A DNA stretch of 60,266 bases from Oscillatoriales cyanobacterium CG2_30_40_61. GTDB taxonomy: Bacteria; Cyanobacteriota; Cyanobacteriia; Cyanobacteriales; Microcoleaceae. Positions 1 through 60,266 of this stretch are shown here, piece after piece; position 1 is the first letter of the stretch, and each line of letters starts with the position of its first letter. Both the position numbers and the translations under genes were made by a program. The stretch lies in assembly GCA_001873365.1 (NCBI GenBank), contig MNYZ01000005.1, positions 1 through 60,266 of the forward strand, written 5' to 3'. The notes beneath the pieces are model-generated. The model was not told where the DNA came from and ran no database searches. It worked only from the letters and a program-made list of their open reading frames with translations.

Positions 1-588
1 GGCAACGGTGATGACCTACTGTTTGGTGGTCAAAACGATGACTCCCTCCAAGGCGGTGACGCTAACGACAGCCTATTCGGAGATGTGGGCAACGATATCT
101 TAGAAGGCAATGCCGGTGATGACCTGCTCTTGGGTGGAGAAGACCAAGACACTATCTCTGGTGGTGCAGATAATGACACCCTCTATGGCGGTCAAGGGAA
201 TGACCTTTTGGATGGAAATGAGGGCAATGATGTCCTATTCGGAGATTTAGGAGATGATACCCTTGATGGCGGTGAGGGTAGCGATATCTTAACCGGAGGT
301 GAGGGAGATGACTGGTTAGTTGGAGCCGGGGGTGATGATGCTCTAACTGGTGGTGCGGGTAATGACCGCTTCTATCTGGCTGGTGGTTTTGGCAATGAGC
401 TCATTACCGATTTTAATAACGGAGAAGATATTATCGCTTTAAACGGAGGCTTAACTTTTGAACAGTTACAAATTACCTCTTTTAACGGCTCGACTCTGAT
501 TAAAGTTGCCAGTAGTCAGCAACAGTTGGCTGAACTGTTGGGGGTCGATAGTAGCTTGATCGGTAGGAGTAATTTTGTTCTGGGATAA
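1..588 (+). CDS. RTX-type calcium-binding repeat protein, C-terminal part
   Basis: The reading frame is open from base 1, so the N-terminus lies outside the window. The visible 195 residues are nine-residue GGxGxDxLx-type nonapeptide repeats (RTX / hemolysin-type calcium-binding repeats) over about the first 120 residues. Such repeats fold as a parallel beta-roll that binds calcium, usually on secreted proteins exported by a type I system. The last 70 residues lack the repeat and resemble the C-terminal tail after such rolls (FYLAGGFGNELITDFNNGED), where type I secretion signals lie. The catalytic or adhesive part, if any, is upstream and cannot be judged. Repeat identity is certain; the role is inferred. 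Confidence 0.88.
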   Translation, partial: GNGDDLLFGGQNDDSLQGGDANDSLFGDVGNDILEGNAGDDLLLGGEDQDTISGGADNDTLYGGQGNDLLDGNEGNDVLFGDLGDDTLDGGEGSDILTGGEGDDWLVGAGGDDALTGGAGNDRFYLAGGFGNELITDFNNGEDIIALNGGLTFEQLQITSFNGSTLIKVASSQQQLAELLGVDSSLIGRSNFVLG

Positions 589-599
589 CAGTCCTTGAT

Positions 600-627
600 G
601 TGGAGACGCACCGTCGCACGTCTCTGC
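600..627. repeat. Imperfect palindrome (GAGACG...CGTCTC)
   Basis: GTGGAGACG and CGTCTCTGC face each other across about 10 bases, just after the RTX stop codon. It may act as a terminator hairpin, although no T-run follows it. The form resembles a palindromic intergenic repeat common in cyanobacteria; that family assignment is from memory. Confidence 0.45.
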
Positions 628-756
628 ATTAATCTTTCCTGCAGTGCAGCCCAACCTTGATCAACCCCGTCAACACATCAACAGCTAACCACCTGTACGC
701 TTCAAAAACTGTTAGGATGGATTTTTCAGCATTTTTTGATCAAACTGCGTAATTCT

Positions 757-1194
757 ATGTCATCTTCGTTGGAATCTGTGGATATTACTGCTTCTGAGTC
801 TGATTTAATCAAGGTCACTCTAGCGAAAAAAGTACAGACCTTGAGATTAGATAAAATTGAGCGTCATATTTTTATTTGTGCGGATCAGACTAAACCCCTC
901 TGTTGCTCGAAAGAGAAAAGTTTAGAGGCGTGGGACTATTTGAAAAAACGATTAACTGAGTTAAAACTGGATCAAGTCACAGAGGGTAAACCCAGTTGCA
1001 CCTTTAGAACTAAGACAAATTGTCTGCGTGTTTGTACTCATGGCCCTATTTTAGTAGTTTATCCCGATGGGGTTTGGTATCATTCCGCAACACCAGAGGT
1101 AATTGAACGGATTCTTCAAGAACATATTTTTGGTTCTCAAGTGGTGCAAGAGTATGCGTTTTTAACCCATGCTCTACCCCATGACTTTTCCTAA
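757..1194 (+). CDS. Thioredoxin-like [2Fe-2S] ferredoxin domain protein
   Basis: This 145-residue protein has the cysteine pattern of the thioredoxin-like (Shethna-type) 2Fe-2S ferredoxin family: a first cysteine in HIFICADQ, a pair in PLCCSK, and C-x3-C in NCLRVCTHGP, followed by the typical segment LVVYPDGVWYH. It is a soluble electron carrier; the partner is unknown. I chose the ATG at 757; a TTG at 736 would add seven residues. Neither has a well-placed ribosome-binding site. The C-terminus (ERILQEHIFGSQVVQEYAF) matches the usual end of the family. It stands alone, with the response regulator 264 bp downstream. Confidence 0.8.
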   Translation: MSSSLESVDITASESDLIKVTLAKKVQTLRLDKIERHIFICADQTKPLCCSKEKSLEAWDYLKKRLTELKLDQVTEGKPSCTFRTKTNCLRVCTHGPILVVYPDGVWYHSATPEVIERILQEHIFGSQVVQEYAFLTHALPHDFS

Positions 1195-1458
1195 TCCCCA
1201 TTCGGGTTAGGGATTAGACAACAGATCTGTTAAAACTTTAAATGTTTTTTTCGTCAGTATTTTTAACTTAAGCAGGTTGTATTTCCGGTATAATCGATTT
1301 GGGATAAATTGTTGACTAATCTATTATACTTGCGAATAGATCTATATTTGGGTGATATCTCTTGATCGGAAATAAACGTCTAAACAGATATCACCAAACC
1401 AGATATCAAAAATTGACCTTAATGTTGTTGTTGGATTCGACCTTGGAACAGGTTTTAA

Positions 1459-2112
1459 ATGAAGGATAGGAATAGGAACGGAGAGCAAAAACGACTCATG
1501 CTTGTGGATGATGACCCTAACCTGATTTTATTGGTCAGGGACTATTTGGAGTTTAGGGGATATGATGTCGTCACGGCAGAGAACGGTGTAATAGCCCTAG
1601 AAATTCTCGATGATGAACTTCCTGATCTGATGATCTGCGATATTATGATGCCAGAAATGGATGGTTATAGTCTGGTGAAAAAAATTCGAGAAGACCCTCG
1701 CACCGTCAGGATTCCGGTTCTGTTTTTATCGGCTAAAGGTCAAAGTCAGGATAAGGTTAAAGGCTTAAATACCGGAGCCGATGTCTATATTGTCAAACCC
1801 TTTGAGCCGGAAGAATTAGTGGCTCAAGTCGAGTCTTCCCTGCGCCAAGCATCCCGTTTGACCAGCCGACAAGGAGCCAATATTGATAGTAATGGCCCGA
1901 AACTGCGGGTGCGTCGGAATATACAACTTACCCCAACGGAGTTAAGGGTTGTTCGTTTAGTCACCCAAGGTTTAGCAAATCGTGATATTGCTAGAATTAT
2001 GAAAATCAGTCAACGTACTATTGAAAGCCATGTCAGTAATATGTTGGGAAAAACTGGCCTCCATAATCGCACGGAACTCGCACGATGGGCGCTAGAAAGT
2101 AAAAAATTCTAG
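1459..2112 (+). CDS. Two-component response regulator, REC plus LuxR-type HTH
   Basis: The 217-residue protein has an N-terminal receiver domain (LMLVDDDPN, phosphoacceptor Asp in MICDIMMPEMDG, Lys in YIVKPF; about residues 13-130) and a C-terminal LuxR/NarL helix-turn-helix (LTPTELRVVRLVTQGLANRDIA to SHVSNMLGKTGL, about 155-215). It should bind DNA when phosphorylated. No histidine kinase is adjacent, so it is an orphan. The family (NarL/LuxR class) is clear, the target genes are not. The ATG at 1459 follows a GGAACAGG stretch that could serve as a ribosome-binding site. Confidence 0.9.
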   Translation: MKDRNRNGEQKRLMLVDDDPNLILLVRDYLEFRGYDVVTAENGVIALEILDDELPDLMICDIMMPEMDGYSLVKKIREDPRTVRIPVLFLSAKGQSQDKVKGLNTGADVYIVKPFEPEELVAQVESSLRQASRLTSRQGANIDSNGPKLRVRRNIQLTPTELRVVRLVTQGLANRDIARIMKISQRTIESHVSNMLGKTGLHNRTELARWALESKKF

Positions 2113-2491
2113 CTCCATCAGTTACCAAATCCCGGTCTGGCCTTCGGAAAAATGTTAGATGAGTTTCTCCATCAGGGCATATACACTTTCAGGGTTTTCC
2201 AGAACTTTTGCCAAAAAGGCTGAGATTATTGTAAATTTTCGTTAAACATATAATTAAATATAATCATATATGGTATTTTATAAACATAAAATTATATGAA
2301 TCACCAAGATATATTAGTGTTGACTGCCAAATTAATGCAGTAGGATCGGATTATATCTTTACATCTATCGAATAAAATGTTGATGGCGAGACAATAGCCT
2401 TTGTTCAGGCCTATACTTTATTGGATTATCGATGTTAAGATAGAACATTTAGATTAAATTCATTTCTACAAATATTAGGTCTTAATTTTCT
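2113..2491. other. Intergenic, AT-rich, possible gene remnant
   Basis: 379 bp with no convincing gene. On the minus strand, about 2155-2240, a short open stretch ends FLAKVLENPESVYALMEKLI and a stop. It reads like the C-terminus of a protein but has no start nearby. The rest (2240-2480) is very AT-rich and probably holds the promoter of the downstream NYN gene; I could not pin down -35/-10 boxes. Confidence 0.4.
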
Positions 2492-3013
2492 ATGCCTAAC
2501 GTAAAAAACCGTCTTTCTATTTTTGTGGACGGTAACAATATGTTCTATGCTCAACAAAAAAATGGTTGGTTTTTTGATCCCCGAAGGGTTTTGACCTATT
2601 TCAAAACAGAACAAGTGGATATCACCCTAGTCAATGCCTTTTGGTATACAGGACTTAAAGACCCCCAAGATCAACGAGGATTCCGAGATGCTCTGATCAG
2701 TCTAGGTTATACAGTTCGGACTAAAATTCTCAAAGAATACTACGATGATAGTTCGGGTCGGTATTCCCAAAAAGCGAATTTAGATATTGAAATTGTTGTA
2801 GATATGTTTAATACCGTAGAACAATATGATCGGGTCGTCCTCTTTAGTGGAGATGGGGACTTTGAACGAGCGATTGAACTGTTACGATCTAAAAATACTC
2901 ATATTACCGTTGTTTCTACAGAAGGAATGATCGCCAGAGAACTCCGTAATGCAACGGATCGTTATATCGATCTTAACGATATTCGAGAACAGATTGAAAA
3001 AACTGATTATTAA
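2492..3013 (+). CDS. LabA-like NYN domain protein (DUF88)
   Basis: The 173 residues make one NYN/PIN-like domain. It opens with [14 protein letters not shown] (acidic residue of the metal site) and has [10 protein letters not shown] and [17 protein letters not shown], with the conserved Asp residues of the fold. This is the LabA (low-amplitude-and-bright) family, which in Synechococcus elongatus feeds back on clock-controlled expression through KaiC/RpaA. NYN domains are generally RNases. Several paralogues are usual in cyanobacteria, so clock function is not assured. The gene stands 53 bp before leuA on the same strand. Confidence 0.85.
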
Positions 3014-3066
3014 TCAGTCAACAGTCAATCGTCCATAAATCAAGGCTTACAAGGAGATTTTATCTT

Positions 3067-4686
3067 ATGAAATTTCAACCTAACCCCGACCGCATTATTA
3101 TTTTTGATACGACCTTGCGCGATGGCGAACAGTGTCCGGGGGCTACCCTGAATGTGGATGAAAAGTTGGTAATTGCTCGACAATTGGCCCGTTTAGGGGT
3201 GGATGTAATCGAAGCGGGATTTGCGATCGCCAGTCATGGGGATTTTGATGCAGTTTCTCGAATTGCAGAAGCCGTAGGTACGGAAGATGGCCCGGTGATT
3301 TGCAGTTTAGCCCGATCTGTGAAAGGAGATATTGAAGCGGCGGCTAAGGCGGTTTCTCCAGCTTTCCATCGTCGGATTCATACCTTTATTGCGACTAGCG
3401 ATATTCATTTACAATATAAATTGAAAAAAACCCGGTCTGAGGTGTTGGATATTACCTCGGAAATGGTCGCCTATGCTAAATCCTTTGTCGATGATATTGA
3501 ATTTTCTCCCGAAGACGCCGGACGCTCTGACCCGGAATTTTTGTATCAAGTTTTGGAGCGAGCGATCGCAGCCGGAGCCACCACCGTTAATATCCCAGAT
3601 ACCGTCGGTTATACCACCCCGGCGGAATTTGGGGCGATCATTAAAGGGATTAAAGAAAATGTCCCCAATATCGATCAAGCAATTATTTCCGTCCATGGTC
3701 ATAATGATTTGGGTTTGGCCGTGGCTAATTTCTTAGAGGCGGTGAAAAATGGGGCGCGTCAGTTGGAATGTACAATTAATGGCATCGGAGAACGGGCGGG
3801 AAATGCCGCCTTAGAAGAACTGGTAATGGCTTTGCACGTCCGTCGCCAGTATTTTAATCCTTTTTTGGGTCGAGAGCCAGAATCAGAAGCCTCCTTGACC
3901 AATATTGACACCCGCCAAATTTATAAAACCTCTCGTTTGGTTTCTAACTTGACCGGGATGTTAGTCCAACCGAATAAGGCGATTGTTGGGGCGAATGCCT
4001 TTGCCCATGAGTCGGGGATTCATCAAGACGGGATCTTGAAGCATAAACGCACCTATGAAATTATGGATGCTCAATCGATTGGGTTGAATGACAACCTGAT
4101 GGTTTTGGGCAAACATTCCGGGCGCCATGCCTTCCAATCTCGGATGCGGGAGTTGGGATTTGAGTTAACCGACCCGGAGGTGAATAAGGCGTTTATCCGG
4201 TTTAAGGAATTGGCGGATAAGAAAAAAGAAATCACCGATTGGGATTTGGAAGCGATTGTTAAGGATGAAATTCAACAAACCCCGGAATTATTCCATTTGG
4301 AATTTGTCCAGGTTTCCTGTGGAAATCAAGCCCGTCCCACGGCTACGGTCACAGTCCGTACCCCCGATGGTCAGGAATTAACCGATGCGGCGATTGGGAC
4401 TGGCCCGGTGGATGCGGTCTATCAGGCGATTAACCGAGTCGCCAATGTGCCTAATCAGTTAATTGAGTTTTCTGTACAGTCGGTGACGGCGGGAATTGAT
4501 GCCATTGGAGAGGTGACGATTCGGTTACGTTATCAAGACCGGGTGTTTTCCGGTCATGCGGCTAATACCGATATTATTGTAGCCTCGGCTCAGGCTTATT
4601 TAAATGCCCTGAATCGTTTGTCTGCTTATATTCAGACTCAAACTACACCCGGGTCTCAAGAAGTGGTACAAAGTTCGGTAAGTTAA
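3067..4686 (+). CDS. leuA: 2-isopropylmalate synthase
   Basis: LeuA condenses acetyl-CoA with 2-oxoisovalerate in the first step of leucine synthesis. The 539-residue length is normal. The N-terminal TIM barrel carries [12 protein letters not shown] (from residue 14) and the metal-binding HGHNDLG near residue 210; [13 protein letters not shown] follows. The C-terminal third is the LeuA dimerisation/regulatory domain ([16 protein letters not shown] onward) that mediates leucine feedback. The ATG at 3067 follows an AAGGAGAT ribosome-binding site. The small membrane-protein gene follows 61 bp later. Confidence 0.97.
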
Positions 4687-4747
4687 TTAGAAGGGAGTTG
4701 GCGGTTAATTTTCACCCGTCAACTTTCAACTCATAACCCTAAATTTG

Positions 4748-4945
4748 ATGAATCCAGAACCTTCGGAACAAGAGAAAAAGATTAAACAGGAAATGTTGTT
4801 GCAATATGAAGCAGCAACCATGAAAACCAAAAAAATCTTTATTGTGGTGATGGCAATTGTGGCTTTAGTTTTAGCTGGGTTAGGATTATTAACCTTTAAA
4901 AAAGCTAAAACGATTAATACCCCGGTGGAAAGAATACAAAATTAA
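4748..4945 (+). CDS. Small single-pass membrane protein, unknown
   Basis: A 65-residue protein with a charged N-terminus (PSEQEKKIKQEMLLQYEAA), one hydrophobic segment (about residues 31-49, IFIVVMAIVALVLAGLGLL) and a short basic tail. I do not recognise a family. It may be cotranscribed with leuA, which ends 61 bp upstream. The ATG at 4748 directly follows an in-frame TTG at 4745. Confidence 0.6.
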   Translation: MNPEPSEQEKKIKQEMLLQYEAATMKTKKIFIVVMAIVALVLAGLGLLTFKKAKTINTPVERIQN

Positions 4946-5067
4946 TCTTCAGTGGAGTTGTTTGGTTTTAGCTTTTTCAGCAATTGCTAATGGCTGTGTG
5001 TTGTGCTGTTTGAGGGGAATTTTTATCCTAATCTTAAATAATTATCCTTTCTTAAAATTAACATTTT

Positions 5068-5093
5068 GTAGTGAGCCCTAAAGGGCTTACTAC
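5068..5093. repeat. GTAGTAAGCCC palindromic repeat, copy 1
   Basis: A 26-bp near-perfect palindrome, GTAGTGAGCCC-TAAA-GGGCTTACTAC. The same unit recurs at 26540, 26678, 42331-42384, 48201 and 48930. It lies between leuA's downstream gene and the convergent KGK gene and could form a hairpin in either transcript. Confidence 0.75.
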
Positions 5094-5174
5094 TGCTTTA
5101 GATAAAAAAATGTTCAAAATTCAATCTCTTGAACTTTGAACATTAATAAAATTTGTTAGCTTTCCAACTAATAA

Positions 5175-5531
5175 CTAACTCCACATTCCTACACTTTTAG
5201 TGGGTTGGTTCATGAAAGGGGGAAGAGCGGAACCAGAATCAGAGGGAATTGTAGGAGAAGCATATTCGGTCGTGGGAACCCCACCTTTTGATTCAATGTC
5301 CGGTTCATCGGAACAAAATTCTAAACAAATCCGAAACTTTCCAGTTTTCCAAGATTGACCCGGACGCAAGAGTTGACAATCAATTCCTTCCTTAAATAAA
5401 TTTTCTTCCTCTAATTTAGATTCCATAATCGACAGAAATTCACTGGCTTTAAAAGTACATTGAAACATCAATGCACTTTCGCTAGTATTAATCACATCAT
5501 CATCATTGAGAATAGAGGTAAAATCACTCAT
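5175..5531 (-). CDS. KGK domain protein
   Basis: The protein of 118 residues contains the core of the cyanobacterial KGK family (GIDCQLLRPGQSWKTGKFRI and LEFCSDEPD), a domain of unknown function. The N-terminus is acidic (ILNDDDVINTSES), the C-terminus Ser/Pro-rich. I chose the ATG at 5531 because an AGGA box sits about eight bases upstream; an earlier in-frame ATG at 5588 would overlap the ccsA stop region. It follows ccsA closely on the same strand and may be cotranscribed. Confidence 0.72.
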   Translation of the reverse strand: MSDFTSILNDDDVINTSESALMFQCTFKASEFLSIMESKLEEENLFKEGIDCQLLRPGQSWKTGKFRICLEFCSDEPDIESKGGVPTTEYASPTIPSDSGSALPPFMNQPTKSVGMWS

Positions 5532-5575
5532 GTTTATGTCCTGAAAATTGTATTTTGTACTAGGGATTAACCGAT

Positions 5576-6604
5576 TTAGAAAAACCAACCGTAGGAATGT
5601 AAACCTTTTCCTAATAGATTAACTCCTAAATAGCAGACCCAGACCACCACAAACCCCGTGGCGGCTAAAATAGCAGGTTTTCGACCTTGCCAACCGCGAG
5701 TAATTCTGGCGTGTAAATAAGCCGCAAACACTAACCAAGTAATTAAAGCCCAAGTTTCTTTGGGATCCCAACTCCAATAGGAACCCCAAGCTTCATTGGC
5801 CCAGACTCCCCCGGAAATAATTCCGATGGTTAACAGGGGAAATCCTAATCCAATAATCCGATAACTGATATTGTCAATGGTTTCCACTAAAGTTAATCGC
5901 TGGGGGGAAAGCAGGGTAAGTGATTCGCTGGTTGTCGTTTTGACGAACTCTAACACAGCCGTTGTGCTATTACCATTGGTCGTTAACCCTTTGGGGTGGG
6001 ACTCCGCTAGGATTTCTGGAGCGTAATTAATGATCTTACTAACGGGTTGATGATGATTTCGGGAAATCCGAGTTCCTAAAGAACTTCCACTTAACTCGAT
6101 TTCCTGTCCCCGGGTGAGAATTAAAAAGGCGATCGCTAACAGAGATCCCACCATTAAGGTGGCATAACTCAACATCATGACGCTAACGTGCATCATTAAC
6201 CAATTGGACTTCAATGCTGGGACAAGGGGTTCAGCGACCCGCATTTGGGCGGGTAACTTCAGGGTAGCAAAGGCGGCAATTCCCATCGCTACTGGAGAGG
6301 TGACCACCCCAACTAAGCGACTCCGACTCATTTGTTCAGCAATTAGATGAATCGCGGTTAAACCCCAAGTTAGGAAAAACAAGGATTCATAGAGATTACT
6401 AATCGGGAAGTAACCCGCTTCAATCCATCTCGCCCCTAATAGGGCCGCAATAGAGAGATTGGCGATCGCCATGGACGCCGTGCCCAACACCCACAAATAG
6501 GGAAGATTAGGAAACGCCGCCCCCACCCAATACAACAATAGGGTGATCAACAAAATGGCAAAAGAAATATTATCTAATCCATTCTGGAGTACAACCAGAT
6601 TCAT
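5576..6604 (-). CDS. ccsA: System II cytochrome c biogenesis protein CcsA (ycf5-type)
   Basis: The 342-residue polytopic membrane protein carries the tryptophan-rich heme-handling motif [14 protein letters not shown] near residue 275 and the conserved histidine contexts MMHVSVM and [13 protein letters not shown] at the C-terminus. With Ccs1 it delivers and ligates heme to apocytochromes such as cytochrome f and c6 on the lumenal side of the thylakoid. Ccs1 is not in the window. An extramembrane stretch (about residues 168-235) separates two membrane blocks. Some annotations call this protein CcsB. Divergent from the 2TM gene. Confidence 0.94.
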
Positions 6605-6776
6605 GAACGATTCTCCTGGTAACGGTATGGATTAACGACTTTTTTTAACTTTATCTTAAATCTCGCCCTATACCCTAATCGGATAGGTTAGGCTAGAGTA
6701 AGATTTCATATTATTAGGGTTGCAGATAATCTGTAAACCTTGTCCTATTCGTATTTTAGCTTGATCAGAAAAACTT

Positions 6777-7274
6777 ATGACCAACTCAGACAGTCAAATC
6801 ACCCCGACCTATGTACAAGAAGATATACAAGAAATTCTCTATATTGCTATTTCTCGTAAACAAGATAACGAGGAAATGACTCGTCAAGAATTGTTAGACA
6901 TTGCCAAAGATTTAGGAATTTCTCCCCTGGATTTAGAATTGGCTGAACAGCAATGGAAGTTACAAAAACAAGAAGCTAATGAAAAGTTAGTTTTTAACGT
7001 CTATCGCCAAAATCGACTCAAACAAAATCTGATTCAATTTGGGATTGTTAACTCTTTCTTAATTTTAATTAACCTGGTGATTTGGCATGGAATCGGATTT
7101 GCAGCTTTTGTATTTTTAACCTGGGGATTGTTTTTAACCCTGAGAGCTTGGAAAACCTATCAATTAGAAGGAGAGGATTATGAAGTGGCATTCAAAGCCT
7201 GGAAATTGAAAAAAAATGTTGGTAAATCAATTAATGCTTTTACCGATAAGGTATTAAAAGGATTGCAGTCTTAA
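6777..7274 (+). CDS. 2TM domain membrane protein
   Basis: A protein of 165 residues: a helical, charged N-terminus (DIQEILYIAISRKQDNEEMT) that resembles a SHOCT-like helix, then two closely spaced membrane segments (about 85-120) with little lumenal loop, then a basic helix. This is the 2TM domain architecture common in cyanobacteria. No catalytic residues are evident. It is divergent from ccsA across 172 bp, so the two may share a regulatory region. Confidence 0.7.
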   Translation: MTNSDSQITPTYVQEDIQEILYIAISRKQDNEEMTRQELLDIAKDLGISPLDLELAEQQWKLQKQEANEKLVFNVYRQNRLKQNLIQFGIVNSFLILINLVIWHGIGFAAFVFLTWGLFLTLRAWKTYQLEGEDYEVAFKAWKLKKNVGKSINAFTDKVLKGLQS

Positions 7275-7477
7275 ACTTGGAGCGGGTTTGTAGGGGTTTG
7301 GTCTTGTTCGTCAACCCCAAATTGGGTTCATCCAGTATTTCTTCCGATTCAAACTGATGGGATAAATTCAGCCAATACAAAAGTGCAAATAAATGTTGCA
7401 AACCTACCCATTTTCTAAATTTTCCCCCTATAATAGTCAGTATAGAAGCCTAAATCATTGAGTTGAGGTGGGGAAGT

Positions 7478-7627
7478 ATGAATATTTTACGGTCTGTTAA
7501 AGAAATGATCGACTATTTAACTGAAGCAGCCGGACGTATGTTTACGGTTGGTGATGATATGTACCCCTCAGTCGGTGTACAACCTTTTGAAGCCAAACCC
7601 AGCAAAGATCGCAATTTGAAACACTAA
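7478..7627 (+). CDS. Conserved-looking 49-residue protein
   Basis: ATG at 7478 follows a strong GAGGTGGGGA ribosome-binding site at about seven bases. The product begins MNILRSVKEMIDYLTEAAGR and contains GDDMYPSVGVQPFEAKPSK, a pattern that looks like a real, soluble, conserved small protein rather than random translation. I do not know its function. Two hairpins follow downstream, consistent with a monocistronic transcript. Confidence 0.6.
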   Translation: MNILRSVKEMIDYLTEAAGRMFTVGDDMYPSVGVQPFEAKPSKDRNLKH

Positions 7628-7671
7628 GAATAATTGTGATTAAATATTATGATGTGTTTCCAAATCTACTT

Positions 7672-7701
7672 AAATCCCTCATCGACTCCTCTGGGGGATT
7701 T
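7672..7701 (+). terminator. Possible hairpin downstream of the 49-residue ORF
   Basis: AAATCCC and GGGATTT face each other across 16 bases. The stem is short and the U-tract is poor, so this is a weak candidate. Confidence 0.35.
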
Positions 7702-7757
7702 ATGATTATTTAGGTAATAAAATAAAGATTGTTGAGATATTTTTTAATCAAAAAATT

Positions 7758-7797
7758 GCGGTCGATGAATGATTTTATCAAGTAGCGACCGCTTTTT
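7758..7797. terminator. Bidirectional intrinsic terminator between the small ORF and hetR
   Basis: GCGGTCG (7758-7764) and CGACCGC (7786-7792) form a seven-pair GC-rich stem. A T-run follows on the plus strand and an A-run (T-run on the minus strand) precedes it, so it can end both the small ORF transcript and the convergent hetR transcript. Confidence 0.6.
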
Positions 7798-7853
7798 CTT
7801 TACTGTTTCTGACCCGACGCATGAAACATCCGTACCCCGGCTCCCCCTGCTTT

Positions 7854-9096
<1,243 letters not shown>

Positions 9097-9148
9097 AAAA
9101 AACCATTAAACTCCCCAGCCTAATGCAGATAGCTGGAGAGGTTAATGG
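9097..9148 (-). terminator. Strong intrinsic terminator of the Ala/Pro repeat gene
   Basis: CCATTAAACTCCCCAGC (9103-9119) and GCTGGAGAGGTTAATGG (9132-9148) pair over 17 positions with two mismatches. On the minus strand the stem is followed by six Ts (9102-9097). It lies 15 bp after the stop codon of the 9164-9565 gene. Confidence 0.82.
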
Positions 9149-9163
9149 ATAAAACTTGCTAGA

Positions 9164-9565
9164 TTAGGAGCGATTCATCTGATTTGCCATATCTGTGAAC
9201 ATCGCCAGACTCGGCCCTGGACGACGACGGGGGGTGGAGGCTTGGGGCATTAAATATTCCGTAGAAAAGTTCATCCCAGCAGGGGTTTTGACCTGGGTAT
9301 TCAGGGGGGTGGGTTCCTTGACAGGGGTCGGTTGAGGGGGAGGAGGAGCAACGGTCTTGGTTTTTGCTTCAGCTTTTGCTGGTTTTGCTGATGCTGCTTG
9401 AGGTGCTGCTTGAGGTGCTGCTTGAGGTGCTGCTTGAGGTGCTGCTTGAGGTGCTGCTTTAGGTGCTGCTTTAGGTGCGGCTGGGGGTGCTTGTTTATCT
9501 TGAGCATCGCCAAACTCTAAATAATAGTCATCTTTTTTCTTAGAACCGAAAATTTTATTTAACAT
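9164..9565 (-). CDS. Ala/Pro-rich tandem-repeat protein, unknown
   Basis: A 133-residue protein in three parts: a short charged N-terminus (MLNKIFGSKKKDDYYLEF), a low-complexity linker of AAPK/AAPQ units (about residues 30-58) plus a proline run, and a conserved-looking C-terminus with FSTEYLMP and RRRPGPSLAMFTDMANQM. The termini look like two short binding motifs joined by a flexible tether. I have seen similar C-terminal patterns in cyanobacterial hypotheticals but cannot give a function. The terminator at 9097-9148 supports it as a real gene. Confidence 0.65.
   Translation of the reverse strand: MLNKIFGSKKKDDYYLEFGDAQDKQAPPAAPKAAPKAAPQAAPQAAPQAAPQAAPQAASAKPAKAEAKTKTVAPPPPQPTPVKEPTPLNTQVKTPAGMNFSTEYLMPQASTPRRRPGPSLAMFTDMANQMNRS
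9393..9476. repeat. 12-bp tandem repeat, seven units, coding
   Basis: Five units of GCTGCTTGAGGT followed by two of GCTGCTTTAGGT, in phase with the minus-strand gene, encoding AAPQ and AAPK. The near identity of units at the DNA level implies recent expansion or ongoing slippage. Confidence 0.9.
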
Positions 9566-9840
9566 TATGCTTACTCCGTCGGTATTTTTAGGAAGTTGAA
9601 AGCTTTAAGCCCTGAATTCAGACTAGGGAAAAATGAAAGATTTGTCTATAAAAATTTACATATTGTTACATTTTGTTTGAACAAAAACCACCGATTTCCC
9701 CAGGTTTAGGCAAAAAATATCTCATTTGTTTGCATTTATTAACAGATTTCTCAGAATAGGAGTGAGCCGTTGATCAGTAACCAGTTTCAGGACTGTCCTC
9801 TAGGTGAATCTGCAATCTCCCGTGATAGTCTAAATTGGAC

Positions 9841-9949
9841 AGGACTTACGCACCCAACCAAAGAAACCGGGTTTTTTTACGAAAATACTGCGTTGTGACC
9901 CACATATTTTCTAAAAAACCCGGTTTCTCGGGCCCCATGCGTAAGTCCT
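9841..9949. mobile_element. MITE-like element with AGGACTTACGCA terminal inverted repeats
   Basis: Perfect 12-bp termini AGGACTTACGCA (9841-9852) and TGCGTAAGTCCT (9938-9949) enclose 109 bp. Inside, AGAAACCGGGTTTTTT and AAAAAACCCGGTTTCT form a second inverted pair. ATTGGAC before and ATTGGAAC after could be an imperfect target duplication. It has no coding capacity. A second element with identical termini lies at 21730-21819. Confidence 0.75.
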
Positions 9950-9981
9950 ATTGGAACTAACTTAATCCCATTTTAAATCCG

Positions 9982-10617
9982 ATGAATAATAGCAACCCTC
10001 GTAATCCGGTTTTATTGATTCACGGTATATTTGATACCAAAGCAATTTTTAAAACCATGACCGCCCATCTAACTAAAAAGGGATGGGATATTCATAGTCT
10101 GAATCTGATTCCTAATGATGGTCGATTTGGGTTAGAAGCCTTAGCTCAACAAATTGCAACCTATATAACCCAAACCTTCCCCCCCGAACAACCGATTGAT
10201 TTAATCGGGTTTAGTATGGGAGGAATTATTAGTCGTTATTATGTCCAACGCTTGGGAGGAATTGAACGAGTTCAACGTCTGATCACGATCTCCTCCCCCC
10301 ATCACGGCACTTTAACGGGATATCTTTACCCGACCTTAGCCGCCTCCCAAATGCGTTCTAATAGTCCGTTTTTACAAGACTTAAATCGGGATTTAGAAAT
10401 CCTAAACTCGATCAATTTTACCTCAATTTGGACACCTTTGGATGGGATGATTGTCCCGGCCCAAAGTTCCCAAATGCCTATTGGTCAAGAATTCACAGTT
10501 AATGTTTTTCTTCATGCTTGGATGGTGACTGATCCTAAGAGTTTAGCATTAGTTGAGAAAGCCCTAAATTCACCCCTAAAAACCTTGACCAGTCCGGTGT
10601 CACCCGCTACCATTTAA
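9982..10617 (+). CDS. Alpha/beta-hydrolase, triacylglycerol lipase-like
   Basis: The 211-residue protein has VLLIHGIFD (oxyanion-hole HG, residues 14-15), nucleophile Ser78 in GFSMGG, a likely acid Asp154 in TPLDGMIVP, and His178 in FLHAWM, giving a full catalytic triad. The order matches small bacterial lipases/esterases and PGAP1-like hydrolases. No signal peptide is seen, so it is likely cytoplasmic or membrane-associated from inside. The substrate is unknown. It begins 32 bp after the MITE-like element and is convergent with mntH. Confidence 0.85.
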   Translation: MNNSNPRNPVLLIHGIFDTKAIFKTMTAHLTKKGWDIHSLNLIPNDGRFGLEALAQQIATYITQTFPPEQPIDLIGFSMGGIISRYYVQRLGGIERVQRLITISSPHHGTLTGYLYPTLAASQMRSNSPFLQDLNRDLEILNSINFTSIWTPLDGMIVPAQSSQMPIGQEFTVNVFLHAWMVTDPKSLALVEKALNSPLKTLTSPVSPATI

Positions 10618-10648
10618 GCTGATAAAGGGTTTAAATCTTGAAACTCAG

Positions 10649-11956
10649 TTAACCCAAAATACTTTGTAATAGCAACCAAACATTTAGCCCAACGATAATA
10701 ATAGCAACTAACCAAGCTAGAGATTTTAGCCATAGGGGATTTACAAACTCTCCCATTAAGTTACGGTTACTTGTAAACATCACCAAGGGAATCACTGCAA
10801 ACGGTAACTGCAAGCCAAGGATAACTTGACTAAGAATTATCAGGCGGGTTGTGCTATTTTCCCCAAAAATAATAATTGCAATCAACGCTGGAATAACAGC
10901 AAGCAGACGGGTAATTAAACGCCGTAACCATGATGGAAGGCGAAATTGTAAAAAGCCTTCCATCACAATTTGCCCAGCCAGAGTTGCAGTTAGTGTCGAA
11001 CTTTGCCCGGAAGCAAGTAAGGCAATACCAAAAATAGCACTAGCAGCACTAACGCCTAACAATGGTGAAAGTAATTTGTAAGCATCTTGAATTTCCGCCA
11101 CATTCTGATTACCAGAAAAATGAAATGTGGCGGCAGACACAATTAAAATCGCTGAGTTGATAAACAGTGCCAACGATAGGGCAAAAGTTGAATCAATTGT
11201 GCTGAACTTAATTGCTTCCCATCTTTTTTCAGGAGTTGGTTGCCAATCGCGTGTTTGCACAATAGATGAGTGTAAATATAAGTTGTGAGGCATGACTGTT
11301 GCCCCTAAAATACCAATGGCAATGTACAGCATTTTTGGATTCTGTAAAATTTCTTTCTTGGGCAGATATCCTAACAAAATCTCCCCTATATCTGGTTGGG
11401 AGAACAGAATTTCTGCTGTGAAACAGATGCCTACGGTTGTTACCAGCATGATTACTAAGGCTTCTGTATAGCGAAAGCCCTTACTTTGAAGGAATAGCAA
11501 TACCAGGACATCCAGCGCAGTGATGCACACACCCCATACCAAGGGAATGCCGAATAAAAGTTGCAGGGCGATCGCACTTCCCAGTAATTCTGCCAAGTCA
11601 CAAGCTGCGATCGCAATCTCACATAGTATCCACAAACAGAAGTTAACCCTTGGATTGAAATAGTCCCGACAAGCCTGTGCCAAATCCCGCCCCGTAGCAA
11701 CACCCAAACGTACACACAAAGATTGCAGTAATATTGCCATCAGGTTTGACAGCAGGATCACTGTTAACAGAGTATAACCAAACTTTGATCCCCCGGCGAT
11801 ATCTGTTGCCCAGTTTCCCGGGTCTATGTATCCAACGGAAACCAGATACCCTGGCCCTGCATAGGCCAGCATCTTAGGCCAAAAGCTTTTAGTGTTGGGA
11901 ATTTTAATACTACGGTGAACTTCAGGGAGGCTAGGGTCGTTTTCGGGGCGAGTCAT
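10649..11956 (-). CDS. mntH: Nramp family Mn2+/divalent metal transporter
   Basis: The 435-residue protein with about 11 membrane segments has the Nramp metal-site motif DPGNWA in TM1 (residues 45-50) and MPHNLYLHS in TM6 (about 220), plus GQSSTLTATLAGQIVMEG. These proteins are proton-coupled importers of Mn2+ and Fe2+ in the plasma membrane. A cyanobacterial role in feeding Mn to photosystem II is plausible. No Fur or MntR box was recognised upstream. Confidence 0.94.
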   Translation of the reverse strand: MTRPENDPSLPEVHRSIKIPNTKSFWPKMLAYAGPGYLVSVGYIDPGNWATDIAGGSKFGYTLLTVILLSNLMAILLQSLCVRLGVATGRDLAQACRDYFNPRVNFCLWILCEIAIAACDLAELLGSAIALQLLFGIPLVWGVCITALDVLVLLFLQSKGFRYTEALVIMLVTTVGICFTAEILFSQPDIGEILLGYLPKKEILQNPKMLYIAIGILGATVMPHNLYLHSSIVQTRDWQPTPEKRWEAIKFSTIDSTFALSLALFINSAILIVSAATFHFSGNQNVAEIQDAYKLLSPLLGVSAASAIFGIALLASGQSSTLTATLAGQIVMEGFLQFRLPSWLRRLITRLLAVIPALIAIIIFGENSTTRLIILSQVILGLQLPFAVIPLVMFTSNRNLMGEFVNPLWLKSLAWLVAIIIVGLNVWLLLQSILG

Positions 11957-12070
11957 TTGTTTTTGGGAAAAATATTTTCATATTCTTCTCATAATCTCAT
12001 GTTTTTTTGATGTAGATGATTTTTGTCAATTGTTTAAACCCTGATTAGTACAAATGTTATTGCCAGAAGT

Positions 12071-12088
12071 GGTGGGTTAAAACCCACC
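12071..12088 (-). terminator. Hairpin downstream of the VOC gene
   Basis: GGTGGGTT-AA-AACCCACC, a perfect 8-bp stem 17 bp after the minus-strand VOC stop codon. Only a short T-run (TTTT reading into the minus strand) adjoins it on the wrong side, so it may be a repeat rather than a terminator. Confidence 0.45.
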
Positions 12089-12104
12089 AAAAACTCGCTT
12101 AACT

Positions 12105-12533
12105 TTAAACGTCTCCCACCTGGGCGTATTGATTACAGCCAAACACGGCTTCAGGATGACAGTAATATTTGAATTCTAATAGATTAGAAAACGGATCTTC
12201 TAAGAAAAAAGTCCGGTGTTCCGTGGGTAAACCGGGGAAACGGCGTTTGGGCTCTTGGTAGAATTTCAGGTGTTTTTGTTGAGCCGCTTCTAAGAGGGTT
12301 TCCCAGTCCGTCTCGGAAGTAAAAATTAAGCCAAAGTGTCGGGGATAAATCCCATTTTGGGGTGTGAGGGGTTCTTGACTGACATGGGCGACAATTTGAT
12401 GCCCGTAAAGGTTCATAATTATAGAATTGCGGCTTTCTCGGCCAATTTCGCAGCCTAACCCCTCGCCATAAAAGGCTTTTGTTTCTTCGATATTGTTCAC
12501 GGGAAAGGCAAGATGGAATAAAGTTTTGTTCAT
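12105..12533 (-). CDS. VOC (glyoxalase/dioxygenase) family protein
   Basis: The 142-residue protein has the paired beta-alpha-beta-beta-beta layout: FHLAFPVNNIEETKAFYGEGLG in the first half and RHFGLIF plus FFLEDPFSNLLEFKYY in the second. His7, His66 and Glu120 are placed as the metal ligands of this superfamily. The reaction cannot be told from sequence; cyanobacterial relatives are usually annotated as glyoxalase-like. The start is 17 bp from the divergent DUF92 gene. Confidence 0.82.
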   Translation of the reverse strand: MNKTLFHLAFPVNNIEETKAFYGEGLGCEIGRESRNSIIMNLYGHQIVAHVSQEPLTPQNGIYPRHFGLIFTSETDWETLLEAAQQKHLKFYQEPKRRFPGLPTEHRTFFLEDPFSNLLEFKYYCHPEAVFGCNQYAQVGDV

Positions 12534-12550
12534 GGTTTTGAGATCCGATT

Positions 12551-13333
12551 ATGATTTATGAATTAGTGTGGCTTAATCCTTGGGTATTTGTGATCGCTTT
12601 AAATACAGTTTTAATTAGTTTAGGGGTGATTGCCGCTAAAAAGTTATTAACCCCCGCCGGATGGATTCATGCTTGGATTTTAGGGGTGTTAATTTGGGGG
12701 TGTTTGGGTTGGCGGGGTTATCTAATTGTGGTGTTTTATTTTTTAGTGGGATCGGGTGTAACTCGCATTGGCAAAGCCCAAAAGGAAGCCGCTGGAATTG
12801 CCGAAAAACGCGGGGGTGCTCGGGGGCCAGAAAATGTCTGGGGTTCGGCTTTAACGGGGATGTTATGCGGGTTAGGGGTCTTTTTCCTGCAATTCTTTTT
12901 TCCTGATGTTGTGGTAATACAATCTTGGATACCGCTATTAATATTAGGATATGTTGCCAGTTTTAGTACCAAATTATCTGATACCTGTGGTAGCGAAATT
13001 GGCAAAGCCTACGGTCAAAAGACTTTTTTAATTACTACCTTAAAACCCGTTCCTAGAGGCACAGAAGGGGCGGTAAGTTTAGAAGGAACCTTGGCGGGGG
13101 TCGGGGCTTCTATTGTGGTTTCTGTCTTGGCTTGGAGTATCGGTTTAATTGATATTTGGGGAATTATTTGGAGTGTAATTGCGGCGTTTGTTGCGACTAA
13201 TTTGGAAAGTGTGATTGGTGCAACCTTACAAACCCAATGGAGATGGTTAACCAATGAAATTGTTAATTTTATTAATACTTTAATTGGGGCAATTACCGCG
13301 ATTTTTTTAGCCTATCTTTGGCAATTGTTTTAA
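12551..13333 (+). CDS. DUF92/TIGR00297 membrane protein, VTE6-like
   Basis: A 260-residue polytopic protein with the family motifs TPAGWIHAWILG, the cytoplasmic loop GVTRIGKAQKEAAGIAEKRGG and FSTKLSDTCGSEIGKAYG. In plants VTE6 of this family phosphorylates phytyl phosphate to phytyl diphosphate, recycling chlorophyll phytol into tocopherol and phylloquinone. A similar role here is inference from family membership. It is convergent with the TPR gene. Confidence 0.85.
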   Translation: MIYELVWLNPWVFVIALNTVLISLGVIAAKKLLTPAGWIHAWILGVLIWGCLGWRGYLIVVFYFLVGSGVTRIGKAQKEAAGIAEKRGGARGPENVWGSALTGMLCGLGVFFLQFFFPDVVVIQSWIPLLILGYVASFSTKLSDTCGSEIGKAYGQKTFLITTLKPVPRGTEGAVSLEGTLAGVGASIVVSVLAWSIGLIDIWGIIWSVIAAFVATNLESVIGATLQTQWRWLTNEIVNFINTLIGAITAIFLAYLWQLF

Positions 13334-13347
13334 GGATTTCGGCGGTG

Positions 13348-13369
13348 GGAGCAATTGATTAATTGTTCC
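13348..13369. terminator. Hairpin between convergent genes
   Basis: GGAGCAATT-GATT-AATTGTTCC (one G-T pair) sits in the 51-bp gap between the DUF92 and TPR stop codons and could end both transcripts. It lacks a long U-tract. Confidence 0.45.
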
Positions 13370-13384
13370 TACTGCGGGGAAAAT

Positions 13385-14710
13385 TTAACGATTCATTTGA
13401 CGATTAACAGTATCAATTTTTTTAACAAAATAATCCTCACGGTATTTTAACTGTTGGGCTAATCCTAGTCCTTGTTGGAAGGCTGCGATCGCGGATTGAT
13501 AGGCTTTTTGTGATAAATAAATATCCCCGATTTGATCATAAGCATTCATCATTCCATAATAATTATACCCTTGTTGATTAACTAAAACTTGGGCTTGATA
13601 AATGTCTAAAGCCGTTTTAATTTGATTTTGAGATCGATAGAGTTTACCCAGTCTCCCTAAGGCTTCACTGGCATTATCAAACTGTTGAATAGAGGTAGCA
13701 ATACTATAGGCTTCTTGATAGGTTGCTCCCGCCTGTTCAAATTGTCCTAATTTTTCATAATTTCCCCCAATACCTAATTTAATTTCTGGAATAGCTAATA
13801 AATTTTGCTGAGTTACATAATAACCCACCAGTCTTTCTTTCACAGCAATAGCCTTTAAATATTCTGCAATTTGTTCATAAATAAAAGCTAATTGTTGTAG
13901 CGATCGCACCTGACTCGCCGGGGGTGTGGGGTTAGGATTTTCGGCCGTAGCGGGTTGGGGTTGAGTAGGTAGAATATCCCCATTAATGGCGCGGATTTCC
14001 TGTTGTAATTCTAATAGTTTCTCATAGGTTTCTGCTGCATTGGGATAGTCTAACCACATCATATAAATTTGAGCAATTTCGTTTAAATATTGTTCTTCTG
14101 CTAAAATATTATCACTTTGATTAGCAGTAGCTAATAAAGATTCATAGACAATTAAAGCCTGATTTTTAGCTCTAATATTCTTAAATGTTAATCCCAAGGA
14201 TTCCCATAATTTAAGATCATTAATCTTTTCCGTATTAAGTTTTTGTACAATTTGATCAAGACGTTCTGTGATAAACTTTATATATAGTCGTTGACTATTA
14301 TTCCAAGCAATTAAACCGATACGATTTAAAGCAGCAATTTCTGGAGCTAATCCAAAATAACGACGAATTCTTAACTCTCGATTCCATAATTCAAAAGCCC
14401 CCGGAATATTTCCAGCAGCTAATAATCCTGTAGCTTCTGCATTGAGTTTAACTAATTCAGGTTCTAATATTTGTTGTTGACTTTGACCTAAAACTTCACC
14501 ATCACGAGGAGGAGAAGGGAGTAAAGGATCGGGATCTTTGCTAAATAATGGGTTAGGAGAAAAATCATCTAACAGGGGTTTTTCTGGTTCGGTTGGTTTG
14601 GGTTTTTGAGCGATCGCAACTTCCAGATTAACCCCACCTGATAATAGAATAAAAACCGGGATTAAAATAAAGTTTAGTCTTTGAATACTGCGAGTTTTTA
14701 GATTAATCAT
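13385..14710 (-). CDS. Exported TPR-repeat protein
   Basis: A 441-residue protein with an N-terminal signal-like segment (FILIPVFILLSGG, then cleavage near AIAQ) followed by a Pro-rich stretch and, from about residue 85 on, helical TPR-type repeats (for example AEAYSIATSIQQFDNASEALGRLGKLY and YYGMMNAYDQIGDIYLSQKAY, each a TPR pair). It is probably a periplasmic or lumenal scaffold. A Pro/Asn-rich insert (about 248-262) splits the repeats. No enzyme domain. Confidence 0.8.
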   Translation of the reverse strand: MINLKTRSIQRLNFILIPVFILLSGGVNLEVAIAQKPKPTEPEKPLLDDFSPNPLFSKDPDPLLPSPPRDGEVLGQSQQQILEPELVKLNAEATGLLAAGNIPGAFELWNRELRIRRYFGLAPEIAALNRIGLIAWNNSQRLYIKFITERLDQIVQKLNTEKINDLKLWESLGLTFKNIRAKNQALIVYESLLATANQSDNILAEEQYLNEIAQIYMMWLDYPNAAETYEKLLELQQEIRAINGDILPTQPQPATAENPNPTPPASQVRSLQQLAFIYEQIAEYLKAIAVKERLVGYYVTQQNLLAIPEIKLGIGGNYEKLGQFEQAGATYQEAYSIATSIQQFDNASEALGRLGKLYRSQNQIKTALDIYQAQVLVNQQGYNYYGMMNAYDQIGDIYLSQKAYQSAIAAFQQGLGLAQQLKYREDYFVKKIDTVNRQMNR

Positions 14711-14863
14711 AAAATTAAAGCCTTAATATTTAAAATATAATCTATTATTGTATAACTATTTTTCCCCTTTTGCAAACCATCAAATCAGTTTTGCTGGGCT
14801 GAATTGACCGAAAAAGCAATAATATGGGATAATCAGAATCGGAGCGTTAGGGAGGAGAGAAAG

Positions 14864-15982
14864 TTGAAAGTTTGGAAAAAATGGGTTAAAAGTCTGATGG
14901 TTTTAGGCTGTAGCTTTGTGTTTTTAACAGCTTGTTCGGTTCCCCAAGTATCGGCGGAATCTCGAATGTTTATTGATTTATCTCTAAACTTTTTAGGGAA
15001 GTATGAACTCTCAAAATCTATTATATTTGATAATCAACCCGTCGGTAATTTCTCGTCCCTAACCTACAAAATACCCGGTTATGGAAGCCCAACAGATGAA
15101 GGAATTAGGTTTTATGGGTTAACAGATTCTCTAGGAAAATTTTATACTTTTAAAGTTGATTTAAACCCGGCTGAACCCACGAATTTTAAAGATATTACCC
15201 TAGAAAATTCAACCCTGATTAAAAATCAACAAAATCAGCCCCTATATCCCGATAGTATTGCTTTTTCTCCTCGAAATTCCGTTTTTATTGCAACAGAAAA
15301 TTTAGAAAATTCCGAGGTTCCTCCATCCATTGCTGAATATGATTTAACCACCGGACAATTAAAAAATACAGTTCCCCTTTCCTCCTTTTATCTTCCTCAA
15401 TTCCAAGACTCTGAACAAATTCGAGGAATAGAACCCCAATTCGGCTTTAAAGGCTTAACTATTTCTCCCGATGGGTTTAGTCCCGATGGTCGAGATCCCT
15501 TTCGGTTATTTACTGTCACCGAAAAACCATTAATTCAAGATCGAGATCCAGAGGATGAAACTAAATTAAGATTATTGCATTATGTAATAGCAGATAGAGC
15601 CTCTTTTTTAGTTTCAGAAACCCTATATCTTTTAGATAAAAGCTCTCAAAATTTAGTTAATATTGTCGCCGGTCAAAGCGGAAGTTTTCTAAGTTTAGAA
15701 CAATCATCAGACAGTGGAAAAATTTATCAATTATTCACCGGAGATGCAACGGATACCTCCCGCATTGCGAGTTTAAAAGGAGACCTCAGCAAAATCCAAC
15801 CCGTGCGCAAAAAACTATTATTAGATTTACAAGACCTAGGAATAACTGTTCCCAATTTAACCGGAATGACCCTAGGATCTCGTTTACCCGATGGAAGTCA
15901 AAGCTTAGTGATTTTGAATCATCAAAATGATGGAACTGAGTTTTTATTATTCAGTTTGAGATCAGATAATATCAGAGATTAG
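14864..15982 (+). CDS. Lipoprotein with esterase-like phytase domain
   Basis: I chose the TTG at 14864 because GGAGGAGAG lies just upstream and the product then begins as a lipoprotein: KVWKKWVKSLMVLG, then lipobox LTAC with Cys24. A TTG at 14804 would add 20 unlikely residues. The 372-residue product has a beta-propeller-like series (FSSLTYK, FYGLTDS, DSIAFSPR, GLTISPDGF, GMTLG) typical of the esterase-like activity of phytase family. Substrate unknown. It would be anchored to the outside of a membrane. Confidence 0.78.
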   Translation: MKVWKKWVKSLMVLGCSFVFLTACSVPQVSAESRMFIDLSLNFLGKYELSKSIIFDNQPVGNFSSLTYKIPGYGSPTDEGIRFYGLTDSLGKFYTFKVDLNPAEPTNFKDITLENSTLIKNQQNQPLYPDSIAFSPRNSVFIATENLENSEVPPSIAEYDLTTGQLKNTVPLSSFYLPQFQDSEQIRGIEPQFGFKGLTISPDGFSPDGRDPFRLFTVTEKPLIQDRDPEDETKLRLLHYVIADRASFLVSETLYLLDKSSQNLVNIVAGQSGSFLSLEQSSDSGKIYQLFTGDATDTSRIASLKGDLSKIQPVRKKLLLDLQDLGITVPNLTGMTLGSRLPDGSQSLVILNHQNDGTEFLLFSLRSDNIRD

Positions 15983-16052
15983 AAAATTTTGCTTTTAATT
16001 TCTGATTCCGTTGTATCCTAAAAAACGAAGTTAAGCAACTTTGATAAAAGTT

Positions 16053-16643
16053 ATGACTCATTCCACTGATACTGTTAAACTAGCGAAATTAATGGCGGCG
16101 GACTTTAGTAACCAAGCCCAAGCCTTTGAAAACCCGCCTTTTTTTGCCCATATTCGGGTGTGTATGCGTCCCCTACCCGTAGAATTATTAGATGGAATCA
16201 GCTTGTATTTAGAACAGGCTTATGATATTAACTTAAAACAACCCTATCGAGTGCGGGTATTAAAATTAGTTGCGGTGGAAAATCACATTGAAATTGAGAA
16301 TTATGTGATCGAAAACGAACAGGAATTTTATGGCGCATCCCGGGAGCCCGAAAGACTTCAAGGGTTAACAAAAGAACGATTAAAAAAAATGGAACAATGT
16401 TCTTTTATTACCCATTGGACAGGAAAGGGTTTTAAAGGGGAAGTTGAACCCGGAAAAGGATGTATGGTGGAACGCAAAGGGAAAGTTACCTATCTCGCGA
16501 GTGAATTTGAAATTGACGAACACCATTTTATTAGTCACGACCGAGGACACGACCCCGAAACCGATGAACAACTGTGGGGCGCCTTGGCTGGGCCATTTCA
16601 ATTCGTGCGCTGGACAAGTTTTGCGGACGAGGTAAAAATTTGA
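16053..16643 (+). CDS. cpcT: Phycobiliprotein chromophore lyase CpcT/CpeT
   Basis: The 196-residue protein matches CpcT across its length: MTHSTDTVKLAKLMAADFSN, NPPFFAHIRVCMRPLP, EQEFYGASREPERL and VEPGKGCMVERKG are family signatures. CpcT attaches phycocyanobilin to the Cys-153/155 position of phycocyanin beta. I chose ATG 16053 over a TTG at 16041 because it matches the family N-terminus. The paralogue CpeT acts on phycoerythrin, so the exact substrate is inferred. It sits 58 bp before sqdB. Confidence 0.88.
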   Translation: MTHSTDTVKLAKLMAADFSNQAQAFENPPFFAHIRVCMRPLPVELLDGISLYLEQAYDINLKQPYRVRVLKLVAVENHIEIENYVIENEQEFYGASREPERLQGLTKERLKKMEQCSFITHWTGKGFKGEVEPGKGCMVERKGKVTYLASEFEIDEHHFISHDRGHDPETDEQLWGALAGPFQFVRWTSFADEVKI

Positions 16644-16659
16644 TCCCCTTTCCTGATAA

Positions 16660-17929
<1,270 letters not shown>

Positions 17930-17992
17930 ATTCAATATCAATCTAATAATGAAATCCCTAGATGATATGAATTGTAATAAGGAGGATGCGCT

Positions 17993-19102
17993 GTGAAAGT
18001 AGAGGCTATATCAATTGAAAACTTCAAACGCTTTGATCGGTTAGAAGTATCTTTCAAAAATTCAATCTTGGGCGAGGTTAGTGATCGTTTTTTGATTCTA
18101 GGAGATAATGGCAGCGGAAAGACGACTTTGTTACAAGCGATCGCTCTACCTTTAGCCCTAGCAACAGGCAAAATTCAAACGATTACAGACTTCAACTGGA
18201 CAGGCTTTCTAGCAGAACGTTATTGGCGTTGGGGGAGTCCTCGAATTGAACTGGAAGTATCTTTTGAAGCAGAAGAATTAGAAGCCACCCGTGAAATTGC
18301 TAGAAAATGGTATAGTTCCCAACCCCCTGAATTCCAAAAAGAACATGAATTTGTTGAGCCAGGTGATAGTCCAACAGTAACATTATTGCTCAGTGGAGAT
18401 TATTGGAAAGCGGGCAATACTCCTGCTGAACGCGCCCAATTTCGGGGACGCTATTATGCTCAGTGGTTTATTAACCGAGGAGATCAGTCTGTTCGTTCAG
18501 ACTTCTCTTTGTTACCTGGAATCTTTTGGTTTGACCAATTTCGCAATCTCGGAACTCCACAAGCTCAAGAAGGGATGGGCGAACGGGTTAAAGACGGCAG
18601 TAGTGGCGTTTCTTTTGAAATGGGGGTGGGTCGTCTGCGCCAATATCTGATCGAGTGGCGACGCAAGCAAGAGCGAGGAGGTATCAACTCTAGGAATGAC
18701 TACATTACGCAACTTGAGAAAGTTTACAAAAGGATTTTTCCAGATCGTTCCTTTTCGGGAATTGAACAATTACCAAGTCTTGATTCTCCGACAGAAGAAA
18801 CTTCTTACTTCTTACTCAACGACGGATATCGAACTTACGATATTGTTGAGATGTCAGCCGGAGAACAATCTGTATTTCCGATTTTGTATGAATTTGTTAG
18901 GCAGCAAATCGCCTACTCCGTTGTCCTGATTGACGAAATTGACTTGAATCTTCATCCCCCTGCGGCTCAGTTTCTCGTTAGTCAGTTGCTTAAAATTGAC
19001 CCCACCTGTCAGTTTATCTTCACGACTCATTCAGAAGCGGTTATGGATGTTGTCGGTCAAAGTGAAACCTACCGTTTAGCTGGAGGTGCGCTGTGTCTAT
19101 AA
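17993..19102 (+). CDS. AAA/ABC-type ATPase of a PARIS-like defence pair
   Basis: The 369-residue SMC/ABC-type ATPase begins MKVEAISIENFKRFDRLEVSF, with Walker A GDNGSGKTT (38-45), a signature-like EMSAGEQSV near 285, Walker B VVLIDEIDLNLHP (about 309-321) and FTTHSEAV near 345. It starts at GTG 17993 after GGAGG. It overlaps the next gene, a DUF4435 protein, by 10 bp. AriA (ATPase) with AriB (DUF4435 TOPRIM nuclease) is the PARIS anti-phage system; that assignment is inference from the pairing. OLD/Gabija-type ATPases are alternatives. Confidence 0.78.
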   Translation: MKVEAISIENFKRFDRLEVSFKNSILGEVSDRFLILGDNGSGKTTLLQAIALPLALATGKIQTITDFNWTGFLAERYWRWGSPRIELEVSFEAEELEATREIARKWYSSQPPEFQKEHEFVEPGDSPTVTLLLSGDYWKAGNTPAERAQFRGRYYAQWFINRGDQSVRSDFSLLPGIFWFDQFRNLGTPQAQEGMGERVKDGSSGVSFEMGVGRLRQYLIEWRRKQERGGINSRNDYITQLEKVYKRIFPDRSFSGIEQLPSLDSPTEETSYFLLNDGYRTYDIVEMSAGEQSVFPILYEFVRQQIAYSVVLIDEIDLNLHPPAAQFLVSQLLKIDPTCQFIFTTHSEAVMDVVGQSETYRLAGGALCL

Positions 19103-19938
19103 CCGTTCTCTATTGCGAGGGAAACCCCCAAAGTATTGATATTCGTGTCATTCGTCAACTACTTCCTAGAGAATGTACAATTCGTCCATTGGGAGGTAAA
19201 ACTTCTAGTTTTATGCAGAGTATTATTAGCGATCGCAATATCAATCCGAATTTAGCTGGATTGGTAGACCATGATTTTGATTGTCGTGACTGGGAATCTA
19301 ATGGTCATCCTATCCCTTGTAACTATCAGAATATTCAAGTGGGTTGGGCATGGGAAAGAAAAGAGATCGAAAATTATCTTATTGATCCAAAGATTGTTCA
19401 GAAGGCTTTAGGAAGGAAAACCCCAGCAGAATACCAATCTGTTTTAGCCAAAGCAGCAAAAAAGATCGCAACTTATACAGCAGCCCGAACCGCATTATCT
19501 TGTTCGGGTTTTAAAAACTTTTGGGGAGAAGAAATCAAAGATAGCCATTTTCCCAAAAGCTATCGTTTTCCGACGAAAGAAGTAGATAAAAACATCTGTC
19601 ACATCAAACTTGAAGAAATTGTTAGAGAATTTAAAGGGAATCGTCTTGTTGAAACTGACAATGTTATCGAGAAATTTGAACAGTTGCTTCCTTCTTTTAA
19701 GCCTGGGGGGTTCCGATTTGAGAATTTTTTAACTTATTTCGCAGGAAAAGATATCTTATGTGCAATGAAAGAAGATTTAATCTACTTGGGATTTGATTTT
19801 GATAATCCAATTCATCAGTTTCTTGAACGAATTGTTACTAGAATTGAAAGAGCAGAAGACGTTTGGAGATGGCTCCCTGAATGGCAAAATCTTCGAGATA
19901 TTATTCACAACTATAATTCTGATTTTCATCCTTTCTAA
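19093..19938 (+). CDS. DUF4435 (TOPRIM-like) effector of the PARIS-like pair
   Basis: The 281-residue protein opens VLYCEGNPQSIDI with Glu9 in the position of the TOPRIM glutamate, then LGGKTSSF, GLVDHDFDC (Asp59, Asp61, Asp63) and ERKEIENYLI, the pattern of DUF4435. In PARIS, AriB of this family is released by the ATPase trigger and cuts tRNA. GTG 19093 follows GGAGG by six bases and overlaps the ATPase stop, so translation is coupled. The C-terminal half (about 150-281) I do not recognise in detail. Function is inferred. Confidence 0.7.
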   Translation: MSITVLYCEGNPQSIDIRVIRQLLPRECTIRPLGGKTSSFMQSIISDRNINPNLAGLVDHDFDCRDWESNGHPIPCNYQNIQVGWAWERKEIENYLIDPKIVQKALGRKTPAEYQSVLAKAAKKIATYTAARTALSCSGFKNFWGEEIKDSHFPKSYRFPTKEVDKNICHIKLEEIVREFKGNRLVETDNVIEKFEQLLPSFKPGGFRFENFLTYFAGKDILCAMKEDLIYLGFDFDNPIHQFLERIVTRIERAEDVWRWLPEWQNLRDIIHNYNSDFHPF

Positions 19939-20020
19939 TATTGCAGACCTGCCACTAATTTTACCAGAAACATAACCTCTAAAAAGTATTCCCCTCGAGA
20001 CACGGGGAACCAGGGGTTGA

Positions 20021-20116
20021 TATAGCAACCGCACCTAGCTATTAGGACTACTTATCGGCTGTCATTACCGCCTTAGTGCGGTAATCCATGTCAATAGCGT
20101 TATGGCGACTGCTATA
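20021..20116. mobile_element. MITE-like element with TATAGCAnnCGC ends
   Basis: TATAGCAACCGC (20021-20032) and GCGACTGCTATA (20105-20116) are inverted with 10 of 12 matches; inside is ATTACCGC-CTTAGT-GCGGTAAT, a perfect 8-bp hairpin. It is non-coding and lies directly before the second copy of the sqdB tail. Confidence 0.5.
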
Positions 20117-20120
20117 ATAG

Positions 20121-20224
20121 CCAAATTATGCCCAAGGTTTCCTGGCGTAATCCGGGTTAATTTATGATCATGTTTACTATAGAGAGGGGTTAGGATCTAT
20201 ACAGTAAGCCTTTGATTGTGTTAT
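20121..20224 (+). repeat. Direct repeat, sqdB 3' end and flank, copy 2
   Basis: Begins CCAAATTATGCCCAAGG and keeps the end of the sqdB reading frame ([11 protein letters not shown] and stop) with no sqdB body upstream. It differs from copy 1 by several substitutions and a small deletion after the stop. It marks the right edge of the inserted or duplicated segment. Confidence 0.85.
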
Positions 20225-20328
20225 AATTCTATAGATGAGCTTCGTCGGAATCTACTTTTAGAAAACCTCAATAAAAATATTGACCGCTTGGAATTGTTGC
20301 AGAATCGCTTAATACCTTATCTATATCT
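20225..20328 (+). other. Open stretch upstream of the DUF3370 gene
   Basis: A reading frame without a start encodes DELRRNLLLENLNKNIDRLE and more to about 20352 on the plus strand, out of phase with the DUF3370 gene. It looks like a helical protein fragment, possibly a gene remnant. No promoter boxes were recognised. Confidence 0.35.
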
Positions 20329-21726
20329 ATGTTTCCTTTTATTTCTCCATTGATTTTAGCAGAAATTATTACTATTCCTCCTCCAAATTCAGGGAAACGA
20401 TATATTACCCAAGCGCAAGAAATCCGGGTTTTACCTGGAAAATTAAATGAAATTCCGGTGTTTAATAGTAATAGTCCCGAAGTTGTTAAAGGCGAAGGAA
20501 TTTTATTATCTACCTTTCCTCAAACGGCTAAAAAATTCCCAAATGCCCATCTAAATGTTCCAATTAGTGGCGAGTTTGAGTTTTTTTCCCATCATATTGC
20601 TCGTCCGATTAATAAACAACAAACTTTATATCAAGGCGTATTAGTTTATAATCCCAGTGCTCGACCGGTGACTCTGAATATTCTCCAAGGGTTGAGTTAT
20701 GTGACCTCACCGGACGCGCCTTTTGTCGAACTCCCCTCACTGGTGGAAGACCCCCAGGGTCGGGTGTTTTCTGGGCCCGGGTCTAGGGTAGCCGGGGATA
20801 TGTTGCGGGGAAGACATCAACGCAGCTTTCCCGAACAAATAATGATTGGGCCCCAACAAACCCAAATATTGTTTAGTTTGCCGATTCCAACGGCGAGCGC
20901 CCGCTCAACCCTACTCCGATTACAAAGTAATGGCCCCGTACATTTAGCGAATTTAGTCCGGTTTAATCCCCCGGCAGGTTCTCCGATGATGCCCCCTATT
21001 CCGAGATTTCCTTTAACTCCTTTTTTAGCTCCACTTATCTCACTTTCTAACCCATGGCAGGATTTTTTAAATCTAGGAAAACTCGCCGAACCCCGAGATG
21101 TGATCCCAACTCCCGGGGAAAATGTCTATACCGGAGAAAAGGTTTATGGTCGTGTGGCTGGGGTATCTGTAGGGTCTGAATGGACTGGAACATTGGTAGA
21201 CCGTCCGGGGATGAATTATTTAACCATTCCCGATCGCGGATCTGCTTTTTCCTATCCTTTAAGTACGGTATCAACGGCAACACTAGGAACCCAACAGGTT
21301 CAAAGCGCACCTCTGTTAGCTCGTTATCCAGATACAGCTTTGCGCGCCCACGGCAATTATGGTGTCCGTTATAATCTCACTTTACCCCTATACAATCCTA
21401 CATCACAACCCCAAACGGTGAGTTTATCGATTCAAACTCCGTTTAAACAAAACGTAGCATCAAATCGATTAACCTTTATCGAACCGCCCCAGGGACAGGT
21501 ATTTTTCCGAGGGACGGTGCGACTGAGTTATGTTGATGATTTTGGACAAACCCAACAGCGTTATTTTCACCTCGTCCAACGTCAGGGACAGCAGGGGGAA
21601 GGGTTAGTCAGCTTAAATTTACCCGCCGGGGGCTCTCGTGGGGTAGGAGTAGAGTTGATTTATCCTCCCGACGCCACTCCGCCCCAAGTCTTAACGGTGA
21701 AAACCTTGGACATTCAGAGAAACTAA
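20329..21726 (+). CDS. DUF3370 domain protein
   Basis: The 465-residue protein fits the cyanobacterial DUF3370 family: QEIRVLPGKLNEIPVFNSNS, LLSTFPQTAKKFPNAHLN, TLYQGVLVYNPSARPVT, FSGPGSRVAGDMLRG and STLLRLQSNGPVHLANL. Predominantly beta structure, probably exported: the N-terminus MFPFISPLILAEI is short but signal-like. Function is unknown. The start ATG 20329 lacks a clear ribosome-binding site. Its end lies just before the second AGGACTTACGCA element. Confidence 0.82.
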   Translation: MFPFISPLILAEIITIPPPNSGKRYITQAQEIRVLPGKLNEIPVFNSNSPEVVKGEGILLSTFPQTAKKFPNAHLNVPISGEFEFFSHHIARPINKQQTLYQGVLVYNPSARPVTLNILQGLSYVTSPDAPFVELPSLVEDPQGRVFSGPGSRVAGDMLRGRHQRSFPEQIMIGPQQTQILFSLPIPTASARSTLLRLQSNGPVHLANLVRFNPPAGSPMMPPIPRFPLTPFLAPLISLSNPWQDFLNLGKLAEPRDVIPTPGENVYTGEKVYGRVAGVSVGSEWTGTLVDRPGMNYLTIPDRGSAFSYPLSTVSTATLGTQQVQSAPLLARYPDTALRAHGNYGVRYNLTLPLYNPTSQPQTVSLSIQTPFKQNVASNRLTFIEPPQGQVFFRGTVRLSYVDDFGQTQQRYFHLVQRQGQQGEGLVSLNLPAGGSRGVGVELIYPPDATPPQVLTVKTLDIQRN

Positions 21727-21729
21727 TTC

Positions 21730-21819
21730 AGGACTTACGCAAATTGGGGGATGTAACCCTAGATGTAGGGGTAATTCATGAATTACCCCTACTATTGATA
21801 GCGGTGATGCGTAAGTCCT
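21730..21819. mobile_element. MITE-like element with AGGACTTACGCA ends, copy 2
   Basis: Perfect 12-bp inverted termini AGGACTTACGCA (21730-21741) and TGCGTAAGTCCT (21808-21819). Inside is a perfect palindrome centred on ATTCATGAAT with arms GTAGGGGTA and TACCCCTAC (21765-21792). The interior differs from that of the element at 9841-9949. AATT lies on both sides, a possible target duplication. Confidence 0.75.
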
Positions 21820-21875
21820 GTAATTGAGAAATGCGGTAGCCAGAAGCCCAAGAAACCCGGTTTTTTTTGCCTAAA

Positions 21876-23027
21876 TTAATGGTTTAATACCCGTTTTAGA
21901 GCCGATAATAATAACAGCACATTTTCAGGACGGCTATTATATCCCATCAGTCCCACTCGCCAAACTTGACCGGCTAACTCTCCTAAACCATTGCCAATTT
22001 CAATATTATATTCGGTCAAAAGTTGACGGGAAATTGCTTTTCCATCCACCCCTTCAGGAATACGAACCGTTGTTAAAGTCGGTAAACGATAATCTTCATG
22101 AACATGACACACTAATCCTAACTCCTCTAACCCCTCCCATAACAATTTAGCATTAGTTAGATGACGATTCCAACTGGTTTCTAATCCTTCTTGGGCTAAA
22201 ATTATGAGTGCTTCTCGTAACCCATAATTCATATTAACCGGGGCGGTATGATGATAGACTCTATCCTGACCCCAATATTGGGAAAGTAGAGAAATATCTA
22301 AATACCAATTCGCCACTTTTTTCGGACGATTTTTTAAGATTTCAACGGCGCGAGGACTCATGGTAAACGGCCCCAAACCCGGAGGACAACCTAAGCCTTT
22401 CTGACTACAACTATAGGATAAATCCACACCCCAAGTATCTAAAAATAGAGGTACACCGCCTAAACTGGTGACGGTATCTACTAATAATAAACAATCAAAT
22501 TCTCGACACAATTGACCTAACCCTTCCAAGGGTTGACAGGCGCCTGTCGAGGTTTCCGCATGAACAATGGCTAAGACCTTGGGACGATGGGTTTCTAGCC
22601 CTTGCCGCAGTTCTTCCAAACTAAATACTCGCCCCCAGGGTTTGACTAATTTTCGCACATCCGCCCCATAACGGCCGGCCATATCCACTAACCGATGGCC
22701 AAAATACCCCATCACCCCGACTAAAACCACGTCCCCAGGTTCAACAATATTGGCTAGGGTCGCTTCCATGGCAGCGCTTCCCGTCCCACTCATGGGGATA
22801 GTCATGGGGTTATCAGTTTGCCAAGCATAGCGCAACAGGGTTTGTACCTCGTCCATCAGTTGCAGAAAATAGGGGTCGAGGTGTCCGATGGGGGACATCG
22901 CCAGCGCTTGTAATACCCGTGGGTTGGCATTAGATGGCCCTGGCCCTAACAACAGACGGGGAGGGACATTCAATTCCGGGGGAATGATGCGGTTTTTATC
23001 ACTAACGGCGGCAGGAACTATACTCAT
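21876..23027 (-). CDS. Class V aminotransferase (alanine/serine-glyoxylate aminotransferase-like)
   Basis: The 383-residue PLP enzyme has LLLGPGPSNANPRVLQALAM, the PLP phosphate pocket GTGSAAMEA, the cofactor Asp context LLVDTVTSLGG and the Schiff-base Lys in CSQKGLGCPPG near residue 210. These enzymes transaminate glyoxylate in photorespiration; the close phylogenetic class also contains the large subunit of a soluble hydrogenase, an old misannotation. Substrate specificity is not visible. Convergent with the DUF3370 gene. Confidence 0.88.
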   Translation of the reverse strand: MSIVPAAVSDKNRIIPPELNVPPRLLLGPGPSNANPRVLQALAMSPIGHLDPYFLQLMDEVQTLLRYAWQTDNPMTIPMSGTGSAAMEATLANIVEPGDVVLVGVMGYFGHRLVDMAGRYGADVRKLVKPWGRVFSLEELRQGLETHRPKVLAIVHAETSTGACQPLEGLGQLCREFDCLLLVDTVTSLGGVPLFLDTWGVDLSYSCSQKGLGCPPGLGPFTMSPRAVEILKNRPKKVANWYLDISLLSQYWGQDRVYHHTAPVNMNYGLREALIILAQEGLETSWNRHLTNAKLLWEGLEELGLVCHVHEDYRLPTLTTVRIPEGVDGKAISRQLLTEYNIEIGNGLGELAGQVWRVGLMGYNSRPENVLLLLSALKRVLNH

Positions 23028-23118
23028 AAAATCATGGTTTACTCAATACTATGATTTTGCTGTAAAATGACCGAAATTGACGTTAAGAAGATTGACATTT
23101 TTCTATTCAGGAAACCCG

Positions 23119-26100
23119 ATGCAAGTAACTAAAACCTTATTTCAAAATAAAATACTCAATAATGCTATCCGCAATTTTACCTTTCCTGATGATTTGCTAG
23201 ACCGTCATAATATTCTTCAAGGTTGGATTAATACCCTCAAAGAAGGAACTTTAGAAAAAGTCAAAGAAACGTCTTTACAGGGGGATTTTTTAAAAGACAT
23301 TTTTCAGGATATTTTAGGCTATCGGTCTGTAATTTCAGGAGAAGGAAAAACCTGGGAAATTCACGCCGAACAAACGATTTCTGATGGGGGTGGGTTTGCG
23401 GATGGTGCGTTAGGATTATTTACGGCTATTGAAGGCAAACTACAGGGTAAAATTATTGCACCTATTGAATTAAAAAGTGCTAAAAACGATTTAGATCGAC
23501 CTGCACCCGGACGCAAACTTTCTGCGGTTGAACAGGGTTGGCAATATGCGAATTATACGGAAAATTGTCGTTGGGTGATTGTATCTAATTATCGAGAATT
23601 ACGTCTTTATCAACTTAGCAAGACTCCGGCTTATTTTGAACGTTTTTTATTAACTGAATTGGAAGCTATCGCAAATTTTAAAAAGCTATATTATTTACTC
23701 TGTCGGACTAATTTTCTACCCAAAACCGGACAACAACAATCGGTTATTGATCGATTATTAGCTGATTCCGATACCGCCCAAGAAGAAATTACAGAACAAC
23801 TCTATCAAGATTATCATAATGTACGGATTAATCTCGTTAATCATTTTCGTTTCACCGGGCCGAAAAATCTCCCAAATCGAGATAATGTTTTAATTGAAAA
23901 AGCTCAAAAAACCTTAGATAGAATCTTGTTTTTAGCCTTTTGTCAAGATCGAGGGTTATTACCGAAAAATACCCTCAATAATGCTCATGATCACAAAGAT
24001 CCTTATAATCCTAGATTCATTTGGGATAATTATAAATCAGTATTTTCTTGGGTTGATAAAGGGAATGAAGATCCGCCAATTCCGGGTTATAATGGAGGTT
24101 TATTTGAACATGATCCGTTATTAGATGAACAATTAACGGTTACTGACCCTCTGTGTACACAACTCAAAAATTTAACTAAATATGACTTTGAAACTGAGGT
24201 TTCTGTTGATATTTTAGGGCATATTTTTGAACAATCAATTACGGATTTAGAAGCATTAAAAGCTAAAACTCAAACCCAAGAATTTAATCCCAAATCAGGG
24301 AAACGTAAAACCCAAGGAATTTTTTATACTCCGGCGTTTATTACTCAATATATTGTGCAGGTAGCGTTGGGTGGTTATCTCAAACAAAAAGAAGATGAAT
24401 TGCGCGATCGCTTTCAATTAAATATTACCACAAAAACCAACAAAAAGCAAGAAAAACAGGCAGAAATTCAATTTTGGCAAACCTATCGAGATCAAGTTTT
24501 AAAACAAACCAAAGTTTGTGATCCCGCTTGCGGTTCCGGGGCATTTTTAATCGCGGCTTTTGATTATTTATTCCAAGACTATCAACGAGTCAATCAAGCC
24601 TTATCTTCCCTGATCACAACACCAGAAACAGAGTTAGAACGTTTAGATACAATGATTTTAACTCAAAACTTATATGGGGTTGATTTATCGGCGGAGTCGG
24701 TCGAAATTACTAAATTATCCCTGTGGTTAAAAACGGCTGAATCTGGAAAATTCTTAACGGATTTAGATGATAATATTAAACAAGGTAATTCTATTATTGC
24801 TGATCCTGAATTTACCGATAAACCCTTTAACTGGGAAACAGAATTTCCTGAAGTTTTCACAACGGGGGGTTTTGATGTGGTGATTGGAAATCCTCCCTAT
24901 GTGCGACAAGAATTATTATCCCCCATTAAACCCTATTTAAAACAGCATTATCAATCCTATAATGGGGTGGCTGATTTATACGCTTATTTCTATGAAAAAG
25001 GGTTAAATATCCTCAAACCTGCTGGGAAGTTATCTTATATTGTTACTAATAAATGGTTAAAAGCGGGTTATGGTGAACCCTTGCGACGGTTTTTTATTGA
25101 AAATAGCACCTTTGAGCAAATTATTGATTTTGGACACGCCCCAATTTTTGAGGATGCAGATACTTTTCCCTGTATTATATCCGTTTATAAATCGTCTCCG
25201 TCTCCAACTGAAACCCCTGAACTGGAAACCTCTATTCCTTCTGAATTTAATGTTAAACTCTGTCCAGTTCCCAGGGAAAAATTAGCTAATATTAATTTAA
25301 CTCAATATGTCCAAAATGAAGGTTATGATGTTGCTTGGTCAAGGTTTACGGCTGAATCTTGGAGTTTAGAGCGTCCTGACGTTGAGGAGTTAATGAAAAA
25401 AATTCAGCGTGTAGGAATTCCTCTCCAAGATTTCGCCGGGGTTAAACCGTTATATGGAATTAAAACCGGATTAAATGAGGCTTTTTTAATTGATGAGGAA
25501 ACTAAAAATAAAATTATTCAAGCTGACCCAAAATCCGCCGAAATTATTAAACCTTTACTCCGAGGTCAGGATATTAAACGGTGGTATTCTAAATCAGAAA
25601 ATTTATGGATAATTTTTACTAGACGAGGGTTAGAAATTGATGATTATCCTGCTATTAAAAATCATCTCAATTCCTATCGCCAAAAATTAGAATCTTGTCC
25701 CAAAAATTGGAATAAAAACCAAGATGGTGAATGGTTAGGACGGAAAGCGGGTCATTATCAATGGTATGAAATTCAGGATGCAGTAGATTATTGGGAAATT
25801 TTGGAACAACCCAAAATCCTTTATCAAGAAATTAACACATATCCAGCTTATACAATAGATACGAACAATTACTATGTCAATAATAAAGTTTTTATTTTAC
25901 CGAAAGCAGATTTTTATATTTGCGGTTGTCTTAACTCGCCTTTAGGTTGGTGGATAGCCCATCAATTATTCCCCAAAATGATAGGAGATTCTGTTACACC
26001 CCGTGGAGATTTAATGATTAATTTCCCTATCGGAGAACCTACAGATCAAATTCGTAATGAAGTTGAATCAATTGTTACCCGATTAATTGAGATCACAAAA

Positions 26101-26460
26101 ACTAATCAAACCGCTAATAATGATGTTTTAACCTGGCTACAAATTCAATATAAAGTTAAAAATATTACTCGAAAATTAGAAAACTTTGCCGATCTCAATT
26201 TTGAAGAATTAATCGAAGAAGTGATCAAACAATTACCAAAAAGTAAATCATCCGACCCCTTGGGAGTCAAAGGGTTAAAATCTATTCGAGAAGCCTATAA
26301 CGAATATGTACCCGAAATTCAAACTCGTAAACAAGAAGCCTTAAAATTAGAACAGCGTTTATCAGATTTAGTCAATCAAGCCTATCAATTAACACCAGAA
26401 GAAATCGAATTAATGTGGAAAACAGCACCCCCTAGAATGCCATTTTATCGCTCAGTTTAA
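23119..26460 (+). CDS. Single-chain restriction-methylation enzyme (type IIG-like, Eco57I family)
   Basis: The 1113-residue protein carries an N-terminal nuclease-like region (PIELKSAKNDLD near residue 115, an ExK-type motif preceded by FADGALGL), a gamma-class N6-adenine methyltransferase core with motif I DPACGSGAF (about 468) and motif IV NPPYVRQE (about 591), and a C-terminal target-recognition part (about 780-1000). ATG 23119 follows AGGAAA; an upstream in-frame start at 23077 is less likely. The layout is that of type IIG enzymes that cut and methylate alone. No separate endonuclease, specificity or BREX gene adjoins it. Confidence 0.85.
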   Translation: MQVTKTLFQNKILNNAIRNFTFPDDLLDRHNILQGWINTLKEGTLEKVKETSLQGDFLKDIFQDILGYRSVISGEGKTWEIHAEQTISDGGGFADGALGLFTAIEGKLQGKIIAPIELKSAKNDLDRPAPGRKLSAVEQGWQYANYTENCRWVIVSNYRELRLYQLSKTPAYFERFLLTELEAIANFKKLYYLLCRTNFLPKTGQQQSVIDRLLADSDTAQEEITEQLYQDYHNVRINLVNHFRFTGPKNLPNRDNVLIEKAQKTLDRILFLAFCQDRGLLPKNTLNNAHDHKDPYNPRFIWDNYKSVFSWVDKGNEDPPIPGYNGGLFEHDPLLDEQLTVTDPLCTQLKNLTKYDFETEVSVDILGHIFEQSITDLEALKAKTQTQEFNPKSGKRKTQGIFYTPAFITQYIVQVALGGYLKQKEDELRDRFQLNITTKTNKKQEKQAEIQFWQTYRDQVLKQTKVCDPACGSGAFLIAAFDYLFQDYQRVNQALSSLITTPETELERLDTMILTQNLYGVDLSAESVEITKLSLWLKTAESGKFLTDLDDNIKQGNSIIADPEFTDKPFNWETEFPEVFTTGGFDVVIGNPPYVRQELLSPIKPYLKQHYQSYNGVADLYAYFYEKGLNILKPAGKLSYIVTNKWLKAGYGEPLRRFFIENSTFEQIIDFGHAPIFEDADTFPCIISVYKSSPSPTETPELETSIPSEFNVKLCPVPREKLANINLTQYVQNEGYDVAWSRFTAESWSLERPDVEELMKKIQRVGIPLQDFAGVKPLYGIKTGLNEAFLIDEETKNKIIQADPKSAEIIKPLLRGQDIKRWYSKSENLWIIFTRRGLEIDDYPAIKNHLNSYRQKLESCPKNWNKNQDGEWLGRKAGHYQWYEIQDAVDYWEILEQPKILYQEINTYPAYTIDTNNYYVNNKVFILPKADFYICGCLNSPLGWWIAHQLFPKMIGDSVTPRGDLMINFPIGEPTDQIRNEVESIVTRLIEITKTNQTANNDVLTWLQIQYKVKNITRKLENFADLNFEELIEEVIKQLPKSKSSDPLGVKGLKSIREAYNEYVPEIQTRKQEALKLEQRLSDLVNQAYQLTPEEIELMWKTAPPRMPFYRSV

Positions 26461-26498
26461 GTTGAAAAGGAAATCGCCTACTATGGGTTATAAAGATA

Positions 26499-26513
26499 AG
26501 AAACCCGGTTTCT
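26499..26513. repeat. AGAAACCCGGTTTCT palindrome
   Basis: Perfect 15-bp palindrome 39 bp after the methylase stop. Degenerate relatives follow at about 26579 (GAGAAACCAGGTTTTT) and 26630 (AGAAACACGGTTTCT), and the same core is found inside the 9841 element and near 21850. Confidence 0.6.
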
Positions 26514-26539
26514 GTTCTGGGGATTTTCTACATATCATT

Positions 26540-26562
26540 GTAGTAAGCCCTTCAGGGCTTAG
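26540..26562. repeat. GTAGTAAGCCC palindromic repeat, copy 2
   Basis: GTAGTAAGCCC-TTCA-GGGCTTAG; the right arm is degenerate after TTAG. Located between the methylase and galE. Confidence 0.7.
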
Positions 26563-26677
26563 TCCTAGTCATCCCATTGAGAAACCAGGTTTTTGAGATA
26601 GTTTTTATTAAAGATAGACATATTTTGTTAGAAACACGGTTTCTGATCCTATTGAAAATTTATAAGTGTTAGAAAGA

Positions 26678-26698
26678 AAGCCCTGAAGGGCTTACTAC
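26678..26698. repeat. GTAGTAAGCCC palindromic repeat, copy 3 (right half)
   Basis: AAAGCCC-TGAA-GGGCTTACTAC, ending 3 bp before the galE stop codon. Together with copy 2 it forms a larger inverted arrangement across 26540-26698. Confidence 0.7.
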
Positions 26699-26700
26699 GG

Positions 26701-27699
26701 TTAGGTGTGGCGTTTTTGATGCCAATTCCAAGCGTGGGTGATAATATTTTGAATATCGGGATATTCAGGATTCCAACCTAATATTGATCGGGCTTTTTCT
26801 CCACTTCCAACTAAACTTGGTGGATCTCCGGGGCGGCGATCGCATTCAATTACTTTAATCTCTTTTCCTGTAATTTCTCTAGCGGTTTCTATCACCTCTT
26901 TAACAGAAAATCCTTTCCCATTTCCCAAATTAAATACATTGGTTTCTCCACCATTCAATAAATATTCTAACCCTAAAATATGGGCGGTTGCTAAATCAGT
27001 AACGTGAATATAATCCCGAATACAAGTGCCGTCGGGTGTGGGATAATCAGTCCCAAAAATAGAAATAGAATCTCGTTTTCCTAATGCTGCTAATAACGTT
27101 AAGGGAATTAAATGGGTTTCGGGATTATGATCTTCTCCTAATAACCCCTCTGGGTCGGCTCCGGCGGCGTTAAAATAACGGAAACGTACCGATTTAAAAT
27201 CATAGGCGACATCAAAATCTGATAGAATTCTTTCCACCATTAATTTAGTCACCCCATAGGGATTAATCGGATTTTGGGGATGATCTTCAGGAATAGGAAC
27301 AATATCAGGAACCCCGTAGGTGGCGCAGGTTGAGGAAAACACAAACTTATTAATTCCCGCCTCCTTCATTGCTTCCAATAACGTTAAAGTTCCTACCACA
27401 TTATTGCGATAATATTTATCAGGATTGGTAACAGATTCCCCCACATAAGCATAAGCAGAAAAGTGCATCACCGCATCAATTTTACGACTAGAAAATAACT
27501 GATCGAGCAACGGACGATCATTAGTATCCCCAATAATTAACTCCGTTTTTAAGACCGTTTCCACTAAGTCTTGATGTCCATAAACTAAATTATCCAGAAT
27601 AATCACATCATAGCCCGAACGTTGCAGCGCTAGAACCGCATGGGAACCAATATAACCCGCTCCACCAGTAACTAAAATAGTCGTTTTATCTTCAGACAT
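26701..27699 (-). CDS. galE: UDP-glucose 4-epimerase
   Basis: GalE interconverts UDP-glucose and UDP-galactose. The 332-residue extended SDR protein has TGGAGYIGSH (residues 11-20), FSSTCATYG (about 122-130) with the active-site Ser/Thr, NPYGVTK (about 146) with the catalytic Tyr and Lys, and RYFNAAGADPEG and RDYIHVTDLA typical of GalE. It precedes a zinc-ribbon gene and a glycosyltransferase on the same strand, suggesting surface polysaccharide synthesis. Confidence 0.93.
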   Translation of the reverse strand: MSEDKTTILVTGGAGYIGSHAVLALQRSGYDVIILDNLVYGHQDLVETVLKTELIIGDTNDRPLLDQLFSSRKIDAVMHFSAYAYVGESVTNPDKYYRNNVVGTLTLLEAMKEAGINKFVFSSTCATYGVPDIVPIPEDHPQNPINPYGVTKLMVERILSDFDVAYDFKSVRFRYFNAAGADPEGLLGEDHNPETHLIPLTLLAALGKRDSISIFGTDYPTPDGTCIRDYIHVTDLATAHILGLEYLLNGGETNVFNLGNGKGFSVKEVIETAREITGKEIKVIECDRRPGDPPSLVGSGEKARSILGWNPEYPDIQNIITHAWNWHQKRHT

Positions 27700-27736
27700 G
27701 AATTTATGCTCCTTGGTTTAATTAAATAAATTTAAG

Positions 27737-28117
27737 TTAATCTTCTAATTGTTGAACTGACACATCAACCGCTTGCACATCAATAGTTCCTGGGGGGGTT
27801 AACCGAATAAAATGCCCCTGTTCAATTTTTAACGGTTCTCCACAATTAGGACATTGAAATTGAGTGTTATTAAAAGCAGGAAATTCATGGCTACAAACCG
27901 GACATTGATCTTGAATTAAATTGCGTTTTAACCACCACTGGACACCCAAAATTACCAAAATCGGAGTAATCGCAATTACCGCAATTAAAATCAGAACGCC
28001 CTTGACTAACCAACCCAAACCAATAGAGATTAAAATGCCAATTACAGCTAAAGTAACCAGCCAGTTACTCAAACCGGACAGTCGGATTTGTAGAGTTTTG
28101 AACCGCTCTTGGTTCAC
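27737..28117 (-). CDS. Small membrane protein with zinc ribbon
   Basis: Two membrane segments (about residues 17-60) precede a C-terminal zinc ribbon with CPVC (Cys72, Cys75) and CPNC (Cys89, Cys92). The last 30 residues are acidic. I do not recognise a family name. It lies 37 bp before galE on the same strand and may be cotranscribed. Confidence 0.65.
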   Translation of the reverse strand: MNQERFKTLQIRLSGLSNWLVTLAVIGILISIGLGWLVKGVLILIAVIAITPILVILGVQWWLKRNLIQDQCPVCSHEFPAFNNTQFQCPNCGEPLKIEQGHFIRLTPPGTIDVQAVDVSVQQLED

Positions 28118-28234
28118 AGCTATCTCCTTAATTATTCAAGCCAGATTTAATCTGATGGAACCCTTAAAAATTTGAACTTTGATATTGTAATTTCTATGAT
28201 ATTATAGCAACCAGCAGGTTAATATTCACAACTT

Positions 28235-28260
28235 CTTTGTGTCTTCGTGTCTTTGTGGTT
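28235..28260 (+). repeat. Direct repeat CTTTGTGTCTTCGTGTCTTT, copy 1
   Basis: 26 bp identical to 29489-29514. The pair brackets the glycosyltransferase gene. Confidence 0.75.
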
Positions 28261-28281
28261 CAATCAAGCTTGCCCCCGGTT

Positions 28282-29424
28282 TTAATCCAGCAACTCCTGG
28301 ACTCGGCCCTCAAAGGCGGGTTTTCCGAAATGGGCCAAACATTGCTCCCTTAACCAAGCCCCATTACAGCGTTGATCTTCACCCTTGAGCAGTTGAATAC
28401 AAGCCTCTGCAACCGCCTCTACATTGCGGTGAGGCACTTGCCAGCCCAATTTGCCATCCTGCAAGGGATCGGCCGAACCATCGCTATCCCCAGCAATAAC
28501 GGGTTTCTCGCAGGCCATCGCCTCTAAATAAACAATCCCAAACCCTTCTTGAGAGGGCATGACATAACCATCACAAACCCGATAATGATCGACTAATTCC
28601 TCAGTGGGAACAAATCCGGCAAAAATGACGCGATCGCTCACCCCCAAATCCTGCGCCAACTGTTGTAATCTGGGTTGATCATCCCCCCGACCAATAACTA
28701 AATATTTAACATCGGGAAAAACTTGGGCAATTTGAGAAAGGGCGCGAATGGTGACATCAACTCCCTTATAGGGGTCGCCTTTCCACAGACGAGCCACCGT
28801 CATTAATACCCGGGCATCCTGTAAATTATAGCGTTGGATTAATTCCTGGGGTTTAGGGCCAGGAGTAAATTTTTCCCCATCCACCATACAGGGTAACATT
28901 TGAAACCGATCAGGATTTAACTGATTAGCAGCACAGGCTTGATCCCGACTATAACGACTAATTGTCCAAATTTGATCAGCATTTTGTAGAGCTTTTTGAT
29001 ATTTTTGCGGCAGGGTTTCCCAGACTTCTTTACCATAGGTTAATACGGCGTAAGGAATACCCAAAGGTTGACAGATAGTTTGTACCAAATGGGCTAAATT
29101 AATATGACCACATAACACCCGTCGCGGTCGAGATTGGATTAAATTAGTTAGTAAAGCTATTGCTAATTTAATCCTTCCCCAGACAGGATTTTGGGATTTA
29201 AAATACTCAAATTGAAACGAACTGGATGGAGTTTCCAAAGGGTTAGGACATCCCGGGTAATCCCGTAAAATTAAAACGTGACTATCCGGGTTAATATTAA
29301 TATTTTGGCAAGCATCTAAAATATCCTTAACATAGGATTGAATCCCACCTTCACAGGAAAAAACAGCTAAAAAGCACCAAAGTAAACGATTTTGATCTAA
29401 ATTTGGGTGTTTTTTTAATAACAT
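28282..29424 (-). CDS. Glycosyltransferase family 4
   Basis: A 380-residue GT-B fold enzyme: N-terminal acceptor domain (EGGIQSYVKDIL, the glycine-rich loop), LMTVARLWKGDPYKGVDV at the start of the nucleotide-sugar domain, and the E-x7-E motif in QEGFGIVYLEAMA near residue 300. It should transfer a sugar from a nucleotide donor to a glycan or lipid acceptor at the cytoplasmic face. Donor and acceptor are unknown. No signal peptide. Confidence 0.88.
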   Translation of the reverse strand: MLLKKHPNLDQNRLLWCFLAVFSCEGGIQSYVKDILDACQNININPDSHVLILRDYPGCPNPLETPSSSFQFEYFKSQNPVWGRIKLAIALLTNLIQSRPRRVLCGHINLAHLVQTICQPLGIPYAVLTYGKEVWETLPQKYQKALQNADQIWTISRYSRDQACAANQLNPDRFQMLPCMVDGEKFTPGPKPQELIQRYNLQDARVLMTVARLWKGDPYKGVDVTIRALSQIAQVFPDVKYLVIGRGDDQPRLQQLAQDLGVSDRVIFAGFVPTEELVDHYRVCDGYVMPSQEGFGIVYLEAMACEKPVIAGDSDGSADPLQDGKLGWQVPHRNVEAVAEACIQLLKGEDQRCNGAWLREQCLAHFGKPAFEGRVQELLD

Positions 29425-29488
29425 AACTAGGGTTCAAAGATATATTGTTCTAGGCACAAAAAATCAGCAGCGAGCGTGTTTACAAATT

Positions 29489-29514
29489 CTTTGTGTCTTC
29501 GTGTCTTTGTGGTT
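29489..29514 (+). repeat. Direct repeat CTTTGTGTCTTCGTGTCTTT, copy 2
   Basis: 26 bp identical to 28235-28260, upstream of the glycosyltransferase start. Each copy is followed by AAT plus GCTTG within 20 bp, so the homology extends a little further. Confidence 0.75.
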
Positions 29515-29557
29515 AAATTAGGCTTGACCCTTCCCTTTTCAAGACTTCTATTCCCAT

Positions 29558-29626
29558 AAAAAAAGATACCTGTGATGCTCCCAGACCTAGCCTAACACGC
29601 TATCCCCGGTCAACCTCACAGGTATC
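29558..29626 (-). terminator. petD terminator
   Basis: On the minus strand GATACCTGTGA (29626-29616) and TCACAGGTATC (29575-29565) pair perfectly over 11 bp around a 40-base loop, then seven Ts (29564-29558). It lies 31 bp after the petD stop codon. Confidence 0.78.
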
Positions 29627-29656
29627 ATATCATCAAAAATTTTCAGAGAATGTCGT

Positions 29657-30136
29657 CTAAAATCCCAAAGTTAAAGACTTATCAATGGGAAGGGCGGCAC
29701 CAATTCCCAACCACAGTGTAACTAAAGTTCCAAATAAGAAAACAGCAGTCGCCACAGGACGACGGAAGGGGTTTTGGAACTTATTAACGTTCTCAATGAA
29801 AGGAACCACAATTAAACCCAGAGGAATCGAAGACATCAACATAATTCCTAACAATTTATTGGGAACAACCCGCAAAATTTGGAACGTTGGCCACAGATAC
29901 CATTCGGGTAAAATTTCTAACGGGGTAGCAAAAGGATTAGAGGGTTCTCCCACCATGGCGGGGTCAAGAACAGATAAAGCCACTACTAAACCGAAGGTTC
30001 CCAAAATCACTACCGGGAACGTATATAACAAATCATTCGGCCAAGCAGGTTCACCATAGTAGTTGTGACCCATGCCCTGAGCTAGTTTCGCCCGAAGAAC
30101 TGGATCGCTGAGATCCGGCTTTTTTAAGATGGACAT
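29657..30136 (-). CDS. petD: Cytochrome b6f subunit IV
   Basis: Subunit IV of the cytochrome b6f complex in the thylakoid. The 159-residue protein starts [12 protein letters not shown] (ATG 30136, family start), carries LPEWYLWP, the PEWY motif of the quinol-oxidising Qo site, and three membrane segments. ATG 30136 is 10 bp after an AAGGAGCG ribosome-binding site; an upstream ATG at 30172 is less likely. It follows petB on the same strand, 159 bp away, as a petBD operon. Confidence 0.97.
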
Positions 30137-30295
30137 AATTAAAATACGCTCCTTCTGGGAAAATTTAACCAATTATTGCTAGTCTTTTGAGTTTAACAAA
30201 AGCTACTCCCAAACCGTTAGAGAAAACTTAACTTTCTCAAAATGACCACCGATGCAGGAGTAGCGCTCAACCCAATCCTAGCCCATCCCTGGAAT

Positions 30296-30964
30296 TTAGA
30301 GGGGGCCAGAAATCCCTTGCTTCCGAATCATCAGGAAGTGGGCCAACATAAAGACCGCAATCAGCCAAGGCAGGACAAAGGTATGTAAGCTATAGAAACG
30401 GCTTAGGGTGCTTTGACCCACGGCCGTACCACCCCGCATCAGTTCCACAATAGTTGAACCGACAATGGGAATCGCTTCAGGAACCCCGGATACAATTTTC
30501 ACCGCCCAGTAACCGACCTGATCCCAAGGCAGAGAATAACCAGTTACCCCAAAGGAAACCGTAATCACGCCTAAAATCACACCCGTAATCCAGGTTAATT
30601 CCCGGGGCTTTTTGAAACCGCCGGTGAGATAAACGCGGAAAACGTGCAGGATCATCATTAACACCATCATGCTGGCAGACCAGCGATGGATGGAGCGAAT
30701 TAACCAACCAAAGCTCACATCCGTCATAATGTATTGAACGGAAGTGAAAGCTTCTGTGACGGTCGGTCTATAATAGAACGTCATCGCAAATCCAGTGGCA
30801 AACTGGATTAAAAAGCAAACTAAAGTGACTCCACCCAAGCAATAAAAGATGTTGACATGAGGGGGTACATACTTACTCGAAATGTCATCATCAAGTGCTT
30901 GGATATCCAGCCGTTCATCAAACCACTTGAAAGTCTGAGATTCTTTGATTCCCTTAGAAAACAT
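30296..30964 (-). CDS. petB: Cytochrome b6
   Basis: The 222-residue protein is the diheme b subunit of the b6f complex. It keeps the four heme b ligands His93, His107, His194 and His209 and Cys42 (equivalent to the covalent heme c_n cysteine) in [10 protein letters not shown]. The N-terminus [21 protein letters not shown] matches cyanobacterial PetB. It is divergent from ctpA across 353 bp. Confidence 0.98.
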
Positions 30965-31317
30965 GAAGCTAGAATTCCTAAAAATAAATGGCTGCCTATT
31001 ATTATTCCTTTAAGACATCATGAATAGATATCTTTAGATGGGACTGTCTGAAGCCAGAATTCTCTGGCAATCAAAAAGCCATCACTATCAGGAATAGGGG
31101 GGTCGGTTTGATCCGATTGACAGCTTAGGCTAAAAGACTTGCGTGTTCTCCCCTACCCTAAAAAATGTAACATAACTTTAACTCAATTTTCACAAAAGTC
31201 GGGAATCAACCGGTCCCGGATCGAATCCCCCAGGAATAAGGTTGAAAACCAAGCTGTGAAAGACCTTAAATCGGTTGATCTCCCAATCTAATTTAAAAGC
31301 AACGTTAAATCACCACC
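30965..31317. other. Divergent petB-ctpA intergenic region
   Basis: 353 bp that should hold both promoters. I found no gene and no tRNA. ATGTAACATAACTTTAAC near 31166 has paired TAAC/TTAC-type boxes of the kind seen in high-light regulatory sites of cyanobacteria; this is a weak reading by eye. Confidence 0.4.
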
Positions 31318-32553
31318 ATGCACAAGCGCGTTTTTCCCATAGCATTTCTAATAATTTTGCAAGTTAGCTTAATCTGGATCACTTGGACAAATCCGGTTCT
31401 GGCCTTGACCGAAGACCAAAAAATCTTGAGTGAAAGTTGGCGAATTATTAATCGCGCCTATGTGGATGAAAGTTTCAACCATCAAAACTGGTGGTCTATC
31501 CGCGAGAAACTCATCCGCCAACCCTTCAAAAACCGCGAGGATACATATTCTGCCATTGAGAAGATGTTAGCCACCTTGGATGACCCATTTACCCGGTTAT
31601 TACGACCGGATCAATATCGCAGTTTACAGGTGAGTACCTCTGGGGAATTGATGGGGGTGGGATTACAAATTGCCCAGGACGGGGAAACGGGCAATTTAAC
31701 CGTTATTGCCCCCATTGATGGTTCTCCAGCAGAAGCCGCGGGTATTCAACCCCAGGATCGGATTTTGAAAATTGATGGCTTGGCTACCTCTGAGTTAACT
31801 CTTGATGAAGCCGCGGCCCGGATGCGAGGGCAAAGGGGAAGTCAAGTGACTTTAACTGTATTACGCCCTGACCACAAAACCCCGAAAAATATTACTTTAG
31901 TTCGTGATCGCATTGCCCTAAACCCCGTCATTACGGAACTGCGTTCTGATTTGGGAAACACTCCCTTAGGTTATATTCGTTTAAGTCAATTTAGTGCGAA
32001 TGCTACCGAAGAAGTTGCCCAGGGAATTCAATCTTTAGAAAAAAAAGGGGCAAAAGCCTATATTTTAGATTTGAGAAATAATCCGGGGGGATTATTACAA
32101 TCGGGGATAGAAATAGCCCGACTTTGGTTAGATGAAGGCACGATTGTTTATACCGTTAATCGTCAAGGGTTATTGGGGAGTTTTGAAGCGGTGGGTTCGG
32201 CTTTAACTCAAGCTCCTTTAGTGGTATTAGTCAACCCAGGAACTGCGAGTGCCAGTGAAATTTTAGCGGGGGCTTTACATGACAATCATCGAGCAATTTT
32301 AGTCGGGGAAAAAACCTTTGGCAAGGGGTTAATTCAATCCTTATTTGATTTATCCGATGGTTCGGGATTAGCAGTAACCGTTGCTAAGTATGAAACTCCC
32401 AATCATACTGATATTAACAAATTAGGAATTATGCCCGATCGCGTAATTCCTTCGGATCCCTTACTCAGAAATCAAGTAGCAACCGAAGCAGATCAGCAAT
32501 ATCAAGCCGCTTTGGAATTGCTATCTTCTCAATTTGTGGTAGCTCAAAATTAA
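31318..32553 (+). CDS. ctpA: Carboxyl-terminal processing protease CtpA
   Basis: The 411-residue S41 peptidase has a signal peptide (about 1-30, ending PVLALT), a PDZ domain (about 100-190, LMGVGLQI and GIQPQDRILKIDG) and the catalytic core with Ser313 in TASASEIL and Lys336 in KTFGKG. CtpA trims the C-terminal extension of photosystem II D1 in the lumen so the manganese cluster can assemble. Paralogues CtpB and CtpC exist, so the letter is inferred from the petB neighbourhood and similarity. Confidence 0.92.
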   Translation: MHKRVFPIAFLIILQVSLIWITWTNPVLALTEDQKILSESWRIINRAYVDESFNHQNWWSIREKLIRQPFKNREDTYSAIEKMLATLDDPFTRLLRPDQYRSLQVSTSGELMGVGLQIAQDGETGNLTVIAPIDGSPAEAAGIQPQDRILKIDGLATSELTLDEAAARMRGQRGSQVTLTVLRPDHKTPKNITLVRDRIALNPVITELRSDLGNTPLGYIRLSQFSANATEEVAQGIQSLEKKGAKAYILDLRNNPGGLLQSGIEIARLWLDEGTIVYTVNRQGLLGSFEAVGSALTQAPLVVLVNPGTASASEILAGALHDNHRAILVGEKTFGKGLIQSLFDLSDGSGLAVTVAKYETPNHTDINKLGIMPDRVIPSDPLLRNQVATEADQQYQAALELLSSQFVVAQN

Positions 32554-32592
32554 TAGGTAATGGGTAATGGGTTGGGGACTGATAACTGGTAC

Positions 32593-32645
32593 GGGCGGGT
32601 TATTTTAGATCTTTGTTAATCACTGAAATCTTAATTAACCCGCCC
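32593..32645. repeat. GGGCGGGTT / AACCCGCCC repeat element, copy 1
   Basis: GGGCGGGTTA and TAACCCGCCC enclose AGATCTTTGTTAATCACTGA and more. The interior is homologous in reverse orientation to the element at 57871-57923 (AGATTT...GTTAATAACAAAAATCT pattern). Confidence 0.65.
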
Positions 32646-32650
32646 CTACA

Positions 32651-32670
32651 ATTGATAACTGATAACTGAT
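32651..32670 (+). repeat. TAACTGA heptamer tract
   Basis: ATTGATAACTGATAACTGAT, three units of the heptanucleotide family that also occurs at 43553-43610, 57960-58058 and 59961-60040. It ends 6 bp before the next start codon. Confidence 0.7.
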
Positions 32671-32676
32671 TTTTGT

Positions 32677-34092
32677 ATGTTGGATTATGATTTGGTGATT
32701 TTAGGAGGGAGTTTAACCGGACGCTATGCTGCCTTATTGGGGAGTCAAATGCAAGGGCGAATTGCTTTAGTAGAACCGGAAAAAACGGGGTATTGCGGGT
32801 TATTTTCCAGGGTTTTATCTCTCCCTAAACTTGAGCCTATATCGGTCTGGGGCGAGTCGAATATTAAGAGAAAACCACTTAAACCTGGGGTCGATTTGGT
32901 TAGAAACAATTGCGAGGAAATTTATTCCCATCAACGGTTAGGGGCTGGGGGAGTGGATGTGATTGTGGGTGAGGGTGAATTTATCAAATCTCCCCGTTTG
33001 GGATTTAAAGTTAATAATCGGATATTGCGATCGCGCAATTATTTATTAGCTCCAGATTCTATCCCTAAAATTCCTCCAATTGAAGGGTTATTATCCACAG
33101 GATTTATCACTCCAGAAACCTTAGATTTGTTTTTAGAAAAATTGCCGAATTTATCAGAAACAATACCCCAAAGCTTAGCAATTATTGGAGGTGATCCCAA
33201 AGGAATTGAATTAGCTCAAGATTTCGCTCGTTTAGGTTTAGAGGTGATCATAATTACCTCAGCTACTCAAATTTTATCCCAAGCAGATCCCGATGCGGTA
33301 CAGTTGATTCAAGGTCAATTAGAAGCCGAGGGAGTCAAGATTTTAACCCAAACTCCAATTATTCAGGTTAAAAAAATTGCCGATAAAAAATGGATTCAAG
33401 CGGGAAATACGGCTTTAGAAGTTGATGAAATTTTGGTAAGTTGCGGTTCTCAAACTGATGTGGAATCCTGGAATTTAAGCGGGGTCGGTGTTGATTTTAA
33501 AGGGAATCATTTATGGGTAAATCAAAAACTACAAACCAGCAATCCTAGTATTTATGGATGTGGACAAATTTTAGGGGGATATCCTTTTGAACATATCGCC
33601 CAATATGAGGCACAAATTGCCCTGAAAAATACCCTATACTGGCCGAGGTTTCAGGTTGATTATCAAGGCATCCCTTGGGCGGTTTTTTCTGATCCCAAAT
33701 TAGCACAGGTGGGGTTAACAGAAACCCAAGCTAAACGACGTTATGGAACTCAAGTTATTGTAGAGCAACAATCCCTAAAAATGATCGCTCAGGCGCAAAT
33801 TTCCGGGGAAACAACGGGATTTTGTAAACTCGTGGGTTTGGCTAATGGTAAACTTTTAGGGGCTACGGTGGTGGGTTCCCTGGGGAGTGAGTTGATTAAT
33901 ACCCTAGCTTTGGCAATTAGTCAAGGGGTAAACCTAAAAAAACTAGGTGAATTTCCCCCGATTTTTCCCAGCTTTTCCGAAGTTTATCATCAAGGTGCGA
34001 TCGCTTGGCTACATCAACGCCGTTGTCAAAATACGGTATTATTTGATTGGACAGAAAATCTGTTTTATTGGCGACGATATTGGGGCAATTAA
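32677..34092 (+). CDS. FAD/NAD(P)-dependent oxidoreductase without redox disulfide
   Basis: A 471-residue protein with the fold of dihydrolipoamide dehydrogenase/mercuric reductase: FAD motif VILGGSLTGRYAA (7-19), NAD motif AIIGGDPKGIELAQDFARLG (about 168-187), YGCGQILGGYPFEHIAQYEA, and the C-terminal dimerisation domain. The redox Cys-x4-Cys of the family is missing: only Cys40 is in GYCGLFSRVLSLPK. The C-terminal HPTxSE His is also replaced (FPSFSE). So it should not reduce disulfides or mercury; the true substrate is unknown. Confidence 0.82.
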   Translation: MLDYDLVILGGSLTGRYAALLGSQMQGRIALVEPEKTGYCGLFSRVLSLPKLEPISVWGESNIKRKPLKPGVDLVRNNCEEIYSHQRLGAGGVDVIVGEGEFIKSPRLGFKVNNRILRSRNYLLAPDSIPKIPPIEGLLSTGFITPETLDLFLEKLPNLSETIPQSLAIIGGDPKGIELAQDFARLGLEVIIITSATQILSQADPDAVQLIQGQLEAEGVKILTQTPIIQVKKIADKKWIQAGNTALEVDEILVSCGSQTDVESWNLSGVGVDFKGNHLWVNQKLQTSNPSIYGCGQILGGYPFEHIAQYEAQIALKNTLYWPRFQVDYQGIPWAVFSDPKLAQVGLTETQAKRRYGTQVIVEQQSLKMIAQAQISGETTGFCKLVGLANGKLLGATVVGSLGSELINTLALAISQGVNLKKLGEFPPIFPSFSEVYHQGAIAWLHQRRCQNTVLFDWTENLFYWRRYWGN

Positions 34093-34100
34093 GAATTAAA

Positions 34101-34619
34101 ATGTTTAACATGAAAGTTCAAAAAATACAACCTTTAACCCAGGCAACAATTATCAGTTTTAGTTTTTTATTATTAACTGTTACGGGTTGCCAAAAACCAG
34201 CGGCTCAAGTTCAGTTAGGTCAAGATCAAGAATGTTTTGGATGTGATTTTAGTGGAAAAAGTTTGCAAGGGAAAAATTTAACCGGGGCTAAATTGAATAA
34301 TTCTAACTTTAGTAAAGCGGATTTAAAAAGAGTTAATTTCAAGGGAGCATTTTTAGATACTGTTGATTTTACCGGGGCTAATTTAACCGGAGCAGATTTA
34401 AGTGAAACTACTTTAAATCAAGCCAATTTAACCAATGCTAATTTGAGTCAAGCGAATCTGACCGGGGCATTTATTCGAGGGGCTAAACTGAATAATGCTA
34501 AACTGAATGGGGCGACGTTTAAAGATGCGGATTTGAACTCAGCCGATTTAACTGGAGCAGACCAGAAAGGAGCTAATTTTCAAGGGGCAATTATGCCGGA
34601 TGGTTCGATTCAAAAATAA
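34101..34619 (+). CDS. Pentapeptide-repeat lipoprotein
   Basis: The 172-residue protein has a lipoprotein signal (LLLTVTGCQKP; Cys at residue 31 from ATG 34101) and then about 20 A(N/D)LxG-type pentapeptides forming a right-handed beta-helix. The ATG at 34101 or 34110 is preferred; the longer frame overlapping the previous gene is unlikely. Lumenal or periplasmic pentapeptide lipoproteins are abundant in cyanobacteria; the role is unknown. Confidence 0.83.
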   Translation: MFNMKVQKIQPLTQATIISFSFLLLTVTGCQKPAAQVQLGQDQECFGCDFSGKSLQGKNLTGAKLNNSNFSKADLKRVNFKGAFLDTVDFTGANLTGADLSETTLNQANLTNANLSQANLTGAFIRGAKLNNAKLNGATFKDADLNSADLTGADQKGANFQGAIMPDGSIQK

Positions 34620-34640
34620 CTTATAGAAGGGAATCGGGAA

Positions 34641-34672
34641 TAGGTAATGGGTAATGGGTAATGGGTAATAGG
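34641..34672 (+). repeat. GGTAATG heptamer tract
   Basis: Four consecutive GGTAATG/GGTAATA units, a second heptanucleotide family (partial copy at 32556-32573 as well), between the pentapeptide and HAD genes. Confidence 0.7.
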
Positions 34673-34703
34673 CAATAAATAGGTTGTATACTCTATAATA
34701 ATC

Positions 34704-35354
34704 ATGCTGAAAGCGATTTTATTTGATTTGGATGGAACTCTGGTTAATAGTGACCCATTGCATTATCGGACTTGGGCAAAGGTTTTAGAAATTTATCAAT
34801 TAACCATTGATCATCGTTTTTATCAAACTCGAATTAGTGGTAGAACAAATGCTGAAATTGTAGCGGATTTATTTCCTGATTTTTCCGATGAAGATCTATT
34901 AAAAATGGTGGATTTGAAGGAATTCAAATTTAGAGAACTAGCAGTTGATTTGCAGCCCTTACCCGGGTTAACGGACTTTTTAGCTGGGGTGAGTCAACAA
35001 GGCTTGAAAACAGGTTTAGTTACCAATGCACCTCGGAAAAATACAGATTTTATCCTGGAAATTCTGAAGTTATCGAACTATTTTGATAGTGTGGTTTTGT
35101 CCGATGAAATTGGCATAGGTAAACCCGATCCGGCTCCCTATCAATATTGTTTGGAACAGTTGAATATTTTACCACAAGAAGCGATCGCTTTTGAAGATTC
35201 TCCCTCTGGAATTCGTTCTGCAATTGCTGCGGGGATTAAAACAATCGGGGTTGCTTCTACCCATAATCCTAATAGTTTAAAAGATTTGGGGGTAGGATTT
35301 GTAATTGAGGATTTTACCCAGATTGACCTACAAAAAATTCATGCTAAAATCTAA
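34704..35354 (+). CDS. HAD family hydrolase, beta-phosphoglucomutase-like
   Basis: The 216-residue protein has HAD motif I FDLDGTLVNS (Asp8, Asp10), a helical cap, motif II VTNAPR, motif III Lys in GIGKPDPAPY and motif IV FEDSPSGIRSA. This is the phosphatase/phosphoglucomutase subfamily. Substrate is not visible. The gene is followed by a remnant ATPase start (35384). Confidence 0.87.
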   Translation: MLKAILFDLDGTLVNSDPLHYRTWAKVLEIYQLTIDHRFYQTRISGRTNAEIVADLFPDFSDEDLLKMVDLKEFKFRELAVDLQPLPGLTDFLAGVSQQGLKTGLVTNAPRKNTDFILEILKLSNYFDSVVLSDEIGIGKPDPAPYQYCLEQLNILPQEAIAFEDSPSGIRSAIAAGIKTIGVASTHNPNSLKDLGVGFVIEDFTQIDLQKIHAKI

Positions 35355-35383
35355 TAGTATCTTGAATCTGAGGGGATAAAAAA

Positions 35384-35485
35384 ATGAAAATAGAATCTAT
35401 CTCGATTCAAAATTTTAAAATATTTGAAAATCTTGAAGTCTCCTTCAAAAATAAAACCAATTTTTGTGTTAAGTTTTCTCCCTGA
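35384..35485 (+). pseudogene. Truncated N-terminus of an AAA/SMC-type ATPase
   Basis: ATG 35384 follows GAGGGG and encodes MKIESISIQNFKIFENLEVS plus FKNK, then a new tail to TGA 35483. Residues 1-23 are close to the start of the ATPase at 17993 (MKVEAISIENFKRFDRLEVS). The Walker A would lie just downstream and is gone; the next bases belong to the convergent cyclase 3' end. So this is probably a deletion remnant of a related ATPase, perhaps a second defence module. Confidence 0.65.
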
Positions 35486-35494
35486 TATAATAGC

Positions 35495-37414
35495 TTATTC
35501 CCTATTTCCAGACATAACCATTTCCTGAATTAACCAATAGGTGGTCATTTTACCTTTTCCTTTGACTTCAATTTGTCCCCGTTGTTCAAAGATGTAAGAA
35601 TTTTTTAAGCGTTGATATGTAGCTTCGGTGACTTGAATTTTCCCCGGTAAACCGGAGGATTCCATCCTAGAAGCGACATTAACCGCATCCCCCCATAGAT
35701 CATAAATAAATTTTTTCACCCCAATTACTCCGGCAATTACTGACCCTGTATTGATGCCAATTCGGATTTGTAAAGGTTCATTATATTGGGTTTGAAAATT
35801 GGCGATCGCTCTTTGCATATCTAAAGCCATTTGAGCCATAGCTTCGGCATGATCTGGCTTGGCTAGGGGTAAACCTCCAACCACCATATAGGCATCCCCA
35901 ATGGTTTTAATTTTTTCTAAACCATGGTTTTCTGTGAGTTGATCAAACACCGAAAATACTTGATTTAATCGCTCCACTAATTCATCGGGTTGAATCCGAT
36001 TTGAAAGGGGCGTAAAACCCACAATATCGGCAAATAAAATTGTGACTTCATCAAATTTTTCAGCAATAGAACTGGTATCATATTTGAGGCGTTCTGCAAT
36101 GGATGGAGGTAGGATATTAAGTAATAACTTTTCTGAACGTTCCCGGCTTTCTTGGAGTGCTTTGTCGGTATTTTTACGTTCTAATTCGGCGCCTGCCCGG
36201 GCTGCAAAAATTCTTAAAACCAGTTCTCTGGTTTCGTCATTGATCATAGGGTTTGTATCCAAAATCGCAATATTACCGATCACATTTTTCATGGAATCTA
36301 TTAAGGGAATTCCTGCATAACTGCGGGTTGTTGATTCCAGTAAAGTTTTAATTTGGGGAAACTGATCAAAAATATGATCAGAACAACAATAATATTCTCC
36401 ATTGCCAATGACTTGACCACAAGGTGTTCCTACTAATTCATACTCAATATTATTAATAAAACCCTGATCAACCCAAAATGCTAGGGTGCGAAGTTTGGTT
36501 TTTTTAGGACTGGTAAATTCAGTTACCAAAGTATAATGAACCCCCAAGATTTCAGCTAGGGAATGAACACAGGAGCGAAAAAAATCATCTCCGGTTTTAG
36601 AAGCTGTTCCCTCTACAATTAATTTTAGGGCGTCTTCTCGACGTTTGCGATCGCTAATATCTCGCATCACAGTCAGGACTGAATTAAAAGAAATAGGGGA
36701 AATATTAACGGATAAATCTGTTTTTTTATTTTCGAGAATTAAACTATATTCAACTTCAATAGTTTCCTGGGTTTCCAAAGCGGTTTTAATCCCTCCCAAT
36801 AAAATATCAGCCTGTTTTTGGGGGAGAATATCATGAATAGTTTTGCCGATTCTTTCCTGTTCTGGCTGATATAATAATTGGGTATTGGGGGTAACCACTT
36901 TTAGATAATACCCATCGGCATCAAAAACAACAATTGATTCCTTCATGGCTTTAAATAAAGCATTAACTTCTGCCTCGGATTTTTCTAAGGCTTGATTTTG
37001 ATCTCTGAGGGTTTTCTGAAGGGCTTGAAGTTTTAATTGGGTTTGAACTCGAATTAAAACTTCTTCGAGTTGAAATGGTTTAGTAATATAGTCAATTCCT
37101 CCGACTTCAAAGGCTTTGACTTTATCCTTGACATCATCTCCAGCACTTAAAAATATAACGGGTACAGAACTGGTTTTGGGCTCAGATTTTAAGATTTTAC
37201 AGACATCATAACCGGTAATTTGGGGCATATTAATATCCAGAAGAATCAGATCAGGAATTACGGTTTTAGCGGCGATTAAAGCCACATTTCCATTAATCGC
37301 TTTCCGCACTTGGTATCCTTGCTGGACTAGGAAATCGGATAAAAAACGAATGTTGTCAATATTGTCATCAACAATTAGAATATCGGCTTTAAATTGATCA
37401 GTATTAATATCCAT
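35495..37414 (-). CDS. Response-regulator adenylate cyclase (REC-PAS-GAF-CHD)
   Basis: The 639-residue protein has a receiver (about 8-130; DDN, DINMP, ITKPF), a PAS domain (about 150-255), a GAF domain (about 265-420) and a class III cyclase homology domain (about 440-630). The CHD has FADIVGF and IGDAYMV with metal aspartates, LEKIKTIGD (purine-site Lys) and YDLWGDAVNVASR (purine-site Asp). The Lys/Asp pair is the ATP-selective pattern, so cAMP is the likely product. It is adjacent to a hybrid kinase on the same strand, 65 bp apart, which may phosphorylate it. Confidence 0.88.
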   Translation of the reverse strand: MDINTDQFKADILIVDDNIDNIRFLSDFLVQQGYQVRKAINGNVALIAAKTVIPDLILLDINMPQITGYDVCKILKSEPKTSSVPVIFLSAGDDVKDKVKAFEVGGIDYITKPFQLEEVLIRVQTQLKLQALQKTLRDQNQALEKSEAEVNALFKAMKESIVVFDADGYYLKVVTPNTQLLYQPEQERIGKTIHDILPQKQADILLGGIKTALETQETIEVEYSLILENKKTDLSVNISPISFNSVLTVMRDISDRKRREDALKLIVEGTASKTGDDFFRSCVHSLAEILGVHYTLVTEFTSPKKTKLRTLAFWVDQGFINNIEYELVGTPCGQVIGNGEYYCCSDHIFDQFPQIKTLLESTTRSYAGIPLIDSMKNVIGNIAILDTNPMINDETRELVLRIFAARAGAELERKNTDKALQESRERSEKLLLNILPPSIAERLKYDTSSIAEKFDEVTILFADIVGFTPLSNRIQPDELVERLNQVFSVFDQLTENHGLEKIKTIGDAYMVVGGLPLAKPDHAEAMAQMALDMQRAIANFQTQYNEPLQIRIGINTGSVIAGVIGVKKFIYDLWGDAVNVASRMESSGLPGKIQVTEATYQRLKNSYIFEQRGQIEVKGKGKMTTYWLIQEMVMSGNRE

Positions 37415-37479
37415 AAATCACTAACTTGACGACAGAGTGGGATAGCTCGGACTTTGACACAGGGGATGGTTTTATGGGG

Positions 37480-40400
37480 TTAGGGTTGTCCCCTGGTAAT
37501 CTGGGTACTCGTTAATTCTAAAATAGTTTGAAATTCAAAATTGATGTTTAACCGATTTAGGATACTGATTAATTCCTGATTTTCCGGGGGAATTTGAGCA
37601 ATTAAGTCGGCAATTTTTTCATCACTTCCTTGAGCCGCAGCATAATATAGTTCTCCTTGCCATTGGGGGGACATGGTAGTCAGGAGAGAACTTAAACTTT
37701 CTTGTGAACTAAGGGAAGAATTAGAACTTGATTTTTCTGGCTGGGTTTCATTTTCTTGATAAGTATATTGTACACCTAAATAGTGGCTAATTTTTTCCAG
37801 TAAATTGTCAACTTCTAGGGGTTTAGTGACAAAATCATCACAACCACAGGCTAAAATTTGTTCTTGATCCTCCTCAGGGACACTGGCGGTTAAAATGATA
37901 ATTTTAGTTTTTTGTCCTAGGGGTGTACCTTTAATTAATTTAGTAGCGGTTAACCCATCTATGACGGGCATTCTAACATCCATTAAAATTAAGTCTGGTT
38001 GCCAATTTTTCCAAGAATCAATAGCTTGTTGACCATTTTCTGCATTCTCAATTTTAAACCCCATATTTGATAATAATTCATTCAGTAATAAACGACTATC
38101 TACACGGTCATCGACTACTAAAATTTTATAGTCTGGCTGTCCAGGTGCAAGATGAATTGCTTTAACTTTATTTGTATTCACAGGCAATGAACCATACTCT
38201 AAGGAATGGTTCGGAATTTCAAAGCTAAATAAACTTCCGATTCCTAACTGACTTCTGACGTGAATATCTCCGCCCATAAGTTGTACATATTTTCGACTAA
38301 TTGCTAATCCTAATCCGGTTCCCTGATTAGAATTTCGTCCTGATTGAGTTTGTTTAAAGGGTTCAAAAAGCAGGTCAATTTCCTCGGTAGCAATTCCCGC
38401 CCCCGTGTCTTCAACTTCAAATAAAATAAACTCTAATTTCTGCTGATTCGTGGAATCAATAGCCAAATTTTCCCTATCTAAATCCTCTAAATTAGAAGTT
38501 AAGCAGGATTCGGGTTGCACAATTTGATATTCCCGTTTTACCCGGACTCGAATTTCCCCTTTAGTGGTAAATTTAATGGCATTACTTAACAAATTTAATA
38601 AAACCTGTCGTAATTTTCCTTCATCGGTTTCTAAATAACGGGGTAGGTCGGGTGCGTGCTCAAATTTTAATTCTAAGCCTTGGGATTCTGCCCGCATTTG
38701 CATCATTTTTCTTAACCCCTCTAGGAGATTAATTAAATCAAACTGATGTTGATTGAGGGTACTTCTTCCCGCTTCAATTTTAGACATTTCCAAGACATCA
38801 TTAATTAAGGTTAATAAATGTTCCCCAGCTTGATTGATAATTCCCACATATTTATGATGTTTGGAAGACAATAAAGGATCTTCATTCATTAATTGAGTAA
38901 ATCCTAAAATTGCATTCAAGGGTGTTCTTAACTCATGACTCATACTCGCTAAAAATTCCGATTTGGCTTGATTGGCTTTATCCGCCGCTACGACTGCTTT
39001 TTGTAGCTGAATCGATTGTTTTTGGGTAGTTTCTAATAATTCTGTTTGTTGTAAAGCTGCCCCCAACTGATTACTAATTTGGATAGCAATATTAATTTCT
39101 ACTTCCTTCCACTCACGAGGACTAGAGTTTTGGTAAGTGGCGAGTAAACCCCATAATTGATTGTTAGAGAAAATCGGAGTAATAATATAAGCTCTAGCAT
39201 GAAAACTCTCTAATAAGTTGATATAACATTGATTAAATCCAGCGTTATAAATATCAGTAACCGCACGGTAGTTAGCCCCCTGACTATATAGACCTCCTTG
39301 AGTATCTTTGAGATAAGTATCTTGGAGTCCAGAGGAATTGCTATAAGAATTATTTTCAAATCGTTTAACGGTACATCGTTCATTTTCTGTGGTATTTTCC
39401 TGTAATGAGGGATTGGTATTTTGTTCTTCAAATAAAGACATCCACCCCGGACTAACGGATTCGGCGATGAATTCTCCACTCCAATCCGGGCGAAACTGAT
39501 ACACTACAACCCGTTCACAATTAAGCACTCGTCTTAATTCTAAAGCTGTGGTGGAAAAAATTGTTTTTATATCTAAGGTTTGGCGGATTCTTTGAATTGC
39601 TTTTCCTAGGGCTTGTTCCCTTTCTAAACTTTCTTGTAAAGCAATTTGGGTATTTTTGCTATCGGTGATATCTTCAGAAATACACAACATATGGGTAATT
39701 TTTTGATTATTATTAATAATCGGAATTTTTTGTGTTCTTAGTATAAGGTGATCACCAGCTAGATTATGAATCATAAATTCTGGAATTTCTATTGGTTTTT
39801 GGTGATTTAAAATTTCTAAAATATGGGATCGAAAATAATCCGCTTGCTTCTGGGGTAAAAGACTATAAATATTTTTGCCTAAAATCTCGTCTCGATTGAC
39901 TCCAAATATGGTTTCACTCGATTTATTACACAGTTCAAATTTCCAATCATTCTCGACATTTTTCACATAGATAGCCAAGGGAATATTTTCAATAATGGTA
40001 TTTAAAAATTGTTGGGATTTAGCTAGTTTTTGATCCAATTTTTTCCGTTCGGTAATATTATTAAATGTACAAACAATTCGTTCTAATTTACCTGTGCTAT
40101 TAAACTGAGGATCGATATTTAGCAATAACCAAGCCCGTAGTTCAGAGGAATCGTCTTGAGCGAGTCCCAGAATTAAGTTGTGGATGGGTTTTCCTTGGGC
40201 AATTGCTTGATGAATAGGTTGCATTTTCTCGGTTAGGCGGTTCCCTTCTTCGTCAAGAAGTTGCCAAGGCAGGGCAAATATATTTTTTCCCTGTAATTCC
40301 GGTTCGGTTTGTAATAATAATTCTTGAGCGACTTGGTTACTCAAAATAATCGTTCCTTGGGGAGATAAAAGTAACACACCTACGGCCATTTCTCGAATCA

Positions 40401-41214
40401 GAGAACGGAAGCGTTTTTCACTTTCTTGTAGAGCATTTTGATAGACTAATTGACTGGTATACCTTTGATCAAAAACCGATATTACTAAAGTTCCGATCAG
40501 CAGAATTAAGGTGACAATTCCAATCTGTACCGCCAACTGTGAATTAGTATTGGTTTCCATTAAGTTGAGGGGAACAGAAGACTGTTCGACCATGGACATC
40601 GCCCACATTCCCGTATAGTGCATTCCACTAATCCCAATCCCCATCACCCCCGCACTGCCAACCTTCCAGGGATTAAACGCCGAGGAAGGGGCATTTCTCA
40701 GATAAAATGCCAACCCCAAGGCTACCATTGAGGCAATAATCGCGATCGCCACTGAAATCAAAACTCGGCCTAAATTGTATGTGATCATGGCTCCAGCAAC
40801 GGTCATTCCGGCCATGCCCAGATAGTGCATGGAGGCGATCGCTAATCCCATGACCACACCGCCGGAAAACACCCCCAAACTGAGTTTCGGCCGACTGAAT
40901 AATAATAAAGCTAGTCCCGATGCGATCATGGCTACCCCCCAGGAGAGTAGGGTAGTCACCAGGTTGTAGGTCACGGTCAGGGGGAGTTTCATGGCTAACA
41001 TCCCGATAAAGTGCATTGCCCAAATGCCTGTTCCCATGGCAATAGCACCGCCTAATGTCCACATTAGGCGACTTTGGGGGGACGATTGGGGGGTGACTCG
41101 TGTGGCGAGATCTAAAGCGGTATAGGAGGCAATCACCGCGATTAGGAGGGAGAAGGCGACTAAAAAGGGTTGATAATGGCTTTGAATGACCGTCATAGTG
41201 ATTAATAACTTCAT
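37480..41214 (-). CDS. Hybrid sensor histidine kinase with MHYT sensor
   Basis: A 1244-residue membrane kinase. Seven membrane segments hold three MHYT-type motifs (AMHFIGMLAM, SMHYLGMAGM, GMHYTGMWAM), a proposed metal or gas sensor. Then two PAS domains (about 265-515), a GAF domain (about 540-730), HisKA with SMSHELRTPLNAILGF, HATPase (NLLSNAIKFT, DTGAGI, GTGLGLAIS) and a receiver (VVDDRVDSR, LMDVRMP, FVTKPL). A C-terminal ~120-residue region is low in recognisable motifs. It may signal to the cyclase downstream. An ATG 41196 is an alternative start. Confidence 0.9.
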   Translation of the reverse strand: MKLLITMTVIQSHYQPFLVAFSLLIAVIASYTALDLATRVTPQSSPQSRLMWTLGGAIAMGTGIWAMHFIGMLAMKLPLTVTYNLVTTLLSWGVAMIASGLALLLFSRPKLSLGVFSGGVVMGLAIASMHYLGMAGMTVAGAMITYNLGRVLISVAIAIIASMVALGLAFYLRNAPSSAFNPWKVGSAGVMGIGISGMHYTGMWAMSMVEQSSVPLNLMETNTNSQLAVQIGIVTLILLIGTLVISVFDQRYTSQLVYQNALQESEKRFRSLIREMAVGVLLLSPQGTIILSNQVAQELLLQTEPELQGKNIFALPWQLLDEEGNRLTEKMQPIHQAIAQGKPIHNLILGLAQDDSSELRAWLLLNIDPQFNSTGKLERIVCTFNNITERKKLDQKLAKSQQFLNTIIENIPLAIYVKNVENDWKFELCNKSSETIFGVNRDEILGKNIYSLLPQKQADYFRSHILEILNHQKPIEIPEFMIHNLAGDHLILRTQKIPIINNNQKITHMLCISEDITDSKNTQIALQESLEREQALGKAIQRIRQTLDIKTIFSTTALELRRVLNCERVVVYQFRPDWSGEFIAESVSPGWMSLFEEQNTNPSLQENTTENERCTVKRFENNSYSNSSGLQDTYLKDTQGGLYSQGANYRAVTDIYNAGFNQCYINLLESFHARAYIITPIFSNNQLWGLLATYQNSSPREWKEVEINIAIQISNQLGAALQQTELLETTQKQSIQLQKAVVAADKANQAKSEFLASMSHELRTPLNAILGFTQLMNEDPLLSSKHHKYVGIINQAGEHLLTLINDVLEMSKIEAGRSTLNQHQFDLINLLEGLRKMMQMRAESQGLELKFEHAPDLPRYLETDEGKLRQVLLNLLSNAIKFTTKGEIRVRVKREYQIVQPESCLTSNLEDLDRENLAIDSTNQQKLEFILFEVEDTGAGIATEEIDLLFEPFKQTQSGRNSNQGTGLGLAISRKYVQLMGGDIHVRSQLGIGSLFSFEIPNHSLEYGSLPVNTNKVKAIHLAPGQPDYKILVVDDRVDSRLLLNELLSNMGFKIENAENGQQAIDSWKNWQPDLILMDVRMPVIDGLTATKLIKGTPLGQKTKIIILTASVPEEDQEQILACGCDDFVTKPLEVDNLLEKISHYLGVQYTYQENETQPEKSSSNSSLSSQESLSSLLTTMSPQWQGELYYAAAQGSDEKIADLIAQIPPENQELISILNRLNINFEFQTILELTSTQITRGQP

Positions 41215-41679
41215 ATTTTAGGGATTAAATTAATGATTGATAAACCGGGGTTGATTATTAACAATAAAACCTAAATTTAAAGGATGTTCTTTGATTTTAT
41301 ATAGGAATTAGTCCCTAGGACATGAGGGGGCAATCATAAGATGATTGACTGTATTATATCGATATTACCCTGAATTCTAAAGTAAACATTTTGTTAAAAT
41401 TCAGAGGAAGGTACTGAATGACCATTGATCAACTCATTGATATTCTCAAAGTCAGTTTACCCGAAGGTCTGAAATCCCTCCAAGAAAGGGAATAGTAGGT
41501 TACAAGGTTTAGTATTGTCAAACACCTTAATTGGTAGCACTATAGTATTGTTGATCAGAAATTAAATATAAGTTCTGTCCGGTCAAATTGAATCTTCAAA
41601 GGAACAATAAAGCGATTCTATCGACTCTTAGGTTATAAGAGTGCAATCAGAACTTGAAAAAATAAGGATGTTTGAGTGT
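41215..41679. other. Intergenic with a short ORF
   Basis: 465 bp between the divergent kinase and the glycine-zipper gene. Apart from the 25-residue ORF at 41418-41495 (listed separately) I see no gene, and no RNA fold or promoter I could support. Confidence 0.4.
41418..41495 (+). CDS. Putative 25-residue protein or gene remnant
   Basis: ATG 41418 follows GAGGAAGG at about seven bases. The product MTIDQLIDILKVSLPEGLKS ends shortly after at TAG. Amphipathic and coding-like, but so short that it may be the N-terminal remnant of a longer gene. No family recognised. Confidence 0.35.
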   Translation: MTIDQLIDILKVSLPEGLKSLQERE

Positions 41680-42327
41680 ATGTTAAGTTCTAAATTATCC
41701 CGTTCAGGACTGTCGGTTTTTCTAGCCTTGGGCTTAACAACAGCCGTGGCCACACCTCTGCTGCAAGCTATTCCCGCCAGGGCCCAAGCCTTCCCCAATA
41801 CCTTACAACGGGATAGAATTTTAGCGGGAACCCAGATTCCGGTGGAATACTCCGAAGCTGAAAAAATCGTGGTTATGCCGAATGAAACCGTGCCCCTAAC
41901 CATCACCGTAGCACAGGATATTGTCACCACTCAGGGACGGATTTGGATTCCCGCCGGGGCTGAAATTGTCGGACAATTAAAACCCGCTTCCGGGGGGTCT
42001 CAATTTGTGGCGAGTGCAGTAATTATCAGTAACCGACAACGGTTTCGCTTAGATGCGAATTCTCAAGTTGTCACCCACACCGAAACTGTCCGCAAAGGCG
42101 CCTCGGCGAAATCTATTCTCGGTGGGGCAGCCATTGGAGCCGCTGCTGCAACAGCTATTGGTGCGGTGGCTGGGGATAATGCGATCGCAACAGAAGAAGT
42201 TTTAGCAGGTGCGGGACTCGGCGCAATTACCGGAATCTTTGTTGGACGGAATAAAGTGGATGTGGTGGTGATTAATCCGAGTCAAGACCTCAGTTTAACC
42301 TTACAATCAGATATCATCTTCCGTTAA
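41680..42327 (+). CDS. Exported glycine-zipper protein, unknown
   Basis: The 215-residue protein has a signal peptide (GLSVFLALGLTTAVATPLL, cleavage near ARAQA), a beta-rich middle (GTQIPVEYSEAEKIVVMPNE, VPAGAEIVGQL-type motifs) and a glycine-zipper hydrophobic stretch (ILGGAAIGAAAATAIGAVAG and GAGLGAITGIFVG). It resembles TrbI/VirB10-like or outer-membrane stability proteins only superficially. I chose ATG 41680; GTG 41641 and ATG 41668 are alternatives. Confidence 0.65.
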   Translation: MLSSKLSRSGLSVFLALGLTTAVATPLLQAIPARAQAFPNTLQRDRILAGTQIPVEYSEAEKIVVMPNETVPLTITVAQDIVTTQGRIWIPAGAEIVGQLKPASGGSQFVASAVIISNRQRFRLDANSQVVTHTETVRKGASAKSILGGAAIGAAAATAIGAVAGDNAIATEEVLAGAGLGAITGIFVGRNKVDVVVINPSQDLSLTLQSDIIFR

Positions 42328-42330
42328 ACC

Positions 42331-42384
42331 GTAGTGAGCCCTTTAGGGCTCCTTCTTTCAAGATAGCCCTAAAGGGCTTACTAC
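42331..42384. repeat. GTAGTAAGCCC palindromic repeats, copies 4 and 5 as a long hairpin
   Basis: GTAGTGAGCCCTTTAGGGCT (42331-42350) and AGCCCTAAAGGGCTTACTAC (42365-42384) are inverted with 19 of 20 matches across a 14-base loop. It fills the whole 59-bp gap between two genes and ends two bases before the downstream ATG at 42387. Confidence 0.85.
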
Positions 42385-42386
42385 TT

Positions 42387-43490
42387 ATGCGGATTTCCAC
42401 GGTTAAAAAATACGCGATCGCATTCTGCCTAACTTTGGGGTTAACGGCATTAGTTAGTTGTTGGAGTCCTGAAGTCACCCAAACGGCTGAGTCTTCCCTA
42501 CAGCAAGCTCAGACCATGGCCCAAGGGATCAGCCAACAACTGATCAGCCAAACCCAAAATCCTCGTTTTGCCCAACCCATTGATTGTCAATTGGGTCAGG
42601 ACTGCTTTATTTTGTTATATCCCGATCGCGATCCAACTCCCAATGCCGTTGATTTTGGTTGTGGACGGCAAACCTACGATGGTCATAAAGGCACGGATTT
42701 TGCCATACCCGATGAACAAGCCATGGCCAGAGGGGTTCGGGTCTTAGCCTCCCAGGGGGGGACAGTGTTGCGTGTACGGGACGGGATAGCAGATCGACGA
42801 ATTCAAACCGAAGCCGATAAAAAGACCGTGGAAGGGACAGAATGTGGCAATGGTGTGGTAATTGATCATAGTTCTATTGCCAATGGGGCGGGGTGGGAAA
42901 CCCAATACTGTCATTTACGCCGGGGAAGTGTACAGGTCAAACCAGGGGATCAGGTGGAAAAAGGGACGGTTTTAGGGGCGGTGGGAGCTTCGGGTTTGGC
43001 ATCCTTTCCCCATGTTCATCTTACCATTAATTATCAGGGGAAAGTAATTGATCCCTTTGTTGGGCCAGCCGCAACGGCCGGATGTAATGTTACCCGTAAC
43101 CCGATTTGGGAACAGTCTTTTGCCTATATTCCCACGGGATTAATTCGGGCTGGATTTTCGGCTCAACCTCCAACTATGGATGAATTATGGCAGGGGAAAT
43201 TTAATCAAAATATCCTACCCCAAGATAGTCCGGCGTTGTTATTTTGGGTACAGGTTTATGGGGTATTAACCTGGGATAAAATGGTTTTTAATCTCTATGA
43301 CCCCCAAGGACAAAAAGTTTTAAATAATGAAAATTTTGTGAATGATTCCAGTAAAACTTGGATTGGTTATGTTGGGAAAAACAATAATCCTCAACAACCT
43401 TTAATTCCTGGAACTTGGAAAGCAGAATATCAATTAATTCGAGGCGATCGCACTTTAGTTAAAACTCAAAAACAGGTACAAATTCAATAG
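42387..43490 (+). CDS. M23 family metallopeptidase lipoprotein
   Basis: The 367-residue protein has a lipobox (LTALVSC, Cys25), an LytM/M23 domain with zinc ligands in DGHKGTDFAIP and FPHVHLTI, Gly-rich VIDHSS, and a C-terminal extension of about 130 residues of unknown fold. M23 enzymes cut peptidoglycan cross-links or act as scaffolds for amidases. The start ATG 42387 is two bases past a long hairpin, with no free ribosome-binding site. Confidence 0.87.
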   Translation: MRISTVKKYAIAFCLTLGLTALVSCWSPEVTQTAESSLQQAQTMAQGISQQLISQTQNPRFAQPIDCQLGQDCFILLYPDRDPTPNAVDFGCGRQTYDGHKGTDFAIPDEQAMARGVRVLASQGGTVLRVRDGIADRRIQTEADKKTVEGTECGNGVVIDHSSIANGAGWETQYCHLRRGSVQVKPGDQVEKGTVLGAVGASGLASFPHVHLTINYQGKVIDPFVGPAATAGCNVTRNPIWEQSFAYIPTGLIRAGFSAQPPTMDELWQGKFNQNILPQDSPALLFWVQVYGVLTWDKMVFNLYDPQGQKVLNNENFVNDSSKTWIGYVGKNNNPQQPLIPGTWKAEYQLIRGDRTLVKTQKQVQIQ

Positions 43491-43552
43491 GGAACACCGG
43501 AACAGGGAATAGGTGAAAAAAAGATATAATCTCAGTTATTAGTTAACTCCTA

Positions 43553-43610
43553 AACTGATAACTCCTAAACTGATAACTGATAACTGATGACTGATGACTG
43601 ATCACTGATT
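43553..43610 (+). repeat. TAACTGA-type heptamer array
   Basis: Repeated ACTGATA/ACTGATG units overlapping the last base pairs of the convergent GTPase gene. Same family as at 57960 and 59961. Confidence 0.75.
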
Positions 43611-45207
43611 ATTCGTCTTCCCAATCATCTAAATAACGTTTTAATAACGGTTTAATATCTGCTGCGATGGGTTGTTCTTCTTCCTCCAATTCAGTATTAT
43701 TAAAATTCAGGGGTTCAATAATTTTAGCAAAGGCATCCTGCACAAATTGTTTCACAAATTCATCCCGACGGGTTAACTGAAATTGTCGTTGTACTACTTC
43801 TGTCATCCCTCCATCTCCCCAGTCTTGATCTTGGCGGAAATATTCAATAAAACTTTTACCTGCAATTCGGGTTAAATAAGCCGCACTCACCGCTTGAATT
43901 GCCCGTCCTACCACTAAGGTGGCTAAATTTAATTGTAAGGCGGTTGAGACTAACTGAATCACTCCTTTAACTACTCCTAAACTTCCCAGGGTTTTTGCTA
44001 GGGATAGGGCTAATTCTCGACCGCGATCGCTATTTAATTCACACCCATAAATTTTACCAATTTCGATTACCATTTGGGTATTAACCGCCGCCGTAGCAAT
44101 TAAATCAATTACGGGTAAAGGTGTTACTGCAATTACCCCCGCACCTATCCATTGAAACCGCTCAACAATTTTTTCTGCTTCCCGTTTGCGTTGACTATCA
44201 ATTAAGAGTCTAGCTTCTTCCCCTAAGCGTTGGGATTGTAATAAAATATTATCAGCAATTAATTCTTCTCCTTCGGCTCTTAAAATTAGGGCGATGCGGC
44301 GAATTAGGGGCATAATATCCGGTTCTGGCTGTATTATTTCTCCCGTTTCTAATCTAATTGATTGCGGATTTGCCGCAATAGAAATAACATCATTTGCATC
44401 TAAAAATAGTTTGAGTCTATCTTTAAGTTTAGCTAAAATAATATGTTGATCCGCTTCTGTATACAAATCTTTTTTATTTAAAATAATAAGTGATCGCTTG
44501 CCAATTTCAACTAAAGCTTGTAAAGATTGATATTCCGATTGTCTTAAATCATTATCTAAAACAAATAATAATAAATTAGCATCCGTCGCCAGGGAACGGG
44601 CTAATTTTCCCCGCTCAGACCCAGCTATTCCTGCTTCTAAAATTCCGGGGGTATCGGTAATTAAAATTTCTCGTTCAATTCCATCTAATTTTAAATGATA
44701 GGTTTCTCCCACTTCCGTAGTGCCCATGGGTGCATTCACTTTCCCGACCATCCGACCCATTAACGCATTCACTAAAGAAGTTTTTCCCGCCGAACCCGTA
44801 CCAAAAACAACCACTTGAATATTACCTTTTGCTAATTCTGAAGCCATATCTTGGGAGCGACTGAATAAGGCTTTTTTAGCTACTTGATCTTGAATTTGAG
44901 TTACCTGTTGTTGTACGGATTTTAGCGATGCTTCTGCTGCTTCTAGTTTGTCTAAAGGGATTTTTAAAGGTCGCCGTTTTTGGCGAGATTTTCCTGATTT
45001 TTGGAAGAATCGAGTATAATAAAAAAAGGCAAAGATCCCTAATCCTAACAAGATAATTAATAACAAAAGTAGCAAATTTGCTAAAATCGGATTTGCTGAC
45101 CAAATGACCTGACTATAAAGAGCCGATAGGGAACTCACCAGCCAAATCATTAAGCCTAAAATTAGACAGATTCCAAAAATTAAAACTAAATAACGAGAGA
45201 TAGACAT
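43609..45207 (-). CDS. Membrane-anchored GTPase with DUF697
   Basis: The 532-residue protein has two N-terminal membrane helices (about 6-65), a coiled-coil-like segment, a GTPase domain with G1 GTGSAGKTS (about 148-156), G3 DTPG (about 194) and G4 NKKD (about 249), and a C-terminal DUF697 region with hydrophobic GVIAVTPLPVIDLIATAAV. ATG 45207 is preferred; the longer start at 45291 would run into the neighbour. Relatives are common in cyanobacteria but the role is unknown. It follows the GUN4 gene. Confidence 0.85.
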   Translation of the reverse strand: MSISRYLVLIFGICLILGLMIWLVSSLSALYSQVIWSANPILANLLLLLLIILLGLGIFAFFYYTRFFQKSGKSRQKRRPLKIPLDKLEAAEASLKSVQQQVTQIQDQVAKKALFSRSQDMASELAKGNIQVVVFGTGSAGKTSLVNALMGRMVGKVNAPMGTTEVGETYHLKLDGIEREILITDTPGILEAGIAGSERGKLARSLATDANLLLFVLDNDLRQSEYQSLQALVEIGKRSLIILNKKDLYTEADQHIILAKLKDRLKLFLDANDVISIAANPQSIRLETGEIIQPEPDIMPLIRRIALILRAEGEELIADNILLQSQRLGEEARLLIDSQRKREAEKIVERFQWIGAGVIAVTPLPVIDLIATAAVNTQMVIEIGKIYGCELNSDRGRELALSLAKTLGSLGVVKGVIQLVSTALQLNLATLVVGRAIQAVSAAYLTRIAGKSFIEYFRQDQDWGDGGMTEVVQRQFQLTRRDEFVKQFVQDAFAKIIEPLNFNNTELEEEEQPIAADIKPLLKRYLDDWEDE

Positions 45208-45253
45208 ATGGCGATCGCTCCCACCCGAAATTAGGCAAATTAGTCTTTCTCTA

Positions 45254-45284
45254 CTATAGCAATTCTCAACAATTATTGCTATAG
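45254..45284. repeat. CTATAGCAAT palindrome
   Basis: CTATAGCAAT (45254-45263) and ATTGCTATAG (45275-45284), perfect 10-bp arms. It overlaps the stop codon of the GUN4 gene (45279-45281) and lies 46 bp before the GTPase start. The arm shares TATAGCAA with the ends of the element at 20021-20116. Confidence 0.7.
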
Positions 45285-46346
45285 TTTGCAATTATCAACC
45301 TGTGTAAAAAACAAAGTTCGGGCTTTAATTTCTTGAGAAGACAAAGAGAGGGAATTAGGGGACATAAGCTGATAATTTAATTGCATTTTCATGCCTTTTT
45401 CCAGTTGATTAAGGCGAGGAAGATGACCCTCCGGTGCTTCTAAAGAAAAAGTCATTTTATCATAAGTTTTCCATTTTTCTTTTCCATCTTCCCCCGATTC
45501 AATCCATCTTACTAAGTCGGTAAAATGAATATAAGCATTAGGATCATATCGAGCTAAAGCCTGATCTTTTAATTGATTATCTGTCTCTAGGAAAATTCGC
45601 TTTTGAACACTAAAACCAAACAACCCGCCCGAATATTTTTTCCATAATTGATCAATAGTTCTTAAATAAGAACAAGATATTTTTTTAATCGAATCTTCAT
45701 CTAAATAACCAACACTTTCTCGATTAGTAATTTTGACTAAAACTTGATTAGTTTTTTGATCGGCTTCTTTCCACTTTTTCTGTTCTAGGAGTTTTTCTAA
45801 TTCTTGAATATATTTAGGTTTTCTCACACAACTTTGTTCTTCACTGAGTAAATTAATATCAATTACCGCCAATTCATCTTCAGAGCTAACGACTTCAATA
45901 TATCCAAATCCATCACTAATAATTTGATTCATCCGTTGTTTAAACCCATTAAATTCCGTATTCTGATCAGAGTTTGGTTTTCCAATCACCTTAACTGAAG
46001 GTAAACGCTTGACTTTATCTCCTTCTAAAATAGCACCTTCACAAATAGATTTGGGGAGAACATAAATATTTAAACTATTAGGATTAATACTAATATTCAA
46101 TTTTTCAATATATCCGCGATATTGTCTATTTTGCTCTAGGGGGGGTTGGGAAAATCCCAATAATTCCCGATAAAATTTGAGAATATTCTGGTCATTATTC
46201 AGATAATTCAAAAAATTTATCTGAGTTAAAGTCCCATAAACAGTAATCATTGACCCCGTAATAAATCCCAAAACAAAAGTAGGGAATTGATCAATAAATT
46301 TCCCCATTAATGTATCGCTTCTCGCGGGTAACCTCGGATTTTTCAT
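45279..46346 (-). CDS. Membrane-anchored GUN4-domain protein
   Basis: The protein of about 355 residues has one membrane helix near its N-terminus (FVLGFITGSMITVYGTL), a middle domain I do not recognise, and a GUN4 domain: EQKKWKEADQKTNQVL, SYLRTIDQLWKKYSGGLFGF and SVQKRIFLE. GUN4 domains bind porphyrins; the founding member aids Mg-chelatase, but many cyanobacterial copies are fused to other modules. ATG 46346 is chosen; TTG 46505 and ATG 46493 would add poor sequence. Pairs with the GTPase downstream. Confidence 0.75.
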   Translation of the reverse strand: MKNPRLPARSDTLMGKFIDQFPTFVLGFITGSMITVYGTLTQINFLNYLNNDQNILKFYRELLGFSQPPLEQNRQYRGYIEKLNISINPNSLNIYVLPKSICEGAILEGDKVKRLPSVKVIGKPNSDQNTEFNGFKQRMNQIISDGFGYIEVVSSEDELAVIDINLLSEEQSCVRKPKYIQELEKLLEQKKWKEADQKTNQVLVKITNRESVGYLDEDSIKKISCSYLRTIDQLWKKYSGGLFGFSVQKRIFLETDNQLKDQALARYDPNAYIHFTDLVRWIESGEDGKEKWKTYDKMTFSLEAPEGHLPRLNQLEKGMKMQLNYQLMSPNSLSLSSQEIKARTLFFTQVDNCKL

Positions 46347-46505
46347 GTTAATATTGATAGATGCGATGTGAATTAAAACAGGGGAATAAAAGTCAAGATA
46401 GTTCCATAATAGAGGAGTTGCATCTAGCCAAAAACTCAGACTATAAAGGCTTTTTTTTTCCTGTGCTTTACTCCCCATTTCCTGCTCTAGCATTGAAAAA
46501 AACAA

Positions 46506-46806
46506 TGCTTGGCTTAAATTCTAACAGAACATCCTAAAAAATAAACGGTTTGATGCTGTTGTTATCGGATCAATTCTAGGATTCACAAGTCGTTAAAAAT
46601 ACAATCATTGATAACTGTATTTTTATTTTTTAATCTTTAAAATCATCCCAAACAGCTATAATGATTATGATTAACCCTAATTAAATTTTTGATAATTATT
46701 GCGGATGTATGGTATGTTTTTATACAAAAGCTCATCAGTAAATTCCCTGAATTAATCCTAATTTTCTTGACCTCTGAATCCCAATCCTTGCTATTTCCCT
46801 ATAATC
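46506..46806. other. Intergenic, AT-rich
   Basis: About 300 bp upstream of the ABC genes with no gene seen. AAAAATACA and TGTATTTTT near 46592-46624 can form an AT-only hairpin, too weak to call a terminator. Confidence 0.35.
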
Positions 46807-47556
46807 ATGGCTTTGAATCCGTCTGTTATTGTTGAGTTTTGTCAAGTCAATTATCAAATTGATCACCGTTTCTTGATTGAAAACTTAAATTTAAAAGTCT
46901 ATCAAGGTGAAACCTTAGTGTTATTAGGAAGAAGTGGAAGTGGAAAAACCACAACCCTAAAACTGGTGAATCATTTATTAACTCCCACCGACGGAGAGGT
47001 TATAGTTGAGGGAAAATCAACCGATCAATGGGATCTAATTCAACTGCGAAGACAGACGGGTTATGTGATTCAAGATGTGGGTTTATTTCCCCATTTTACC
47101 GTGGAACAAAATATTGCTTTAGTCCCTAAATTACAACAATGGAAACGCGATCGCATTCAGGAAAGAGTATATCAACTCTTGCATTTAGTCAACCTAGATC
47201 CGGCTCAATTTGCCCATCGTTACCCCCAGGAACTTTCCGGCGGTCAACGTCAACGGGTGGGTGTGGCTCGAGCTTTAGCGGCCGATCCGCCGTTATTATT
47301 AATGGATGAACCCTTTGGCTCCCTTGACCCGATTACTCGCCTAGAATTACAGCGAGAATTTCGCCGTCTTCAACAACAATTAGGAAAAACCATTATTTTT
47401 GTCACCCATGATATTCAAGAAGCATTTTTATTAGCTTCGCGCATTGGTTTAATGCAGTATGGACAGTTAGTATTTCTAGGGACTCCTACGGATTTCCAAC
47501 AATCGGAACACCCGGAAGCCCAGGCTTTTTTAGAATGTTTAAAATTACCCACTTAG
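46807..47556 (+). CDS. ABC transporter ATPase, OpuCA/ProV-like
   Basis: The 249-residue ATPase has Walker A GRSGSGKTT, Q-loop VIQDVGLFPHFTV, signature LSGGQRQRVGVARALA, Walker B LLLMDEPFGSLD and H-loop FVTHDI. The DVGLFPHFT and HLLTPTDGEV segments and the permease downstream put it with osmoprotectant (OpuC/YehX) importers. It lacks the CBS domains of OpuCA, as in YehX-like proteins. Substrate is inferred. Gap to the permease is 18 bp. Confidence 0.87.
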   Translation: MALNPSVIVEFCQVNYQIDHRFLIENLNLKVYQGETLVLLGRSGSGKTTTLKLVNHLLTPTDGEVIVEGKSTDQWDLIQLRRQTGYVIQDVGLFPHFTVEQNIALVPKLQQWKRDRIQERVYQLLHLVNLDPAQFAHRYPQELSGGQRQRVGVARALAADPPLLLMDEPFGSLDPITRLELQREFRRLQQQLGKTIIFVTHDIQEAFLLASRIGLMQYGQLVFLGTPTDFQQSEHPEAQAFLECLKLPT

Positions 47557-47574
47557 TTATATTTATTTTAGAAA

Positions 47575-48204
47575 ATGATTGACTTTTTGACCCGTTATGG
47601 TGCGGAAATAATCGAACGCACAACCCAACACTTAATTTTAGTGGGAATTGCCATAATATTTGCTATTTTAATTGGAGTTCCTTTAGGAATATTATTAACT
47701 CGAAATCCTAAATTAAGTCAACCGATTTTAGGCTTTGCGAATGTTATGCAAACCATTCCCAGTTTAGCCCTATTTGGGTTTTTAATTCCGATTCCATTCA
47801 TAGGAGGAATAGGCGATCGCACTGCCATTGTAGCTATCACCCTTTACTCATTATTACCGATTATTCAGAATACTTATGTCGGAATTACTAATGTTGATCC
47901 AGCCGTATTAGAAGCCGGAAAAGCCATGGGGATGACCCCTAAACAATTATTAACCCAAGTCGAAATTCCCCTATCTCTGAACATAATTTTAGCCGGAATT
48001 AGAGTCGCCAGTGTGATTGCGATTGGTTTAGGAACAATTGCCGCCGCCATTGGTGCGGGAGGGTTAGGGGTATTAATTTTTAGAGGGTTAGCAACAGTTA
48101 ATAACCAACTTTTATTAGCGGGAGCCATTCCAGCAGCAATCCTAGCCTTATTCATTGATTTAGCATTAGGAAAACTAGAAAAACGCCTAAAAAAATCCCC
48201 GTAG
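47575..48204 (+). CDS. ABC transporter permease, OpuCB/YehW-like
   Basis: The 209-residue protein has about six membrane helices and the permease motif EAGKAMGMTPKQLLTQVEIP (EAA loop) that contacts the ATPase, plus NVMQTIPSLALFGFLIPI typical of osmoprotectant permeases. It forms an operon with the ATPase. No substrate-binding protein or second permease is adjacent, so the transporter needs a partner encoded elsewhere. Confidence 0.87.
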   Translation: MIDFLTRYGAEIIERTTQHLILVGIAIIFAILIGVPLGILLTRNPKLSQPILGFANVMQTIPSLALFGFLIPIPFIGGIGDRTAIVAITLYSLLPIIQNTYVGITNVDPAVLEAGKAMGMTPKQLLTQVEIPLSLNIILAGIRVASVIAIGLGTIAAAIGAGGLGVLIFRGLATVNNQLLLAGAIPAAILALFIDLALGKLEKRLKKSP

Positions 48205-48220
48205 TAAGCCCTTCAGGGCT
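48201..48220. repeat. GTAGTAAGCCC palindromic repeat, copy 6
   Basis: GTAGTAAGCCC-TTCA-GGGCT overlaps the stop codon of the permease gene. Confidence 0.7.
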
Positions 48221-48223
48221 CTC

Positions 48224-48263
48224 TTTTATTTTATTTTATTTTATTTTATTTTATTTTATTTTA
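48224..48263. repeat. TTTTA pentanucleotide tract, eight units
   Basis: Eight perfect TTTTA units overlapping the stop codon and last codon of the convergent Uma2 gene (stop at 48256-48258). A simple repeat likely to vary in length. Confidence 0.9.
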
Positions 48264-48882
48264 ATTGTCTTGCCCAATTTCTGATCGCCCGCCGTACCGC
48301 CAACTTACCATCAAGACGATATTGCTCAATTATAGTTGGAATTTCTTGCACCCGCAGCATCGGAAATACCGAACTTGTTTCTACTTCTCCATAGGTTTCC
48401 CGTTGAAGTTGGTAAATTTTTAATTTGCCAGAATCGTAACACCAAATTTCCGGTATTCCCAAGCGAGCATAAATCGGAAAGCGATTTAAAGATTTATGGG
48501 TCATATCAATTTCTAAGGCTAAGTCTGGAGGGGGATCTTGATTCAAATTAAGCTCTAATCTGCCCCGAATTTTAGCTTCATTCTCAAAATAAAAGCAGTT
48601 GTCAGGTTCTATTCCGGCTAAACGTGCTTCCCGTTTCCAAGTTGTTGAACCATAACTTTCATAATTAATGTCTAGTTCTTCGGCAATATCTTGAATAGAA
48701 ATTCCGATTGCTTCCTTATAATATTCATGTTCAGGTAAGGGGGTCATAATTTCAAAAGTTCCGTTATCATAGGCAATTCTGGCGGCGCGAGTTTGTCCTA
48801 AGTCAATTAGGAGATTTTCAAATTGCTGCCAACTAATATTGTATAAAACAACGCGATCAGCACGGTGTTCAGCGAGTTGCAT
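48256..48882 (-). CDS. Uma2 family (DUF820) PD-(D/E)XK protein
   Basis: The 208-residue protein matches the Uma2 family, abundant in cyanobacteria and of restriction-nuclease-like fold: FEIMTPLPEHEYYKEAI, EPDNCFYFENE, PPPDLALEIDMTHKS and RLGIPEIWCYDSGKLKIYQL. The Asp and Glu of PDLALEID are the expected catalytic pair. Function in cells is unknown. The 3' end coincides with the TTTTA tract. Confidence 0.9.
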   Translation of the reverse strand: MQLAEHRADRVVLYNISWQQFENLLIDLGQTRAARIAYDNGTFEIMTPLPEHEYYKEAIGISIQDIAEELDINYESYGSTTWKREARLAGIEPDNCFYFENEAKIRGRLELNLNQDPPPDLALEIDMTHKSLNRFPIYARLGIPEIWCYDSGKLKIYQLQRETYGEVETSSVFPMLRVQEIPTIIEQYRLDGKLAVRRAIRNWARQLK

Positions 48883-48929
48883 AGGTTTTTTTAAGCAAGT
48901 TATGAAAACAATAATTGTAGTATAATCCC

Positions 48930-48950
48930 GTAGTAAGCCCTTCAGGGCTT
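48930..48950. repeat. GTAGTAAGCCC palindromic repeat, copy 7
   Basis: GTAGTAAGCCC-TTCA-GGGCTT, upstream of the Uma2 gene. Confidence 0.7.
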
Positions 48951-49101
48951 TCTTTCATTTTCTTTTATTCTGAACAAAAAAATTCTGGAAATGGGATATT
49001 GTTCTCTCCCCGTATCAATGGAAGACCCCATTTCCACATCAGAACTAATATATAGAAGTACGACGGGTGAAAGAAATCTAGTCTTTCCACCCGTGCGATC
49101 G

Positions 49102-49944
49102 CTAATCATATTGTTGACAGATGGCTTGGGCTTCTTGCTTGAGGCGATCGCGCACACTATCCGGTGCAACAATTTCACAGAGGGAGCGATAGACCAAAAT
49201 CTCGCGGATCAGCCAAAAAGTGTTCGACACCCGACGCACCACTATCAGGATATCACCCTCCCGTTGCTTGCTGAGGTCGTCCCGTTTTGACTCGTAGCTA
49301 TTCGCCAGTTCCCCCTTAAAGTGTAAGTACACTTTGATAAAATCTAAATCGTCTCGCCATATTCCCTCCCCGGGCAGGATATTCAGATCCGTAATCCGAT
49401 CCAGACGCAGGGAACGGTTATGGGCCAATTCCGGTAAATCCCGGTTGCCCTCGGTTTCCTCGCTCCAGATCTCCAAATATAGTCGTTTTTCCCGAAACAC
49501 AATTTCCGCATAACGGACGGTATACATCCAATCTCGCTGTTGAGCATCTCGATAGAGAAGGCGAAAGGGTTGGCGACGGGCAATTTGCTGATCCAGTAAG
49601 ACTCGCCAAGCCGGGAGGGAGTGACTGATCTGTTGGAGAAAGGACTGACGCAGGGGGGAGGCCAGATTTCCCCGTTCTAGGAGCAGGGCCATTAATGCTT
49701 GGGCTTCGCTAATGTAACCGCAGTCAATCAGGGCTTTCGTCCCTTGCTCCAAGGCTTGTACTTGCACTGAACTTAAGGTAAAGCGATCGCCCACTTCCAA
49801 TTCTGAACGGGCGATCGCCACTAATAAGCCCGATATACTAGGGCGATCGCCCCATAGAATCTGAAATCTAGCCGCGATCGCTTCTAGTTGCTCCTTCGTT
49901 CCCGGGGGAATAGACAGTGTAATAGTTTCTTTTTTCCGAGCCAT
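49102..49944 (-). CDS. WYL domain transcriptional regulator, CRISPR-linked
   Basis: The 280-residue protein has a ribbon-helix-helix-like N-terminus (KKETITLSIPPGTKEQLEAI), then a WYL domain with RQPFRLLYRDAQQRDWM, AEIVFREKRLYLEIW and RSLRLDRITDLNIL. ATG 49944 is preferred over ATG 49983. It is divergent from cas3 with 90 bp between. WYL regulators sit next to several CRISPR loci; Synechocystis Sll7009, beside a type I-D locus, represses crRNA. A similar role here is inference. Confidence 0.85.
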   Translation of the reverse strand: MARKKETITLSIPPGTKEQLEAIAARFQILWGDRPSISGLLVAIARSELEVGDRFTLSSVQVQALEQGTKALIDCGYISEAQALMALLLERGNLASPLRQSFLQQISHSLPAWRVLLDQQIARRQPFRLLYRDAQQRDWMYTVRYAEIVFREKRLYLEIWSEETEGNRDLPELAHNRSLRLDRITDLNILPGEGIWRDDLDFIKVYLHFKGELANSYESKRDDLSKQREGDILIVVRRVSNTFWLIREILVYRSLCEIVAPDSVRDRLKQEAQAICQQYD

Positions 49945-49957
49945 ATTAATTTTATAC

Positions 49958-49986
49958 TTGCATATTTGATAAAGCCGTGCCATAAT
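49958..49986 (+). promoter_or_regulatory. Candidate cas operon promoter
   Basis: TTGCAT (49958-49963), 17-bp spacer, CATAAT (49981-49986), giving a start about 41 bp before the cas3 GTG at 50035. It falls between the divergent WYL gene and cas3, where a repressor site would be expected. Confidence 0.45.
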
Positions 49987-50034
49987 CGGTCTATTAACAA
50001 CTATAAACGACCCGTCACCATTCTAGGGGAAATC

Positions 50035-52164
50035 GTGAAAATTACGCTACTTCCTTTATATTCTCAGCAAAATACCGATGTTCAGGGCTGTCCATTGGGA
50101 TGTCGGGGTGAGTGCAAAGTCAAACAGCAGGCCCCGAACTTTGGTCAAAATCCAGAGATTTCCTGCCCTTTGTCCGTACACCAGGTAGAAACCTGCGCCG
50201 AAGTCCTCCATGGCTCGGCTGAGATTATTTTTAACACCTCAGCCACCGGAGATGGCAAATCCCTGGCGGCCTACTTAGGGGGATTACTTAATCCTAAATT
50301 TCGGACAATTGCCCTATATCCAACCATTGAATTAGTCACGGATCAAGAAAAACAAGTTAGAAATTATTGCCAAGATTTTAATTTAGATGGAAGTCGGCGC
50401 GTCGATAGTTTGTATGGAGTGGAATTAGCCCGACGGGTAGAAATTGCAGAAAAAAGTAACAAATTTAAGGAATTATCAAAAGTAATTGAACATAAACCTA
50501 TTATTCTGACAAACCCCGATATTTTCCACTTAGTAACCCACTTTCGCTATTATAATCCAGCCTATAATCGCGCCTGGTTGCCCTTACTTTTAGCCAGAAA
50601 TCCCGATCTCTATGTTGCCGATGAATTTCATATTTTTGGAGTGCATCAAGAAGCCGCTATTCTGAATAGTTTGCTATTAATTCGTTATAACCGACCGCGT
50701 AAACGTCCGATGAAAGTTTTATTCACTTCCGCCACCCCTAAACCCAGTTTTATTCAGAAGCTAGAAAAAGCGGGATTTCAAGTGACTAAAATAGCGGGAA
50801 ATTATGCTTCTGAACCTACTGCTGGATATCGGCAAATTTTGCAGTCAGTTGAACTCAAATTTGTGCAGTTAGATCGAGATTCAGATAGTTTAACTTGGTT
50901 AAAAGAACAGGCGGAATTGATCCAAAAATTGCTAGAAACAGAAGGTCAAGGACGGGGATTAATTATTCTTAATTCCGTCGCCCAAGTGAGTCGCGCTGTT
51001 CGAGAATTACAAGCCATTTTTCCAGAAGATCAAATCAAAGTTCGAGAGATTAGTGGCCGAATTGATCGACAGGAAAGAACGATCACCCAAACCGAGTTAA
51101 AAAATGCTAAACAATCGGTTTTAGTAATAGGAACATCGGCGGTAGATGTGGGAGTAGATTTTAAAATTCATTTGCTTATTTTTGAGGCTAGTGATTCTGC
51201 AACTTGTATTCAAAGGTTAGGTCGGTTAGGTCGTCATCCTAATTTCTCCAGTTACAATGCTTATATATTACTTCCCGGTCGCGCTCCTTGGATTGAAGCC
51301 AGATTAGCTGAAAAATTAACAGCAGCGCAAGAAATTGATCGAACAAATTTTAGAGAAATTCTGGAAGATGCTTTTAATCCTCCGACGGAATTTGAGCAAT
51401 ATCGGAATTATTGGGGAGCCTTACAAGCTCAAGGAATGTTGTTAAAAATGACCGGAGAAAATACGGCGGTGATGGAGTCAATTCATCAGAATATGAGTCA
51501 GGATTTAAGACAAATTTATGGAGAAAAATTAGATAAAAAACGGGGTCATTGGTGTGCATTAAGTAAAGATTCAACGGGTCAGGCGGTACAGGAGGAATTA
51601 TTAAGGTTTCGAGGCGGGTCAGACCTACAAGCGGCGGTTTGGGAGGGTTCTCGGTTTTATACCTATGATTTATTGCGGCTTTTACCCTATGCAGAAGTAG
51701 AAATTATTGATGCTCAGACTTTTATAGAAGCTGCTGAAAAATTCAACCATCCAGCCACGGAATTTCCTGATCAATATATCCAAGTTTACTTAAAAATAAA
51801 ACAATGGACAGATCGACGATTTGATATTCAATTAGAATGCGATCGCACCACCGAAGAACTCAAACAATGTACGTTAATTCTATTAGATAAACTAACAATT
51901 GTTGGACACCCCCAAGGGGAAGTTAAAAAATGTCTGCGTAAGCGCAAATTACTGGCTTTTATTGTTTCGGTAAACCGGAATCAAGCCTATAGTCATTGGG
52001 AAATCAGTCGCAAATTGCATCTTAATCCTACTTTTGGATTATATCGTTTAACCGATGTCGATGGTGTTGCCTATGGCTGCGCTTTTAATCAAGATGCCTT
52101 GCTTTTAGAAGCGATGAAATGGCGACTCAAACCTTGCGAAACTGCCCAACCTTATATTTTTTAA
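50035..52164 (+). CDS. cas3: Type I-D Cas3' helicase
   Basis: The 709-residue helicase has Walker A TSATGDGKSLAAYL, motif II ADEFH (DEFH in place of DEAH), motif III FTSATP and motif VI QRLGRLGRH. The N-terminus has a cysteine cluster CPLGCRGEC with a further CPLS, a likely zinc site seen in type I-D proteins. No HD nuclease domain is present; it is on Cas10d in this subtype. GTG 50035 follows TAGGGGAAATC. Acts after Cascade binds target DNA. Confidence 0.93.
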   Translation: MKITLLPLYSQQNTDVQGCPLGCRGECKVKQQAPNFGQNPEISCPLSVHQVETCAEVLHGSAEIIFNTSATGDGKSLAAYLGGLLNPKFRTIALYPTIELVTDQEKQVRNYCQDFNLDGSRRVDSLYGVELARRVEIAEKSNKFKELSKVIEHKPIILTNPDIFHLVTHFRYYNPAYNRAWLPLLLARNPDLYVADEFHIFGVHQEAAILNSLLLIRYNRPRKRPMKVLFTSATPKPSFIQKLEKAGFQVTKIAGNYASEPTAGYRQILQSVELKFVQLDRDSDSLTWLKEQAELIQKLLETEGQGRGLIILNSVAQVSRAVRELQAIFPEDQIKVREISGRIDRQERTITQTELKNAKQSVLVIGTSAVDVGVDFKIHLLIFEASDSATCIQRLGRLGRHPNFSSYNAYILLPGRAPWIEARLAEKLTAAQEIDRTNFREILEDAFNPPTEFEQYRNYWGALQAQGMLLKMTGENTAVMESIHQNMSQDLRQIYGEKLDKKRGHWCALSKDSTGQAVQEELLRFRGGSDLQAAVWEGSRFYTYDLLRLLPYAEVEIIDAQTFIEAAEKFNHPATEFPDQYIQVYLKIKQWTDRRFDIQLECDRTTEELKQCTLILLDKLTIVGHPQGEVKKCLRKRKLLAFIVSVNRNQAYSHWEISRKLHLNPTFGLYRLTDVDGVAYGCAFNQDALLLEAMKWRLKPCETAQPYIF

Positions 52165-52168
52165 AATC

Positions 52169-55123
52169 ATGGAAAAACTCACCCTTCTGCAAACCTTACT
52201 AATTGAAACCTTACCCGAAGATACTGATCCGATTTTGCGTTCTTATATTGAGACTATTCTCCCAGCAATGGAACGACAATTTTCAGTTATCACGGCTTTA
52301 GGGGGTTCCTATAAAAGTCATTTAAACAAATTAGAAAAACAAAGCGATTTCCATGCCCAAGAAAAAGCCCAACGCTGGTCAAATAAAGCCGATCAAGGTT
52401 TACAGGTTCATGTTCTAAATGCTTTGTTAACTGCTTGGAATTTGAGTCAATATTTACCCGATGATTTACAACTTTCCGAGGAAGAAAAACGGCTATTGTG
52501 TTTAGGAATAACCTTGCATGATTATAATAAAATTCTTCAAGGTCAAACTGAAGCATCTACATCTCCAAAAGCCCATGAAATTCGGCAAATTTTGCAAGTC
52601 TGCGAAACCTGGGGAGAAAAACTTAATTTTGATGGGTTTTGGCATCCGTGGCGTGAGTATTTAGTGGATATTGCCTATTTAGCTCAAAATACCCAATTTA
52701 AAGTAGGAAGTAATACGTTCATTTCTAATTGGGAAATTGATGATTTTCAGGTACAAATTGAGGATGATCGGCGCTTAGATTTACCCCTGCGTCACTTGTT
52801 AGCTTTTGGTGATATTGCAGTTCATTTTAATGATCCGACGGATGTGGCTATCCAAACGGGAGGCGATCGCTTACAAGATCATTTAGACTGGTTAGAAATT
52901 AACAAAAAATTAGTCTACCATCGCCTGCGGGACTGTCGGGGTTTGCTGACTAATCGTATTCATAATTCTGTGGTTAGTTTTGTAGAAAAAATTGGCTGGG
53001 AACCCCTATTATATTTTGCCCATGGTACAGTTTATTTAGCTCCTAAAACTCCTGAAATTCCCGATTTTATCACCATTGAAAATAATGTTTGGTACAATAT
53101 TATCCAAGGGGATAGAGATAAGGGTATTCAAGGTTTAGCTGAATATTTTAGTCGGGGTGATATTGGGTTTGTGCGAGATGGAAAAGGCTTAAAAGTTGCC
53201 CCTCAAACCCTAGAATTATTCAGTCCCGCAGACCTAATTCGACAACTTCCCCATGTTGTAGAAGTTAAAGTTGCTAATGCTAAAAGTCCCGCAACTCCTA
53301 AGCGCATCGAAAAGTTAGATATTCCCCAAGTTGAAAAAGAAAAACTATTAAAAGCGGCGGATTTGCGGGCGGATCGGATTGCGGAATTTGTGATTTTAAC
53401 TCAAAATCAATTTTTTGAAACCTGTCAGGAATACGCCCCCCAAGTTCTAACCCTGCTAAATTTAGAAACCCAAATTTCCCCAGAAGAAACAGCAATTCAA
53501 TCCGGGGGAGTTAATTATGGTTGGTATCGGGTTGCGGCTCATTATATGGCTGATCATTTAACCCTAGATTTAGAACAAATTAATGAGTTTTTAATTAGTT
53601 TTGCCGATCGCCTAGCAACTTGGGCAGAAGAAAAAGGGTTACTCAAACAACAAAGTAGCCCAACTCGTGAAGCCTTTAGCGATTATTTAGAGCAGTATTT
53701 AGAGATTTGGGGATTAACAGCATTACCCCATAAATTTCCTAATGAACTAGCGGCTTATACGGAGGCAAAAGTCACGAATCAAGCGATTTGTTCTTTAAGT
53801 TCTGGGGAATTTTCTGCTGAAGATCAACTAGATTCCGTGGTGTTGTTTAAACCCCAACAATATAGTAATAAAAATGCGTTAGGAGGAGGTAGAATTAAAC
53901 GAGGAATATCAAAAATATGGGCTTTAGAAATGTTATTACGGCAAGCCTATTGGTCTGCCCCGGCGGGAAAATTAGAAGACAAACAACCGGTTTTTCTGTA
54001 TATTTTTCCCGCCTACGTTTACTCACCACAAACGGCTAGAGCGGTGAGAGTTTTAACTAATACCTTAAAAAGAATTAATCTTTGGGAGGTTCGTAAACAT
54101 TGGATTGATAGTAATATGCAAATTGACGGCTTACAAACCTTAGCTTGGCAAGAGCAAGATGAGGAGGAAGCAGGAAGGTTTGGAAAGCATCAATATTCGG
54201 TTCAAGATTTGCCGTTTATGGCAATTAAGTACACAACAACCATGGGAAAAACCGTAACAGATGCTTGGGTAGAACCTGCGTTTTTAGCCCTAGCTTTGCC
54301 CAGGCTTTTAGGAGTAAAAGTTGTGGCCACCACCAGTCCCGATCCGCTTTATACCAGTGATCAAGAGTTTCTGGAAACCGTGAAATTAGACGGAATTGCT
54401 GGGTTTTGGAATCTACTTAGTTTAGATTCATCTATTCGTTTAGATGGCTTAGAAACGGCCTTAAAACGCTTGTTAATTGCCTATAGCATTCATTTAGATA
54501 ATCGGAGTGCTAAACCCGATCCCCGTTGGCAAGCGTTTAATGGCACGGTAAGGGATTTAGCGACGAATGTGTTAAATGTTTTTGCGATCGCTAATGAGGG
54601 ATTTCGGCGTGATAAACGAGAACCCTATGGTAATGAAATTGATCGCTATTGGCAGTTTGCTCAAATTTGGTCAAAAGGAGATGATGTTATGGAGAAAACC
54701 ATGGAGTTTACCAAAGATTTAGTCGAAAAATATCGCAAGTTCTATCAAGTCGAGGTTAAAGAGTCGAGTCATTCGATTTTATTACCCATTACTAAAGCCT
54801 TGGAGGTGATTTTATCGAGTCCTAATAATCTTGATCCTCAAGATTTAATCTTTCAAGGGGCTGGACAATTGCGCGATGCTTTGGATCGTCAAGAAGTCTA
54901 TAAACGTCCCTTAATTAAAGATAAATCTGTGGATTATGCCTTACGTCAACAACAGGAACTTGAAGCCATTCATGGGTTTATGACAACCTTTGTGGAGGAG
55001 GTTTTTTTGAAACAATATAAAGGCGATCGCGCCCTGCTTCAAGAAAACCGAAACCGCATCAAAGCCGGGGCGGAATTTGCTTACCGTTGGTTGGCATTAC
55101 AAGACAAACAACAACAATCTTAA
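52169..55123 (+). CDS. cas10d: Cas10d (Csc3), large subunit of type I-D Cascade with HD domain
   Basis: The 984-residue protein has an N-terminal HD domain (His81, then HD at residues 117-118 in GITLHDYNK, and further RHLLAFGDIAVHF) that supplies the DNA nuclease in type I-D. The rest is the Cas10d large subunit with degenerate palm. The gene starts 4 bp after cas3. Its last 144 codons appear to be translated again as Cas11d from ATG 54689. Confidence 0.93.
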   Translation: MEKLTLLQTLLIETLPEDTDPILRSYIETILPAMERQFSVITALGGSYKSHLNKLEKQSDFHAQEKAQRWSNKADQGLQVHVLNALLTAWNLSQYLPDDLQLSEEEKRLLCLGITLHDYNKILQGQTEASTSPKAHEIRQILQVCETWGEKLNFDGFWHPWREYLVDIAYLAQNTQFKVGSNTFISNWEIDDFQVQIEDDRRLDLPLRHLLAFGDIAVHFNDPTDVAIQTGGDRLQDHLDWLEINKKLVYHRLRDCRGLLTNRIHNSVVSFVEKIGWEPLLYFAHGTVYLAPKTPEIPDFITIENNVWYNIIQGDRDKGIQGLAEYFSRGDIGFVRDGKGLKVAPQTLELFSPADLIRQLPHVVEVKVANAKSPATPKRIEKLDIPQVEKEKLLKAADLRADRIAEFVILTQNQFFETCQEYAPQVLTLLNLETQISPEETAIQSGGVNYGWYRVAAHYMADHLTLDLEQINEFLISFADRLATWAEEKGLLKQQSSPTREAFSDYLEQYLEIWGLTALPHKFPNELAAYTEAKVTNQAICSLSSGEFSAEDQLDSVVLFKPQQYSNKNALGGGRIKRGISKIWALEMLLRQAYWSAPAGKLEDKQPVFLYIFPAYVYSPQTARAVRVLTNTLKRINLWEVRKHWIDSNMQIDGLQTLAWQEQDEEEAGRFGKHQYSVQDLPFMAIKYTTTMGKTVTDAWVEPAFLALALPRLLGVKVVATTSPDPLYTSDQEFLETVKLDGIAGFWNLLSLDSSIRLDGLETALKRLLIAYSIHLDNRSAKPDPRWQAFNGTVRDLATNVLNVFAIANEGFRRDKREPYGNEIDRYWQFAQIWSKGDDVMEKTMEFTKDLVEKYRKFYQVEVKESSHSILLPITKALEVILSSPNNLDPQDLIFQGAGQLRDALDRQEVYKRPLIKDKSVDYALRQQQELEAIHGFMTTFVEEVFLKQYKGDRALLQENRNRIKAGAEFAYRWLALQDKQQQS
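54689..55123 (+). CDS. Cas11d small subunit, internal in-frame start within cas10d
   Basis: AAGGAG at 54675-54680 lies eight bases before an in-frame ATG at 54689 (codon 841 of cas10d). The product of 144 residues, MEKTMEFTKDLVEKYRKFYQ to the shared stop, is helical, as expected for a Cascade small subunit. Independent translation of Cas11d from cas10d is established in type I-D of Synechocystis. Here the signal is seen directly in the sequence; expression is inferred. Confidence 0.8.
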   Translation: MEKTMEFTKDLVEKYRKFYQVEVKESSHSILLPITKALEVILSSPNNLDPQDLIFQGAGQLRDALDRQEVYKRPLIKDKSVDYALRQQQELEAIHGFMTTFVEEVFLKQYKGDRALLQENRNRIKAGAEFAYRWLALQDKQQQS

Positions 55124-55157
55124 ACCTAAAATTAACCATTTCAAGGAGATAATTACA

Positions 55158-56162
55158 ATGGCAATTCTCGAAACACTTAAACCAGAATTTCAAGCCGCTT
55201 TTCCCCGTTTAGCTTCCGGTAAATATGTACACTTTTTAATGGTACGTCATAGTCAATCCTTCCCCGTTTTTCAGACCGATGGTGTGCTGAATACCGCACG
55301 GACTCAAGCGGGATTAACTACGGTTGATTTCCTCAGTCGTTTAGTGATGTTTAAACGCAAACAAATCACCCCGGAAAGATTAGCAGGACGGGAATTATTA
55401 CGGTCTTTAACCTTAACCAGTGCCACCGAAGGTACAGAAAATGGTTGTGAATATAATGGGGAAAAATCCTGTAAAAAATGCCCCGATTGTATTCTTTATG
55501 GGTTTGCCATTGGTGATAGCGGATCGGAACGTTCTAAAGTATATTCAGATTCGGCTTTTTCTCTGACTCCTTACGAAAATTCTCACCGTAGTTTTACCTT
55601 TAATGCTCCCTTTGAAGGGGGAACTATGAGCGAAAAAGGGGAAATGCGAAGTGCAATTAATGAATTAGATCATGTTCTGCCCGAGGTGGCATTTCCGACG
55701 GTAGAAACCCTGCGTGATTCAACCTTTGAAGGGTTTATTTATGTGTTAGGAAACTTGTTAAGAACCCGGCGTTATGGCGCACAGGAATCGCGCACAGGAA
55801 CCATGACTAATCATTTGCTGGGACTGGTGTTTTGTGATGGGGAAATCTTTAGTAATCTGCATTTTACCCAGGCAATTTATGATCAGTTAAAGCCAGATAT
55901 TAATGCTCCGATTAGTGATATTTTGACTAAAGCAACGGAAGTGGCTGATAATTTAATCAAAAAGGAACCTGTGCGGAAAAGTCAGGTAATTTTACGTCCT
56001 CAATTGGATGAGTTATTAACAGAAGTGAGTGCAATTTATCAGGATGAAACCCGCTTGCGAGAAACTTTAACTACTCTGTATCAACAGACGAAAAGCTATG
56101 CCGAAACCTATGGTGCTTTAACTAAGGAAAAAGGCAAAGGGAAAGGAAAATCTAGTTCTTAA
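55158..56162 (+). CDS. csc2: Csc2 (Cas7d), backbone of type I-D Cascade
   Basis: The 334-residue protein starts MAILETLKPEFQAAFPRL at ATG 55158 after AAGGAGAT. It contains the four-cysteine zinc site GCEYNGEKSCKKCPDC and the characteristic FTFNAPFEGGTMSEKGE and RRYGAQESRTGTMTN. It polymerises along the crRNA. A palindrome cluster follows in the gap before csc1. Confidence 0.95.
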   Translation: MAILETLKPEFQAAFPRLASGKYVHFLMVRHSQSFPVFQTDGVLNTARTQAGLTTVDFLSRLVMFKRKQITPERLAGRELLRSLTLTSATEGTENGCEYNGEKSCKKCPDCILYGFAIGDSGSERSKVYSDSAFSLTPYENSHRSFTFNAPFEGGTMSEKGEMRSAINELDHVLPEVAFPTVETLRDSTFEGFIYVLGNLLRTRRYGAQESRTGTMTNHLLGLVFCDGEIFSNLHFTQAIYDQLKPDINAPISDILTKATEVADNLIKKEPVRKSQVILRPQLDELLTEVSAIYQDETRLRETLTTLYQQTKSYAETYGALTKEKGKGKGKSSS

Positions 56163-56164
56163 TC

Positions 56165-56184
56165 AGTTGTTGTGCTTTAGCACT
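56165..56184 (+). repeat. Palindromic 20-mer AGTTGTTGTGCTTTAGCACT, copy 1
   Basis: Contains hairpin GTGCTTTAGCAC. Immediately follows the csc2 stop; 21-bp period to copy 2. Confidence 0.8.
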
Positions 56185-56185
56185 G

Positions 56186-56205
56186 AGTTGTTGTGCTTTA
56201 GCACT
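56186..56205 (+). repeat. Palindromic 20-mer, copy 2
   Basis: Identical to copy 1 and in the same orientation. Confidence 0.8.
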
Positions 56206-56260
56206 CGATTTTGGTATTAAAGTAAGCTGGAAATTCCGTGTTTTCTTTTAAACCTTTGGG

Positions 56261-56280
56261 TGCGCTGAAGCGCAACAACT
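56261..56280 (-). repeat. Palindromic 20-mer, copy 3, inverted
   Basis: On the minus strand AGTTGTTGCGCTTCAGCGCA, related to copies 1 and 2 with compensated changes (T to C). It can pair with copy 1 or 2 to make a long hairpin between csc2 and csc1. Confidence 0.75.
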
Positions 56281-56306
56281 TTTATAAAATTTTTGAGGAA
56301 AATTTG

Positions 56307-57086
56307 ATGGTTCTTTATCAGTGTCATTTGACTTTGCATGATAATGTTTTTTTTGCGAGTCGGGAAATGGGTATTCTTTATGAAACGGAAAAATATTTGC
56401 ATAATTGGGCCTTGAGTTATGCGTTATTTGAAGCGGTTTATATTCCTAAACCCTATCGACTACAGGGGAAAAATGCTCAAAAACCTGCTTATTTAGATGG
56501 CGATCGCGAACAAAATTTACTCCATCTCAATCAAGCCCAAATTTACGTTTTTCCTGCCCAACCTCTGCGCTGTTCCTATCAAATTAATACCTTTAAAGCC
56601 GCTCAAGTAAATTACTATGGTATTTCCAAACAATTTGGGGCTACAGGGGCAAGCCGCAACTATCCCATTAACTATGGTCGAGCTAAAGAATTAGCCGTAG
56701 GTAGCCGATATCGGACTTATATTATTGCACCGCCGGAGGTGAAATTTCCGGCTTGGATACGGTTAGGAAAATGGGCGGCAAAAATTAAAGTAGATGTGAC
56801 ACCCATTCCCGATACTGGGATTAAAAAAAAATCGGGAGAATATGTCTGTAAACATCCCTTAAATCCCGTAGATTTACCACCCTCTTGTCGCTTACTTTTA
56901 TACAATCGGATTGTTATGCCTCCGGTTAGTTTATTAAGTCAGGCACAATTGATCGGCGATTATTTAGAAATATCAAGACCGGATCGGGGGCAAGAAATGG
57001 CAGAATGGTCACAATTAACCGAGTTATCTTTTCCGATCAATTTACCTTTAGGAGTGGCTTATGGAGCGCATACCGTTTCAGTCTGA
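56307..57086 (+). CDS. csc1: Csc1 (Cas5d) of type I-D Cascade
   Basis: The 259-residue protein begins MVLYQCHLTLHDNVFFASRE, with TEKYLHNWALSYALF and the FNTFKAAQVNYYGISK-type segment (INTFKAAQVNYYG here) of type I-D Cas5. ATG 56307 follows GAGGAAAATTTG. It caps the 5' handle of the crRNA. It overlaps cas6 by 26 bp. An earlier in-frame start at 56238 is unlikely because it would run through the palindromes. Confidence 0.93.
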   Translation: MVLYQCHLTLHDNVFFASREMGILYETEKYLHNWALSYALFEAVYIPKPYRLQGKNAQKPAYLDGDREQNLLHLNQAQIYVFPAQPLRCSYQINTFKAAQVNYYGISKQFGATGASRNYPINYGRAKELAVGSRYRTYIIAPPEVKFPAWIRLGKWAAKIKVDVTPIPDTGIKKKSGEYVCKHPLNPVDLPPSCRLLLYNRIVMPPVSLLSQAQLIGDYLEISRPDRGQEMAEWSQLTELSFPINLPLGVAYGAHTVSV

Positions 57087-57870
57087 GAAATCTTTTAATT
57101 TATATGCGATCGTTGTCCAAATAGCCGCTATTAATCGGGGTTATTTACCTGCTAGTTTAGGGCGGGCGATCCATGCTCAAGTTTTACATTGGTTACAAAT
57201 GGGTAATCCGAATGCTTCTGAATATGTCCATAATAGTCAGGATTCTCCCATCAGTTTATCGGGTTTAATTGGTCATCGTCGTGCCTCTGGAATTCGCTCG
57301 GGAGATGAATTTTATTTCCGCATTGGTTTGTTAAATGGAAACCTGATAGAACCCTTATTAAGTGGGATTGAACAATGGGGAAGTGAACCGCTAACTTTAG
57401 GTAAATTTCCTTTTATTATTAAAGGGATTCATTCTCTACCGGGTACTCATCCTTGGGTGGGTTCAGGGGATTATCAAATGTTAGCAAAACTGCCAAAAAA
57501 TTCCGATGATATTACCTTAGAGTTTCTTTCCCCTACCAGTTTTAAACAACAAAAATATGTACAACTTTTTCCCTCACCAGAATTAGTGTTTTCTAGTCTG
57601 ATGAAAAGATGGAATGCTTTTGCACCGGAAGCCCAACAATTTGAAGCGATCGCTTGGCAAGGTTTCGTTTCTGCCTATAGTTTAGAAACCCATGCTTTAA
57701 AGATGGAAAATAACGTAGAAATTGGGGCAAAAGGATGGATTAAATATCGATTTCCCGACCCTCAAGAAGCAAAAATTGCTAATATTTTAGCTCATTTTGC
57801 CTTTTTCTCCGCCATCGGTCGTAAAACCGCCATGGGAATGGGACAAACGAGAATCAGTCATCAGTTGTAG
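57061..57870 (+). CDS. cas6: Cas6 crRNA endonuclease (type I-D)
   Basis: The 269-residue protein has the Cas6 double ferredoxin fold: LYAIVVQIAAINRGYLPASL in the first domain with His38 near the expected active site (GRAIHAQVLHW), and the C-terminal G-rich loop SAIGRKTAMGMGQTRIS. It cleaves pre-crRNA repeats. The reading frame begins inside csc1. Confidence 0.92.
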   Translation: MERIPFQSEKSFNLYAIVVQIAAINRGYLPASLGRAIHAQVLHWLQMGNPNASEYVHNSQDSPISLSGLIGHRRASGIRSGDEFYFRIGLLNGNLIEPLLSGIEQWGSEPLTLGKFPFIIKGIHSLPGTHPWVGSGDYQMLAKLPKNSDDITLEFLSPTSFKQQKYVQLFPSPELVFSSLMKRWNAFAPEAQQFEAIAWQGFVSAYSLETHALKMENNVEIGAKGWIKYRFPDPQEAKIANILAHFAFFSAIGRKTAMGMGQTRISHQL

Positions 57871-57923
57871 GGGCGGGTTCACCCAGATTTAGGTTATTAA
57901 CAAAAATCTCAAATAACCCGCCC
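57871..57923. repeat. GGGCGGGTT / AACCCGCCC repeat element, copy 2
   Basis: Starts right after the cas6 stop. Arms GGGCGGGTT (57871-57879) and AACCCGCCC (57915-57923) with an interior homologous to the 32593 copy in opposite orientation. Could terminate the effector transcript before cas4. Confidence 0.7.
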
Positions 57924-57959
57924 GTACCAGTTATTATTTGTCAGTTTTTGCTTAACAGA

Positions 57960-58058
57960 TGACTGCTAACTAACAACTGCTAACTAACAACTGTCAACTA
58001 ATAACTGCTAACTGATAACTGTTAACTGATAACTGATAAATGATAACTGATGACTGAT
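57960..58058 (+). repeat. TAACTGA-type heptamer array, left of cas4
   Basis: About 14 variable units: AACTGCT, AACTAAC, AACTGAT, GACTGAT. The ATG of cas4 (58050-58052) is inside the array. Confidence 0.85.
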
Positions 58059-58628
58059 TTAACTTTGGCTTATCTCAATGCTTGGGAATATTGCCCCAGA
58101 CGATTTTATTTAGAATATCAATTGGGGGAAACGCAGGATAACGAACATATTATTATGGGTCGTTATCTCCATGAAAATATTAATGAAGAAGGCACTACTT
58201 TTGAAGGAGATACTATTATTCACCGTCAGCAGTGGGTCTGGAGTGAAGATCTGAAAGTGAGTGGAATTATTGATGCGGTGGAAGAACGGGAGAGTCAACT
58301 GATTCCTTTAGAATATAAAAAGGGAAAAATGGCACAACATCTTAATGATCATTTTCAACTGTGTGCGGCGGCGTTGTGTTTAGAAGAACGCACGGGGAAA
58401 GAAATTCCCTATGGTGAAATTTTTTATCATGGAAATCGTCGTCGTCAACGGGTTGAATTTACCCCCAAATTGCGACAAATGACCCAAGAAGCGATCACCT
58501 TAGCCCACCAAACTGCCATGGGTAAAATGCCTTTACCGATTAACAATTCTAAAAAATGTCAAGCCTGTAGTTTAACCGGAATTTGTCTACCCTTTGAAGT
58601 TAAAGAACTAATTCGTCAAGGAGTTTAA
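58050..58628 (+). CDS. cas4: Cas4 (RecB-like) spacer-adaptation nuclease
   Basis: The 192-residue protein has Cys15 (NAWEYCPRRFYLEYQ), the RecB nuclease motif region GIIDAVEE and LEYKKGK, and the C-terminal CQACSLTGIC cysteines of the Fe-S cluster. It trims PAM-containing prespacers for Cas1-Cas2. The only usable start, ATG 58050, is formed by the heptamer array, with no clear ribosome-binding site upstream. Confidence 0.92.
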   Translation: MTDLTLAYLNAWEYCPRRFYLEYQLGETQDNEHIIMGRYLHENINEEGTTFEGDTIIHRQQWVWSEDLKVSGIIDAVEERESQLIPLEYKKGKMAQHLNDHFQLCAAALCLEERTGKEIPYGEIFYHGNRRRQRVEFTPKLRQMTQEAITLAHQTAMGKMPLPINNSKKCQACSLTGICLPFEVKELIRQGV

Positions 58629-58634
58629 CTGAAA

Positions 58635-59612
58635 ATGTCTATTCTTTATATTACCCAACCTCAAGCAATTTTAGGTAAAAAATATGAAGCCTTTACTGTC
58701 GCAACTCAAGAAGAAAGTGGCAAATGGAATAAACAATCGGTTCCCGCCCAAACCGTCGAACAAGTGGTATTAATGGGTAATCCTCAAGTCACTGGAGATG
58801 CTCTCACCTATGCTTTAGAATTGGGGATGCCTGTACACTATTTAACCAGTTTTGGCAAATATTTAGGCAGTGCTTTACCCGGATATTCTCGGAATGGAGC
58901 CTTACGATTAGCCCAATTTCAATTATATCAGAATACGGAACGTCGATTAGAATTAGTAAAAACCATTGTATCGGCTAAAATCCAAAATCAAGCTACGGTT
59001 TTATATCGTCAGAAAATTGCCGATAGTACCTTGAAAAATCATAAGAAATTAGTGTTTAAAAAAGCTACTTTAGATGAAGTCCGAGGAGTGGAAGGAATTG
59101 CGGCAAAAGATTATTTTCGGGAATGGTCAGCGATCTTAAATGAACCTTGGTTTTTTCCGGGTCGTAACCGTCGTCCACCGACCGATCCGGTGAATGCTTT
59201 ATTAAGTTTTGCCTATGGTTTATTGCGGGTGCAAGTAACAGCATCGGTGCATTTAGTTGGACTTGATCCTTATATTGGATATCTCCATGAAGTCAGTCGG
59301 GGTCAACCCGCAATGGTGCTGGATTTAATGGAGGAATTTCGCCCTTTGGTAGCGGATAGTTTGGTATTTTCAGTATTAAATAATCGGGAAATTAAACCGG
59401 ATGATTTTACTAAAAGTTTGGGTGCTTATCGACTCAAAGATGAGGGACGTAAGCGGTTTTTACAAGCCTTTGAACGAAAAATGAATGATGAGTTTAAACA
59501 TCCAGTTTTTGGGTATCGGTGCACCTATCGACGGGCAATTGAATTACAAGCTCGATTATTAGGACGCTATTTACAAGAAGACCTGGTTTATAAACCTTTG
59601 GTATTACGATGA
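58635..59612 (+). CDS. cas1: Cas1 integrase (type I-D)
   Basis: The 325-residue protein has the Cas1 catalytic set: Glu in VRGVEGIAAK, His in YIGYLHEVSRG and Glu in LDLMEEFRP. Six bp after cas4; it overlaps cas2 by 4 bp. Integrates spacers with Cas2. Confidence 0.97.
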   Translation: MSILYITQPQAILGKKYEAFTVATQEESGKWNKQSVPAQTVEQVVLMGNPQVTGDALTYALELGMPVHYLTSFGKYLGSALPGYSRNGALRLAQFQLYQNTERRLELVKTIVSAKIQNQATVLYRQKIADSTLKNHKKLVFKKATLDEVRGVEGIAAKDYFREWSAILNEPWFFPGRNRRPPTDPVNALLSFAYGLLRVQVTASVHLVGLDPYIGYLHEVSRGQPAMVLDLMEEFRPLVADSLVFSVLNNREIKPDDFTKSLGAYRLKDEGRKRFLQAFERKMNDEFKHPVFGYRCTYRRAIELQARLLGRYLQEDLVYKPLVLR

Positions 59613-59905
59613 AAAATACGTTATTTTATTTAGTGATTTACGATTTACCCGATAGCAAAGCGGCAAATAAACGACGCACTCGGTTACATAAATTGTTGTC
59701 GGGTTATGGCAAATGGTGTCAATATAGTGTGTTTGAATGCTTTTTAACCAGTATTCAGTTTGTGAACTTACAACACCAGATTGAAAAGTTAGTTAAACCT
59801 ACGGAAGATTCGGTACGGATTTATGTTTTGGATACGGGATCTCTGAAACGAACAATTACCTATGGCTCTGAACATCCCCGCCAAGATCAGGCTATTGTCA
59901 TTTAG
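59609..59905 (+). CDS. cas2: Cas2 spacer-integration protein
   Basis: A 98-residue ferredoxin-fold protein opening LFYLVIYDLPDSKAANKRR with the metal Asp of YDLPD, then GKWCQYSVFECFLT. Normal length. ATG 59609 overlaps the cas1 stop. Confidence 0.96.
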   Translation: MKNTLFYLVIYDLPDSKAANKRRTRLHKLLSGYGKWCQYSVFECFLTSIQFVNLQHQIEKLVKPTEDSVRIYVLDTGSLKRTITYGSEHPRQDQAIVI

Positions 59906-59960
59906 TTGAATTAAATCGAATATTGTTAACCCTGTTTCCTTTGGAGGCAGGGTTATAGAA

Positions 59961-60040
59961 TCAGTCATCAGTTAACAGTTATCAGTTAACAGTTAATAGT
60001 TAACAGTTGTTAGTTAACAGTTAATAGTTAACAGTTGATT
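59961..60040 (-). repeat. TAACTGA-type heptamer array, right of cas2
   Basis: About 11 units in reverse orientation (CAGTTAA, CAGTTAT, TAGTTAA, CAGTTGT). Its reverse complement resembles the 57960 array. The two face each other across cas4-cas1-cas2. Confidence 0.85.
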
Positions 60041-60087
60041 GTAGGTGAGAGGTCTGGGGGCGATCGCAATATCATATAAAATTCCCC

Positions 60088-60116
60088 TTGACAAGAAAAT
60101 TGTTTCGGTTTATTAT
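60088..60116 (+). promoter_or_regulatory. Candidate leader/pre-crRNA promoter
   Basis: TTGACA (60088-60093), a 17-bp spacer, TATTAT (60111-60116). Reads toward the right edge, away from cas2. Consistent with a leader promoter. Confidence 0.6.
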
Positions 60117-60118
60117 GA

Positions 60119-60166
60119 TTTTCGTGAACCTAAGCGGGGGCGAAAACCTGGGGGGGTTCACGAAAA
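60119..60166. repeat. Perfect 12-bp inverted repeat after the promoter
   Basis: TTTTCGTGAACC (60119-60130) and GGTTCACGAAAA (60155-60166) with a G-rich loop containing GCGGGGGCGAAAACC. It would be at the 5' end of the leader transcript or a protein-binding site for integration. Confidence 0.7.
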
Positions 60167-60266
60167 ACCCTAGAACCTTGACAAATCAATAGTTTATACT
60201 TTTGAGTTCGGTTAGTTATTGATAATCTGTCTCAATAATGAGGGCTGAAATGAGGCAATTTTTGAG

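Follow-up and report, generated by a model that had tools for sequence, protein, structure and literature searches.

We found in a cyanobacterial genome (Oscillatoriales cyanobacterium CG2_30_40_61) a pair of overlapping genes that probably forms a two-gene abortive-infection module working like PARIS, in which an ATPase would restrain a TOPRIM ribonuclease that is released upon infection. The pair is a PARIS-like variant and is not filed as a PARIS member, because its second protein falls outside the published DUF4435 rule and its ATPase is not of the AriA type. In PARIS, an AriA hexamer sequesters AriB and frees it on sensing phage proteins, and the released AriB cuts tRNA (PMC12409363, in excerpt; PMC11455837). 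In the pair described here, the OLD/ABC-type ATPase would be the sensor, binding and restraining the TOPRIM protein until a phage product alters the ATPase during infection. The freed TOPRIM protein would then dimerize, and its predicted metal-dependent active site (E9, D59/D61 and the conserved R89, E93 and N94) may cut RNA, most likely tRNA. Such cleavage would halt translation and thereby stop the phage.

The window, that is, the whole stretch of 60,266 nucleotides analyzed here, contains the features listed in Table 1. Both open reading frames are real, as the first-pass annotation had it, and they lie on the same strand with a 10-nt overlap. The GGAGG ahead of the ATPase start is at 17981. 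The start contexts read GGAGG-A-TGCGCTGTG for the ATPase and GGAGG-TGCGCTGTG for the second gene, and these are the only two occurrences of TGCGCTGTG in both strands of the window. This near-identity, pointed out in the annotation, is thus real and unique in the window, but it is private to this genome: the context is absent before the 17 other ATPase starts examined in branch 1, the branch of the family that includes this pair, and it was rejected as a family hallmark. At the junction, the ATPase ends in GG-x-L-C-L in 17 of 18 branch-1 loci, and the codons of this end include a G-rich GGxGG as well as the start codon of the second gene, ATG or GTG, again with a 10-nt overlap. The exception is L141, on a Calothrix plasmid, which has no effector relative. 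To judge from this conserved junction, the ATPase and effector genes may be translationally coupled. Regarding size, which the annotation considered unusual for both proteins, the ATPase is short: of 24 ATPases that accompany 30 DUF4435 loci of the phylum, 20 have 428-476 aa. The second protein is ordinary (DUF4435 proteins have 280-333 aa in 24 of these 30 loci).

Table 1. Position of the gene pair and of its bordering elements in the window
Feature	Position	Strand	Details and basis
Left direct repeat: sqdB end and hairpin behind sqdB	17813..17937	+	Repeat comparison
Inserted cassette	17938..20113	.	Absent from congener G387
ATPase start context, GGAGGATGCGCTGTG, nearly the same as that of gene 2	17981..17995	+	Private to this genome
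OLD/ABC-type ATPase, short form, putative sensor/regulator	17993..19102	+	369 aa, GTG start; ORF, Pfam, motifs, spacing
Junction: ATPase C-terminal GGxLCL codons with GGAGG ribosome-binding site and gene-2 GTG start	19082..19102	+	17/18 branch-1 loci
Putative TOPRIM effector, AriB-like predicted fold	19093..19938	+	281 aa, GTG start within the end of the ATPase gene; ORF, model, Foldseek, hhalign, conserved residues
Right direct repeat at the cassette border: incomplete second sqdB 3' end, with 86% identity across the full unit	20114..20233	+	Repeat comparison

Two other loci of the window are of note. A Type IIG restriction-methylation enzyme (23077-26460; PADLOC 480.8 bits) lies 3 kb downstream of the pair, separated from it by the DUF3370 gene and by a gene for a 383-aa protein; the latter gene is followed in the congener G387 by a different 479-aa ORF. 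The region 49888-59612 begins with a Cas3-like helicase (Pfam) followed by a 984-aa protein, and the genes after it presumably resemble csc2, csc1, cas6, cas4 and cas1; this region is probably a type I-D CRISPR-Cas locus. Rfam gave no matches in positions 15000-27000 of the window.

The ATPase has the Walker A (GDNGSGKTT), ABC-like signature (MSAGEQ) and Walker B (VVLIDEID) motifs that the first-pass annotation had read in it, as well as an H-loop (TTHS). The residues G37, N39, G42, K43, T44, S288, G290, E291, D314, E315 and H346 are invariant in all 27 aligned pairs. The PARIS detection rule, as given in excerpt from Rousset et al. 2022 (PMC9122126), combines an ATPase scoring at least 32 bits with AAA_15 or at least 27 bits with AAA_21 and an adjacent DUF4435 (PF14491) protein of at least 27 bits. 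The ATPase lies above both of its limits (AAA_15 62.3 bits, AAA_21 89.4 bits). Its scores for RecF/SMC models are far below that for AAA_21, and a housekeeping identity was rejected. The models scoring highest in PADLOC are those of PtuA. Both PADLOC models named AriA look generic, since they have 304 and 373 positions, as compared to 304 for Pfam AAA_21 and 374 for AAA_15, and their matches were discounted as evidence for AriA. Against solved structures, a profile of 19 family ATPases found the PtuA-type proteins of retron and Septu first (E 9e-24 to 3e-14), and AriA only at 1.2e-7. The control, a profile of 18 ATPases from the same phylum whose genes adjoin DUF4435 genes, found AriA first and nearly full length (1.7e-35), with PtuA at 3.3e-16. 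When the two ATPase families were aligned with each other by hhalign (99.3%), the alignment covered 81 C-terminal columns only.

The spacing between Walker A and signature is 245 residues in this ATPase and 229-253 in 37 ATPases of branches 1-3, this one included; one further ATPase, truncated at the end of its contig, lacks the motif and is outside this count. Of 25 canonical ATPase rows, 12 contained the motif patterns; nine of these have a spacing of 309-350 residues, and the remaining three have 276, 192 (in a copy of 314 aa) and 149 (in a fused protein). The segment is thus roughly 65-105 residues below most of the canonical ATPases measured. On this spacing and the profile rankings, the ATPase, presumably the sensor half, is of a short type that leans towards PtuA. 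Its structure model (pLDDT 54.2) was too poor to draw on. Because PtuA outranks AriA and the model is poor, a PARIS-like restraining complex cannot be assumed. The first-pass annotation had called for a comparison with AriA profiles and had named better ATPase matches to OLD/Gabija or RecF-type proteins as an argument against PARIS. Better matches do exist outside AriA, namely to PtuA, but those to OLD/Gabija or RecF are not better; the AAA_15 and AAA_21 scores agree with PARIS, while the ranking of PtuA above AriA among solved ATPases does not.

The second protein has no match at E<=1 in Pfam, DUF4435 included, or in NCBIfam. In six frames of its own genome DUF4435 has no match at E<=0.001, and among the genomes the DUF4435 matches miss all 7 intact branch-1 effector places. 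Only four of the 17 members of our effector profile (set A1; 15 from branch 1 and 2 from branch 2) match DUF4435 at E<=1. The PADLOC AriB model PDLC02983 matches the second protein weakly (24.9 bits, E 4.6e-6; PADLOC gives no cut-off), and at E<=0.01 the PADLOC AriAB model matches 16/17 and the AriB model 11/17 of the A1 members. An AlphaFold model built with 10 sequences (pLDDT 72.2) has the N-terminal alternation of strands and helices expected of TOPRIM. The best fold match of this model in the PDB (Foldseek) is AriB, 8v46_D, with E 1.9e-3, probability 0.99 and 15% identity over 328 alignment columns; no PDB match reached E<=0.001. The row after it stands at E 0.16 with a probability of 0.16, and the highest probability of a non-AriB entry among the best 50 of 468 rows is 0.85, for a designed protein. 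The placement of subdomains is uncertain, because the TM-scores to 8v46_D are low (0.36/0.34; rmsd 11.2).

Profile comparisons point in the same direction. Among 177,635 PDB sequences, the A1 profile placed two AriB sequences at the top, weakly (E 0.016 and 0.035), and the same AriB entries were found similarly weakly (E 0.005 and 0.023) by a control, the profile of 19 canonical DUF4435 proteins of cyanobacteria. This canonical set (A5) comprises 19 of 30 loci, the omissions being four without a detected ATPase, five fragments, one fused protein and one with an uncertain start; the 18 ATPase control loci above (A6) follow the same exclusions plus one row cut at a contig end. With hhalign, A1 aligned to the 19 cyanobacterial AriB proteins at 93.5% (E 2.3e-7, 188 columns) and branch 1 alone (A3) at 92.2% (E 5.9e-7). 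The alignment pairs EG, K36, DxDFD, E93 and GKD with the canonical EG, K59, DADFD, E107 and GHD. E9, G10, D59, F62, R89, E93 and N94 are invariant in all 27 aligned pairs, and D61 is present in at least 90% of A1. The description of this gene as DUF4435 TOPRIM-like therefore holds for the AriB-like predicted fold and for the alignment with cyanobacterial AriB, but not for Pfam DUF4435 itself, and of the AriB profiles proposed as a check, that of PADLOC gives a weak match and that of cyanobacterial AriB aligns with the profile of the effector family. A second gene without the DUF4435 fold, which the annotation had seen as refuting PARIS, was not what we found.

Septu consists of a PtuA ATPase adjoining the HNH nuclease PtuB. 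The PtuA of Septu and retron I-A is the top-scoring family for our ATPase, both in PADLOC and among solved structures, but the partner downstream is a TOPRIM protein and not PtuB, and membership in Septu was rejected. The joining of OLD-type ABC ATPases to TOPRIM, HNH or other nucleases is a known theme (PMC12839542 and PMC10568477, both in excerpt). Class 1 OLD and Gabija GajA use the same ABC ATPase and TOPRIM logic (PMC10568477, in excerpt), although there both domains are in one protein; they were rejected as an identity, since the domains here are encoded by two ORFs that overlap by 10 nt. A DNA-cutting module of the Septu-like or OLD-like kind, with a PtuA-type ATPase sensing the state of DNA or nucleotides and a TOPRIM protein nicking phage DNA as OLD and GajA do, is unlikely. 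The PtuA ranking of the ATPase would agree with it, as would the cutting of DNA by the TOPRIM domains of OLD proteins (PMC10568477, in excerpt), but the partner is not HNH and its fold matches AriB, the sole OLD-type nuclease among the best 50 of 468 Foldseek rows being that of retron Eco8 (E 1.4, probability 0.05).

The second protein found matches at E<=0.001 in 13 of 386 cyanobacterial genomes, its own included, and seven of these are full-length branch-1 copies. Among genome contigs, the same query, which as a single protein reaches close relatives only, gave 63 pattern matches, of which 15 loci were confirmed, all cyanobacterial, in Spirulina, Symploca, Arthrospira, Phormidium, Nostoc, Rhizonema, Calothrix and Dulcicalothrix and in MAGs (L028, a duplicate of L014, was dropped from the counts). 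Relatives were confirmed in none of the 4 and none of the 57 pattern matches in viral contigs. Plasmid records gave no match to the second protein at E<=1e-3 and phage records no ATPase relative at E<=1e-10; five plasmid records have an ATPase relative at E<=1e-20. In the 386 genomes, with at most 5 candidates scored per genome, the ATPase profile found 8 matches at 563-668 bits (branch 1, including this pair), 14 at 357-438 bits (branch 2) and 5 at 93-101 bits (branch 3), followed by a tail below 70 bits. A TOPRIM relative follows 12 of the 14 branch-2 ATPases (ten of at least 267 aa, one of 229 aa and one of 141 aa) and 4/5 of those of branch 3; of the two branch-2 ATPases lacking one downstream, one is at a contig end. 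Within the genus, 7 of 10 members match the effector profile, the window's own genome with 396 bits, four with 200-215 bits and two partially. Among the four, the match in G157 belongs to a branch-2 pair (L131) and that in G391 has an internal stop. A fused ATPase-TOPRIM protein of 535 aa (L051:1348-2955) matches both the ATPase and the effector profile (E 6.6e-10 and 2e-5), and may connect the fused with the split forms.

Within this cyanobacterial family of three branches, the ATPase and effector genes evolve jointly. All three branches are monophyletic in the midpoint-rooted FastTree trees of ATPase and effector, with supports of 0.87 and 0.70 for branch 1, 0.99 and 0.97 for branch 2, and 1.0 in both trees for branch 3. 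Distances of ATPases and effectors are correlated (Mantel) in branch 1 (r 0.87, n=13), in branch 2 (r 0.88, n=10) and over all 27 pairs (r 0.98), each with 0/2000 permutations; no correlation was seen in branch 3, which has 4 pairs only (r -0.22, 1438/2000 permutations). The suggestion of the first-pass annotation that the pair may be a divergent branch is supported.

Among the 25 branch-1 loci, the window included, both genes are intact in 13, and in two more, which a contig end truncates, the effector is intact. At five loci the ATPase is intact but the effector is broken or missing (L021, L026, L029, L034 and L141), five are remnants, and at none does a broken ATPase accompany an intact effector. 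The count of effector losses is small, L141 was found through its ATPase, and where an assembly is a draft, an isolated stop or frameshift may be a sequencing error. This one-sided loss fits an effector that would be costly unless restrained.

The sqdB 3'-end repeat that borders the cassette has exactly two copies in the genome. In G387 the site is empty, with the DUF3370 gene directly after sqdB. The sqdB stretch was matched in 10/10 members of the genus, and a further partial sqdB 3' end lies downstream in four, the window included. The inserts at this site vary. Three congeners have a gene with 24-nt tandem units, and one of them, G386, also has an AAA_21 ATPase paired with a protein of DUF4276, which we take to be a TOPRIM-like family. 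The G386 pair thus resembles ours in the type of ATPase, the TOPRIM-like partner and the chromosomal site, but its ATPase is nearest to generic AriA and AbiLi and its partner to HEC-01B (PADLOC); in a weak control with one DUF4276 sequence, hhalign gave 0.05% against our effector family. The genes with long arrays of 24-nt units, of 592-656 aa, lie beside partial sqdB 3' copies (L085:2077-3876, L092:3451-5421 and L093:2655-4433). A second slot, between arginase and ilvA, is occupied by a branch-1 pair at L016 (6426-11208) and, in a different genome, by a branch-3 pair (L139, 533-5475), and ilvA is in the same neighborhood at three more loci (L015, L137 and L140). A repeat across the pair was found in 3/23 tested loci of the three branches, and flanking repeats were rejected as a general hallmark: that of L014 has 74 nt and is the 3' end of a neighboring 403-aa gene, those of L027 are short and dispersed, and that of L128 has 21 nt. 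Together, the sqdB repeats, the shared slots and the L014 repeat suggest that cassettes are gained by recombination at the 3' ends of genes.

Branch-2 pairs are located inside DISARM in four of the five plasmid records with an ATPase relative (L142:976-10499, L143:742-10444, L150 and L151), all on conjugative Nostocaceae plasmids. A large gene comes first, then the branch-2 pair, then drmA and a DUF1998 gene. In three records drmA is annotated and the large gene, which overlaps the ATPase by 4 nt, is annotated as a DNA methyltransferase; the fourth has the same layout, with annotations that are only hypothetical and helicase-like. Three of the four records are in one replicon cluster, two have identical protein accessions, and the DrmA of L142 is 96% identical to that of L024, so that the embedding may go back to a single acquisition. 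L024 and L143 seem to be one plasmid. L024 is the only one of 14 branch-2 genome loci with a DrmA relative in its flanks (3-16 kb), 13 having none. Nine neighbors were tested by Pfam, seven at branch-1 and two at branch-3 loci; seven are housekeeping genes and two have a CHAT domain, and no known defense gene was found among the nine. The CHAT genes, both downstream of branch-1 pairs, encode a kinase-Macro-CHAT protein (L032:7436-11086) and a phosphoesterase-TPR-CHAT protein, with CHAT below the Pfam cut-off (L033:2362-6936).

These contexts bear on whether the pair could be a cassette similar to toxin-antitoxin systems, maintained by its own toxicity and with little or no role in phage defense. 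The gene overlap with its conserved junction, the loss of the effector but never of the ATPase alone, and the presence on plasmids would be expected of such a cassette. However, the sister branch is built into DISARM operons and the insertion slots are common to different ATPase and TOPRIM pairs, and we judge addiction to be improbable. That the pair is a true AriA-AriB system, merely drifted past the reach of HMMs, is very improbable, for the gene layout and the AriB-like fold agree with it but the second protein escapes the DUF4435 rule, the ATPase is not nearest to AriA whereas the canonical control is, its segment from Walker A to signature has 245 instead of mostly 309-350 residues, and hhalign covers so little of the canonical ATPases.

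A module working like PARIS, but separate from it, remains the preferred reading. From the PARIS layout recognized by the first-pass annotation, what persists is the arrangement and the AriB-like fold; the AriA identity of the ATPase and the DUF4435 assignment do not. As in PARIS, a proposed class 4 of OLD, an ABC/OLD-type ATPase gene is followed by a separate TOPRIM gene, whose product has an AriB-like predicted fold, TOPRIM catalytic residues and a similar size. PARIS pairs too sit within another defense operon, being embedded in BREX in Salmonella, where activity could not yet be shown (PMC11341690, in excerpt). Unlike in PARIS, the ATPase is shorter from Walker A to signature and nearer to PtuA than to AriA, the effector is missed by Pfam DUF4435, and a 10-nt overlap is conserved in branch 1. 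In the open-licence literature, as represented mainly by titles and abstract openings, we found no description of this branch.

Tentatively, the family may constitute a separate class of ABC ATPase and TOPRIM immunity, with a compact PtuA-like sensor and an AriB-like ribonuclease, in which three cyanobacterial branches, each with jointly evolving sensors and effectors, would swap into fixed chromosomal slots at gene 3' ends. One branch would back up DISARM from within, acting once a phage has disabled methylation-based defense, as PARIS may in BREX. The published DUF4435 rule misses the branch-1 systems. Since the Walker A-signature segment of this family is much shorter, it becomes testable which sensor part recognizes the phage. 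Our results suggest that AriB-type effectors are not tied to a single kind of sensor ATPase, and the sister branch embedded in DISARM would extend the logic of PARIS in BREX to DISARM.
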